The notes beneath the pieces were generated by a model, which saw only the letters and a list, made by a program, of their open reading frames with translations, did not search any database and was not told the DNA's origin. The position numbers were made by a program, and so were the translations under genes. This document shows, in pieces, positions 1 to 64,000 of a DNA stretch of 64,000 nt; position 1 is the stretch's first letter, and each line of letters begins with the position of its first letter. The DNA is taken from positions 1-64,000 of the forward strand of contig JAODTK010000189.1 of assembly GCA_026419785.1 (NCBI GenBank), written 5' to 3'. The DNA comes from Sclerodactyla briareus (Eukaryota > Echinodermata > Holothuroidea > Dendrochirotida > Sclerodactylidae).

Positions 1-589
1 CCGTGTGTGTCAATCCAAGATACAGTCGTGGAGGAGGGGGCCTGACTTTGCCGCTCTTCATTTTGAGAGGTCTGCAGTCAATAGGAGCATTTGTCAGAGA
101 AGTTGCGCACGATCCCTTCCCCTTCCCAATCCCGGATTGAAGCCTGTGGTTTTCATCCAATTGAATGGTACAGAATAGGCCCTTACTGGGTATTCAAATT
201 AATGAAACAGCTTGGCTTCCTATGCTATACAATCAGTTCGTCAACAGTGCAGGATTGTAAGACCTGAATGCGTCGAACCGAAATTGGCCTATCATTAGGT
301 CCTTTCGTTAAAGTCATACACACAACCAAGTAATGATAAATGAAGGAATCATGCCTCCACGATATTCAAATGGAACATTTCCGCGGACAGATAGTCGACC
401 TACCTCATTCCGAACTTTGTGATAATGTTAACATGAAAAAACTTATATACATGAATGTACAGCGATATATCTTGGTCAGGGTGTTTGCAAGATACAAATA
501 CTAAGATACCTCTTATTGACCTGCTGTACATTAAAACATGAGATTCAACACTCACTTTTCATGCTAGGCTAGGAGCATATTATGGCCGA

Positions 590-830
590 AATAGGGAAAA
601 TAGGCAGCCATTTAAATGGCTCAACAAAAAGTTTCTTAGAATTCTTTTAGAAAAAATCAGGAAAAATCAAGACAATTTACTAGAGCCCTCTATAGAAACT
701 ATAGGAAATTTCTAGGGAAATTCCAAGAAAAATCATATAGGATTATTCCATAGAAACTCTAAAGAATTTAAAGAATTTCTAAGAATCTCAAATAATTTAT
801 GAAGAAAATCAATTTTAATTCTGGTATAAC
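590..830. repeat. AT-rich MITE-like inverted repeat
   Basis: Seen: a stretch rich in TTTCTTAGAATTCTTT-like words. A left arm near 631-650 and a right arm near 757-790 are roughly reverse complements of each other, and short AGAAACTATAGGAAATTTCT-type motifs lie between them. This looks like a small non-autonomous inverted-repeat element or a decayed palindromic repeat. No coding frame and no clear target-site duplication were seen. Confidence 0.35.
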
Positions 831-1737
831 ACAGGCTATACTATACCTGACCGGTTAGGGCCAAATAGTTGAATAGCTGAATACCCCCCCCCGCCACCGG
901 GGAGGTCTCGCGCTGCAGACTAACATTGATGTCAATTTTTATTCTTCATATACTGTGCATCCGGAAATGAAAAACTATGTGGTGCCAATACCATAACTAA
1001 AGCTATATAGCAATAATAGCCATAAATAAGTCCTTAGATTTGAAGGTTGGCATAATTAGCGTTATCCAATCATCTTCAAGAATAACACAAGGGAACCTAC
1101 CGGTCAGATAGTTGTGATCTCATTTTCCTGCCAAAGGGTTTTTCATGTTAAATACACATTGGTCAACATGTTAATACCAGTAATAGGCCTAACTATACAC
1201 AAAACTGCACCAAACATGGCAGCTTAAACACATATCAAACATGGTGTCTAACTTGCCTAGTGTACACTGGAAGATTTGTTAGCTATAGCTTGCACATCCA
1301 CTCTAAAAAATTTAGGCTTGAATATGAATAAATAATATACCAACAGAAACAAATCATTAATTTCCAATTGACAACCTTGAAACTATAAAGACTGGTCAAT
1401 ATACTAATGATATTCGATATCTTGAATGATAAACCAATTTAGACTGACCATGCTGACATCAGAAACACAGAGCAACTGCCACGCTGCCTTTGAATTAGGG
1501 CTGTCGAAATCACAAGTGTTCTTGGTCCGTTTGATTTGTTTAAATCTGACTAAATATATTTAAATTTACCTGTGGAAAGTTAATCCAACTGAAAATGCTA
1601 GTAAAGGAGTATAGCCTATCGAATATACCTATAAGAGCCCAAACATTTATTCACGAATAGTATTAAATGTAAAGAAACATGACGATTCAAGCTGCAGCCA
1701 CACAACGTCAGCCTATTTTACACGGCAACTGCAACTA

Positions 1738-1795
1738 TTTCTTCTTCTTCTTCTTCTTCTTCTTCTTCTTCGTCTTCTTCTTCTTCTCCGTCTTC

Positions 1796-1829
<34 letters not shown>
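1738..1829. repeat. Compound microsatellite (TTC)n then (ATT)n
   Basis: A TTC tract with two interruptions runs to about 1797 and passes directly into an uninterrupted ATT tract to 1829. It is a simple-sequence repeat with no coding meaning. Confidence 0.95.
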
Positions 1830-4679
1830 CATTTACTATTGTATTAATATGGCATTAAATGTTTAGATTCTATAGAGGTTTATAGACTTCTGACAAATGA
1901 ATAGATAGGAAACGATATAGAGTGACGTTTAATAGGAAATGTTTTGTTAGAAAATCCATAGACAACTATGAATTTATTATCTACAAAAATATGCTCGCCA
2001 TTGATAGAAAAGGACATTTTCAATAGAAGGACCTATAGAACTCTATACACTTTTATACTAACTTTTCTCCAAGGGGGATTTGAAACAATTTTTGGCGCCA
2101 TCTTGGGTTATGACATTATAGAAGCAAGTAATTACCAAGATAACTGTTTATTGAATTCTCTGCTCGAAAAAAAAAACATATGAATAGACACTTTTCCGTC
2201 CCTTGTGATACTTGGGGGAAACAAAACGGTGTGGACAACAGTAAAAAAGGCGACCATTTTGGGACGCATCTTGAATTTCAAAGTTCCACGACTGGGATTC
2301 TTTAGGAGTTTCAGTATGTTAAACAACAACACATTTTTTCATTTCGCATTGTGCAATGTGCAATGTTGTGTTCGATTCGCGGGCGCGCGACAACGCCAGC
2401 ACGTCATAGTGCGGTGCGGCCCGCTGAAAACAAAGGGTAGGGAGTGAGTCAAAGATGGCTCCAACACTGACACGCCAGCTTGGCACTATAAATTTGCCGA
2501 GATGACATTCATTGTTTTGGGATTATTATACCAAACAAAAAACTATACCTAAAAAGTTGATTTCTATCTACTCAGCACAGACCAACCCATTCTCATGGGA
2601 AAATGTGAACGATGAGAGGAATGTTACGTCCATGTGGCTGAAAATGGGTTCCCAGTAGGTTGACAAACCTCATGAAGGTCAAATTTCTTCAGTCCGAGAA
2701 AGTCATAAAAAGGTTCTCCGCTCGTGTGAGCCGGGCAAACTGTAATGTCCCCTGTGTTGAGCGCCGGGAAAAGGCAACATGTACCATGTTATCATTCGCA
2801 GTGAATATTGGAAACTGTGAAAAGATGGATATTGATTTGGCCAGTTTGGGCTGCGAACACCATGTACCCAACCCACCAAGATAGATCAGCTCATTACCGG
2901 TCGGCGGGTTCAATGCGTGGAGGCTCATATTCTTTCGCGTTAGATAAAAGGTGATCTGATGTAGAAGACTGAATTCTCGTGACCATGATAAGTCAAGAAT
3001 TGATTATTCTACCCGAGTAGAGAATTGTGAGAGATCGATGTTGAATAATTCAAGCTCGTAAAACCGAAAACAAAACCTGATGGATGAAGCTCGTACATGG
3101 CTCGGGTATTACCTATGAGTACAAGTTTCTATGGGAGGTTGAGTTTCAAAGGTCTATTAAATGTCCCTAACTGGTAAACAGGATCCAGTCGACAATGCTC
3201 AGCTTGAAAAGATTTGGTTCAGGAAAGGGAATACATGAGCCACAGTTTTCACATTTCGGCAATCATTTGAGGCCGGCCGGACAGAGTTACTATATGGCAA
3301 ATTAGCGGAGGGCCAAAGAGACTGTCGCGGGTTTAGAGACAATGGAATAATTTGTTCTGTGTCGGGTAAATAAGAACCCTCAGAAACCAGTAAGGGCACT
3401 TCGGATATGTAAGGAAGCGGACAATCTTCAATATGTGTAATTGGAGTAGCTATCTTTTATGCATCAATGGAACAAAATTCTGGGTAGGTAGATATACTTT
3501 AGGGGGCGGAAACAGGCGCCTCAATCTCCGTAGAATGGCGGGTGTGATACCACCGTGTCCAACGGCACACCTAAAAAACAAAACACATCCAAAGGGTTCG
3601 GGTTCAATCGGGGAGCAGTTATCGTATATTAATAAATACCTTAATTGGTTTCCTGCATTATGATTGGTCAGAAAGTTCATTCGAGCCAAAGTCGAAGCAC
3701 CATTCGAACCCTCTTTATTTTGCATAAAGAAAATTGAGAGAATGTATGATTATCTGGAAATCTGATTTGTTTAGCTGGTGACCAGCCATAGTTACCATGT
3801 GCATGCCAGCACACAAAGTTCACAACTTGAAAAATAATAGCGTTTGTTTTGGATAGCTGCTATGGTGATACATTGTGAAGTCACAGCTCATTCATTAGAA
3901 TGATACATCATGTCACATAGCACAGCGCGCACACTAACAACAGTCACATGTAAGCAAAATTAGCCGCTATAAAACTACGTTGTGTAGTGTACAATGCCCG
4001 CATATACACGTACTCAACCCAGCTAGCCTGGCTCACGAACATACGCGGCTATGAAACGCCATCTCTCGAAATTTTGGGCCAAACCACCACGCATACATAC
4101 GCAACTATCCTAGTGCGATGGTTTAAAATTATTATTCCGGATATCAACGATAGGTTGTGGCACGGCAAAATCACTCATTGTATCAAGTATAAGCCTTCAA
4201 AAAATACGGGTGATTGTGTGCGTGATCCCTGACCTGCGCAGGTGATACAGTTGCTCTCAACGTTACAAACATTAGGCTATACAGCTTGTCGGTTTCGAAG
4301 TGAAAACTTTGGGAAATAATGAAAAAATTCACATCATTTTATTCAGAAGAGTTACCTGTTATGTCTCAGATATCTAATGAGAGTTGTCAACGTAATTCAG
4401 TGTAACCATTGATCGGAGATAGAAAAAAAAAGGGAGGATCAAGCAATTACATAATACCCCACAGCCAGGATGATTGGAAGGGGGAGGGGGGATTGTGATA
4501 TGGGAATTGCAGAAATTCCAAATGGCTGTCTCAGAGAGCCCCACTCACCTGCAACCAAAAACCTTCCCACAAAAAACAACGATTATGTGCGTCTATTTTT
4601 TCTACCTATCGGGAGGTTACATTTTAAACAATAGGGAAATTACAAAAATACAGATGTGTTGCCTTAGGAAATCCACATC
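1830..4679. other. No recognised gene
   Basis: Frames here are under 95 codons, overlap on both strands and match no family I recognise. The longest (3450-3725 minus, 91 codons; 3433-3663 plus, 76 codons) are mutual shadows. A box-B-like word near 3594-3610 hints at a decayed tRNA-derived SINE, but there is no convincing box A. Likely intergenic or intronic. Bases 1-589 and 831-1737 also hold nothing assignable. Confidence 0.5.
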
Positions 4680-5590
4680 TCTGCCAACCATTCTTACACA
4701 GCAGGTCGTTCAGGTTAGTGCATCACATTTTTGCATACAAACCCATTTAACGACGCCTACCATCCACAACAGGTCATTCATTTATAGTAACACATCGAAT
4801 CAGAATTGGTACAACAGAATAAAGCAACTCATGCTAGGACAAAAATGAATGGTACGAGGATCAGAGGGGCAGGTGTATTATGAAATACTCAACTTATGCT
4901 AGGACTAGAAATGACCTGGCAATCCAATGTAAACAACAGGTGCAGGCATCAGCTTTGTCCATAGTGATTGCACGATGGAATCAGAATGTTACCTTAATTA
5001 AATGTGAAGCAATTAAAACAACAGGTACAACAGAATACGAACTCATGTTAGTACCAAAATAAAATGGTATAAGCATTGTGGGCAAGTGTGAATTATTACC
5101 AATTAGCCTATGTTAGGAATAGAAATTGACCTGGCAATCCAATTTAAATCAACAGGTGCAGGGCATCAGTTTCTGTCAACCATGAAGCAAAAGCTTCCAC
5201 TTTCAGAAAGGGTGAACCTTACACACGTAAGAGACCCCCATATCGCTTGTATATATTTCACATCTCGTTCCTTCATTGTCCTAAGTAACAAGGACCAACC
5301 AGTTCACCTTGCCATCGCCTTCTTCAAATAATAAAATTGCGCTTATCGTACTCATACATTACACTAGATCCACAAAATCCCATAAATCTGACATCACCCC
5401 GAGGGAGCAAGTCAGTGGGGAAAATTCCAAGTTGTTTGCTGTACAGTAATGTAAACAGTGATAACGATTTTTCGGATTCCCATTCACTAGTTATTACAAG
5501 TGAGGGCATCAGTTTTTTGCTCTAATCTAATTGCAAAATGCTTTCCAAAAGGTGACCATACAACTTAAGACCCCCATATTTATTTTGTAT
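4680..5590. repeat. Degenerate tandem repeat, ~215-bp unit
   Basis: The block around GACCTGGCAATCCAAT starts near 4913 and again near 5128, a 215-bp spacing, with matching flanks (ACAGGTGCAGGCATCAG and CTCATGCTAGGAC versions). A further partial copy of the GGGCATCAGTTT ... GACCCCCATAT segment follows near 5158-5260 and 5502-5575. Copies are clearly diverged. The open frames inside (4474-4848, 4880-5062, 5110-5331) follow the repeat and are not credible genes. Confidence 0.6.
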
Positions 5591-8485
5591 AACCATTAAC
5601 CACTGCCTACTTACTGCGACGCTACTTTGTTTGTGTATACTATATACGCTAAAATTTGGCTGGTACAGTTGGTCCCAATACCCATAGGATTTAATCTCTC
5701 AGTTGTGTGTGTGAGACTGTGAGTAAACAATAAAACTTTGACTGCCTGTTGGACATTCAGTGTAGAAATCCGTGCCAGAATGCTCATTTGAGGATTGAGG
5801 GTGGTAATCCATTATCTCTGTGTGCACTCAATCTACTGATTATCCTTTTTTTTACATAAAATAACACTCCCGATAAGCATGCAAAAAGCACACATCCAGG
5901 ATGTTACATTACTGAGAGGCAGGACGGACTACTGAGTCTTATTACCCCTTTCCATATCCCTCACTAGGAGATCACTGTGTGTGTGTAAAAGGCAGGGGAG
6001 GGTATGGGTTGGAAAGGGAGGAAAAGAAGCAAGGGTCAAGAAGCTTCTGAAAGCGTGAAGGGCACAACTTTTGTGGCATCTCGCTATTGAGCAAACAGTG
6101 AGGGTATCACCCTAAATACCCCAGCCGAGATGGATAGGGGTTTGAGTCTATTAAATATTCCCTCTTCCTCCGTCAGTTGTCTCTGGGACTATTTTGGGAA
6201 AGTGGTTGCCATGATAATCACATTTCTTTTTTCACATTGCTAGAAGTCAATACTGGAGCAACATTAATTGTCGCCCACATGTCATAATTCAGAAAGGTCT
6301 CAACATTGGATATGTCAAGTTCTACACTAAAACACTGCACAGATCTGGTCTGTTGTATTATAGATATATCGGGGACATAGATATTTGTATTATTATAATG
6401 CAGGCCAAATATATTGTTATGGCGGTGGCTGAAGGGGTGGCCATATAAGAGAGAACATTCCCAAACCCCCACCCAATGTAGAAGGAAAAATGATGATTTG
6501 AAAGCCTCGTGCAAAGTACCACTACACCACATTGCAAAGCTACCATACCGATTTGACGCTCATGTCATTAGTTTCCAAATTTTCGTGTTATCACTCCCCA
6601 AAGTTATGGGTCACAAACTTGCGTGACTTGACCTATCAGAAAAAAGGGGTTGTCTACTCTCCATGACGAAGCTACATGCCAAATTGATTTGCCTTGACTC
6701 GGTTCCGAGGTACCAAGAATATGGAACGGTTCGGGCCCTACAAACCTTCTGTGAACTGACCCATTTCATAATTAATGGGTCATATACACAGATGACAAAA
6801 GCTACATCCCAAGTATGACACTCATGTTATTTACGGTTCTGAGTTGCTTGATTACAAGATTCCTAACGATTTTGACCCTACAATCCTCCGTGACCTGGAC
6901 CCATAGAAAAAAATAGGGGTGAGGGTGGTATACTCCATGTGACGGAGGAAAATGCTATGTATGGGACACACCGAAAGGGATACCCACACATACACGCACA
7001 CAACACAACATATACAAACACACAACACACGCACACATACAGAATTAGAAAGAATACATAATCCTTTTGGAAGGAATCGAACATGAAACCGGTAATGCGC
7101 TGAAAAATATGTCTCATTTGTTCCTCTAGCATTGAACGAAAACGAAAATACCTTAAGCTACAAGGATTTGCCTCACGGAAGCCTATTTTTGTGTAACAAG
7201 CTCAATAGAGCGTGCGATGCCTAAGACCAATGCGAAAGTCGATCAAAGCAGAAACTATATTTATATTTCATTAAACAAGACTACCCCAGGCAAGCATATA
7301 ACGAAAGAAATGGTTCACAAAACGCACAACTGATACCTACAGTAACTGCCTATGGTATATTTGAGCTATAGACTGTATTATAGGGAATTAGCTAACTGTT
7401 CGGCGGAAGCTGAGCCCTCATCATAGACAAAACCTTGATTTCAGAATCAGGCAAGCAAATATCTGTATAGCGGTAATTTAATATTTGTTCGGAGTATTAC
7501 GACTCGTTAGCCGTTTGTGGAGATTCCTGGTCGTTATGAACACGTTAATGGACGGCTCCTAACCGAGCATTCTTGTTTGGGATTGGATGCTCAGACTACG
7601 ATCCTGCTGCCGAGAGGGATGACAGTCCCGTATGCTACTTGAGGTATCGAAGCAATTCTATCGCAGGAGACACTATAGAAGGTAACTTCACGTTAGGATT
7701 GCTATAGTCGTCACTCGAATTTCTGGTGGGAGGGGTAATGTTTTTGCTTTTTTTTCCGGAATCAGCTTTTTTTCATGGTCAACATGAACATGTCTTGACC
7801 CTCGCATGTGAAGAATACGAACGTCGACTGATTTTCATTCGACGCCTCTTCACCACGATGTCAGAAACCTCTCGTTGAAGATTCGACATATTTTCTATTT
7901 TTGTAAGGTGAGGATTCACGCAGGCGGGAAACGTAAAGGTCATGATACACCATTTTAAGATTTTGTAGCGTCGGACTCGACGTCGAAACGCGTCGACCTT
8001 GAGGGGGGGGGGGGGGATACACTTGGACGCCTGCCCTTAAACGTCAGTCTATCCCTTTCATGGGGTTAGACGAGGGCGTTACTGCCCCTTCTTCCAAGCG
8101 TTACGATCTTAGTCTTCCTCTACAACGTTCTACCCACCAACAACTATCTCAGGCATCTTCTTCATCCAAACCATGGACTCTTTGCACGTGACCATAGCGG
8201 CGGAGTCGTCTGCAGCGTAAGGACCCAACAATTAATGGACTTGGACGGGTGTTTTAGTCAAGCGAATCTTCAATTCTGACACTACAGATCCAACGTATCA
8301 TTGTATATATATACATACTGTATCGAGTCACTGCGTATGTAAGTAGTACAGATTCTACCCCTGGCGCAAGAGAGATTTTTCTGGAGGTTGACAATAGGGA
8401 GCACCACGTAACTCGCCAGGAATTCGGCTCGCATGATGTGCTTCTCTCACAACGTCCCTCCAGCGTCGATAGGGTAGAACAAGGT
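5591..8485. other. No recognised gene
   Basis: Mostly unique, AT-rich sequence. A CA-rich stretch at about 6985-7040 creates Val/Cys-rich minus-strand frames. A run of G lies near 8004-8016. No splice-bounded exon or protein family was found. Confidence 0.5.
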
Positions 8486-8580
8486 CACATACATACATAC
8501 ATCATACATACATACATACATACATACATCCTACCTACATACATACATACCTACATACAGGCATACTACATACAAACATG
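8486..8580. repeat. CATA/TACA microsatellite
   Basis: Interrupted ACATACAT repeats, which generate a spurious Tyr/Thr/His/Ile-rich open frame. Confidence 0.9.
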
Positions 8581-9199
8581 CATACACCTGTACGACGTCC
8601 AAACGAGGAAGTTGTGTGTACAGCTAACCGAGACATAGTGGTATGTGTACACCTAAGAAAATCGCAGACACAAACTGCAACCGTGACACCATTTTGATTA
8701 TGTACGGTCTACGAGGCGAAAAAGACTGTTCTATACCACCCACATAGGACCTATTTTTAAATGCATTTTCTACATTAATTGCGATCATCAAGGGGCATGA
8801 GAAAACGAGGACAGTCACGGTTTCAGGTGTGTCCACGGTTTTGTGGTATGTACCTACGAACGTCCTCGTTTCACACGTTACATACACTGAAATACTGCAT
8901 ATTATTTCCTCCGCTCTGCAAAGAACAATCTTTGCAAAAATCGCATCATGTAGTCAATGACCAAGAGCACTACTATGGGATCGTACGATGGTTTAAGATT
9001 CCAAAGCCATGAATGACCAATGAAGATTCCCTAAAGGAACGTGGGAGAGACATCATGACCAGGTTTGTCCTTTTGCACAGAGGACACACTTCAGGCAAAA
9101 TGTGAACGTGGAATAAAGCCAATTATAATAATAATAACAAAAAACAATATCTAGTGCCTAATGGCGTTTTATCATGTCGATGACCGATCAAAGTGCTGT
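8581..9199. other. No recognised gene
   Basis: Opposite-strand frames of 77 and 87 codons overlap here. Neither resembles a known protein. Confidence 0.4.
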
Positions 9200-9432
9200 A
9201 CAGAGATCACCCAAATCACAGCGAAACAGGCATTCTCTCGACAATTCTGGAGATGCTGCAGGGTTGGGCGCAGAATGTACTCGGTTATCTCCACAGGTCC
9301 CCAATTATAGCCTGGGTGGGGTGAGGCAATGGAGAACCTTGCCCAAGGGTACACCGGAAAGGTCTGAGCAGCAATGGGATCGAACCACAACCATGCTCAC
9401 AGTCCAAAGCTCTACGACCAAGCTAATCCCAA
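9200..9432 (-). mobile_element. tRNA-derived SINE
   Basis: On the minus strand a polymerase III promoter can be read. A box-A-like word TAGCTTGGTCGTAGAG lies at about 9409-9424, and box B GGTTCGATCCC at about 9374-9388, with tRNA-like spacing between. The body that follows (9295-9345, minus: GGGCAAGG ... CCATTGCCTCACCCCACCCAGG ... TAATTGGGGACCTG) is the conserved central block seen in many marine-animal SINEs, as I recall them. The 120-codon frame on the plus strand at 9174-9536 is a shadow of this element. Confidence 0.75.
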
Positions 9433-12099
9433 GCCGAGAGACGGGAAGCGAACACCCACCGATGGCTGTGGCTGCGGCCAAACTTTCTCTCTATTCAAGA
9501 ACATTGACCGTGCTCTTCTTAAAGCCTGATAGATAATATGATTTGCAATTCTCCACAATACTGACCTATTACTTTGGAGAATAAAAAAGAAATATCAGCA
9601 TCAATCATGGACATTCGTGGTTACTTCATTTTATTTCTACTAAAACGGCTACAAAAACAACAATGCCGGTGAGGTGGTCCACAAAGTTATAGCATTACCG
9701 CCTGGCATAGAGTGATTCAAGATGAAGAAATTAGCTCAAACCTTGTTGGCTGCTTACCAAGGCACCAATTACCAATGTGCTATGTGTTAAAGGAGCCTGT
9801 AAGCTCTCAAAAAGATGATTTTACTATTCATGCACTTTGTTACTACATTATCTGACCTACTTAAAAACACGCCTGCAGGGCTCTCATAAAAATGATTTGT
9901 CTATTCTGCAACTTGTTACACCTTATTACTGACCTACTCAAAAAACTTAGTAGGACAAGAACATCCACTTGCTCTTTGCAGGAAGAGATGAATCTAGCAA
10001 GATTTCAAGTCTGATACAAATGTCCCAACTCTTATGTCATTGTTGTCTATATCAAGACACTACTGAACATGTGAAATAAGCACCACTCACAAATTTGAGA
10101 AAAAGGATAATGCTTCGCAGAGATACATACTGCAATGCACACAATGGCCTCTTGTTCTCTTTTTAAGGCCAAAGGTCATGTAAATATGACTCCGATTAAT
10201 ATTGTAACTTGGGATCAGTACATAAATGTAATTCAAACTGCAATTCGAATTTCAGCCTAAATGCGTGTAAAAATGAGATGCGGAGGTTACTGCACAACAG
10301 GCCCGTTGCGGGGGACCGAGGAAAGTGCAAACACACACTTTTGACAACCTTTGAAAAAAGAGCAGTTACACGCACCGTCATAATGCGCCTTTTTAATAAC
10401 CTTGACGCGAAATAGGCGGTCATGATTTGAATTTTGCAGGGGTGGCGGCAGAGTGGATGGGAGGGGGAAGGGAATTCCGTTGGAGAAATAGCCTGTGCCC
10501 CCAATCCCCCCGTCCGGGGAGCCGTTGCCATCTAGTGTAAGGAAATGCCTAGTGCTTACATGGCCATCCAAAGCACTTCATAAGCATTACCTCTGCTCAT
10601 GATAATTTTTTCACGCCACCATCTATATAGTGCACATCTCTGCCGTTCACACCCGGAACAGGTGCCGCCCACAAACAGCACAAAACATGTGCAAGTTACC
10701 TGGAGGGCTCTCACTTATTGGGTGAGAGTGAAAGCCAATCGAGTTAAAACACCTTGCTGAAGGGGTGGCAACAAGGACTCGTACACATAATCACCAGGAT
10801 TCGAGACTTCGGACGCTTTAACGATTATGGGCAACCTTCAAGTCTCAGTTCAAAGTTGTCCCAGGGGTCAAGGAACAGTGTGTCAAGTTTAATCCATCAC
10901 CAAAGACTAACAATTTTGGGACTGTAAAGTTGTTGTATCATCATTTTTTTAAAAAGTAATAAGATTTTTTAAAGTCATGATGTGGCTTCATCATGTTGCC
11001 ATTAACAAACCGGCATGAAGCCTGAAAGGAATGTCTCACAGTAAACAAACGTTATTTGACTCTTCTTCCCTTAATGACAGTATGTACGATAAGCAAGTCG
11101 GAGTACAGATGGGCCTTGACACAATATAGCCAGTTGGTGAATACTTCGACAAACCCAGCTAACGCTACACTGTGTGGTTTCCAATTCGGTTAAAATATTA
11201 AGAAGTTGTGATAACAAATGATTTTGCCAGAGAATTGGGGGAACATTTTAGAATAAATATTATGGTGAACAACTAATATGTCAGGCAAATTGAGGAACAA
11301 CAGAAATGAGCAGCAAATAGTTACATCCCTGATACCGAATCAATGCCTCTTGCTTAATTGCTGGTGACATTAACGACAGAGTGGATCACTCCATTCGTTG
11401 GGGCCAGCTGAAGATTAGGGATTTACCACACGAGCAAAAATAACATCATGGTGAGTTACCCGTGGATTGCTGATATTGTGTTTTCTCACCAAATAGCGGC
11501 AGTAAATACAGAACGTGAAAAGACATGTTCTTGACACAGAAGCCTAATTTGAAGCCATTTTTTGTTGTCAGCTGAATGAATTGTAAGGCAAAACTCTCAC
11601 AGTAAGTATAGCAGCAGTACAGTTGGGACTTATACGATGACCTTAGCAGCAGTTCACGAGCATGCACACAATTCAAACTCGCTTATAGGAGAATGCAAAT
11701 AGTATACACAGAGCCCCACACCAGTGGGCGAGGACTGAGTCCCTATTTCAAGGACTGGTAATTCAGACTCGCGACCTCAATGCTCAGACCTGCCTGAAGG
11801 ACTCGGCATGAGAATTTCAGTGGAACTTACTACGAAACAATGGCTCATTTTGCCCATATCATTTTAATTGCATTGCAATTAACATATCAAAACTACTGTA
11901 GCAATGACCATCTACACCTATTTAATATACTATTAATAGCACATATTCTAGATCCAAAATAACATGTTTGAAGTAACTTACTTGTGGATGGGTGCAGACG
12001 CATCTCCCAATATTTAAAGTCTAGATAATTTACCGATAATGGCAATCAATATTGTCAAATTATATATTACTCTTTCGAAAGGATTGTTGAAATTTTTTG
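9433..12099. other. No recognised gene
   Basis: Frames of 68-111 codons at 10.2-10.6 kb overlap on both strands and lack recognisable domains. The stretch 11.70-11.82 kb (GAGCCCCACACCAGTGGGCG onward) may be a decayed interspersed repeat. Nothing else can be supported. Confidence 0.4.
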
Positions 12100-13660
12100 C
12101 CGACAGTTGTCCGTTCCATTAGCAAGAAGGTATTGTTCCGGGTGATTAGAGGAGAGCAAATGTGTCCCTCCAATTTTCAAAGAAAGGCAACCCGGTCTCT
12201 TCTTGTAAGTTACAGGCCAGTGAGTCTTACTAGGTTGTCTGCAAGGTGTAGAACCACCACCATATCGTGATCATATTGTCGATTTTTTCGATGGTATAGT
12301 CTAAATCCGGGGTCTATTCGCATGGTTTCAGCCAGAAAAGCGTTCGTGTTCTCTTGGAACTAAATCTCTGTAGTATTCATTCATTTTGAAGATATTACTA
12401 GTGCAGGTGACACTGGCTAGTGCTGTTGATTATTAATTTTGCCTGAGACTGGTCCAAAAAGCTTTGTGAAAAGGTTCCTCATGCGTGTTTTTCTTGCTTA
12501 TTTAATTGGAAAGTTTTGGCATTTAATGGAATGGCCTTGAGTGGATTCGTCAGGTGCTCCTCAATATGGAACATTGAGTTGTCATCAATGGGGTTCGTTT
12601 CTTCCTGGGCATAAAGGCACCAGTGGTGTTCCCCAAGGATCGGTCTTGGGCCTGTGTCTGGCGTATATGACGATTCTGTAAGATCAGTGCATTCCAGAAG
12701 TTAAGAGGAAGTGCACAGACGATACCAAGTTGTTGTAGTGGAGTTGCTTCGAACGATGATGTTGCAATTGTCCACACGGGATCTGATATAATCTCCAAAT
12801 GGTTTCCCGATTATCAAATGGTGTTCAATCCCGATAAGTGCAAAGTTATGCATGTTGGTTTCAAAATCGCAACGTTCTTTCAAGTTGAATGGGCAAGCTA
12901 TTCAGAATATTGCATATCATATCAGGAATCATATTCGATGAATTCAGAAAGGATCTCGGTGTTCATTTTTTTTTTGACCCCTCTAAGCAGTGTGCGGAAG
13001 CTGCGAGGAAAGGTAACTGGATTCTGGGCTTGGTTGATTAGGCGTCACTCCAGTTCCTTTTTTTTTTCGGGATAAAGAATTGTTTGTCAGGTTGTTATTT
13101 AGAAGCTGGTGGACCTCACAGGGGTTATCTGTCCAAGTATGGAACCATGATTTCTCGAAAGACAAACAGGTGATGAAAACCTTCAGCGGAGGGCCTAGAT
13201 TAATCAAATCTCTTAGAGGATTTTACCTACAAAGAGAGATTAAGGCGTCCTCGGTTTACTTCGATGGAACTGAGAGAAGTCGTGGTGATTCGATTCAGGT
13301 TTTCAAAAATTGTTTCATGGTTTCGAGGGCATTCCTCTCCCTATTTCTTTGAGTTTTCGCAAAGTTATTGTCCTTAGTCATTGTCCTCGAGCTTCGTGGT
13401 CAACGCTGTAAGATTTGACATTCGGAAATATTTCTTCTCCCATAGAGTTATTTATGGTGGAATAGCCTTCCTGAAGATTTTGTGGAAGATTGGTGAATTC
13501 ATTCAAGAACAGTCTTGATTATTTTTCAAGACTTGTGGGCGGAGCATGTTTGAGCATCTGGGTTGTTCTCTCTCTTGGGATGTTGTGGCTGCTTCGGGGT
13601 CTCTCCTGCAGTTTGGTGTCCTTCCTGACGGCCCTTCTTCACTAACCTAAACTAATTTAT
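12100..13660 (+). mobile_element. Degenerate non-LTR retrotransposon (reverse transcriptase)
   Basis: A decayed LINE reverse transcriptase on the + strand, broken across all three frames. Motifs appear in the right order: SYRPVSLT near 12208, SGVPQGSVLG near 12616, a DDTKL block near 12720 (TDDTKLL, the catalytic Asp pair plus context), then MVFNPDKCKVMHVG near 12818. The C-terminal end follows: WNSLPEDFVEDW near 13452 and NSFKNSLDYFSRL near 13497. This order and wording fits the Jockey/CR1/Rex superfamily of non-LTR elements. There is no endonuclease domain and no long frame, so it is a 5'-truncated dead copy. Its 3' segment matches 23.15-23.33 kb, marking the same family. An AT-rich tail ends near 13.70 kb. 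Confidence 0.85.
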
Positions 13661-13789
13661 CTTTATTATTTATGTATTTTATTCATTCATTCATTCTCTC
13701 CCGAAAATCACCGTCGATTAGTGTTCACTCGTTATCATAAGCCCTCTGGAAGACTATTTAAAAGCGCGTGCGTCCATTCCTTGGTAACC

Positions 13790-14170
13790 AACCACGTACT
13801 ATATGATTCCCAGTTCGGCTTCAGAGGAGGCATAGCACCAGCCAATGCCGCTTCTTGAGAAGTCCATTACATTCAGACTCTCCCTGATAACGGTCAGGAA
13901 TGGTCCGGGGTTAATATCCTCTTCATCTAAACAACTTTCGATACTGTTAACCATGGAATTTTACTTGAAAATCAGTACGGTATGGTATACGCGGAATGTT
14001 CTAGATATTGTTCGTAGTTATTTATCAATCAACAAAGCAAGTCATGTACTGTTGTAGATAAATTCCATTCTTCCTGTTATGGATGTCACCACGGGTGTAC
14101 CCCAGGGATCCGTCCTAGTCTATTATGTTTTCATGTAAATATGTCACTGATATATCCACGTTTGATTCCC
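13790..14170 (+). mobile_element. Second degenerate LINE reverse-transcriptase fragment
   Basis: A separate RT fragment directly after the first. SQFGFRGG appears near 13809, then FDTVNHGILLENQYGM near 13935 (the catalytic Asp strand, usually KAFDTVNH), then RSYLSIN near 14010 and TTGVPQGSVL near 14090. The spacing is that of a reverse transcriptase palm domain, but stops and shifts interrupt it. The catalytic YADD block is not visible downstream. It is probably a different subfamily from the 12.1-13.66 kb copy, because that copy carries its own GVPQGS segment. Confidence 0.8.
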
Positions 14171-15589
14171 TGAGATGACACGAGATGCTTTCGTCAATCT
14201 CAGAAATGAAGGGTGGCCTTTCACTCTGATGAGGCTCCACATGCCTGCCTGATCCTTTTCACTTTGACTGGTAAAGTCATTGTGAAACTCATAAAACATA
14301 TCGGGGATCTTTGCAAAATCATGTTAAGTATATTGAGATGCTTTACCGCTTTAGGGCATCACTTCCTTCTGACATAACCCACACAGTTATATTACTCACT
14401 CTTCTTCTTAAAAAAAAATGACGTATGGTGTGGGATCTATGGCATGACTAAATACTCTTCCCTCATAAAAAAAAAAAACATACAGTTGTAGCAGATCAGA
14501 ATCTGAAAACGATCTCGTCTCAGACATCGCCGTTTCCTAAAAATTACTTCACCACCAATTTGGCCTATTTCAAAAATTGGTTTTGGCTGACATAATATTT
14601 TCGAAAGGGTTGTTTTTCATTTATCGCTATTTCATGACGACCTACCCTCAACTTTCAGAGGCGTCATTAATTCTAGACATGATTCTAGCAGAAGCCTCCC
14701 TACATAATAGTTACTTCTGTTAGTGACCCATCGTTCAAATTAAGCAGATTGCTACTTAACTACTACAAAGGTGGAGAGATGTCCTAATGGAATCAGAAGT
14801 TTACATCCCTCTGCTTCATATTCAAACGTAAATTGACAGCTCATTATCTCGCCCTCAACCCCCATATTTGAGTGATGCAGTGCTCTTGCGCAGGTACTGA
14901 CCTGTACATTTATTTTCACTTTCTATTGAAGCCACTATGATTTTGTACCCATAAATCCAGGGGATTCCCTTGTTTTCCCTCTGTTTCATGTTATATAGTT
15001 CTGTGGCATGGGGCACTAGCTCGATAAACGTTCATCGTTTTTTCTAATTGACCGTCCAACATACATTTCTATGATTCAATTTATATGCGACGAAATATAT
15101 GACGGCATGAGTTTAATCTATATGACAATGCAAAAGAGAAAAGGTCGCTGACTCGCAAACCTAATAATCCTTCCCACCCACAGGCACCCATCACTGCCCT
15201 GGTGTCTGACTGAAAACTCCGACTGTATAGTGGACGTCATAACTAGGCGGTTTCGGTGGCAACAAATGTTGAATATCGAAAGACTATCGTTAGGACCTAG
15301 AGGACAGAAAATATACAAAAACGAAAAAAAAAAATAGAATAGTTGAACAAGAAACGGATGTCCCGGCATCTATGATGCGACGTACTCAATCTTGACAACA
15401 TGCGACACCATTTCAAATATAGTATAAGTAGTAGGGGAGTAGAACTGTGAAATGGAAACATACGGGTGTCCTAAAGAGTCCATTTATCCATCCAGCGGGT
15501 CGAGTTATCGCGTTCACAAGCAAGGCGTCAGATACACACAATCATGCCCACTCGCAACTCCCGTTCATAAATTGAAAATAAGTCAAACA
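14171..15589. other. No recognised gene
   Basis: AT-rich sequence with short poly-A/T runs. The minus-strand 83-codon frame at 15118-15369 has no recognised domain. Confidence 0.4.
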
Positions 15590-15911
15590 GTGATGATCCA
15601 ATACTTTGCGTTATTGTTGTTTTCCAGTGCAGGTATTAACTGGTGGGGTCTCATAAGCTATAAGAAATACTATGTCAGCGCCGTACTTTTGAATTGGTCA
15701 GGTACCGTGTAGACTTGATGGAACCAGTTGGGACTTTCACTCATATTAACAATAGTGTGATATCCCCGAATCGCGCCTACGAGATATTCAACTGCCCCAA
15801 TGGAGTGGCTGGGAGCACGATTAGTACAGTCAACAACGATACAAAGTGGACTCCAGTTTCCCTCCGATACATGGTGCCCTCACCAACCCCTGGATTCCTC
15901 GTGGTCTTGTA
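15590..15911 (+). CDS. Weak candidate exon(s), function unknown
   Basis: Two overlapping frames look more protein-like than their surroundings. One begins with a signal-peptide-like run, MIQYFALLLFSSAG, near 15593. The other is open from about 15664 to 15912 and carries EIFNCPNGV and NNDTKWTPVSLRYMVP before a GTAAGT donor-like site at 15908-15913. The CP-x-V ... W-T-P arrangement faintly recalls the first half of a HYR domain, but the typical second half is missing and a frameshift would be needed to join the signal-like run. It could equally be chance. Function is not assigned. Confidence 0.2.
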
Positions 15912-18900
15912 AGTATTCACTTCTGCTAGTTACCTAGTAAATACTAGCCCGACAGTCTGAAAGATAATAGGGCTTACATCACCACAGTAGTATGCTAATC
16001 AAGGGAAAAGGGGATCAACCAACAGTTAGAGTAACATTAGCTAGAGTAACCATTGAGCAAAATTGTATAAGAAGGGAATAGAGCGGCATAACTTCAGAAT
16101 ATTCCCAACGAGGACGGTGGCAAAATGGTGACAAGTGCCAAAAATGCGGTGATATGTTCTCTGGTTAAATCTTCTGTGTCAGCATCTGATATTAACTTTC
16201 CACCCAGCTCACTTCATGTGTGGTAACATTCCCGCCTCATCATATTTACTACCGGAAATCGGAAAAGCCCGGGAAAGTTGTGTGCCTCTCCCTCCTCAAA
16301 GAGGGGGGTATGAAACAATATGGATTTGTCCATAGTTATTTTCCAATCATCGGAAAAGTACAAGTTAGCACCAGATCGCATCTGAGGCTCTCAATTATTG
16401 AAAACTCCTGAAAAAATTTTTTCAACTTGACGTCAAGCAAATGTCGCAGTCGCTTTTTGTCAGTGTTTTGCTTCTATAGACGTCTATGCCTTGTCAACGA
16501 AGAGTAATTTCTACCAAAATGCAGTATTTCACAACCCATGCCAGGCCCTTGAATAGGTGCTATTCTCTGCTCGGCAACTGCCCATATCATAAAACAAGAA
16601 CGTAAATATGTGAAGCAGTTTCTTGCTATTTCTGCCAGTATATCCAACTTCTGTGACAGGCGGAATTTCAAGAATCACCTGAAAATCTGAAATTATTCTC
16701 AGCCGAATAATGGACCCGTACCACACAATAACACGTCTGAACGGCTGTCGTGTTGAGTTTTCAAGTACAGGACCCCTTCGTTGATCACTTGCAAATTAAT
16801 ACCTTGTGCCAATAATCCCTACTTTCCCGAAATTGTTGGGGTTTTCTTTGCTCATGATGGAAATGAGCATTATATGTATTATTCAAAGCTTGTTCCACTC
16901 CAGGATTGAAAAACAAATTTTGACAAAAATTAATGACTGTCAATGTCAAAAACCAAGCCCTATATTGAATGGGCGCCTGTAAAACGTACATCCCTAGTGT
17001 CATCCTCTGATCATCCGAAATTGATTTATTTTCTATAGTTTAGTGTATACCTTTTGTACAATGAATGACACAGTGGTGAATACCACTAATTGCACTTCCA
17101 TTCTGCTGATCAGTTACTCCCGTCCATTATTTAAGACAAATGAACCAACAGATAGCTCTGTAGATATGGGCGAATTCTCCCAACTCCCAACCCATAAAAT
17201 TCTAGTATTGTGGCACTGGTAAATCATGAACTTGAATAAGTATTAGTATTCAGACGAGTTATACCTACTGATGGTAAATCATGAATATGTTTAGTATGCA
17301 GAAATTTATATCTACTGACTGAATGGAGATAGAGGTAAATGAGAATACTCCAAAACAGCACCAAGGCGGCCTGAAACTGCTGAGATGGGACTCTTGAAGT
17401 TCAAATAATTAGAATGAGGGTAAAATGTGATCGACGCAGACATGTTGTAGGAAAAGTTTCGCCGTAATGCTTGATCGACTGTCATTCGGTGGTTTTAATG
17501 GCATTAGCTGGGGATTACAGGGTCCTAACCAAAGAAACCAAGTCCTTAAAAAAGTGAGGAAATTCACAGTTGCCAACTTAATCTGACATAATGTTGACAC
17601 ATTTTGCAACCGACAGAAACATTATTATGACGCATGAGAGGATCACGCACCTGACAGGGGGGGGGGGGGGACCAGGATTTGCATGTGGTGAAAGGGGGTG
17701 GGAGAGGAGCCCGACGTGCAGATCTTCCCCTTCTTATTTTCCCCTCCCAAGATTTCTATATGAGAAATTACTCGAATCTTTCATTGTAAGCTTCCGCCAC
17801 GTCGAGGATGTATGCTCACCCTCAAAACTCAGCAAGGTAAGTGTACGAGAAGGTGCTGGGTAAAAATGAAAAGTTTTGCTCACCAATTGCCTCGGGTATG
17901 AGAAGTGGTGTGGCTATACCACTGATGACCGAATGAATCAATCAACTTTGCAAGGGACTTATAGTGAGGAGCGTAAGTAAATTCGTGTATAGCTAAATGA
18001 ATCAGTTCTTGTCTGGGCATGTGATAAAGAAAACAATAACGGTAGCGGCGTTGCGTTCGTTGGATATCGTGATGACAAGGGGTGTCACATGAATACACAC
18101 ACATATACAAACCCAACACCCTACAAAACCACACACATGGGCGCAACGGACACGACTGGGCATAATTCCCTTTTGCCTTCGGCAATGGATAAAAAGGAAC
18201 CGGAAACTGTTGACCTGTTTCGGCTAATGTCTATTGATCTTGATAACAGTTGCCGAAAGTACCTGTTCCATACGGATAACTCTTACGATCTGTCTTCATC
18301 TAGTAATCTCCATTACGAATTCCAGGTTTCCTTGACGATATTCCATTTGGCAAGAATTTTACCGATGCGATGCATTATGAGTTTATGTGGTTATTTTTTA
18401 CCGCGAAAGAGAAATGCACCTGCGGCCTTCAAGCATTGGAAACAATCCTACAATAGAAGGAGTACACCACACCCCTCAGACCATTCCCACAGGACGGCGA
18501 TTCCAAAAATCCCCAGAGCGCCACCGTATCTATCATTGTGACGATATACCATCTCGCCAGTTGCTGCAATGGGCGACGATGGCTTTTTAATACAGATTGT
18601 ATGTTCAAATTCACTCAAAATTGTGCGCATTCGTTCAACTTGTTTGGCCAACGTTTAGTGAAAGAAATACACAAGTTGTAAATGCTGAAAAATTCTTCAC
18701 AAGGTGGAAAGGCGCAAGCTTTTACGCCTTTACGTGTATAAGGAAACAGATCACCTGAAACGAACATTTCCTAAAATTACTATGAATATGGATTTGTGGG
18801 GAAACGTATTTTCCGCATACGATTTAAACAATCGGGACCATGTTGTCATTATGAGGCACTCACATATAAAAGTGTAATCATACAGGTGGGAACAAGTTAT

Positions 18901-18939
18901 CACGTTTACCAGCCAAAATGGCCCAACATTTTCTTAACC
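15912..18939. other. No recognised gene; short repeats
   Basis: The region contains a homopolymer G run near 17658-17669 and an open frame of 150 codons at 18089-18541 (+). The frame starts in a CA-rich repeat and resembles nothing I know. It is the longest frame in the window but has no supporting splice or homology evidence. Confidence 0.4.
17217..17325. repeat. Two-copy ~56-bp tandem repeat
   Basis: GGTAAATCATGAA recurs at about 17217 and 17273, followed in both cases by TAGTAT(T/G)CAGA and TATA(C/T)CTACTGA words. Confidence 0.5.
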
Positions 18940-19770
18940 AAAAATGAGAACGCTAACCTAATTTCAACCTAATCGGACCAAGCGGGTTCCCACACTTTCA
19001 AACCGCTATGCCTCAGTTTGATCATCGGCCTGACCCCCAAAACAATAGGGATCATATACCTCCTTATGGTGAAGCCACATACCACGTATGAGCCTCATCC
19101 CTCTAGATGAGGTCAATTTTTTTATCGTGATCATCGAGCCAGGCGTCAAATACCCACCCAAAGACTGACGTGGACGCATAGATCATCGAGTGATATGGAT
19201 AGAAATCATTCGCCCAATAAGTGGGGCAAAGTTATGATGCAGATACTAATAAGTAGCATTTTAATCGACCATGCAGAGTAAATAATCTCCATCATTTTGG
19301 GGGGAGGTCCATGGTCATCTAGAATCTAGGGGTCAAGTTAGCTTGTTTACAAACATATTTGACTGTACCACTGAACATGTAGATGACTAATACTTCTAGT
19401 GTGGGTTAGCCATACGGATTAGATTATTCTAATTGTTCAGGCGGCAGATCCAGTGTCACCTAAGCTTCATACTTGACAAATAGTTTGACCATGTAGATTA
19501 AATGATCCCTATTGTTTCTCAGTGAGGTCCGAGGTCAACATAGGTCAGACCTGAGAATAATGAAAACCGATAACCTTTCAACGAGCGTCATACCTGGCAT
19601 ATTAGGTCTGCCGAAGTTCGCCAATGCTAATTGGATCAGACCAATGTCATATAAGGTCACAGGTGTCCCGTATTAAACCTCGTAATGTGATAACGATCAG
19701 TTGCCATATGTAGTGCCTGATCCCTATAGTTATATGGTCGTGTCAAGGTCACATGAGATGAAGGATAAAA
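18940..19770. repeat. Degenerate GACC-type tandem repeat block
   Basis: Bases 18945-19190 resemble the start of the 52.7-54.6 kb repeat array (CTAATCGGACCAAGCG, CCCCCAAAACAATAGGGAT, ACGTATGAGCCTCATCC). From about 19260 to 19770 diverged ~200-bp units follow, each with a GACCATGTAGA-TAAAT-ATC-CTATTGTTT-like word and paired GAGGTC/AGGTCA words. No coding potential. Confidence 0.55.
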
Positions 19771-21132
19771 CCACACTTCTTAATTGTGTGTAAAAGGTAT
19801 ACGAAGAGAACGTCTTCCAGGACTATCACTAAGCAGTGGGGATGTGTTCATACAAATGTAAAACAATATTTTATGCTTCGAAGTCAGAGACAACCATTTA
19901 GGCAAGCAGGAATCACTATGTGTGTCGATTCTTTTTTCTTGTGCTTCCTTCATCATCAGCTGCACAATTGTTCAAAATGAGGACGTTTACTACGAACGCC
20001 ATTAATCGTGTCCGGTCATGGACTTGAGAAACTGTAAGTTTGAACACTCGGTCAACGTGGGGTGCGATTAGAGTTCAATGAGAACCTGCATTATTGTGTA
20101 AAAATGATGACCTACCCGGGCTGCTCTATAACCTGAAGAATGTGAAACAAGAATGTTCATCTGATATGTCTGCCTTACTCTCAAGTGTATTACAACCGCT
20201 GCACTCCTACCCTCCATAACCTACTCCTGCGCGTATCAGGGTAAACCGTTGGTTGGTTGAAGGTGCCGTTCCCGGTGTCGTTTATCACAGAGTTATCACT
20301 ATAGAAGGGGTAACGTGAATGAGTTCTGTGTTTTTATGTGAGTTTGTAGCCTACAGCTACTATGTCTGATAACATCGAGTGAAATGAACAACCATTCCTC
20401 GGTCCTGACCATAAAGCGGAAGTGGACAAAATACCTATATATATAACTAAGTGTTTTCACTTTTATTCTTTGATAGGAACTTGTAGTCATCTTATCTGGC
20501 TAATAACGCTTAAGGGACTTGAAGAGCCTGTGGTTATCACTGTTTAGCGTTAAATTCCCCCGAACCACATCATGCGAGTCAATAGGCCATACCCATAAAT
20601 TTTACTGTCCGAACTGCCCCAAATTTGTCAAGCCAAACTGAAAGGTCTTGAAGACCACTAAAGTCCACTGAATTGCATATATTCCTTGGACAGAGCGGAC
20701 ATCGCTCTCATAACCCACAATGGGCCATTGATTTGCCATTGTCCCGGCCCACGCGAGAGGCTAAGCGTCCACTATATTAGATGAGTCGTTAGTAACATTG
20801 ACCCTCCGAAATTTCGGGCCCAGTTTTTCCCACGGCTCTCACAGAAAATATTTGGCTCTCAACTGATCATTACCCCAAAACCCATCTACTACCCACGCAT
20901 GCACTGATGCCTATTAGGCTATATTATATAATATTCGGCCTAGAACCTGTAAAGAGAAATGATCCACAAAATGAAAAACTGGTTCTCAGGCCAGAGTGCA
21001 CGTACACCGAGTTGGTCCTTTTCATGACCAGAAAATGCCAGGAGTTTTGAATAATTCGCGCTACCGGTGGTGGTGTTTCAGTGACAATCCTCAAGAAAGT
21101 TGATGGATAAACCTCCCCCTTTTCTATTGCAG
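19771..21132. other. No recognised gene (upstream of HYR exon)
   Basis: Low-information sequence. A 73-codon minus-strand frame at 20924-21145 overlaps the acceptor region of the HYR exon and looks protein-like, but it carries no motif I recognise. It is more likely a shadow of the + strand gene. Confidence 0.35.
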
Positions 21133-21354
21133 TTGGTACATCCAATGGTGTCGGTTCGTGTCCTAACAGGGTATCTGTACTGCAGAGCGTGTTCTGCTAC
21201 CATATACCATTCCAGAATGTAAAAATCAATCTAATACTAATCGTATACGCAGAATGCGTCCCGGCGGCTGGAGATGCAGTTCCAACTCCCTTTACTTCAA
21301 TACATTGCAGCTGTGAATTCTCGGATGGTACACAGCTCACAATATTTTGTTCGG
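21133..21354 (+). CDS. HYR (hyalin repeat)-like exon, isolated
   Basis: A 222-bp exon of 74 codons' worth, open throughout in one frame. The acceptor is good (pyrimidine tract CCTCCCCCTTTTCTATTGCAG ending at 21132) and the donor is strong (G/GTGAGT at 21354-21360). Both splice sites are phase 1, as in the HYR exons at 41-42.7 kb. The second half, ECVPAAGDAVPTPFTSIHCS, aligns with TCVPGPGSNFPEGTTTITCT of those exons: shared CVP, a Gly, a Pro, T-x-I-x-C-x-C. An earlier GSCPN matches the family's N-terminal CP. HYR domains are ~80-residue Ig-like folds used for extracellular adhesion in hyalin and related proteins. This one is slightly short, ending just past the last Cys without the usual F-x-V-x-V strand. 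The rest of its gene was not found nearby. Confidence 0.65.
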
Positions 21355-21459
21355 GTGAGTCAAGCGATTGATTTCCCCCTTTTTTTGTGTCGCTATCTGC
21401 ACTATAAAGTTCAATGGTATGCCCGGAATTAATCACAACCAATCATCTTTTATATTCGC

Positions 21460-21745
21460 ATTTCATCACTATATATTCGAAGATATCCACTTATATCCAA
21501 TATATGCACTTTTATATTCAACATAGACTGTATTAATCGCATATAGCTACTAATAGTTCGATACAATCCACGTAAATATTAGAAATAGATGCACCTATAA
21601 CATTCGAATAATCCACTTAATTAAATCGATTATATCCACCTATATATTCGAATATATACACGTAGTAATATCACCAATCATAGCAGCGGAATACATGTAC
21701 GTATCAATCGGATGTATCCACGTATATATTCGAATATATCCACGG
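21460..21745. repeat. Minisatellite of TATATTCGAATATAT / TCCACG words
   Basis: Degenerate ~30-bp units of ATATATTCGAATATATCCAC type, each centred on the palindrome TATTCGAATA. The same words recur at the start of each 830-bp unit at 25.9-28.4 kb, in the opposite orientation (GTGGATATATTCGAATATA), so the two regions share a repeat source. Confidence 0.7.
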
Positions 21746-21819
21746 TTAACTCAAACCATCACAACAGACCAATGTCACACAGTGACGATCTACTATGCAA
21801 ATATGCAAGTATTAAAGGT

Positions 21820-22145
21820 GTTGATGCAGGGTCCCCATTTAGTGTTGTTTTTATTGCCGATGATCAGCTAGGCAAGAGAAGTTGTTGTTGTGAGTGGGTT
21901 GCGTTGGGTCCACCATATCGAGTGTTGCTCTGGTGGGTTTGGGGGTGCAGGAAATCGATGTTGTTGTTGAGAGGCGGCGATTGGTCTCATCTATGGTGTT
22001 GCGCTCAAGCGAGTTTGCGTAAATTAATAATGTATCATGGGGTTGGCGATGGTCAATCTATTGTTGCTCTGGGGCTGGGTGTGCACTGGCAGAAATTGGG
22101 TTGTTTGTAGAAGCCTGGGGTAGCGTCGCGTACCATCTAGTGTTG
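21820..22145 (-). repeat. Dispersed minisatellite, AGAGCAACACTAGATGGTGA family
   Basis: On the minus strand, ~80-bp units read GAGCAACACTAGATGGT, then a C-rich part, then CAACAACAATTTCCTGCACCCCC. About four diverged copies are present. Related copies on the + strand lie at 23.42-23.60 and 25.06-25.30 kb. The 132-codon + frame at 21712-22110 is created by the repeat. Confidence 0.6.
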
Positions 22146-22164
22146 CTCCATGTAAATTCTGAAC

Positions 22165-22612
22165 AACCCAGCAAACATGAAACGTTTTCGAAACATGGTT
22201 CCCTATATGTTTTTTTTTTTTAAACGTTTTTTTTGTTTGAGTACCAGGAATGTTACGGAAACGTTCCATACCATTCCAAAAATGTTTTTAAGGGGAAATA
22301 TTCTAGAAACATTTCAATTTCACTTCCAAATTTAAGAGTTTACAGCCAACCTAGGAACAAATGATAATATAATATACTACGACAACTCTAACATAACTTA
22401 AATCCGGTTTGACGCAAAATCTTTTGCACCAAACCTTTTAAACACATTCAGAATTGTGGAAATGTTTTCAAAACGTTTCTTCAACACGTTCTTTGAACGT
22501 TCTGGAACCCATTCTCCTAACCTTCTTGTTAGCTCAACAAAAAACGTTTTCGAACAATCAGCGAAACATGTTTAAAATGTTTTAAAAACGCTTTTGTTGT
22601 GTTTGTAGGGAA
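22165..22612. repeat. AACGTTTT-rich inverted-repeat element
   Basis: Numerous copies of AACGTTTT/AAAACGTT and ATGTTTT words, symmetrical on both strands. The left edge is AACCCAGCAAACATGAAACG (22167-22186) and the right edge AAAACGCTTTTGTTGTGTTTG (22586-22606), which are diverged reverse complements. It has the look of a non-autonomous palindromic element of a type widespread in marine animal genomes. Confidence 0.6.
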
Positions 22613-23145
22613 ACTGGTAGTCGGTCGCATCTCCCTACAGGTTATTACGCCCCGCCATATACAGAATCATGGCACCGCCAACTGGGACCAGTAACCAAGG
22701 TAAAAACGCAGTTCAAGTCCTGACATGGCTGAACCGTAGACTTTGCAATACCCTTACCGATTGCATTCACACTACTGGCATTGTTTCCACCTAATCACTA
22801 AATCGAATCCCTAACACGAATAGTGTAGCTACACTACAGTGGAGAAGAAGGTAGCCTACACTAGAATTGATACATTAGGTTGGCCCAGCCTGTAGGCTAG
22901 GCTAAGCTTACGTGTACGTTCAAGCCTAGGCCTAACTATAGCTAGTACAGACGTTTCAAACCACACCTCGCTTCAAAAGTTCAGTATAAGGGACCCTTAT
23001 TCTGAGACAAATTACAAAAAAATGCAAATGAGCTTGTCTCTCATAACCAATTGTAGTTTACGGTGAGAACTTACAAGACTACTACTTTGTGATGGATTCA
23101 AATGAATGATTTATTCTTGAATTTTCAGATTTGAGCATGTCCCTA

Positions 23146-23330
23146 AGAGTAAGAGTGTGAATGCGTTCAAGAAGAGCCTTAATTATTTTTCAAGAATCGT
23201 GGGCGAATTCTTTATTCATCTCTTGGGATGTTGTGGTTACAGGGTCTTTCATGAGGATTTTGTCCTTCATGACCCCATTTCAATATCGTCCATGTCGGCA
23301 TTCACACCCTCGTATCTGGGCGAACCGAAG
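23146..23330 (+). mobile_element. LINE 3'-end fragment
   Basis: The frame SVNAFKKSLNYFSRIVGEFF followed by HLLGCCGYRVFHEDFVL matches, in protein and DNA, the C-terminal end of the reverse transcriptase at 13.50-13.63 kb (NSFKNSLDYFSRLVGG; shared TCTCTTGGGATGTTGTGG). It is a heavily 5'-truncated insertion of the same LINE family, including the normal C-terminal F-K-x-x-L-x-x-F signature of LINE RTs. Confidence 0.75.
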
Positions 23331-23419
23331 CTTCTAAGTCAAGAATTAATAAAGTGGTTTTGGTGGAATGATCCGGACCCAAATTCATGAATCCAAATTC
23401 TTGGCTTTCAGGATGCCAG

Positions 23420-23598
23420 AACAACTTTTCAATTTTCGGCACATTCGACCATAGAGCAACACTAATGGTGATCCAGCGCCACCCTTACTCTTTCACTACA
23501 ACAATAAATTTCCTTCACACGTGGTACCCCAGAGCAAAACTAGAAGATGACCCAGTCCCAGCCCACCCTTACCACTGCTTACAACAACGAGACTGTGC
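23420..23598 (+). repeat. Dispersed minisatellite copies (+ strand)
   Basis: Two diverged units of AGAGCAACACTAATGGTGAT ... CTACAACAATAAATTTCCTTC ... GTACCCCAGAGCAAAACTAG type, the same family as 21.82-22.15 kb (minus) and 25.06-25.30 kb (plus). Confidence 0.6.
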
Positions 23599-24066
23599 GG
23601 GCGGGCAAACCGCCCACGTGGATCATCCACGCATTTGCATAATCAGTGATCATGATGTCAGGTGTATTTGACAACAATGGGCCGGTATTATGTTCTGAAG
23701 TTGTGGTGGCCACAAAAAGAGTACAAACAACATTTGACCTCAGAAGGTCATACCCAAATGAAGCACACACTCACCAAGTTTTGTTAACATCTGACAGTTC
23801 GAAAAATCGCCTAAATTATGCAAATTTGATCTCTGGTGACCTCATAATGACCTTGAAATTACCTTTACCTTCGTCATGACCAACAATAATCCCAATTCAA
23901 CAAGTTCGTTCCAATCCAACACTTGAAATGACTTTCACTTCATTCAGGAGTAACAAATCCCGTATATCCACCAAGGTTCGTTCAAATCCGACAAACTTCG
24001 AAAATTTGCATGAATTACGCAAATTACTGGCCCAGCAGTTCAGAGATGCCCACTTACTCTTCTGAG
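23596..24066 (+). mobile_element. Truncated copy of hairpin-headed repeat element
   Basis: It opens with a hairpin GGGCGGGCAAACCGCCC at 23599-23615, the same head as GGCGGGTAAACCGCC at 51991 and GCGGGTAAACCGC at 48579. ~115-bp internal units follow: CACCAAGTTTTGTTAACATC, CGAAAAATCGCCTAAATTATGC, TTTGATCTCTGGTGACCTCATAATG. The segment AAATTACTGGCCCAGCAGTT ... GAGATGCCCACTT matches 52484-52520. It lacks the GC-rich block and 3' hairpin of the fuller copies. Confidence 0.6.
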
Positions 24067-25060
24067 ATTTCACAAATTTCTGGCAAATCACTAAATGAAG
24101 GATATGGACACCAGATAATATACGTAGGAATTAAATAGGAAACATACGTAGAAAGTAAATACAGTGAATGATTAAACATATTGAATTTCACATTCACTCG
24201 TTGTGATGCCTTGTGTAGACAAGGAAATTGCTCTATGCAAATATTAGCATGAAGAATCTTCGGTACACCGAGAGGCCTATGGTCGGACGAATTCGTTTGC
24301 AACAGCCGTTATCCCCGGCAATTTAACGCCATTGCTTTGGAAAAAGGAGAAGTATCTTGTGGTTCAGGGTCTTTTGAGATAGTCAACATTGTATACGGTA
24401 ACTCTCCATTCTACGAAGGTTACGCTTGAGGCGTTAGTGGCAGGTGTAACTAAAAACAACTTAGTATGCGAATGGGATATCTCAGGGCGAAACGTTTCCT
24501 CCATGACAGCGATAGAAGACCTAGGTGTGTTTGAAGCGTTACGTGGTCAACCGCAACGGCTCGATTAGAATTGCTTTGAAATGTGGGTCTGAATCGCCGT
24601 CATTAGGTGAGTAACATTTGGGACTTCTTGTGGATTGCCCAATTTCTCTGTTTGTTTATCACTTACATATATGTGCTCGTAGGATTCTTGTTCTTCACAG
24701 TAGTTGATCTTGTCTGAGATCACTTGGCCTTTTCCATCTAGGAGACCAATGACGTTTATTACTGTTTACCAGGGTGTAGCTACTTGTGGGTTTTTTCATA
24801 CTCTTGTTCTCTTCAATTGTGGATTCGATAATCTTCGTATGGTAACTAAGTATGTATTCACGTAGTTTCTTCCTTATTGTCGACAAATGTCTTTACACGC
24901 GACGTTGGTATATTTGGATTTCGAACATTCAGCACAAAAGTCTCTAGCCCCAACGAGAGCCGAATACGAAACATGTCGGCCATATCGGCAATCACTCCCA
25001 ATACTGCAACCCTCCAGGCAAAGCAAAGTTCATTGCGTCGAATACTCGGACCTCGGGATG
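24067..25060. other. No recognised gene
   Basis: Frames of 60-82 codons occur on both strands. None has a domain or splice context that I can support. Confidence 0.4.
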
Positions 25061-25300
25061 CCTCCCAGAACAATTAATTCTCCAACCCCCATGCATAAAG
25101 CAGCACTGGGTTGTGATCTAGCGCCAGTCCTCTCAACTACAACAATAAATTTCTCCACAGCCGGCCTGAGATTAACACCGAGCGCTGACCTCCCCAGCAC
25201 CCCCTCCCCCCCCCCCCCTCTTCTACACTACAACAATTCATTTCCTGCACACCCGGTCCCAAAGAGCAACACTAGATGGTGACCCAACTTCTTCCTCCCT
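25061..25300 (+). repeat. Dispersed minisatellite copies with C-rich spacer
   Basis: ~90-bp units with CTACAACAATAAATTTCTCC, CACACCCGGTCCCAAAGAGC and CAACACTAGATGGTGACCC, separated by a run of C at about 25206-25218. Same family as at 21.82 and 23.42 kb. The 131-codon frame spanning it is repeat-derived. Confidence 0.6.
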
Positions 25301-25900
25301 CTTCCCTCCCCTCACTTCATCCAGTTTATATTCGAGGTGCCCCAATGCAGCGAAATGTGTAGAACCATTTTGCGGGAATTTCATGATGGTTTCGGAACCT
25401 ACGAATGCTACAAACAAACTAGGGGTTCACACCCGCATTAGAATTTTAAGTTATGTTCTTCCTGTTTATAAATTTTCAGTTTACTTCAAGTTATCCACCG
25501 TCATTTTTAACTTCTAAAGAGGCATTCTTAGTTGAATTACTGTGTAGCAAATATCCATATTTTATTCCATTCATTCCATTATACCTCGAGCATCTCTATC
25601 CGATCTTTCAGGTTCACACCGCAGTGAAAAGATAAACATCTCTGCTCTGATGTCATGAAACTCGTACAAGTTTCGAATATCGTTCTCTCCTCGTTATTCC
25701 AGCGTTGGAGGGAAGAAGCATATTATTTACTTGTGTGAACACTGTCGGTATAGGAAGTGAATTAACGTGCACTTCAGACAGAATATAGACTGTCCTCCTA
25801 ATTAAAACGTTTCTGAACCACATGGTATTTTTGTTAAGGTATGATAAACTAGTGAGAAAAGAATGCAGTTTATAAAATTGTAGTCAGCTAAATTTTCTGT
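25301..25900. other. No recognised gene
   Basis: Unique sequence between repeats. Frames are short. Nothing assignable. Confidence 0.4.
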
Positions 25901-28388
25901 GCGCGTGCAATGACCGGACTAATTTGAGTTGTATTGCTGGCGCAGTCAGTTGATCAGCAAATGGTGAAAAACGTATTTTGTGATCGGTTGATTTGATAAG
26001 TGGATATATTCGAATATACAGGTGCGTAAATTCGATTCAATATGCGTATACATCGATTATATGGAATATATTCGAATTAATAGGTAGATCAATTTTAATA
26101 TATATGTGTATATATTCTTGATCGCTGATTAGTTGTGATACATGGATATTTTCCAATATATGTGCATGATTCGATTTTATACGTGCAGCTATTCGAATAT
26201 TTACGTGTATAAAATATGGGGGAAATGTCCAGCACGGCTTTCCATGCACGTGCATATATGTGTACATATACCGCGTAGAATCCTATGTAGTGCGAAAGCT
26301 GGCTCAATTGGATTGTTTGAGTGAGGCTCGTAGTATCCTGAGTAAGTGTGTAAACTGGCGGAAATGAAGTGCGTGTGTGCATGCCTCGAATGTTCCTATG
26401 CAATTGGGTGGGCTGGCTGGATTGAAGTTCGTGTGCATGCGTAAGCCTCGTAGGATCCTGTGTGTGTAGAGGCTCATTCACACGATACGATTCTTTCGCC
26501 AGACTTTCGTCGTGCCCGACTTTTTTGCCCGACTTTCGTCGCAATGTGTAAATGTTCTTTTCCTTGTCATCAAAAAAGTCGAAATCGCAAGAGATTTTTT
26601 TTTTTCAATCGTGCCCGATCTTGTAGTAACGTGTGAATGTACTTTTGCTGGACTGTTTGTCACACGCGACAATATTTTGGCTTGTCGGGCATAGAGCAAC
26701 ATGGTGAACTTTGTCGGCCGATTTGTTTGTCGCGCGTGCAGACCGGACTAATTTGAGTTGTATTGCTGGCGCAGTCAGTTGATCAGCAAATGGTGAAAAA
26801 CGTATTTTGTGATCGGTTGATTTGATAAGTGGATATATTCGAATATACAGGTGCGTAAATTCGATTCAATATGCGTATACATTGGATTTATATGGAAATA
26901 TTTCGAATTAATAGGTAGATCAATTTTAATATATATGTGTATATATTCTTGATCGCTGATTAGTTGTGATACATGGATATTTTCCAATATATGTGCATGA
27001 TTCGATTTTATACGTGCAGCTATTCGAATATTTACGTGTATAAAATATGGGGGAAATGTCCAGCACGGCTTTCCATGCACGTGCATATATGTGTACATAT
27101 ACCGCGTAGAATCCTATGTAGTGCGAAAGCTGGCTCAATTGGATTGTTTGAGTGAGGCTCGTAGTATCCTGAGTAAGTGTGTAAACTGGCGGAAATGAAG
27201 TGCGTGTGTGCATGCCTCGAATGTTCCTATGCAATTGGGTGGGCTGGCTGGATTGAAGTTCGTGTGCATGCGTAAGCCTCGTAGGATCCTGTGTGTGTAG
27301 AGGCTCATTCACACGATACGATTCTTTCGCCAGACTTTCGTCGTGCCCGACTTTTCTGCCCGACTTTCGTCGCAATGTGTAAATGTTCTTTTCCTTGTCA
27401 TCAAAAAAGTCGAAATCGCAAGAGATTTTTTTTTCAAATCGTGCCCGATCTTGTAGTAACGTGTGAATGTACTTTTGCTGGACTGTTTGTCACACGCGAC
27501 AATATTTTGGCTTGTCGGGCATAGAGCAACATGGTGAACTTTGTCGGCCGATTTGTTTGTCGCGCGTGCAATGAACCTTGACTAATTTGAGTTGTATTGC
27601 TGGCGCAGTCAGTTGATCAGCAAATGGTGAAAAACGTATTTTGTGATCGGTTGATTTTTGATACTGATATATTCGATATACAGGTGCGTAATTCGATTCA
27701 ATATGCGTATACATCGATTATATGGAATATATTCGAATTAATAGGTAGATCAATTTTAATATATATGTGTATATATTCTTGATCGCTGATTAGTTGTGAT
27801 ACATGGATATTTTCCAATATATGTGCATGATTCGATTTTATACGTGCAGCTATTCGAATATTTACGTGTATAAAATATGGGGGAAATGTCCAGCACGGCT
27901 TTCCATGCACGTGCATATATGTGTACATATACCGCGTAGAATCCTATGTAGTTGCGAAGCTGGCTCAATTGGATTGTTTGAGTGAGGCTCGTAGTATCCT
28001 GAGTAAGTGTGTAAACTGGCGGAAATGAAGTGCGTGTGTGCATGCCTCGAATGTTCCTATGCAATTGGGTGGGCTGGCTGGATTGAAGTTCGTGTGCATG
28101 CGTAAGCCTCGTAGGATCCTGTGTGTGTAGAGGCTCATTCACACGATACGATTCTTTCGCCAGACTTTCGTCGTGCCCGACTTTTCTGCCCGACTTTCGT
28201 CGCAATGTGTAAATGTTCTTTTCCTTGTCATCAAAAAAGTCGAAATCGCAAGAGATTTTTTTTTCAAATCGTGCCCGATCTTGTAGTAACGTGTGAATGT
28301 ACTTTTGCTGGACTGTTTGTCACACGCGACAATATTTTGGCTTGTCGGGCATAGAGCAACATGGTGAACTTTGTCGGCCGATTTGTTT
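25901..28388. repeat. 830-bp unit in three tandem copies
   Basis: Copies begin at GCGCGTGCA at about 25901, 26732 and 27562 (spacings 831 and 830 bp) and end near 28388. They are nearly identical apart from single-base indels and a small divergent patch at 27650-27690. Each unit is itself built of repeats: an AT-rich 5' part of TATATTCGAATATA words, a middle part with recurring GGCTCGTAGTATCCTGAG / GCCTCGTAGGATCCTGTG words, and a 3' part with repeated CGTGCCCGACTTT / GTGTGAATGTACTTTTGC words. A 149-codon minus frame recurs in each copy but simply follows the duplication. The structure is a higher-order satellite-like array. Confidence 0.9.
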
Positions 28389-28939
28389 AGGAACGGGAGC
28401 GAATTCGCTGTCCATACAACCCACACAATGATAGCGAGCATTTTCAGTGCAGTAAGATAAAAAAAATGATTGAAAATACTTGAATGGGAATTATTTGAGA
28501 TTATGGTATTTCTAATGTTTGTTTCGAATAATGTAGAATTGAAGTGAATGACAATGCTATTCGTTTTGAGCGATAGATTCTTGTTTGGCTAGCGCTTCGT
28601 ATGTACATGCACATAGCCTAGGGTTATACCACAGGCACATATTCTTGAAGAGGACAGGCCTCTAGGCTTATCGCTACCAAATTAATCTCCCGACAAATAT
28701 GGGCCTGACGATGTGAGTAGGCTAAACATGCAGAACGATTTTCAATCAAAATATCACGACTAGAACTAGCCCAATTATTACAATATTTAGTCGGATATCC
28801 ATCAGAAATAATCTCACTATTATCCTCATAATAATCATCACTGTCATCATCATTGTGGAATATTGCTAATATATATATAATATATATATATATATGGTAA
28901 CCACTCGGTACCCAACTCGCACCCCTCTCTATTTTGCCT
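28389..28939. other. No recognised gene; short TA tract
   Basis: A TATATA tract at about 28869-28897. The minus-strand 107-codon frame across it has no recognised motif. Confidence 0.4.
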
Positions 28940-29100
28940 ATTGTCAATCACCAAGGCGCAAATTGGTCTTCATTAGTGTAATCCTGTCAAGGATTATCTC
29001 CTGTCAATCACTGAGGCTCAAATTGGCCTTCCCCATTATAATCCCCACAAGATTATCCCCTGTCAATGAGCGAAACACTATTAGCCTCACCCCACCATTT
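28940..29100. repeat. Three-copy 60-bp tandem repeat
   Basis: TGTCAATCACCAAGGCGCAA, TGTCAATCACTGAGGCTCAA and TGTCAATGAGCGAAACACTA start at 28942, 29002 and 29061. TAATCC ... AAGATTATCCCC words lie between them. Copies are diverged. Confidence 0.75.
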
Positions 29101-29333
29101 TGTTCTCGGCCTAATAAAGTGCTCAGCCTTCTTATCTTCGAGTTTTATCACTTCTGTGGTCACTCTGCAACTGACGAGGGCTTGTATTGTCCGAAGCTCT
29201 GCATCCAAAATAAATCGGCTGTTCTCACTCACATTTTCCTAGCTCAATCGCTATTTCGCATCTCATTCGAGGTCGAGATCCAGCCTCTCATTTACGTAGC
29301 ATTGTTTGTTTTTTAATTCCTGTTTTTGGCCTC

Positions 29334-29392
29334 TTGTATATATTATATATATATAGATATATATCTATATATATATATATAATATATATATA

Positions 29393-29459
<67 letters not shown>

Positions 29460-29461
29460 GA
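29334..29461. repeat. Long (TA)n microsatellite
   Basis: About 125 bp of nearly pure TA with phase breaks. It produces a spurious Ile/Tyr frame. Confidence 0.95.
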
Positions 29462-31004
29462 GAATTATATAGCGCAACCACAGATAGCATTCTTTGGACG
29501 AATAAAATGGACCCCAGAATAGCTGTCATCAAGACGCGACATTGTGTCAGAACTGGGACTATTACTTATACCTATTCCGTTTGGAGAGGAAATCCTCGCC
29601 AATGTGAACATGAAAACTGTAAGTCTGAGCAAAGCAGCTAGCAGACGTGTATTGTTTTATGTGTGGCTTACGCTGCACATGCACAGTGAAGGAGTGTTGT
29701 TGTTGTTGTGTTGTTGTCCTCATCGTGTCTCCCGAAAGGACCAGATGAGATATTGTAGTCAGTTTACCATTCACCTATAATATAACTGTTGATGTTTGCC
29801 TAACACAACGGTTGCTAGTGGTAACGATTAGTGGTGGTTAAGAATATCCACTGAGGGGTACCTACGATGGGGTGCCATGGTGGCGGGTGATCCCGCAATG
29901 TGGTGCACTCGCAAGGGTGTTAGTGTGGATCAGGTTTAGGTGTTGGTACCCAAAAGATTTGGGGTTCCTGGAATGGAATCGACCCTACCCCACCCCTAAT
30001 TCCTAACATTGAGCTCATACATCCAGGGTAAACATGGCTAACATATAGCATCAATGTCAATTAGCCTAGCCTTGGCCGAATGTTACAGCTAACAGTACAA
30101 TGTGAATCTACCTCTTCAAGCAACGTCCATACTAGCCGCAGGGCCTAGGCTATAACGAGTATACTATAAGCTAGGCCTAATTAGTTGAACTCCACATTGA
30201 GTGTTTTTTTTTTTCCCCAAGTCAAAATACTGTATTAGCCCAAATGGCACCGGTAACCTTCCACGTTTTTCACACCCCTTTTCCGAGCTCAATAGCAAGT
30301 TTTATTACCAGGTATACTCCACCCTAATGTTCCCTACTCCGTCTGGAGTCTACCATTTGAAGTTTTGCGCTGATGACTACTGAAGTATTTAGCGAAAGTT
30401 TTTAGACATGCTTCACAGGGGATTGAAATCTCACATCATAAATAGAAGGGAATATTTTGGAGAGAAAATCATCAACTGCGCCAGATTCATGTAAATGTTT
30501 ACAAATTGCACAGACGATTGTGTTTCTTCCGAATAAGGGCAAAATTGATCCAGCTGAGGGCTAAACACCCTATTTGGGCCAGGACGCGAAAACAATATAG
30601 TCTATTTTTTTTTGGAGGGAACACTGCGGATTATAATCAGTGTAAAAGTGGTGTTTGCTTTATCCAGTGTATTCCTCGAGAGAAGATAAAAATTTCACAG
30701 CACAGTCCCTGAGGTCAAATTGAAGGCTCAAGAACGGGAAATAGAAGAAGGGAAAGCAAAAACATATAGTGGAACTTGCCGCAAAAATCCAGTAAAGTGG
30801 AATAAATTTGAATAACCTACCTAGAAAATTAGTTGGGCCCAAAAATGGCATTGAGGCTAATGGGTTATAGTGAGGTACGGGGAACCCTGTTTTTTTTTTT
30901 TAATGCTCCCATAAAGTTAGATGTCACACTCCCCCCACCGTCAAAACCACCCCCACCCCTCGTTTCCCCTCCCATCCCCTCCCCCCACTCATCGTGGGCC
31001 GAAT
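29462..31004. other. No recognised gene
   Basis: Contains a T run near 30202 and 30888, and a C-rich stretch near 30930-30990. The open frames of 60-99 codons lack recognisable content. Confidence 0.4.
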
Positions 31005-31180
31005 ACCCTGGAAGAAATTTAAGCCTAATTACATCAATTTGCATAATATTTGGAGAACGACTATACCACTATTCGCCTTTCATATCCCGGAATGGAATCT
31101 TCTGCCAGCCGATCTGGAAGGGTCTGCTCTGACAACCTCAAAGGTCAATTTTAATCGGCTAACTAGTCCTGGAAGACTTG
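31005..31180 (+). mobile_element. LINE reverse-transcriptase C-terminal fragment
   Basis: The frame NYINLHNIWRTTIPLFAFHI followed by PEWNLLPADLEGSALTTSKV and NFNRL has the classic ending of many LINE RT proteins: F-x-x-x-x-I-x-x-W-N-x-L-P, then a short helix with F-x-x-L. This suggests a third, unrelated and strongly 5'-truncated non-LTR insertion. No upstream RT motifs remain. Confidence 0.6.
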
Positions 31181-31805
31181 ACCAGAAAGCTACAAACCAC
31201 CAGAATCTAGACCATGTTTCCACTTTTTCTCCCCCATTTCCCCCTTTGCCTTTCGCTTAAGCCGTGCCCTTAATGATACATTATTGAAGGTTGATATGAG
31301 GTGGGGAGATGTCGTAGAAAGGGTTCCCAAACTTGCTATGAATTGTGCATTTGAGCAAGCAAATTCACGACTAACAAAAATTCGGGCAAAATGATTACCT
31401 TTGTAGACTTTTTTTCTCCCTGAAATCTTGAAGTTTTCCCCCTGGGGGAATTTCCCCCTGGTTGGGAACCACTGATCTAGACCGTCGCTTCACGCTCACG
31501 TTATATTGCATGCACCAACTGCAAATGTTTTAACCGCAATCCCAGGAATTTCATGCGTCATAATTTTCTGAAGGTTCTGAACGTCTGAGACTGAATTTTC
31601 ATGGATGCCGAGAGATTGCACTCCGGTGATTGCCTCTTGTCGTTGTTGTTTGTTGTTTGTTTTTTACCGATAATACAGCCTATCGGTGAAGGACTTCGAC
31701 GGCGCCGTTCGACTTGTCCAAGGTTGACTGTTACACTGAAGTATTGATTTGCCACAAGATAAGACTAAATCGTGGACAAAAATGGCAACTCATCCAGCAA
31801 GTTGA
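31181..31805. other. No recognised gene
   Basis: Short both-strand frames only. A GGGGGAATTTCCCCC-type inverted word occurs near 31440-31460 (CCCCCTGGGGGAATTTCCCC). Confidence 0.4.
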
Positions 31806-32063
31806 ATACATTTGCAAATCCCATCACCGGGAGCTTTTGACTTTCACACAATCAAGAATCATGGAAAAGTGGAATTCAGATTTGAGCTCAGGCAAAGCTT
31901 CAAGGGCACATGCGCGGATACACCAATCATACACTCATATATTGGCATGGATGAACAAAGCCGAATGTGTTTTCAAATCATCTGGCTCGGACGCGAGGAT
32001 GCAGGCAAATATTATAAAGTTACGGAGCTCTCTAACAAACACTTCATTGTCAAGAAGAATTGA
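31806..32063 (+). CDS. Unknown open frame with faint Ig-like signature
   Basis: About 85 codons open after a TGA at 31803-31805 and ending at TGA 32061-32063. The segment CFQIIWLGREDAGKYYKVTE resembles the E-F strands of an Ig V-type domain (hydrophobic alternation, then D-A-G-K-Y), but the usual Cys after the Tyr is replaced. A +1 shift just past the stop gives FETCYSIKVRG, which could be the domain's last strand. No strong acceptor precedes it: the nearest is CATCCAG at 31794-31800, without a pyrimidine tract. An overlapping 133-codon frame at 31714-32115 has no such pattern. This could be a decayed or mis-sequenced exon, or chance. Confidence 0.3.
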   Translation: MHLQIPSPGAFDFHTIKNHGKVEFRFELRQSFKGTCADTPIIHSYIGMDEQSRMCFQIIWLGREDAGKYYKVTELSNKHFIVKKN

Positions 32064-32733
32064 TCTTCGAAACTTGCTATTCAATCAAAGTTCGAGGCGC
32101 CAACGAAACCGTTGATACATCTAACAAAAGGAACCACCACGAAAAAACAAAAAAAAACCCCCCGCTGCCTTACGTAGGGGCTTGTGGACACAATGTATGG
32201 CTCTATGTATATGGATCCCGTAAGGATGAGATGATAAGAACCGCTTAGTGTTCGGACAGCTGGAATAAAAGACGAGGTTACTGCAACGGCCATGCCCAAG
32301 GACGTGAACAATGAGAGCGTCCCAACGTCTGTACTTTCTCTCAGGAAATTGAACGCTGTAAAGTGGACAGCTAGAAACCGTTTATTCAAAGTTTCGGACT
32401 TTAACACTTTCGTATTCTATGGCCACATGTCACAACGACAATACGTTGGATCTGGATCGTGTTTGGAAGTCAGCTGAATACGGTGTATTGGCCAACCTCT
32501 TGCCACTCTAACTATTTGTTGGGCAAATCTACAGAAAAAGCTCACCCACTTATCATGATCCCACACAACTCACGCTTTTCATGAACCTTCTAAATTATCA
32601 CAGGGGTCAGCCATCCGCTACAGGTCACCGGTCCCCAAATTCATCCAGATTCCGCCAACCTTTTCCCTCCCCCGGATGCCTCCATCACTTCAATACCACT
32701 GCCCCACAACGCTAGCCACACTCCTTTTATTAG
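32064..32733. other. No recognised gene
   Basis: Opposed frames of 61-108 codons without recognisable domains. Confidence 0.4.
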
Positions 32734-33465
32734 TTTATCAGTATAATTGTCTTCTGAAAGTTTTCGTTTGTGTGTTTGTTTTTATATTGTCCCCCAATTC
32801 TTTACTAGTTCTATAGCACTTGGTGATCGTCTCTCTTTATCTATCTATCTATCTAATCTATCTATCTATCTATCTATCTGTCTATCTATCTATCTTCTAT
32901 CTTCTATCTATCCTTCTATCTATCGATCTATCTATCTATTCATCCTATCTATCCATCCTATCCATCTTATCTATCCATCTATCCATCGCTTCCGACATCA
33001 GAAGCAAACAGAATGAAGCCGTGAGGAAACAAAATGCCTTTGACACTCCTACTCCCACCGCAAGAAACGCGTTAATGTGGATACCGTCCCGCAATTAGTC
33101 TCAAGTTTTATCAGTATAATTGGTCTTGCTGATACTGTTTGTGTTTGTGTGTTTGTTTTTATATATTGTCCCAAATTCTTTACTAGTTATATAGCTTGTT
33201 GATCTATCTATCTACTATCTATCTAGCTATCTATCTATCTCATCTATCGATCTAGCTATCTATCTATCTCTCTTACTATCTATCTATCTAACTATCCTAA
33301 TCTATTCTATCCATCCTATCTACCATCTATTCCATCTATCTAACGCTCTCGACATCGAAGCCCAAGATTGAAGCGTGAGGAAATAACAGCAAACAGTTGC
33401 CTTTGACACTCCTACTCCCACCGCAAGAAACACTAGTTAATTTGGACACCGTCCGCATTAAGTCG
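32734..33465. repeat. Tandem duplication (373-bp unit) with TCTA microsatellite
   Basis: TTTATCAGTATAATTG starts at 32734 and 33107. Both copies run through GTTTGTTTTTATATTGTCCC and TTCTTTACTAGTT, then a long imperfect (CTAT)n tract, then TTTGACACTCCTACTCCCAC and CGCAAGAAAC. The two microsatellite tracts differ in length and interruptions. Confidence 0.9.
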
Positions 33466-36375
33466 ACCGAAAAAACCAAAATAAAAAGGTGGACTAAAAA
33501 AACCCAAACGAGGGGCGAAAGGTAAGAGTACATCCCAAAATGAGAAATGCACTCGTTGTGGATTTCCCCCCTCCCCTCCAATTCTATGTGCCCAGCTATT
33601 GGGTAGACATGTAACAAATGTCACAAAAACCCAAACGCTCAAATGAGTAGCCATAAGTGGCGAACCTAGTGGTCCATTGAAATTAGACACTGGGCAGACT
33701 ACACCAGTGATCCATATGATTTTTCCACGAATCGCTGGAGAAGATTTCCCCCAAAAGGGGCAGAAAAAACACTATGGGATGCAGGCTCACAGCCAAATGT
33801 GTCGCTGGCAATGGTGGCGATGACCCTGACATACAAGGGAGTTGAGCGAAAAAACAAAGTGTTGGTATCCACACCCTCACAGAGGTACTCTTGGGCCATG
33901 GAGGCATTGAGCATTCTCGTCTGCTAGTGAGCATTCAATGGAATCAGTCATGACAGCTACAGTGGGGATAACTACAAAAATGAGTATCCCAGCAGTTCAA
34001 GGGTCTAGGGCACTGAGGGCATGAACACTACAACGAGCTAACATCAGGAGCGAACATGTATTCTAACAACACCTATGCGGGTCCACTTCCTTTTAGGGAT
34101 AAATTCAACAAATTTAAACTCGAGAGAAATGCAAAATTAGGGAGTTTCACACAAGTCACTGAACCAACTGACTGAGTTTCAGGCATGATCGTGGTTCCAA
34201 AACTTGTACATTGGTCGCATCTGCTGTAGAATCTGAAAAGTCAAATGAAAATGTCAAGAGGACCTGCATCCATTCCCCCGTTGCGCCCCCAGTAGAACAT
34301 ACTGGGGACAATTACTGGCACCAAATCATTCTCAAATTCGACGCAAACTCCTGGCTTCCTGGTCACTTCCTTTTTCGAAGCATGTCTCAATAACGCCCTT
34401 TTGGGAGGTACTGTATCCACGCCTACCATTGTGGCATATCCTCGGCCCCAGACCACTTTCTAAGCTTAAAATTCAGAGATATTGTTAGGTCAGGATGGCA
34501 CAGTTTTCTTGAACGGAGTCATGGATGAATATAAAGCAAAACCGTAACGTGAACTTTAGTTAACTTCCGTAAGCATTGTCCCATGTCATACAGGGAATCT
34601 AACTAGCCACACCCTGGAATGCTATATTTACTCGCATACACGAAGGTCATATTTCTCTGCAAATACGACCTATTTATAAACGCGCAATCACCTTATTCTT
34701 CTTGGAATAAATGCTAATCTCACGCCTACCAGAAAATCCATTTTAACTGATATGTCTGAAGCTAATTAATGAACTTCAAGCTAAATATTACCTATGTGAA
34801 ACATTATTATACCCTTTATTGCCCAATTTTAGGCCATTCTGATTGCTGGTGGCAGTTTATCGACATTCTTGAAAAATCCAACCTTTTGGTATTTCAACCA
34901 GTTTTGTTAGGTGCTCTGAAGCAACTATAAGGCACGTTTTAGGGATCTTTCCTCGATATTTTTAGCTCAATATCACCCATTTTTCTCAGTACACAAATAA
35001 CAACTTAAAGCGCCACTGACATCGTAAAACCAGATTCATGACAGCCTCTAAAGGATGACATACTAGTGCATGGAAGAACATCGAGGAACACGATCAGGTT
35101 ACGCAATGTTCTAAACAGATTTCTAGAACGGCAAGAACAAGTGTTGCAAAGACAGAACCCCAAAACGTACTTTTGACCTCCAGGATTCCTAAGCATTGTG
35201 AACCATTCATGAAAGTTCATTCTAACTTGGCGGTAAAATTACATTTCTCAGATCTCTCGGAAAGGACCGTGAATGTGGGTGTGGGAACAGTTCAACAACG
35301 AGAGCAGTCATTGAGTTTGCAGGCTACCATGACCGCATCTCCAACCACTGAATTATATGATCCCAAATAGGGACACGAGGATAATCACAGACGCATCATT
35401 GTTTTGGTCTGGGTGGGATCCTACTACGAAGGCAAGGAGACGATCAATGGTCCCGGTAGCGTAATTCTCAATGTCAATGACTGACATTGTAGCAACGCTA
35501 TGCACATAACGGGAAGAAAGGGCTATCTATCTATATTATCTGGTCGGAAGCGATTTTCACATTGAAACTGATCAAAACCGTTAGTTTCGTTGTTAGCTGA
35601 AAATATCTAGATGGACTACCGCCGCGCATTCAGCGCTCCCGTATGAAAACTCATGCGTACTCGTGTTCGGCATTCGCATGAGCCTGGAAAGACATGACAA
35701 CAGCAGAGGCATTACCAAGGTCGCCTTCGCTGACGGCAACGGATGCCAATGAACTAATCGCGAACGAAGTCGGAGCCTTCGTCGACGCAATTGTTAGCGG
35801 ATTACCAACAACCGTAAGAATGCCTAAACCGAACCCGGGAAACCAGGACATCATGCCGTTTGCTGAAAGAAAAAAACTACCGTAAGGTGGATGGTCGGGG
35901 AAGTCCCAAATTCCACTACACACGAGACCTTATCATCCCTATGAGGGGGAATAACTTTACAGAATGGACGCCCCGAAGACTTGGTTACCAGCTTCATGTG
36001 ACGCGGAAATTTGGTGTGTTGCTCCTTATGGGGAGATGAGGAGATTTGGTGTCGTTTATATGACATCGAGCTGAATGCTATCCTACGGTATATAACAAAA
36101 CCTAGATAGGATTTGCATTGGACAGTTCTAATCGTGACGTTATGCAAACGTTGTCGTAGCTTTCCACCAGTTCTACGGAACGAAAATTCCTCTTCAACAT
36201 TAATTGCGAAAAGACATGTGGCAAAGGCACCTCATCCTCTCAACTCCACTTGGGTTTCGCTGATTGGCAAGGAATCTATAGCTAACGCATCGAATAGAGT
36301 TGATATATTGACATCATCTAAAGTTACTTCCAAATATACAACTGTAAGATATTCGACCATATCTTCATCCATCAG
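33466..36375. other. No firm gene; several protein-like frames
   Basis: Some frames look less random than their surroundings. 35173-35370 (+) contains HFSDLSERTVNVGVGTVQQR, and 35694-35885 (+) contains VSGLPTTVRMPKPNPGNQDI. An equally open minus frame lies at 35651-35923, and another minus frame at 36232-36417. Because both strands are open and no splice sites of quality flank them, I do not call exons. They lie just upstream of the HYR-like exon at 36.38 kb and could be parts of the same gene. Confidence 0.3.
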
Positions 36376-36611
36376 TACCACCAATCGACTACCTCCCATT
36401 ATATCGGATTGTCCCAACGTTCGGTGATCACAACTCCGACGAGCAGCTCACCGGTAGTGTTGTCCTACAAATCACCCACGGGTACCTTCGACAGTTTGAT
36501 AATGGGTACTGTCTGCGAGCCGAACGGCAAACACTTCTCGATTGACACTCGACAGTCTTCTGGTCCTTCCAGTTTCCGTATTGACTTTTTGCATTCGTGT
36601 TACAGTGTCTG
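36376..36611 (+). pseudogene. HYR-like exon with frame breaks
   Basis: A 236-bp stretch between an acceptor (ATCTTCATCCATCAG, ending 36375) and a donor (TCTG/GTTAGT at 36611). The length is close to the 234 bp of the intact HYR exons. Reading across frames gives the HYR pieces in order: LPPIISDCPN, then VITTPTSSSPVVLSYKSPTG, then GTVCEPNGKHFSI (compare ATCVPGPGSNFPE), and finally FCIRVTVSG, the Cys-x-x-V-x-V last strand. At least two shifts are needed, one after the CP motif and one near 36590. It is either a decayed exon or an intact one with base-call errors. Both splice boundaries are where the family would place them. Confidence 0.45.
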
Positions 36612-39600
36612 GTTAGTAATCAGTTTTGTTATCCCTAGCGAAACATCTGTTTAGTCATCTCATGTGTGCTTGTTTGTTTCTTTCATGTGTGTGCTCGTGT
36701 GGCCTGCATTTACCGCGATCATCCTGACCAGGCCTTTGTGGAAAGTGCCTATATGCCTCCTTGGCACGATGTGTTCCCAATCGGTTTTGGCGCCGGGTCT
36801 AATTGAAATAGCCACATTCCTGTTCATGTTTACAACTTTAATACCACTTTTTTGTTAAGCATTTTCAGCATACGGATTTGGCGAAGTTGCAATCAGTCAC
36901 GCCCTTGGCTAGGCTGTATTGCAGTGCACTTCATTGTGTTTGTAATCGGTCCGGAATTGTTCTTTCCGAATGGCGGGGGGGGGGGGAAATGGCGACTTCC
37001 GTGAGCAGGGGAGGATGATTACCCCCTGTTTGAATCATCCGATGCGAGGAAGAGAAGTATGCGGTTGTCATCAAAAACCAAGACTGAGGTTTCTTGACGA
37101 GACGTAATTAGCTTCCTCAACCCATAGAAATGAAGCCATCGGGAACGACAGAAGTACAAAACACCTTGTGATCACAATAATTCAGAATGTGGCCACGAGC
37201 GTGTATGTATGTCTACGGTGCTTCCACTACTGTACACACGATAACTCGGACAGTCATTTGATTCGAGGTGTTAATACTTGCGTATGTGTGTACCGCTAAT
37301 TGACGCGCGCGATTACTTTTTTTTAAATGATGAGGTCAACAGAGAGAAATTCTAAACAGGTTGTAAAAACACGATAATCTAGGATGTGCGTTTGATCTAG
37401 TTGGATGTTGGTGTGTAGTTTTCTTCTGTATGGTACAAAATTTCCATTTTGTTTAATTGGCCCAGGAGTATTGCCGTGAAAAGAAAAAAGTTTTGTGAGA
37501 AAAAATTATTGCTATTTCCACCAGTGCAAGACTGCCAAACATATGTGAGACTATTCTCGGAACGGTGGTCAACCAATGTAGAAACAACGGTTTCGGATAG
37601 GTTTGTTCCGATCAGTTACAGTACCACCATACAGGATATCTGATCTTCCATCCGTCGTTGCAAACAAATAGTAGCTCAAATAACGACTTACCCCGTTGCA
37701 AAAGCACCATTATTAACAGTAAAAACAAACGGTTTGTCCCAAAGTTAGTTAACGAGCGGGATAAAGCCGCCCCTCCATTCTTGTTTCTAAATGATGAATT
37801 ATTTGAATAAGACAATAATCTTACGCCGTTTTAGCCAGTGGGAGTGGCCTTCTCCGGAAATCGAAGAGTCATATTTCTTCGGTCGTCGTGAACACTCTCG
37901 CCAGAGCCGATCAGGAATAGTGGGTGGACTGTTCTTCACTATCTAATCGGAACGCATAAGTGATTTGAGCCGCGTAGGAAGAAAGAAACGTTGGCCATTA
38001 TCCCGCGCCGGAAATAGCAATTTAGGTACAGTTGCAATGTGGCCTCTGATGCCAGGAAAACTTGTTAAAAAAGGTTAGCGTAAGTGTTGTGTTAGCGTTG
38101 TGGTAGATTTTTTCCTTAAAAAAACCCTCCAATCAATAAGGCCTAAGATAAAGGGTCAGCACTTCTGGGCATATTACTTTAAAACCGTGTCAATTGGAAG
38201 GACATCCTCGGAAAGTGGCCACCTATTGTTATTACCCCACTGTCGAATAATATTTCAACTACGACTTTCAACCAGCGGTAATCGTAGCTATGGACCGTAG
38301 CCCGAGACTGGTGAGACTGCTCGGATCGCGGAAACCTCGGTTTTTAACCAATTTTACCCGAGCCCTGCGTAAAGCAGTGTTGAAAGTGAACTCGAAGTGC
38401 CATTTCCTGAGAAGAGAGCAAAAGACAAACATATAACGAGGCCCGGCTTGGAGCAAGTTTGGAAAGGGTAGAAAGAGAGATAGAGAAAAGGGAAGAGAGA
38501 AAGGGGGGGGGGGGAGGAGAGCAGTGGTGCTCACGAAGAGGCGAGTCACACGAGCTAGGCGAAAGAATAACGGCACTATAGATTTCACACCTAGGGAACA
38601 GTTCCCAAAGTAGTAACTGATACGGTGAAGGCGAGAGGACGAGAGGGAGAGAGAAACGTGACCCATCAACGATGCTAAAGGGATTGATGTATAGTAGTGA
38701 GGAGGCACTTCAATGAATATGATGCCTTAGATCAAGGATATCACCGGAGCCTACCAAACGTAGAAACAATACTTAAGCTGCGGACAAATTAGGGGTTTAT
38801 AGAGTCGCAACAAAGGATCAGCTCAAAGTAGTTACAGGAGCGGGAGAGAAAGTATCTGAAAGTATCAGTATCTGAGAGAAAGGTTCAGCAATGTCGTTAA
38901 TGTGCGATTTACGGGACGCGGAACCAAGCTTGAGAAGGGAAGTTTAAGAATCAAGCTGAGAACCTCCCATAGTAGGCTAATACATGGCGAGTTGTCACAT
39001 TACGGGCGATAATGAGCTGTTCTATTCTATTTGTCGATAGTCAGCAACTGGAGCTACTTGGGGAAGTTTCCAGGTGAAGGGAAAGATTCCAGAAGAATAA
39101 GAAAGAGCTTGTTCAGAGCAGGAGCAAGTTCAGGAGCACAGCGCTCCAGGACGATTGGATTCCTTGGTGTGGAGATGGCTGAGAACTCTGCGAACTGGAA
39201 GTTTGATCGGAAGTGTCAAAGTTTCCCCATGTGGGTAGTCTTTTGAAATTTCGTCCGCCGGCACCTAAAGTAGACGTATTCGCAAAGGTGTTTGCCGTAG
39301 ACGGTAGGTCTGATGACAGTGACGAGCAGAATAGAGAAAGGATATTAGCAGTAGTTCGAAGTAACAGACTTTGTCATGGAAGGAACAAAATTGGGGTTAA
39401 GGTTATGATTCAGGGATTATGTTGGGAACGTTCAGGGCCTATGTTAGGCCGGAAGCGGTTAAAAAAAACGACTCTTGTGGGTTTGTATAGCGCAAGGAGC
39501 GTCCCCTTGGAAACCATGCGATTCAGTGGACTTCACATGGCGTTTGAAGTTCAGTCAAACAAAATTTGAATTTCAATTCCATATATGCCCATATGCCCAA

Positions 39601-40251
39601 GACTTATAGAATGACCAGTACGGGAACGCAATTTGGAAAAGAACAGAAATGATTTGCATGCTTTCATTCACTAATGTTCAGAATGCTTACACCATAAAAT
39701 AACACTTATTGCGCGCGGAGAAGGTGTCTATGAAATTTATTATAATCACTAGCTCAGATGACAGCGGCGTAAACGCCGATGGGTGCGGACGGGGCAAACT
39801 CATGGACCTCTGACCAAAGGGGTCCCGCTGCACTTATGCAATAGAAGAGGGGTACCATATATTTTTTAAACAATTATTATCATTATTATATATTCGGACG
39901 GCACGTTTTCGTCGGGAAAGGAACCATAAGCGAGAAAATGGACATACTTTTTCCGTGTGTGAAAATATTCTTCGTAGAGCATATGCCCCTGCAACTGCAA
40001 ATCTTGTGTCCTCCTTCCGCACGACTGACTCAAGAGGTACACGCTGGTACATATTTTAACGAAGTAGCGTCTCTAATTTCTTGGTTGTCACATTGGCTGA
40101 CAAGTGGCCAATTGACGCACATTTGGCATAGTTTAAAGCCCTTTAGCTGATGTTTGCCTCAGCTGTCGGCCAAATCGCTGATGTCATGCCAGATTTGTGT
40201 ACATGATTCCGTATTTGCCATGGTATGGCTCACGATATTTCGCCCAGATCT
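36612..40251. other. No firm gene
   Basis: Contains a G run near 36976-36985. A frame at about 37598-37810 (+) ends in KRFVPKLVNERDKAAPPFLF and looks protein-like. A purine-rich stretch at 38460-38520 underlies a 146-codon minus frame, and frames of 71 and 118 codons lie at 39.03-39.57 kb (+). Any missing 5' exons of the HYR receptor (signal peptide, more HYR units) should lie here or further upstream, but I could not identify them. Confidence 0.35.
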
Positions 40252-40797
40252 TCAGCGACTTCAAGTGGAAACATCGCATAGCAGCTATAATGAACCCAGA
40301 TGTTTTCCAAAATTTCAGTCGATATAATCCTCACGAAATGTTCCATATACGACTTAGATTGCACTAGAGAGCTTGTGACAACCCCAGAGCCTCCAGGTCC
40401 CACGCTTTCGGAATTCCGCGCCCCGTGCTCTTGAATCTCTGCAGCAGCCAGGGACCCCTTCCTTCCATATACCCAGGCCTCATCATTAGGCCGCTGGTCT
40501 GTCAGAGCAAAACACGGTATAGCAATCACGAACGATACGCCAGAGTTCAGTTGACGTAGAGACAGGCGCTGCGAATTGCCCTCGACGGTAAGAGGGATCA
40601 TATCATTCCACTGATCAACTATCGCTCTACCTGCTCAGGTAGGTGCCTGGAGCCTGGAAAATTCCGCTCGACGAGTGAATCGTCAACTTATGTACCTGAC
40701 AAGAAATGAAATTGAAGTCTCTTGCTTTTCGTTCCGGAAGCTGAAATGTACGCTCCCCGCTAAATCTGCAACGTGATATTTCTCCATTTATCCTCAG

Positions 40798-41030
40798 TGA
40801 ACACGCCCCCGAGCCGGCCGCAGTGCCCGGATAATATGAACCTCGAAAATGATTCCAGGACTGCCCTATTCACACCTCCCACTTGTTCAGATGGTGAAGA
40901 AGTACAATTGACAGCGACATGTGTTCCGGGACCGGGAAGCAATTTCCCAGAGGGTACAACAACGATCACCTGTACCTGTGTCGAAGCGGGGAATCTTCAA
41001 AGCAGCTGCAGTTCAATGTTAATGTACAAG
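40798..41030 (+). CDS. HYR exon 1 of transmembrane receptor (one-base deletion)
   Basis: This encodes a hyalin-repeat domain: NTPPSRPQCPDNMNLENDS at the N-terminus (the PP-x(3)-CP signature), then TCVPGPGSNFPEGTTTITCT and a Cys-rich end. It is extracellular and Ig-like in the known family, used in adhesion. The acceptor is TTTATCCTCAG ending at 40797. The donor is CAAG/GTAAGG at 41030. The exon is 233 bp against 234 in the other two copies because one C is missing in AGCTGCAGTTC near 41009 (AGCTGCCAGTTC in the sisters). That shifts the last seven codons and would break the join to the next exon. Against copies 2 and 3 it has Thr for Pro and Glu for Asp, plus several silent changes. The missing base may be a sequencing error. 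Confidence 0.8.
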
Positions 41031-41636
41031 GTAAGGTTCTGATTTTGAGTGTGGTGGCAAAACATAAATTTCTTGTATCACCATATATTTCAGCGACTTC
41101 AAGTGGAAACATCGCATAGCAGCTATAATGAACCCAGATGTTTTCCAAAATTTCAGTCGATATAATCCTCACGAAATGTTCCATATACGACTTAGATTGC
41201 ACTAGAGAGCTTGTGACAACCCCAGAGCCTCCAGGTCCCACGCTTTCGGGATTCCGCGCCCCGTGCTCTTGAATCTCTGCAGCAGCCAGGGACCCCTTCC
41301 TTCCATATACCCAGGCCTCATCATTAGGCCGCTGGTCTGTCAGAGCAAAACACGGTATAAGCAATCACGAACGATACGCCAGAGTTCAGTTGACGTAGAG
41401 ACAGGCGCTGCGAATTGCCCTCGACGGTAAGAGGGATCATATCATTCCACTGATCAACTATTGCTCTACCTGCTCAGGTAGGTGCCTGAAGCCTGGAAAA
41501 TTCCGCTCGACGAGTGAATCGTCAACTTATGTACCTGACAAGAAATGAAATTGAAGTCTCTTGCTTTTCGTTCCGGAAGCTGAAATGTACGCTCCCCGCT
41601 AAATCTGCAACGTGATATTTCTCCATTTATCCTCAG

Positions 41637-41870
41637 TGAACACGCCCCCGAGCCGACCGCAGTGCCCGGATAATATGAACCTCGAAAATGATTCCAGGAC
41701 TGCCCTATTCACACCTCCCACTTGTTCAGATGGTGAAGAAGTTCAATTGACAGCGACATGTGTTCCGGGACCGGGAAGCAATTTCCCAGAGGGTCCAACA
41801 ACGATCACTTGTACCTGTGTCGATGCGGGGAATCTTCAAAGCAGCTGCCAGTTCAATGTTAATGTACAAG
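41637..41870 (+). CDS. HYR exon 2 of transmembrane receptor
   Basis: An intact 234-bp, 78-codon-equivalent HYR exon in phase 1-1. The acceptor is TTTATCCTCAG ending at 41636 and the donor CAAG/GTGAGG at 41870. Key positions: PP-x-RPQCP at the start, TPPTCSDGEEV in the middle, TCVPGPGSNFPEG, then TITCTC and SSCQFNVNVQ as the final strand. Six Cys are visible, compared with the fewer conserved Cys usual in HYR units, so extra disulphides are likely. The phase-1 join to the next exon creates a Val codon (G plus TG). The coding sequence is identical to copy 3, so selection, recent duplication or gene conversion has kept them the same. Confidence 0.85.
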
Positions 41871-42473
41871 GTGAGGTTCTGATTTTGAGTGTGGTGGCAA
41901 AACATAAATTTCTTGTATCACCATATATTTCAGCGACTTCAAGTGGAACATCGCATAGCAGCTATAATGAACCCAGATGTTTTCCAAAATTTCAGTCGAT
42001 ATAATCCTCACGAAATGTTCCATATACGACTTAGATTGCACTAGAGAGCTTGTGACAACCCCAGAGCCTCCAGGTCCCACGCTTTCGGGATTCCGCGCCC
42101 GTGCTCTTGAATCTCTGCAGCAGCCAGGGACCCCTTCCTTCCATATACTCAGGCCTCATCATTAGGCCGCTGGTCTGTCAGAGCAAAACACGGTATAAGC
42201 AATCACGAACGATACGCCAGAGTTCAGTTGACGTAGAGACAGGCGCTGCGAATTGTCCTCGACGGTAAGAGGGATCATATCATTCCACTGATCAACTATT
42301 GCTCTACCTGCTCAGGTAGGTGCCTGAAGCCTGGAAAATTCCGCTCGACGAGTGAATCGTCAACTTATGTACCTGACAAGAAATGAAGTTGAAGTCTCTT
42401 GCTTTTCGTTCCGGAAGCTGAAATGTACGCTCCCCGCTAAATCTGCAACGTGATATTCTCCATTCATCCTCAG

Positions 42474-42707
42474 TGAACACGCCCCCGAGCCGACCGCAGT
42501 GCCCGGATAATATGAACCTCGAAAATGATTCCAGGACTGCCCTATTCACACCTCCCACTTGTTCAGATGGTGAAGAAGTTCAATTGACAGCGACATGTGT
42601 TCCGGGACCGGGAAGCAATTTCCCAGAGGGTCCAACAACGATCACTTGTACCTGTGTCGATGCGGGGAATCTTCAAAGCAGCTGCCAGTTCAATGTTAAT
42701 GTACAAG
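42474..42707 (+). CDS. HYR exon 3 of transmembrane receptor
   Basis: An intact 234-bp HYR exon, identical in coding sequence to copy 2 even though the introns have small differences. The acceptor is CATTCATCCTCAG ending at 42473 and the donor CAAG/GTAAGG at 42707. Its phase-1 donor G plus the AA that begins the exon at 43566 forms a Glu codon, joining NVNVQ to E-SSNPFVWIGP. It is therefore the membrane-proximal HYR domain. The intron that follows is 858 bp and leaves the repeat unit at about 42757. Confidence 0.85.
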
Positions 42708-43565
42708 GTAAGGTTCTGATTTTGAGTGTGGTGGCAAAACATAAATTTCTTGTATCACATTGCTTCGAAAGTTTCATTTACGTTCGGGGCACTACTACCG
42801 GTGTACATTCTATGTGACTGGGAGAATCATTCTAAACAGAGATTGTATTTACTTAGATTGAACCAATGTATTTTGTGAATATGTTGAAACTTACTTTACA
42901 GACTATATTTATCGCAAATCAGGTCTACAAATGGGCCTGAACCGGAACTTTATCCCCAACAAATTTGGACATTTCCACTGCGGAAGAAGGTCAATAATTT
43001 TGAGTTTGTAACAAGAGAAACTCTATTTTTTCAATTACAAAATCAACAAAATATGAAGCGACTCCAATATTTGGCTGATTTTCTTCATCAGATTCGAATT
43101 TTAGAAAATTGCTGAAAAAGGCGAATGCGCATGTTTTGTGACATTTCATCTTCGTATGAAATCAATAATTGAGGTCCGCTATTCCGTGATACTTTCGAAA
43201 AGACGAAAGCACGCACGCTTGCTCTTACCCCAACACCAATGGGTATCTCATCTTTGCGGATGCTTGTCGTTCGACGTAATCATTACATAACATCGCTGCT
43301 ATGGCGAATTGCAAACTGACAATCAAACGATAACACATCTGGTCCTTCTTCGCCTCTGTGATCATTTAATGCAAATGAGGTAAAATGTAATCAGACATAT
43401 AAAATTTAATCGGACATATTGCAAGCTGTAAATTGCAGTAATTCGAGTAGCGGCACGTTGTACTGGAATTGCTCAGTCAGTACCATAACACGACGGATGC
43501 AACAAGAACATTAAAGTGTTTGTCCAGTCCATGTACTCTTGTATAAATTGTGATTCCTCCTTCAG

Positions 43566-43975
43566 AATCCTCCAATCCATTCGTGTGGATAGGTCCGTCA
43601 GTCGCATTCGCTGTACTTTCGCTTATTACTGCGATATTGGTAACCATTTGTTGCACGAGATGCCGGAAGAAGAAGAAGACTGTGGATGATGGACACACCG
43701 GTCCAGTTATCAGCAGATGATCATCAAGACAGTGGACCGAGTGGGCGCAGAGATACAGGCGAAGGTACGGTAAACCCGTTGAGTTCTATTGAACAGCCAA
43801 TTGAGCTCAACGAACTGCCTCCAAACTACGAGAGACGCATCCACACCGCCCGAGCTACGAGAGAAGAATCAATCCGGACGATGACTCAGAGTACTACTCT
43901 ATTGATGAGTCTTCAACAACGGAATATCATTATATAGAGGCGTCCAATGATGATGCATTGAATGATAGCATGTGA
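43566..43975 (+). CDS. Transmembrane and ITAM-like cytoplasmic tail exon of HYR receptor
   Basis: The acceptor TTCCTCCTTCAG ends at 43565 (phase 1). The start is SSNPFVWIGPSVAFAVLSLI followed by TAILVTICC, a single membrane helix. CTRCRKKKK follows, a cytoplasmic stop-transfer with possible palmitoylated Cys, so the HYR domains face outside (type I). The frame then closes at a TGA (43718-43720). The next frame is open (HQDSGPSGRRDTGEG, IELNELPPNYERRI), and from about 43853 the original frame resumes: SYERRINPDDDSEYYSIDES, STTEYHYIEA, ending at TGA 43973-43975. Two opposite one-base shifts would explain this, since helix and tail share one frame. The tail has DSEYYSI-x7-YHYI, an exact ITAM-type pattern at 43883-43936. 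An unrecognised short intron is the alternative. Confidence 0.7.
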
Positions 43976-45049
43976 AGAAAAAAAAACTTCGACTCCTTTT
44001 CCCCTGCTCCTCACCACGATGTTCAATTATTGTCACTGTCAATCGGATAAACAATCAAGGGCGGCGATTTGTGTTGGCGGTTGGGGGGGGACGGACAATA
44101 CGAATACCCTCTAAGCGGAGGCGCCACCACAGGTTGGCGTACACGATTTTTTTCGTTTGACAGACCCCGAGATTGCAGAGAACGGCACTTCCCATGCCTT
44201 ATGGGACAGTAAGCAGCCTCCTTAAAATGGATAACAAATTTTTATTTCAGGAAAGGTTTTCCAAAAACTTATCGCCTTAGGGATTAATTTCAAAGTTTTG
44301 CTTTGGGTGCTGTGACATTCTGAAATACGATGCGAGTGAGGTTACGGCCATGAAAGAAGCAAGAAAATGGGAATTGGCAACAACCATTACGTTACGAGAT
44401 TTTGCAGGATCCAGTTTGACCAACGATCGATCGACATTGCACTGACCCCTCTCTGACCTATCACTCATATAGGCTTAGCTTTTTTTACTCAAAGATTACA
44501 GCCCTCATTTTTATCTTCTTTGCGGATCACAGGCGCATGGGAGAGACACTTCTGATTTTGGGCAGACTCGTGGCCAAGGAGTATAATAATCAGAGTACAA
44601 CCGCACTTTGTCTTTGGTCACTGCTAGTTTGCAATTTTGCAAATTGGCAACATTTGATGACGTCATATCGACCAAATCTAAAGAAAACGCTAAGGAATTA
44701 CACACTTTTCTTTTTCTCTTATAATTGGTAGATATGACGTCATAAAAGGTTGCCAGTTTGCAAAAATTACTAAATTATATGAAATGTGAGGAAGACCCAA
44801 TCTTCTCAACCGAACATGCTATAAACCTGGAACAAAGTGATACTTGAATGATTTATCATTCCCTCTTCAACATTATAACACCAAGTATTAATTCGGCGGC
44901 TAGACCTGCCTTTAAAACACGGTTGCTGCTGGATATGTCGGATACAGTGAAAATAACGAAATAGCGCAATAGCAGTCGGGCTCAAATATTGGGGGGGGGG
45001 CAGAATGCATTGCATCCCCCTCCCCCTCCAACCAAAATTTGGGGGGACG
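43976..45049. other. No recognised gene
   Basis: 3' flank of the HYR receptor. G runs near 44085 and 44989-45001. Frames up to 99 codons on the minus strand (44806-45105) overlap simple sequence. I see no clear AATAAA close to the receptor stop codon. Confidence 0.4.
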
Positions 45050-45835
45050 TTAATACATTTTAGCGATGTTTCTAAAATAGCTGAGGAGTGCATTTTCGTT
45101 TGCAATTTTCAAAATGTTTTTCCAAGAACGAATGAAAATGAATCATAATATGTATATATACAATATACATGTTTTCCAATACTATTCACAGACTTCACAA
45201 CTCGGGGTTTTAGTGGGTTGAAATATTGATAAAGGTGAAAGGAAAAGTATCACTGCTTTTTGTTTGGAATGATTCAAATGAATATACTGAATTTGCTCTC
45301 CTCTGTAACATTTAGGAATAGAATAGGTGTATTGTAGAGCAACTTTGGTGGGACGGTAGGACTGTTTTTTTTGTTAAAAGGTGACATTTCCCTTTATTTT
45401 CCTTTTAACAGTACGGGGTCATGCTTTCTTTCCATACATTTACCATGGTACGTTACAATGCCAAATGAACATTGCAACGAACATTATCTATTATAATTCA
45501 TTTCTGGCTTTTAATCTTCTTTTTTCGATCCTTGTCCTTGCCCTGTACTCAAGCGTGAGATCGAAGGAGTCGAGCACGGAAACACACGGATCGCGAACTG
45601 TTTCCTTGTTCGCAAGCTGCTCACACCACCGTTCGACAAGTTGTCCCGTGCTTGAGAAAAATCTGAACATTGGGCAATGTTGTTATTGTATATTAATGAT
45701 GATGATTATGGGGGAAATCCCTCAACAATAAGCGGCATACATGCACACTTGTCAGATGAATTTCCAACGGGACATCCTGTACAGTCCCAGTGTAACTCTA
45801 GGACAGTATGTGTAATTTACCATAGAAATGAACGC

Positions 45836-46140
45836 AGCATGTTCGAAGAATAGTTTGAGAACGAGTCCATAGAGCCACGTCCCGGATAAACAACAATTGT
45901 TTTCTCAGGTTCATTCAGACCAACCTGAGTGTTTATATGAATTAACATATCCAGGCCTGCCTTCAAAGTTCGGTGGTATTTGCCACGATGTTTATTTTTG
46001 TCACTGTCTATCGGATTAACAATATACAGTTCTCGAATCGGTATCATGATGTTTTACACATATAACCTCCACCTTCCAACGATTTGAATTCATACTAAAA
46101 TTTCCAATGACGATCGATTGCTAATTCTATATGTCATTGT
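45836..46140 (-). pseudogene. Frame-broken copy of minus-strand Ig-like frame
   Basis: The counterpart, in repeat copy 1, of the frame at 46649-46837. IDSDKNKHRGKYH is preserved, while GATTGCGGAACGTATTTG of copy 2 reads GATTCGAGAACTGTATATTG here, destroying the D-C-G-T-Y motif. The next 40 codons (GLDMLIHINTQVGLNEPEKT) are open and match the shifted frame of copy 2. It is either decayed or mis-sequenced. Confidence 0.25.
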
Positions 46141-46648
46141 TTTCAATCACTCTGATATTGTTTATGTAATCTAGAATAGCAATGCATTTTAACGATGCTT
46201 TTTTTCGATTCCTTGTCCTTGCCTGTACACACAGCGTGATATCGAAGGAGTCGGGGGATCACGGGGAAAAACACGGATCGCGAACTGTTCTTGTTCGCAA
46301 AGCTTAGCTCACAACACCCCTCGACAAGTGTTGTACAGTGCGTGAGAGAAAATCTTACAGGTGGGGCAATGTTTGATTATTGTATATTAATGTATGATTA
46401 TTGGGGAAATCTCCCCAATAGCGCATACATGCCACTTTTCAGAATGAAGTTTCCACTGGAATCCTGTACAGTCGTGTCACTCTAGCGACAGTTAATTGTA
46501 ACCCCAGAGAATAGAACGCAGCTTGTTCGAGAATAGTTGAGAACAGAGTCAAATAGAGCCAAGTCCCGGATAAACACAATTTGTTTGTCCCTCAGGTTCA
46601 TTTCAAGACCAAACTGAGTGTTCATATGAATTACATATCCAAGGCCTC

Positions 46649-46837
46649 CGTCAAAGTTCGTGGTATTTGCCACGATGTTTATTTTTGTCACTGTCGATGA
46701 TTAACAAATACGTTCCGCAATCGGTATCATGTTCACACATAGTAACCTCCACCTTCAACGAATTTGAATTCATAATAAAAGTCCAATGACGATAGATTGC
46801 ATAATCTATATGTAATTGTTCAATCACTCGTGATTAT
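46649..46837 (-). CDS. Weak Ig-like open frame on minus strand
   Basis: About 60 codons open on the minus strand. It includes YRHWTFIMNSNSLKVEVTM, then CEHDTDCGTYLLIIDSDKNK and HRGKYHE, ending at a stop at 46649-46651. The S-L-K-V-x-V ... D-C-G-T-Y-L run resembles strands E-F of an Ig V-type fold (L-x-I/V, then D-x-G-x-Y). A shift of frame at 46650 continues as GLGYVIHMNTQFGLEMNLRD. No good splice sites were identified and the sister copy at 45.84-46.14 kb is broken, so this is only a lead. Function unknown. Confidence 0.3.
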
Positions 46838-47146
46838 GTGTTGATGTAATCTAGAATAGCAATGCATTTTAACGATGCTTCTAAAATGTGTAGCGGAGGA
46901 GAGCATTTCGTTTGGCAACGAATGAAAATGAATTATTATATGTAAATATTCACTATACCTGTTTTCCATACTATTCGCAGAATTCACAGCGGGGATTTAG
47001 TGGGTTATATTAATAATGAAGGTGAAAAGGAAAATTATCACTGCTAATTGTCGCACAGATTTCAAATGAATATGCTGAATTTGCTTTCCTCTATAACATT
47101 TAGGAATAGAATAAGTGTATTGTAGAGCAACATTTGGTGGACGTGG

Positions 47147-47632
47147 TATTTGATTTGATTTGATGTACGGGTTCAGGAAGCCAATTGACTCAGTGACCCA
47201 ACGAATTTTGATCGTGGATGAGCACCGGTGACAACTCGCCTTCTCTTCTCGACTAGTGCCAGATGATATCGAGGGCAGGAGTGACACCAATCCCGGCTCC
47301 CGGGACCGCAATTTTACGTCCCCATACGACGGACGATCAGCTGAAACCCAGGAACTGACCACTTTCTCAGAAACTGGAGGAGCGGAGATGTTCGACGCCG
47401 ACTGCTCACAGCCGACCGACGAGACCTATTGCAAGTGCCCCCGAAACAACCCCTCGAAATTACCAAGCCCATTGCTCAACAGCAGGACAGGAACCTAAGA
47501 CCAGGAACACGCCAGTCGAACTTCAAATACAGCCACCTTCTGGGAAAACGCCCGGTGCTGATCGGCTGGAATTCGAACCCGGGACCTGTTGCATGCAAAG
47601 CGACATGATACCACCCTACCATTCTCCCGCCC
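47147..47632 (-). mobile_element. tRNA-Ala-like SINE inserted in repeat copy 3
   Basis: On the minus strand the element starts GGGCGGGAGAATGGTAGGGT (from 47632), with box A inside. Next come GCTTTGCATGC, as in the anticodon arm of tRNA-Ala(UGC), and box B GGGTTCGAATTCC at about 47569-47582. A ~400-bp body follows, and a (TCAAA)n-type tail (plus strand TTTGATTTGATTTGATG at 47148-47164). Copies 1 and 3 of the surrounding repeat match on both sides (GTAGAGCAAC before, GGTGACATTTCCC after), so this is a clean insertion. The 80-codon + frame at 47256-47498 is inside it. Confidence 0.85.
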
Positions 47633-48030
47633 CTAGTAGGTCTGCTTTTCTTGGTTAAAGGTGACATTTCCCTTTGTTTTACTTTTGAACTAGTACGTCA
47701 ATGCTTTCTTACATTACATTTATCATGGTACGTTCCAATGCAAAATGAACATTGTGAACGAACATTATTTATTAATGCATTCCTTGCTTTTTATATCATG
47801 TGCGTTGTTTTCGATTCCTCGTCCTTGCATGTACTCAAGCGCGAGAACGTAGGAGTCGATCACGGAAAAAACACAGTTCGCGAACTGTACTTGTCCGCAA
47901 AGCTAGCTCACACCACCTCACAAGTAGGACAGTGCGTGAGACATAATCGCAAAACAGTTGAGCAGGATTTTAGTATGGTATGGGGAAATCTTCAAAACAA
48001 ATAGCGCATACATGCACACTTGTTATCGCC

Positions 48031-48570
48031 GGTGCCTAGGACTATACAGGGTATAATGCCTCAATTGGTTCCATGAACCCGTAGGAATACATTCAAGCAT
48101 ATAGAGGAGTTCATACTTGGTATTTAGGCTGCCTATATCGAGTACATCGACCTCCATTATGTGTGATTCAATGCCTCCGGAGGTCTAACGTTTAAATTTC
48201 CAAATCATTGTTAGGTTGGTCCTACGAAATCGAACCATAATATGTTTTATGAGTACCTATTGCATCATGTCCCTGGAGTATCCAAAACTGGGTAACTGGC
48301 TTTCAGGCTCCTCTTATAACGAACAGCCAAACAAGAATCAATTTCCGCCGAAAATGACCCCTGTCAACACAAATCAATAGGGTTCTTGAACTTACCATAA
48401 ACGCTTGATCAGACCAACGTTGTTACAATATTTCATACTTGACGTCCACCACGAAGAACCACCTACCGGTCAGAGGTGTTTACGTTGAACCAAAGACATC
48501 CAAAATAACAGACGCAGTAAACTCAAACAAATCACGGCGATGAAAGTTAAACATAAAATAAAAACTAGAA
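48031..48570. other. No recognised gene
   Basis: Unique-looking sequence between the 45-48 kb array and the hairpin-headed element. No coding or repeat feature stands out. Confidence 0.4.
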
Positions 48571-48772
48571 AGGGTCGGGCGGGTAAACCGCAGACGTATA
48601 TATCCCGCCATCTCTTATTCAAGAAATTTGGTGACATGAAACCGGACAATCATTCGTGGAAAGACGACATTTATAGGCCTTGTGAAGCGAACACGTGTAC
48701 AGGTAAATGGGCCTTTCCATAATGCATGTTAATTGTATGAGGCACTGCTACAGCCCCGGACAAAGTGCGTCC

Positions 48773-50455
48773 TTAAATAAGCACATTTATCAAGATTCGA
48801 CCTTAACCACATGACCACCCCACAGAGGTCAAATTCAGGTCAGAGGTCACCACACTTGCAGGGTCAACAATTATATCAAAATGTGAACCATCCAGCCTTC
48901 GCAGATATTCAATTTCTCCGGATTAAAGCCAAAAAACAGTTTGTGACCCCTAAGTGACCCCGAATGACCTTTTAATGATATGACATTTTTCATGAGATTG
49001 TTTACTCTCCATGTGATACATCCACTCCTAGCCTAGGAGCATTTTGCATTGCTTGATGAACACAACCCGTGCTATTGCCGAAAATGCTAAAATCACGTTG
49101 TGTTTGACCCCTAATTGACCTTAATGACTTTCAATGACAGGCTGTTTTTTATGAACAATTGTTACACTCCATGTATGCATCACTCCTAGTCGCATATTGC
49201 ATTCCAATGACCATGTCCAATGTTATTGGCGAAACATGTAATAATTTGAACTTTGACCCCTTGTAACTACCAAAGTAAATGTCCGATCGAAGCGGGAGTT
49301 GTTTCCCTCCATAAAGCACACATAGCTCTATCACATATCCAAAAATAACCAGTTTCTATTTTTTTTGCCCGTAACCCTTAAATAAGCACATTAATTCCAA
49401 GATTCGACCTTTACCACATGCCCACCCGACAGAGAGTCCAAATTCAGGTCAGAGGTCCACACACAATGCAGTCAACAATCATATAGCAATGGTGAACCAT
49501 CCACCTTCGCAGATATTCATTCTTCCGATTATGGCCAAAAACAAGTTTTTGACCACCTAAGGACCCGAATGAACCTTTAATGATATGACAGATTTTAATG
49601 AGAATTGTACTCTCCATGTGAGGTTACACCCCCTAGGAGCATTTTGCATTCTGATGAAAAACACACCTGCTATTGCCGAAAAAGGAAGAAATCAGTTTTT
49701 GACCATAAAGTGACCTTTTAATGACTTTCAATGACATGGGGGGTTTTATGAAAATGTTACCTTCCATGTGATGCATCCCACCCTAGAAGATATTGCATCC
49801 AATGAAACTGTCCCATGTTATTGGAGAAAAAGGTATAAATTGAACTTGACCCCCTTGTAACTACCAAAGTAAAGTGTCTGATTTCGAAGCGGGGTTGTTT
49901 CCTCATAAAGCACACATAGATCTATCACATACCAAAAAATAACCAGTTTCTTTATTTTTTTTGACGTAACTCCTAAATAAGCACTTTATTCAAGATTCGA
50001 CCTTTAAACACCACTTGACCACCCGCCAGAGGTCAAAGAAGGTCAGCGCGTCATGACATGAGGTAAAACAATTCATATCACAATGGTGAACCATCCGCAT
50101 TCGAGATATTCAATTCTCGATTATAGCAAAAAAGGTTTTTGACCCCTACGTAACCCTTAATGACCCTTTAAGATATGACAGTTTTTATGAGAATGTACTC
50201 TCCATGTGTGATTACATCCATCCTAGGAGCATTCTTGATTCTGATGAACACCCACAGTGCTATTGCCGAAAACGTCTAATAATCAGTTTTTCACCTCTAA
50301 GTGACCTTTAATGGACCTTCAATGACATGGCGGCTCTTATAAAAATTGTTCCAATCCTGTGCTGATCCCACTCCTAAGAAGCATATTGCATTCAATGAAC
50401 ATGTCAAAGGTTATTGCTAATAAAAGTATTAAAACCATCACTTTTGACTGATAAG
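48773..50455 (+). repeat. ~600-bp satellite, about 2.8 copies
   Basis: CTTAAATAAGCAC begins units near 48772, 49377 and 49972 (spacings about 604 and 595 bp). Shared landmarks: AAGATTCGACC, GGTGAACCATCC, TTCGCAGATATTCA, CTATTGCCGAAAA, TTTGACCCCTTGTAACTACC and AAGCACACATAG. Each 600-bp unit contains two diverged halves (ACTCTCCATGTGAT ... CTAGGAGCATTTTGCATT and CTCCATGT ... CTAG-CATATTGCATT). Copies differ largely by lost or gained single bases. Confidence 0.85.
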
Positions 50456-51285
50456 GACAAACTAATGAGGCAATGAGTCCCACAAATTACCTCAGGATTC
50501 GATGCTAGGAATAAATTATCAGGACTGGTAGTAGCGTGTGCACAAAGTTCGTTCAAAATCCCTAAAAAGTTGAGAAAATAATTGCATTAAGTATTATATT
50601 ATCTAACGAATATGGATAAATTAACCCAACATAATGACGTAGTTTCAGTGAGTTCAATGCAATTGAATAAATTTATCGGGACGGTAGAAGGGTCCTAGTC
50701 ACCAAAGTTTCAGTGACGAATCCAACCAAAAGTTATAAAGTTGCCTAATGATCCCTAATTGGGGCCCAACTATGCATGCAAAATTAGTCATGCAACGATG
50801 ACCTCCAGTGACCTCGGCACATTAGGAACCTTCATGGCACTGAGAGTTGGCCCTAGTCACCAAGTTTCATGAAAATCCAATTGAAGTTGGAAATTCACCA
50901 TACATTATGCTATAATTCGGCTACTGGCCAAACAAATGAAACTGACCGCGGATGACCTTGAAATTGTTCGCCATGTTTTTCGGCTCTCAAACAAATACCA
51001 CACAACTACCCCACGTTTCTTGTACATCGCACGAACTTGAAAATTTGCGAAAAAACCTGCCCAAAATAGAGGGCACCAAATATCGATATAGCCCATTTTC
51101 GAAAACTTATTCAGAGATTTTACTCATATCATCACGAAACAGGTGTACCAAAAGTTTTGCGGGCAATCGGATAAGTGTTCTAAAGATGAGGAAGCGAAAC
51201 GGCCTAAAGTTCCGGCGGCGGGGCGCGGGGCGGCGGCCGGCGGAGCCGGCGGCCGGAGTACGGCGGGCACACGGCCAAAAACCAT

Positions 51286-51321
51286 AATATCCCGAACACT
51301 TACAAGTGTTGCGGGGATATA
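51286..51321. other. Terminal stem-loop of repeat element
   Basis: ATATCCCGAACACTT ... AAGTGTTGCGGGGATAT forms a near-perfect stem with a 3-base loop and one bulged G. The paired sequence in the sister element at 52690-52720 (ATATCCCGGACCCTT ... AGTGTCGCGGGATAT) keeps pairing at the G-C/A-T position next to the CCCG, a covarying change. Confidence 0.65.
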
Positions 51322-51570
51322 ATGATAAATACTATAGCATGCAGTGAAGGCCAACAAAAAAAGAAAAAAAAAAAAGATATTATAAAATACATTATCTATG
51401 ATTGAAAGTCGGTCAGTGATTCAGTAAGTCAGCGCCAGTTGTATTCAAGTTCCTCACAGGTCCATTGGAGCATTGGATAGAGAGGGACATAGAGGTAGAG
51501 GGTTCTGTCCAAGGACACCACGAGAAGGCTGATTGGTCTGTAAGATTCAACTCACAAAGTATTCGTTTTA

Positions 51571-51897
51571 GGGGCGGGAGAATGGTGGGAGTGGGATCAG
51601 TGACACTTAACAACCCAAATATTCCGGATTCGAATACCAGCAGTCACCAGGCGAGTCTCCCTGAGTGGCTCTTGCACCTGCAGTGCTATGGGCGAATGGG
51701 TTCTTGGTACTTCACTTCATGAGTCCGCTGTGATACAGTGAATTTCCTGGGTTACTGGGATTGTACGGAATATTTGAATAAGTCTCGTCTGTCGACTGTG
51801 AGCAGTCACGTTGAACTTGAACTTACGATCCCAGGTTCCTAGTGAGCTTTATTTGGCTTACTGTACCCGTAGACGCAAAGCAAATTAAAAAAAAACC
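51571..51897 (+). mobile_element. Second copy of the GGGCGGGAGAATGG SINE
   Basis: The head GGGGCGGGAGAATGGTGGGA is shared with the SINE at 47147-47632, with box B GGATTCGAATACC at 51626-51638. The body shares GTCTCGTCTGTCGACTGTGA (GTCTCGTCGGTCGGCTGTGA in the other). The tail is CTGTACCCGTAGACGCAAAG followed by A-rich sequence. The anticodon-arm region is more eroded than in the other copy. The 85-codon frame at 51465-51722 overlaps it and is not a gene. Confidence 0.75.
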
Positions 51898-51984
51898 AAT
51901 CTTATGATCGAGTTCTTGACTTGATTGGACCAAGTATTATGGGGTTTTTTGTCTTCTCACAATTCCAAATTTTAAACTAGACAT

Positions 51985-52722
51985 GGTCGGCGGGTAAACC
52001 GCCAGTGAATCCCGCTATTGAGCATATCATTGGGAAGAAGTTGATATACACCCATAAAGACCCCATTTTGCTCAGAACCCAAGATAAACTTCATCCCAAC
52101 AATGTGTATGTTGTAATCCATGGAATAATAGGCCCTGAATTATGCAAGTTGACCCTTGATGGCTTTGGAATGACTTCCTCAACTTTGTGAGGAACAAATG
52201 TAGATCACATCCCCACAAGTTTCGTTTAAACCTGACAAAGTTGCATAATTTCGCAAATTTGACCTCCGATGACTTGAAATGACTCCACATTTTTCGGGAT
52301 CAACTATAGTCCCTACCCACCAAGTTTTCGTTCAAATCTGACAAAGTTTTGGAAAATCGCCTGAATTCCGCAAATTTGACCTTCGATGACCTTGAAATCA
52401 CCTCCATATTTTTCGGATCAACTATAGTACCTACCCACCAAGTTTCGGTTCAATCCCTAGCTTGACAATTTCGCATAATTATGCAAATTATCGGCCCCCA
52501 GCATTGCAGTGATGCCCACTTTCGAACGCATCCGGATTTCCACCAGGGCGGCATGTGTACCAGATTTCAGGTCAATCGGAAAAGCGTTTTAAGAGTTATG
52601 CGATTGCGACAACGCCCTAAGTTTTTCCGGCGCGGCGGCGGCGGCTGGAGCCTGGGACGGCGGCGGCGGCTACCCAACCCAAAACAATAATATCCCGGAC
52701 CCTTCAGTGTCGCGGGATATAA
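51985..52722 (+). mobile_element. Hairpin-ended non-autonomous repeat element (short form)
   Basis: It starts GGTCGGCGGGTAAACCGCC (hairpin with GTAAA loop), then AATCCCGC. Internally there are two ~116-bp units built on ATCAACTATAGTCCCTACCC ... TGACAAAGTTTTGGAAAATC ... TTTGACCTTCGATGACC. The 3' part has AAATTATCGGCCCCCAGCAT and CAGATTTCAGGTCAATCGGA, then a GGCGGCGGCGG-rich block (52627-52675), and the terminal stem-loop at 52690-52720 ending GCGGGATATAA. No coding capacity. Same family as 48.57-51.32 kb and 23.60-24.07 kb. Confidence 0.7.
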
Positions 52723-52789
52723 GGAAAATGACCAATGCCTAACCTCTTCAAGAACTATTCGATTCTTTTACACCCCACGGGAGCGCAGT

Positions 52790-54640
52790 TTAACAAAAAT
52801 AAGATTGATCGGACCAGGCGTTCGGGGATTTTTAGACTCCGACCTCAGATGACCCTTGAACCATTGACCTGACTCCCAAAACAATGGGATTGTTCTCATC
52901 ATAGGGAACCCACATTCTGCGCATGAGCCTAATCCTCCCAGGTGGGGTCGAGTTAGTGTGTCAACAAGCCAGGCGCTACATAAACACATACACACACACA
53001 GGCAAACTGTTCCTAGAAATCTGTCATTAAAAAAATAGAAAACCAGAAAGCCAAAAAAAAGGCTAGTGATTCCTCCAATTCTCTCGACAACCTATAGCCA
53101 GACACAGGCCAAATGGGAGATTGGCCCCACCTCATTATGGCCACTAACGTCGGAAAAAATTTTCCATTTTCCTCAAACCAACCAATAGGGTCCATATGAA
53201 CTCATGATAAGGAAGCTACACACTAAATGTTTTTCAAAGTTTTCAGACTCTACTTCTGGTGACCTCAGACGTTCTCTGACCTGACCCCAAAACAATAGGT
53301 ATGTACTCATCATGGGGAACACACATACCAGTTGGAGCTTGCATCCATCCAGGGTGGGGTTGAGTTGATCGTGTTTATAAGCCAAATTGGCCAAAATATT
53401 GACTTTCCACAAATTCCAATTTTTTACCTAAAATTACCCCCGCCTGAACCAATAACTAGGGTTCATGTACTCCCCAAGAGAAAGATATACACGCAATTTC
53501 AATCTGAATCGGACTTCAACTATTCTGGACTTATCGTGTTTAGCAAGGTTTTCAGACTATGCCCTCTGTTGACCTCAGATGACCTCTGACCTGACCCCAA
53601 AACAATAGGGTTCATGTACTCATCATGGGGAACACAACTACCAAGAATGAGCGCATTTATCTTGGTGGGGTGAGTTTATCGTGTTTACAAAAGCCAAATT
53701 GGTCAAAAATTCACTTTTTTTCCACAATTTTTCTATTTTCGACTCAAAATTGTGCCCCCCGACCTGAACCAACACCTAGGGTTCCTGTACTTCCCCATAA
53801 GAAAGCTATACCCCAAAATTTCGGATCAGACCGACCAACTTTTCTGGACTTATCGTGTTTACAAGGTTTTGTCAGACTATGACCCTGTTGACCTCAGATG
53901 ACCTCTGACTGACCCAAAACAATAGGTTCATGTACTCATCATGGGGAACACCAACCAAGTAGGCGCTTCATCCATCCGGTGGGTTGAGTATCGTGTTTAC
54001 AAAGCCAAAATTAGCCAAAATATTGACTTTTCACAAATTTTCCCATTTTTCGACTCACAATCACCCCCGACCTGAACCAAAAACAATGGTCCTGTACTCC
54101 CCATAAGAACGCTATACACCTAATTTCATTCAATCTGATCGGACGCAACTATCCTGAACTTATCGTGTTCACAAGTTTTTCAGACTATGACCTCTGTTGA
54201 CCCTCAGATACCTCTGACCTGACCCAAACAATAGGGTCCATGTACCCATCATGGGGAACACACATACCAAGTATGAGCTTCATCCATCCGGGTGGGTTGA
54301 GTTATCGTGTTTACCAAGCCAAAATTGGCCAATATTGGACTTTTTCACAAATTTCCAATTTATTTTGACCAAAATTCACCCCCGACCCGAACCAAAACAC
54401 TAGGGTTCCTGTACCACCCATGGGAAGCTTCACACCAAATTTCAACCTGATCGAATCAACTTTGTGGACTTATCGTGTTTACCCAAACGGTTTTCCGACT
54501 TTTGACCTCTGGTGACTCACATGACCGTCTGACCTGAACCCAAAACATAGGGTTCATGTACTCATCCTGGGAACACCCACACCAAGTATGAGCCTGACCT
54601 ACTCACGCCTGATCAAGTTATCCGTGTTTACAAGCTGCGT
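52790..54640 (+). repeat. ~313-bp tandem array, about six copies
   Basis: The landmark ACTCATCATGGGGAACAC recurs at about 53305, 53618, 53934, 54244 and 54559 (313, 316, 310 and 315 bp), with an earlier diverged copy near 52893. Each unit has two related halves, GACCTGACCCCAAAACAATA ... GTACTCATCATGGGGAA and GACCTGAACCAAAAC-ATAGGG ... GTACTCCCCATAAGAAA, so the unit is itself an old duplication. Other constant words: GTTGAGTTATCGTGTTTACA and TTTTCAGACTATGACC. Frames inside are meaningless. Confidence 0.9.
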
Positions 54641-55204
54641 CACACACACACATGGCACACACACACACCGCGTGGACTGCTCGATTCCTCTGACTTCGTC
54701 AAGGAATCACAAAACGGTGCACCTGGAATACAAAACGTATTTGAGCTGGGTCCTCTTTGACTTTTGACCTCCGGTTCAAATTCTGATTCAAAGGCTGAGA
54801 TAAACCTGAATTGTGAATCTGACCAATTTCTCAGCATTAGCCTATCTTTTCTATCAGAAGTAGTTAATTCTCTCTCCAGACTGACAGCACGTTTGTCCAT
54901 TGCCATCAAATTATGCATGGCGTTCTTCTACGCGGATTATATCGGTTGCGCCATTAACACAACAGGAAAGCTTTTTTCCATGTCACATACTCAGTATTGG
55001 CATAGTACCAGTGTAAAATACATATGTACTTTGTAAGTCAAGGTATTTTTTCAGCAGGCGGTCAGCTAACAACAGAAATATCCTCCTACCGACGACTTGT
55101 TTCCCAAAGTCCTCCCTACATGACCTATATTTACTGAAGGACTCGAAACACGGTACGACTGTGGGCGGGTGAAATCGGCATGTAAAGGAATGCATCCATC
55201 AGGT
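54641..55204. other. No recognised gene
   Basis: Follows the 313-bp array and includes an ACACAC stretch near 54643-54668. Opposed frames of 70-92 codons lack recognisable domains. Confidence 0.4.
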
Positions 55205-55600
55205 CTTATATCTATCATAATAGAGGGGACATATCGATATACTAGAGGGACATATCTATCATAATAGAGGGGATATATCCATTATAATAGAGGGGATCCT
55301 ATCCATTATAATAGAGGGGATATATCTAATATAATAGAGATGATATGTCTATTATGATAGGGGACTATCTATCATAATTAGAGGGGAATATATATTATAA
55401 TAGAGGGGGGACATATCTATTATAATAGAGGGGACATATCTATTTCAATAAAGAGGGAGCATATCTATTAGAATAGAGGGGACATACCTCTATTATATAG
55501 AGGGGACTATCTATTATAATAGAGGGGACATATCATTCAATAAGGGGGCCATAAACCATATTTACAGAGGAGACATACAATTATAATAGGAAACAGGGGA
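55205..55600. repeat. ~22-bp minisatellite, about 16-18 copies
   Basis: Tandem copies of ACATATCTATTATAATAGAGG and close variants. Each is centred on the palindrome TATTATAATA, so the array can fold. The 3' end near 55560-55600 decays. Confidence 0.9.
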
Positions 55601-58600
55601 TATATTGAATCGGGGGGACTCCATCAGGGAATCCTTCGGGCGGACGAGCCCCTTGTTGGAGTATTGATATTGATGGGCGCCACTGATTCCCCCTCCATGG
55701 GCGCCAGGGAAGCCAGTACTGAGAGTGGGTCAGCTATGGCGGGGGAAAATAGCGGTCCGTGACTCGCTTCGAAAGAAGGCTTCGAATAGTCCGCAGCGCG
55801 CGCCTCACTATGCCGAGTGTCCGTGGTTTGGGGGGTCTACATCTTTAGGAAGAACTCCCATGGACCCCACACACTGGCAGGGGACAGCCGGTGGGGTAGG
55901 CACCTTCTAGTCCACCTCGGTGCAATGCTTCGCAGCTGGCTTGGCTGCGTGCTTAGTGATACGCCTGATTGTCAAGTCGACACGTTAACACAAGCAAACG
56001 TTATGATGCAGTTCAAAGTTCAGTCGGCCAATTGTGCAACACTAATATATGTTGAAGATGTGTCAGAGTGGGCATATTTTGTTACCTGACCTATGGCCCT
56101 CTTCTCAAATTCATTATCTTACCCCTCTATTTGAGAAATGGACTGCCTGCCTGCATACCTGCAGCCTCCAAAAGAATTTGTTCATGAGAAGTTCTAGAAG
56201 TCATCGGCATCCACAAAGGGTTTGTCAGTATCAGCTAAATTGAGTGGATTAGTGAGGGATCCAAATGAACTACGTCCAGCTCAAGAACTGCGGGAACATT
56301 ACTGCGGGAGGTTATTGCAGATGGGGTTTTTCCCCTGAAGCACAAATCCCATGAAAGTTTGAGGAAAGTCCTCCCAGAGATAATATTGAAACAAATTTCC
56401 CCCCTTCTCTCCAGGAGAAAAAAAAAAACTCAAAAAGTGGCCAGTGGAATTGTAAACAGCCTTCATTTTACCGTTTTTCTCACATTTTCCTCACATTATT
56501 GCATGAATAAGAAATTACAAAATCCCATAGCCCATATCAAGTAATAGAGATATTACGACATTGGTCAGTGAATGTTAAAACGGCTTCAAAAGATGTTCCA
56601 AAGAGCTTCATGTTGCATGAAGAGCATCAGAATCCGACAGGCACAAGGCCCTAAGGCGGGCCCTGGACCCACGCCAAGAGGCTTCGCACTACGCGCTCAT
56701 GAGGTGCGCTACGCGCACATAGGGGAATGGAATGTCTGAACTCGATTCTCGATTCACAGCACGAATTCCCCCCCCCAGCCCTCTGGGGTGGAAATCTGTA
56801 TCCACGCCTGATATAAGATGCCACATCATTTACTCACCATTGGGAATAGCGAGAAAACGTACATGTCATGTACGTGGCATCGTGTGATCGTATTTTATAC
56901 ATACAAACACAAATGACAAAAATAACTTTTCATGATTTCCTCCAAACTTGCCATCATACACAACTTGATGACAAAAATATAACTTTTTCATGATTTCCTC
57001 CCAAAATTGCCATCATTCTACTAATCACCGGTATACTTTCCCACTCATATGAAGATTGCAAGCTTGATCATCCTTTTCGTGACAAGCTTCATGACGAATT
57101 CGATGTTGGCGAGAAATGAATTCTCACAATCTTCCTTTAAAAAATTACCCATATTCACCACACCAACATTTTTTGTCCACCCCCCCCCCCCCCCCGCTAA
57201 GAAGTATAGCACACCAATATGGCTTGATCTGCTGCCCAATTGATACTGTACTCGTTTGAGTGCAAGTTTCAGACCTCTCGTGACTCATAGAAGAGACCTT
57301 TGACGTCAATACAACACAATCTTTCATTGTACTCATCATTAAGTTAACGTATGATCTTCTAGTAGAATCAAGGCTAATCCGAACAATTGCGGAATGTGTA
57401 TGAGAAGGATCGAATTCCATACACGCTTGGACAGGATTTTTTTAATTTCTGTCAAACTGCGTGCGTGTCTTGGTCGCCTGTAGATTTAGTACTTTTGCAT
57501 ATCATTTCATCAGTGTCATTTATTAAATCTATATATGTTTTTTGCGCAAAAAATCATTACAACTCAGGATTACCTACTTGCAAAACGTTCCACTCCGTAC
57601 TTACGTTTTGTGGGCTCCATACAGTGCTAGTCTTAATGATCATCAGGGTTCTCAAAATCCTAAATGTTTACTTCTTTAAGATTTTTTTTGTCGGTGTAAA
57701 AAAATACACGAGAAATGCCGTTTCCGCCTTTCTGGCCTTGGCCCCCACTTCCAGACCACGCTGCAACCCCATGCCCCCCCCCGTCCCCCCCTCCCCACTA
57801 AGAATCTTTGTCTAACGCTACTGCACAAATTAGTGAAATTGTGTTTTTCTGGTTGTCCCCTATGAAATTAGTTTCCCCGTTGCCTCATAGCTTATCTATG
57901 TTGTCTGGTGGCGACAAATTTGTTAGTGGTTTTAAATGATAATGACATGCGCAGCATGGGCGTATCTGACCAGTGGTGCTACTGTCCCTTTGTTGTGCAC
58001 AGTTCTGATTGGTAGTTCTCCGCCGGGCGGATTTCCAACATTGGCGGGCCGAACCTTGCGCGCGGTTGTGATTGGGCGGACCCCCCTGCCTATAGGCAAA
58101 GGTGTTCGTCAAGAGAATTGTGGGTTGCCTTACTTATTGAGTCACCTGCTGATAAAAAAAAAAGTCGATATAACTCAAGGTAAACGGACTGTCATCCCCT
58201 CTTGTATCAGAACGTTAGTCCTGAGCAGCCAATCCCAACAAGAATGTCGGTTAGAGCCTTCCATTGATGTCCTTCACACTTGACCAGGATATCCACAAAA
58301 CAATGAAATGAAAGATGAAAGAAAGTTGTTCGTAATTCTCGTAATGCTTTCATAACGAAACATATGTGTGACCGTCATATAGATTTGCCTCCTGATTATG
58401 AAACAAAGGTTGTTATGATGAGGCTCCACTTCCGATCGAATATTTAGGCTATCACCTTATATATTGTCGACAGTTTCACTATCCATAGTAGAGTTACTGC
58501 AAAAGATGTCAGTCGAACTAATATGGGCCTAGCTATGACTCTGATGCATGTTACTCAGCACCAAGGGTCTTTCCCTGTCTGTCAACTCTACTGTTAGAAT

Positions 58601-61600
58601 CTTGTATGGTTTTCGATCCTCTGCACCACATTGATTCTATAAGGAAGGTTAGGATCTATAACAACAGTACACTTACCGCCACTATATTAACCTACCAAGG
58701 TAGTGCGTTCCATTGAGCAATTTATTTCCTTGAAATGGTGCATTGCTGGGGCAGTCTTGTCCAATGATTTTACATCAACAGTCATCAAGTCCTCCGTTAA
58801 TTGTTCTATTTGCATAAATTGCAGTCAGCCCTCCGAATCGCCGCACTACTGAGCTCGTTTGCACATTTATTACGTTGTGAAGTAGTCAATGCCCTGGTAG
58901 CCAAGCTATCCCTGCATACATACATATCACACGCTCACCAGCTTTTATTTTTCTGATGCAAAATTTCCAACTCTTTTATTGACCCCTGTATTTGAAACTT
59001 TGTTACAGAATGGCATGACTATCATACACTTCGACCTCTGCCAGGGGTATAGACATGATAGATGGGGCTCTCTCTGCACTACTGGAATACTATATCTCGC
59101 GGACGGATCCTATAGGCTAAGTCGTCAACCAACAATTACCTAAACTATTACATTGGTGCATGGTGTCTTCTAGCAGGGCATGAGCATAGGGTCCCAACCT
59201 CTATTTGAAGTTCCCGACAGAGAGAGAACAGTGGCAGAGCTATATATCTCGTTTTCCATATGGGATCGTCCCTATGAATTATGATTCATGCTAGGCAGAG
59301 AGTTATAATAGTCTCCGTTATTTGAAGTCCTATTTATATCTGTGCCCTGGTCTGTTTAGATATGGCTGTTCGTTCTTAGCTCGGGTACGTTGATGGAATA
59401 CGTTGTGGTCGTTTACCATCGTGTACAATGGCATAGAGCCTCACGGGCTCGTTGGTCCTCCATGCAGCGACCCAGCCGAGTGACACGGTGAGGCATCCAT
59501 ACGTGTTCCATTCTAATGGGTTTCACGGGTAACGAAAACGTGCACCAAAAACTCTGAATATTGTTTCGCATTTCCACCTTGTTGGTATGTTCCAGGGTAT
59601 AGCTAGGCGACCAGACTGGGCGACAGAATCCGAAATTTGGTCAGACATAGAGAGCAATATGTTTTGCTTCTTGATTGATTCATGACACTCTACAGGTTAC
59701 TGCGGAGAAACGCAAACAGTCCCGTTGTGTCTTTGAACCAACTTTGTTCACGTGGCGGTCCCACTGGAGTCTCATATATTAAGCACTTACGCTGCGGATA
59801 TTCATTCACTCGTAAGTTTCGCACATCTTTCGGTTTTATTGTGTATCGATGATTGACCGATATTTTTGGGAGCTGGTGTGACCCTGATGATGTGGGATGC
59901 GGTAAGGACCATTATTTGGTCCCAGCAGGGGCTTCGCCCCTGATAGCCAAGTCATTTCGTTTATGCCAGAAGACCAACCTCAGCACATTTGTCAATACCA
60001 GGTGCCCCTTTTTTCTGGAAGAATCATTCGGATCTACGTAACATGTTAAAGGATGAAAAATGCACTACTGTTACACACAACTATCCACCGAATTCAGAGC
60101 CAATATGGACCAGAGCTGGGTTATCGAAGTTTTGCGACTCTGGTCGAAGATGTAGTTATGGTCCCCCAGGGTCACGGGACGAGGCCCCTAGGGGTTAACC
60201 CCTTTGGTTTAATCTGGGGGGGGCAGACGAATATTGCGCAATGCCAGTCCCCATTTTCTTGTTGCATAGATTTCTAATCAATGATTCAGAAAGAGGAAAT
60301 GCAGCCCAAACTTGCGGTACTTAACTGAACGAAAACGGCTTAATGAGCAACCAGTATAGGAATCCAAATACTACATGTGAGGGAAAAAAGATGGGTTCAC
60401 GGGAGTAGTTCCGCCTCTCTTTATATGCCTAACAGCTGGGCCGAAGGTATATGACGGTATTGGGCCTCTATTCCGAAGTAAAATGGAACACAAGGTCCCG
60501 TATGGGTCTATAGGGGCGAGATCTTCGGTGTATTCGATATAGAGGGGTCAGGAGCAATCAGGATTGGCTTAATTGCGTTTCAAATGAGCGAATCTTGCGG
60601 AGGAAACCATATTGTTCAAGAAAGCCGTGGTATTTTTGTAAGAAGGACTCATGACAGTTTGAGTGTATGATATGCCCTTGTACAACTTACCCGGAAATGG
60701 GGGAAGTGGAAGCTGAGGACCCATCCATGTGGGGTTGGGGATGGGGTTGGAGCGGCTTCCTTTCTCGAATAACGGAGTAGCCAATCTTCAGGAGAGCTGA
60801 TGGCTGACCAGTAGATTTTATTACGATGTAAGTTTAGCAATTGAGCAAACACTACTGGCACTCCTAAGACCTTTTGATACAAATCCATCTGGGCCGGGCG
60901 CTCGCTATGAAATTAAGATCCTTTGATAGCTTTCGCGCGCAAGGCCTAACATTCAACGGTGCAATACTCGAACATTCCTATCGGGATGGAAACATTAAAG
61001 CCCTCGTGAGAAAGTAGTCATTAGGAATGGAACTGATCATCATTGTTCCTTATCGGTTCATGTCAGTATCAATAGATGCCTCTTTTTTTCAAAGGGGGCG
61101 GCACTTAAAAGTTTGCCTAGCATTTTATGTGAAACGCCAAGGGGGTTTCCGCATCCCAAGCTTCCACTGGGCTTTGGCCATGCAAACGTGATGAATATAT
61201 TCTGATTCTAGACTAATTGCGATCAGCGAGAGCCGATAATCTTAATGATTCGCTGCCGAATGGTCTTCCTCTCTGTGCCATAAATGTACAAACGCGAACC
61301 ACTTTTGTGGGTAAAGCAAGGGCTTGAGACAAAATCTTGGTCACCAAAGGCGTGGGTTGAAAAAAAACAATGTTTGACCAAAAAGATATGGGTATTTGTA
61401 AAGATCAATCTCCCCCCCCCCCCCCAAATATTGTTGCCATTTTGCCATGAGGGTGAGGAAAGTAACTGTCTCAGGATTATAATCAAGTGCAATTCAAGAA
61501 ACTGCTAGGCAGCTAGGTAAATTATGTCTTGGTATTAAAAACTAGGATTCTCCCAATAGACGTCAATGGAGGGTAAAAATCACCTACTCTGAAGGATCCT

Positions 61601-64000
61601 GGAAAGAATGGTTTCAAATTCTGAATGCAATCTAATCCCTTTGTTTGCAGTGTATCGTATATATAGGAAGCAAGGACTTTCTAATGAGGATCCAACTTCT
61701 AGATCGTTGCAATGGATATGGACATCTAAGCTGATATTGATACTAAGGGAGTCTGAGCATGATACTAAGGATGATACTAGAATCGGACATTCCTAAGCAT
61801 TGATGCAAATTGCAATGACATGCAACTAAGAACCGCAGATTGCGTAGATGCAGAGCCTCCAGGTTAACGCATTCTTATTCATACTCTCTTGCCACATTAT
61901 GCCCATCATGTGCTTGCAGCTCTGGGTGGTATTCGATTGTAAACTCCAGAATCAAGGGACAAATACGGGCATTGGAATAAAGGAATGAATACACAGTCAA
62001 AACTTTTCGTGTGATCATATTCTGGAATCCAAATGCATAGTACCATGATATCAGGACAAGTACAGCGCATAGATAGTACCTCATGGACATCGTCCTCAAG
62101 GTAACAAACAAATAGACCTCCTCCAAAACAAGCTGGTTTGGAGGACAACTGAGGCTAATATATTAGCTGGAGAAACCCGTATGCGCAGTCCAAACACGGG
62201 AGTCATACGACTTTCCGTACGGAGTTACAGTCCTCTGAAGGTTTGTGGCATGTTGTAGGAGCAATGGTAGACGTATCCCATCATGCAAGCGCAATAGTGA
62301 TAAAGTTTATACTTGCACAACCCTGCAAACATTCTGTTTTATATTGAAATGCACGAATAATTTCACTCCAAAAGACATTTAGTCTAGGGAGATGATTGGA
62401 TGTAGTGGTGGTAGTGTAGAGTTACTTTGGTGACGAGAGAAAGGAACAACAGAACACTTGCTAAATGTTGACTTATGCAAAAAAATCTCTGCATAATGAC
62501 CAAACGTTGAAGGCCATAACTCCACATAGGAACATCGTATTGAAATGGGTTTGACTATAGATACAGAGTCTTCAATTATCAATATAATGCTGTTTAATCC
62601 AGCCGCAGTGTTGTTTAATGCCCGTCACAATTACATCGGATAACAAAACAAACGGATTGAGATTATCCACCAAATTTTACCAGTATGTGGTTTAGATTGC
62701 CTATTACCAGAGTGGTACACGAGTGGCCGGTGGCGGACATCTGGGGAGGGGTGGGTGGGGGCTCAGAACAACCCCCTCAATGACCCAAGTGATCAATAAT
62801 TTTTTACAACAAAAATGATTTTGTTTTCCAGTTAGTGAGAGGTTTTGAAGCTGTTGTCTAGCAAAAATTGCAGCAGCAATGTGTCTAGGGGCCATACTGT
62901 ACTTATTTGCAAATGGGGAGGGTGAGGCTTTAAATTAGGGCGCACTTCCTTGGGTTCCGACCTCACACTCCCCCCCCCCCCCCCCCACTCCCAAGACAAT
63001 CTCTTGGTATGCGCCTGCAAGAGGAGTGTCCTCAGCCACCATACGGGCCCATCCAACAAATACAAAGAGAAACAGAACATTCCACCCACAGATCTTTAAG
63101 CGCAGCACAATCGTAAAACAGTGAGCGATTTATGCAGTCATGAAGCGCAAGAGTGATTTAGATAGGGGCGCGACTCAGTTTACCCGCCTATGGCAGCTGT
63201 TTGGTGCACATGCAGGCTGTGGAAAAACAAACCTCTCATACAGTTGGAGAAATTGTTACAGCTGAATTCTCATGTTCTCACAGAATGGAGCCTGGTTCCA
63301 TTCTCACTAAAATCCTGCCTGATGCAGAGCCTTCCCAATGATTCCATTGAGAGCGGTGATAATGAGTGTTGTTGCATCCCCATCAGATTTTGGTGATTTA
63401 GTAGCTACGAGTGGATGTAGGCTGTATTATAGAGAAGGGGATGGGAGTATTTTGTGCAAGTGTCCATTGGGAGATGTGGATGGCCAGCTGTAGGCTCAAC
63501 AGCCAATGATCTGAAGCCACAGTCATACACATTTCTGTATTCCTGGAGGTTCTCCCCGATTAAATGTCAAATCAATACCATGGATTACGGTATTGATTCA
63601 TCAGAAATATTATCGCAGAAGTTTGCAATCGGGCTTAAAAACTCGTGTAGGTAGCACGAGGTCCAATTTACAACCCAACAAGTTCAAATTGCGTAGCTGG
63701 GACCAACAAGTCCAGGGCTAAAGCAACAAACTAGTCAGGAAGGGATGGTTGATAAAAAAGGAAACAATGTATAATTATATATATATAGTTATATATGGTT
63801 GAAATAAATATCTTCAAACCACCTCTCAAGTTTTTAAATCTCCTTGTCCTCCCTTATTGCTCAACAAATCCAGCGCAGCTCCATTATGCTTACAACAGTT
63901 CATCTATGCGCGTCCTCTCAGCTACAGCAACCTTTGATAGGCTCCCGCAGCTAGTGGCAATGCAATTAGTACTGCAGAAAACCCTTGTTTCCCCCAAGGC
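55601..64000. other. No recognised gene in the last 8.4 kb
   Basis: Holds C or G homopolymers near 57181-57196, 60217-60225, 61411-61425 and 62971-62987, small inverted words such as GGGGCTTCGCCCC at 59929-59941, and a (TA) tract near 63774. The most protein-like frames are 57387-57815 (+, 142 codons), two overlapping minus frames at 61875-62148, one with a hydrophobic run YYLCAVLVLISWYYAFGF, and 63454-63654 (+). None shows a known domain with splice support. A frame- and homology-aware gene predictor may find single exons here that I cannot. Confidence 0.35.

Follow-up and report, generated by a model that had tools for sequence, protein, structure and literature searches.

Three exons for HYR domains lie on the + strand of the window, the whole stretch of 64,000 nucleotides that was analysed, at 40798-41030 (copy 1, 233 nt), 41637-41870 (copy 2, 234 nt) and 42474-42707 (copy 3, 234 nt). 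The sequence-only reading had proposed three HYR exons here, and they are borne out at those positions, since all three end in a consensus acceptor and a consensus donor in splice scoring and each is, by Pfam or by identity, a predicted HYR domain (PF02494). Copy 3 reached 40 bits (E 5.1e-10) and copy 1 reached 29.9 bits (E 7.4e-7), above the gathering score of 21.7; scored inside a stretch of 5000 residues, copy 1 gave 21.1 bits, slightly below that cut-off. Copies 2 and 3 encode identical proteins and show 0 differences over 234 nt. One HYR exon, copy 3, was modelled as mainly beta strands (mean pLDDT 83.3, pTM 0.68), a fairly confident prediction. Its matches to PDB folds were weak and by title mostly other extracellular beta domains; none was found in PDB at E<=0.001, and the best was the dystroglycan juxtamembrane domain (E 3.5e-3). 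The single PDB match by sequence (E 0.067) was disregarded.

Relatives of the ectodomain were retrieved with a 371-aa query, which gave 15 proteins at E<=10 among 5027 candidates. Each carries Pfam HYR, and one is named from a Planctomycetota bacterium. They cover 23-62% of the query, of which the first 63% is HYR. C42, G47, C59, F73 and V77, together with G79, are invariant in an alignment of 14 rows, of which 13 come from the 15 relatives found and one is the exon of the window. The locus resembles PF02494 proteins in its tandem HYR copies, and none of the 15 relatives is known to have its transmembrane (TM) helix and tail.

The three HYR exons, rather than being three diverged domains, are near-identical copies of one intron-plus-exon unit of about 839 bp, at 40253-41090 (part of an intron and HYR exon 1), 41091-41930 and 41931-42758 on the + strand, the likeness of the third to units 1 and 2 stopping at about 42758. 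By hand count on the alignment of about 830 columns, any two copies are separated by 5-12 substitutions and by 2-5 indels of a single base; the three together vary by substitution in 13 columns and have 5 internal single-base indels, this count leaving out one indel at the ragged end of the slice. The HYR part is a set of three recent copies of one symmetric exon unit. With a length of 234 nt and phase 1-1, exons such as copies 2 and 3 can be added in frame, and their copy number could vary. Copy 1 carries 5 substitutions per 233 nt relative to copies 2 and 3, of which 3 are synonymous by codon reading, while the remainder of its unit (about 600 bases) has 4 substitutions relative to copy 2, i.e., fewer than the exon.

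Copy 1 is one base short near 41009. The loss would shift the frame of everything 3' of this exon, so that HYR1-HYR2-HYR3 are not in frame as assembled. Accordingly, the proposal of three HYR exons in frame followed by a TM exon stands for copies 2 and 3 and the TM exon, which are in phase, but not for copy 1, which is frameshifted. All 5 internal indels among the units are shorter homopolymer runs, in a sequence where 45% of bases lie in runs of at least 2; copy 3 has three of them, none in its exon, and copy 1 has two, one of which is in the exon. Such homopolymer indels fit the appearance of long-read consensus errors, though natural slippage also yields them. A second triplicated array of units of about 830 bp is present at 25912-28400. 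Its three copies differ by 35 substitutions and 5 indel events (one of these two bases long, another where the slice ends), and it has no Pfam domain at cut-off on the + strand. Indels are therefore not special to the HYR gene, an observation that fits either sequencing error or mutation.

Downstream of the third HYR exon, the first part of the TM exon (43566-43717, + strand) reads ESSNP, a TM helix at about 43580-43654 (judged by reading the sequence rather than by a TM predictor), the basic stop-transfer TRCRKKKK and TVDDGHTGPVISR, and is followed by TGA at 43718-43720. The TM helix and basic stop-transfer had been anticipated and are found in an exon of compatible phase starting at 43566. 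The junctions between HYR exons 2 and 3 and between HYR exon 3 and the TM exon are of phase 1; reading on across the second of them gives ESSNPFVWIGPSVAFAVLSLITAILVTICCTRCRKKKKTVDDGHTGPVISR and then the TGA at 43718. Donors of the three HYR exons scored 7.0-7.3 and the four acceptors 2.5-3.8, with matrices of consensus values. The single helix and its basic stop-transfer are in frame with the HYR ectodomain, as in a type I membrane protein, and the combination of HYR domains with a single-pass TM helix is solid at the sequence level.

Against Pfam, the TM exon gave two sub-threshold matches, TMEM154 (3.2e-5) and DAG1 (0.016; 15.1 against a cut-off of 23.3). In protein searches of a database that may lack animal proteins, none of 82 candidates for the 216-aa read-through and none of 62 for the TM-plus-tail region had E<=10, and tblastn within the window found no second copy of the TM helix or tail. 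No signal-peptide exon was found near the HYR exons in a scan of 12000-40780, nor were upstream exons; the scan returned one candidate at 12889, 28 kb away, and its reverse-strand control 0.

The remainder of the window was scanned with Pfam, with stops as X, in three frames each for 14001-59002 on the + strand and 31001-61002 on the - strand, and in one frame for 1-14000 on the + strand. Apart from HYR and the TMEM154-like TM stretch, six matches below cut-offs (E 5.3e-4 to 0.087) were listed, namely HCV_NS5a_1b, zf-CDGSH, CUTL, Yme1-like_N, ECR1_N and MAP17, all taken as chance; the MAP17 stretch (- strand, 58.6-58.7 kb) was dropped because of a stop inside it. Rfam gave no family at gathering score anywhere in the window. 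ARAGORN called a tRNA-Ala(tgc) at 47557-47625 on the - strand, which has no Rfam support and may be a tRNA-derived repeat. In addition, an 83-nt direct repeat is present at 45273-45355 and 47061-47143, its copies 90% identical and 1788 bases apart.

Farther 3', DSEYYSIDESSTTEYHYI at 43883-43936 on the + strand matches (D/E)xxYxx(L/I)-x6-8-Yxx(L/I) in full, with the spacer DESSTTE; it contains SEYYSI and TEYHYI. The claim that DSEYYSI-x7-YHYI satisfies the whole ITAM pattern, including the acid at -3, holds for the string, the consensus being the one given in the sequence-only reading. When the 41-residue tail is shuffled, the pattern turns up in 0.22% of cases; for a 104-residue composite tail, the figure is 0.18%. 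Over six frames of the window, there is 1 match in 2202 open stretches of at least 20 residues, against a mean of 0.53 in 40 shuffled windows. A looser tyrosine pair, without the acid, is matched 37 times in the window, where 10.25 matches are expected; by hand count, one TA-rich stretch at 29.35-29.49 kb holds 19 of the 37. Because it is placed 3' of the TM exon and ends 36 nt before a stop codon, the motif is better than a random match; alone, it is not strong evidence.

DSEYYSI and the TM helix share a frame number, but in-frame stops at 43718, 43790 and 43802 lie between them. Splicing was considered as a way around these stops and rejected: nine GT-AG introns (donors at 43640-43717, length at least 21 nt) could link the TM exon to the motif, and the best summed score was -6.5, against about 10 for the acceptor-donor pairs of the HYR exons themselves. 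With stops in frame and no credible intron, a HYR-TM-ITAM protein is not encoded as assembled, and the motif is not in a translated tail of the TM protein. The proposal of a motif-bearing tail continuous with the TM helix is contradicted on this point, and across 43710-43847 it is another frame that is open.

The plain reading of the DNA is that the short tail is correct, translation stopping at TGA 43718 after ...GHTGPVISR and the ITAM-like string being untranslated 3' sequence. This is improbable in our judgement; it agrees with the lack of a usable intron, whereas a long alternative open frame and a tail-like repeat past the stop speak against it. The other frame is open for 97 codons, from 43644 to 43934 (chance about 0.004 from base composition, judged post hoc), and reads as a polar tail with LPPNYERR. 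Within it, the putative middle of the cytoplasmic tail (43710-43847, + strand) is SADDHQDSGPSGRRDTGEGTVNPLSSIEQPIELNELPPNYERRIHT, with a PPxY. The putative C-terminal tail, again in the TM frame, is PSYERRINPDDDSEYYSIDESSTTEYHYIEASNDDALNDSM (43850-43975, + strand), with its stop TGA at 43973-43975. A degenerate PSYERR follows LPPNYERR within 43815-43867, giving one PPxY there, a possible site for a WW-domain ligase.

Across the second frame change, a degenerate repeat is seen, with PNYERRIH at 43821 (the other frame) and PSYERRIN at 43850 (the frame of the motif), spaced 29 nt apart and alike in 18 of 24 bases. Read in its own frame, each copy keeps 6 of 8 residues; read in either of the remaining two, it keeps 3 of 7. 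In random mutation trials, at least 6 of 8 residues were kept in 4.3%, and one shuffle in 60 produced a local match of at least 18 of 24; the stretch compared is short, and its choice was post hoc. The spacing fits an in-frame duplication of 30 nt minus one base. A single frame change, after which the tail would stay in the other frame until the stop at 43935 (...PPNYERRIHTARATREES...NIII) and never include the motif, is very improbable, for although that frame is open from 43644 to 43934, the PSYERRIN copy and the frame of the acidic motif would then be coincidence. One HYR-TM-tail protein would need two single-base frame changes in the tail, which is plausible on this indirect support.

The likeliest model, held tentatively and at somewhat less than even confidence, is that the motif belongs to the same protein as the HYR domains and TM helix, its frame being broken by single-base indels. 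The real gene would then have one frame running through TM - RCRKKKK - SADDHQDSG...LPPNYERR - PSYERRINPDDDSEYYSI-x7-YHYI - stop, and the indels that break the tail in the assembly would probably be sequencing errors. The same breaks could be real mutations in HYR1 and the tail of a pseudogene or decaying paralogue that makes no functional receptor, which we consider rather unlikely. Three frame breaks (one in HYR1, two in the tail) fall within about 1.1 kb of coding sequence near the 3' end, HYR exon 1 has diverged from its twins by 5 substitutions, and no AATAAA or ATTAAA occurs in 43976-46000, a polyadenylation hexamer being absent over 2 kb where the window mean is 0.8 per kb; all three would suit such decay. 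The missing hexamer, like the lack of a nearby signal-peptide exon, also weighs against a complete gene. Against decay, HYR exons 2 and 3 are identical and open, the splice sites are intact, and the HYR1 indel shares its homopolymer setting with the 4 indels outside exons.

If the tail is translated, its tyrosines fit several consensuses. SEYYSI corresponds to the loose ITIM form SxYxxI. TEYHYI is exactly an ITSM, and both are YxxPhi; PMC8211107 gives ITSM as TxYxxV/I and ITIM as I/V/LxYxxL/V. An activating ITAM is therefore not singled out. The pair may be inhibitory ITIM/ITSM or YxxPhi endocytic signals, with the PPxY serving ubiquitin-driven turnover, an alternative that is on the unlikely side yet substantial and whose probability overlaps with those of the other alternatives. 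The ITIM-then-ITSM arrangement appears in 0.04% of shuffles of the 41-residue tail and 0.12% of those of the composite tail, at least as rare as the ITAM. Moreover, ITIM-like motifs are carried by an LRR receptor of amphioxus that, in a human cell line, inhibits signalling by the T-cell receptor (PMC8211107). On the other hand, the 7 residues between the two YxxI and the acid at -3 match an ITAM, and SEYYSI (S at -2, I at +3) misses the strict ITIM as worded in that source. Compared with PD-1/BbLcLRR-type receptors, the tail tyrosines here likewise fit an ITSM and a loose ITIM, but they are 11 residues apart, an ITAM-like spacing, and the ectodomain is unlike.

Dystroglycan (DAG1) carries a PPxY in its tail, as the putative tail here does. 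Its matches to this locus, in the Pfam value of the TM part and the fold of the HYR model, are all weak. Draper of the fly has an ectodomain of the EGF/EMI type, not HYR. It is alike in being a receptor with a tail ITAM, which acts via Src42A and the Syk-family kinase Shark, Draper being phosphorylated by Src42A and recruiting Shark (PMC5138034); it differs in that, at this locus, no open frame links the motif to the TM helix. According to PMC10253181, invertebrates possess a single Syk-like gene beside HTK16/SHARK, and Syk and HTK16 are both listed in the egg transcriptome of a sea star (PMC11593052). An echinoderm host could thus have the signalling machinery.

On the favoured reading of one HYR-TM-tail protein, the locus may hold the 3' part of an animal gene whose product is a type I membrane protein: tandem HYR domains face outwards, one TM helix crosses the membrane, and the cytoplasmic tail, about 100 residues long, contains tyrosines. 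We infer that this tail is translated and that signalling might proceed as follows. The HYR domains would bind ligand or matrix; a Src-type kinase would phosphorylate the paired tyrosines in their acidic context; the phosphotyrosines would dock tandem-SH2 proteins, either a Syk-like kinase or, if the pair is ITIM/ITSM, an SH2 phosphatase; and the PPxY could recruit a WW-domain ubiquitin ligase, leading to turnover. The proposal of an adhesion or recognition receptor signalling by tyrosines retains its HYR and TM part, on Pfam, exon phases and the fold model; its tail is contradicted as assembled, and the ITAM is one of several fits. That a HYR ectodomain of variable copy number signals via its own cytoplasmic ITAM in an invertebrate with a Syk/Shark-type kinase is unlikely, a minority reading set against ITIM/ITSM, sorting signals and a pseudogene. 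The sequence-only reading knew of no described HYR-ITAM receptor, and this agrees with the partial literature searched, where no paper contained both HYR and ITAM as whole words, or the term HYR domain together with either immunoreceptor tyrosine-based or sea cucumber, and where the HYR plus own-ITAM architecture was not found; the main text of PMC12716839, a paper indexed under HYR, does not contain the term.

The HYR-TM-paired-tyrosine gene is a promising lead, not an established new immune receptor, and it carries the caution that a base lost from or added to an assembly can conceal a motif or create a spurious one. Near-identical, frame-neutral copies of the HYR exon would offer a way to vary receptor length. 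If the reading is true, the protein would be an invertebrate receptor candidate for Syk-type kinases, and a self-contained HYR-ITAM receptor would join a matrix or adhesion module to the logic by which immune receptors of vertebrates signal.
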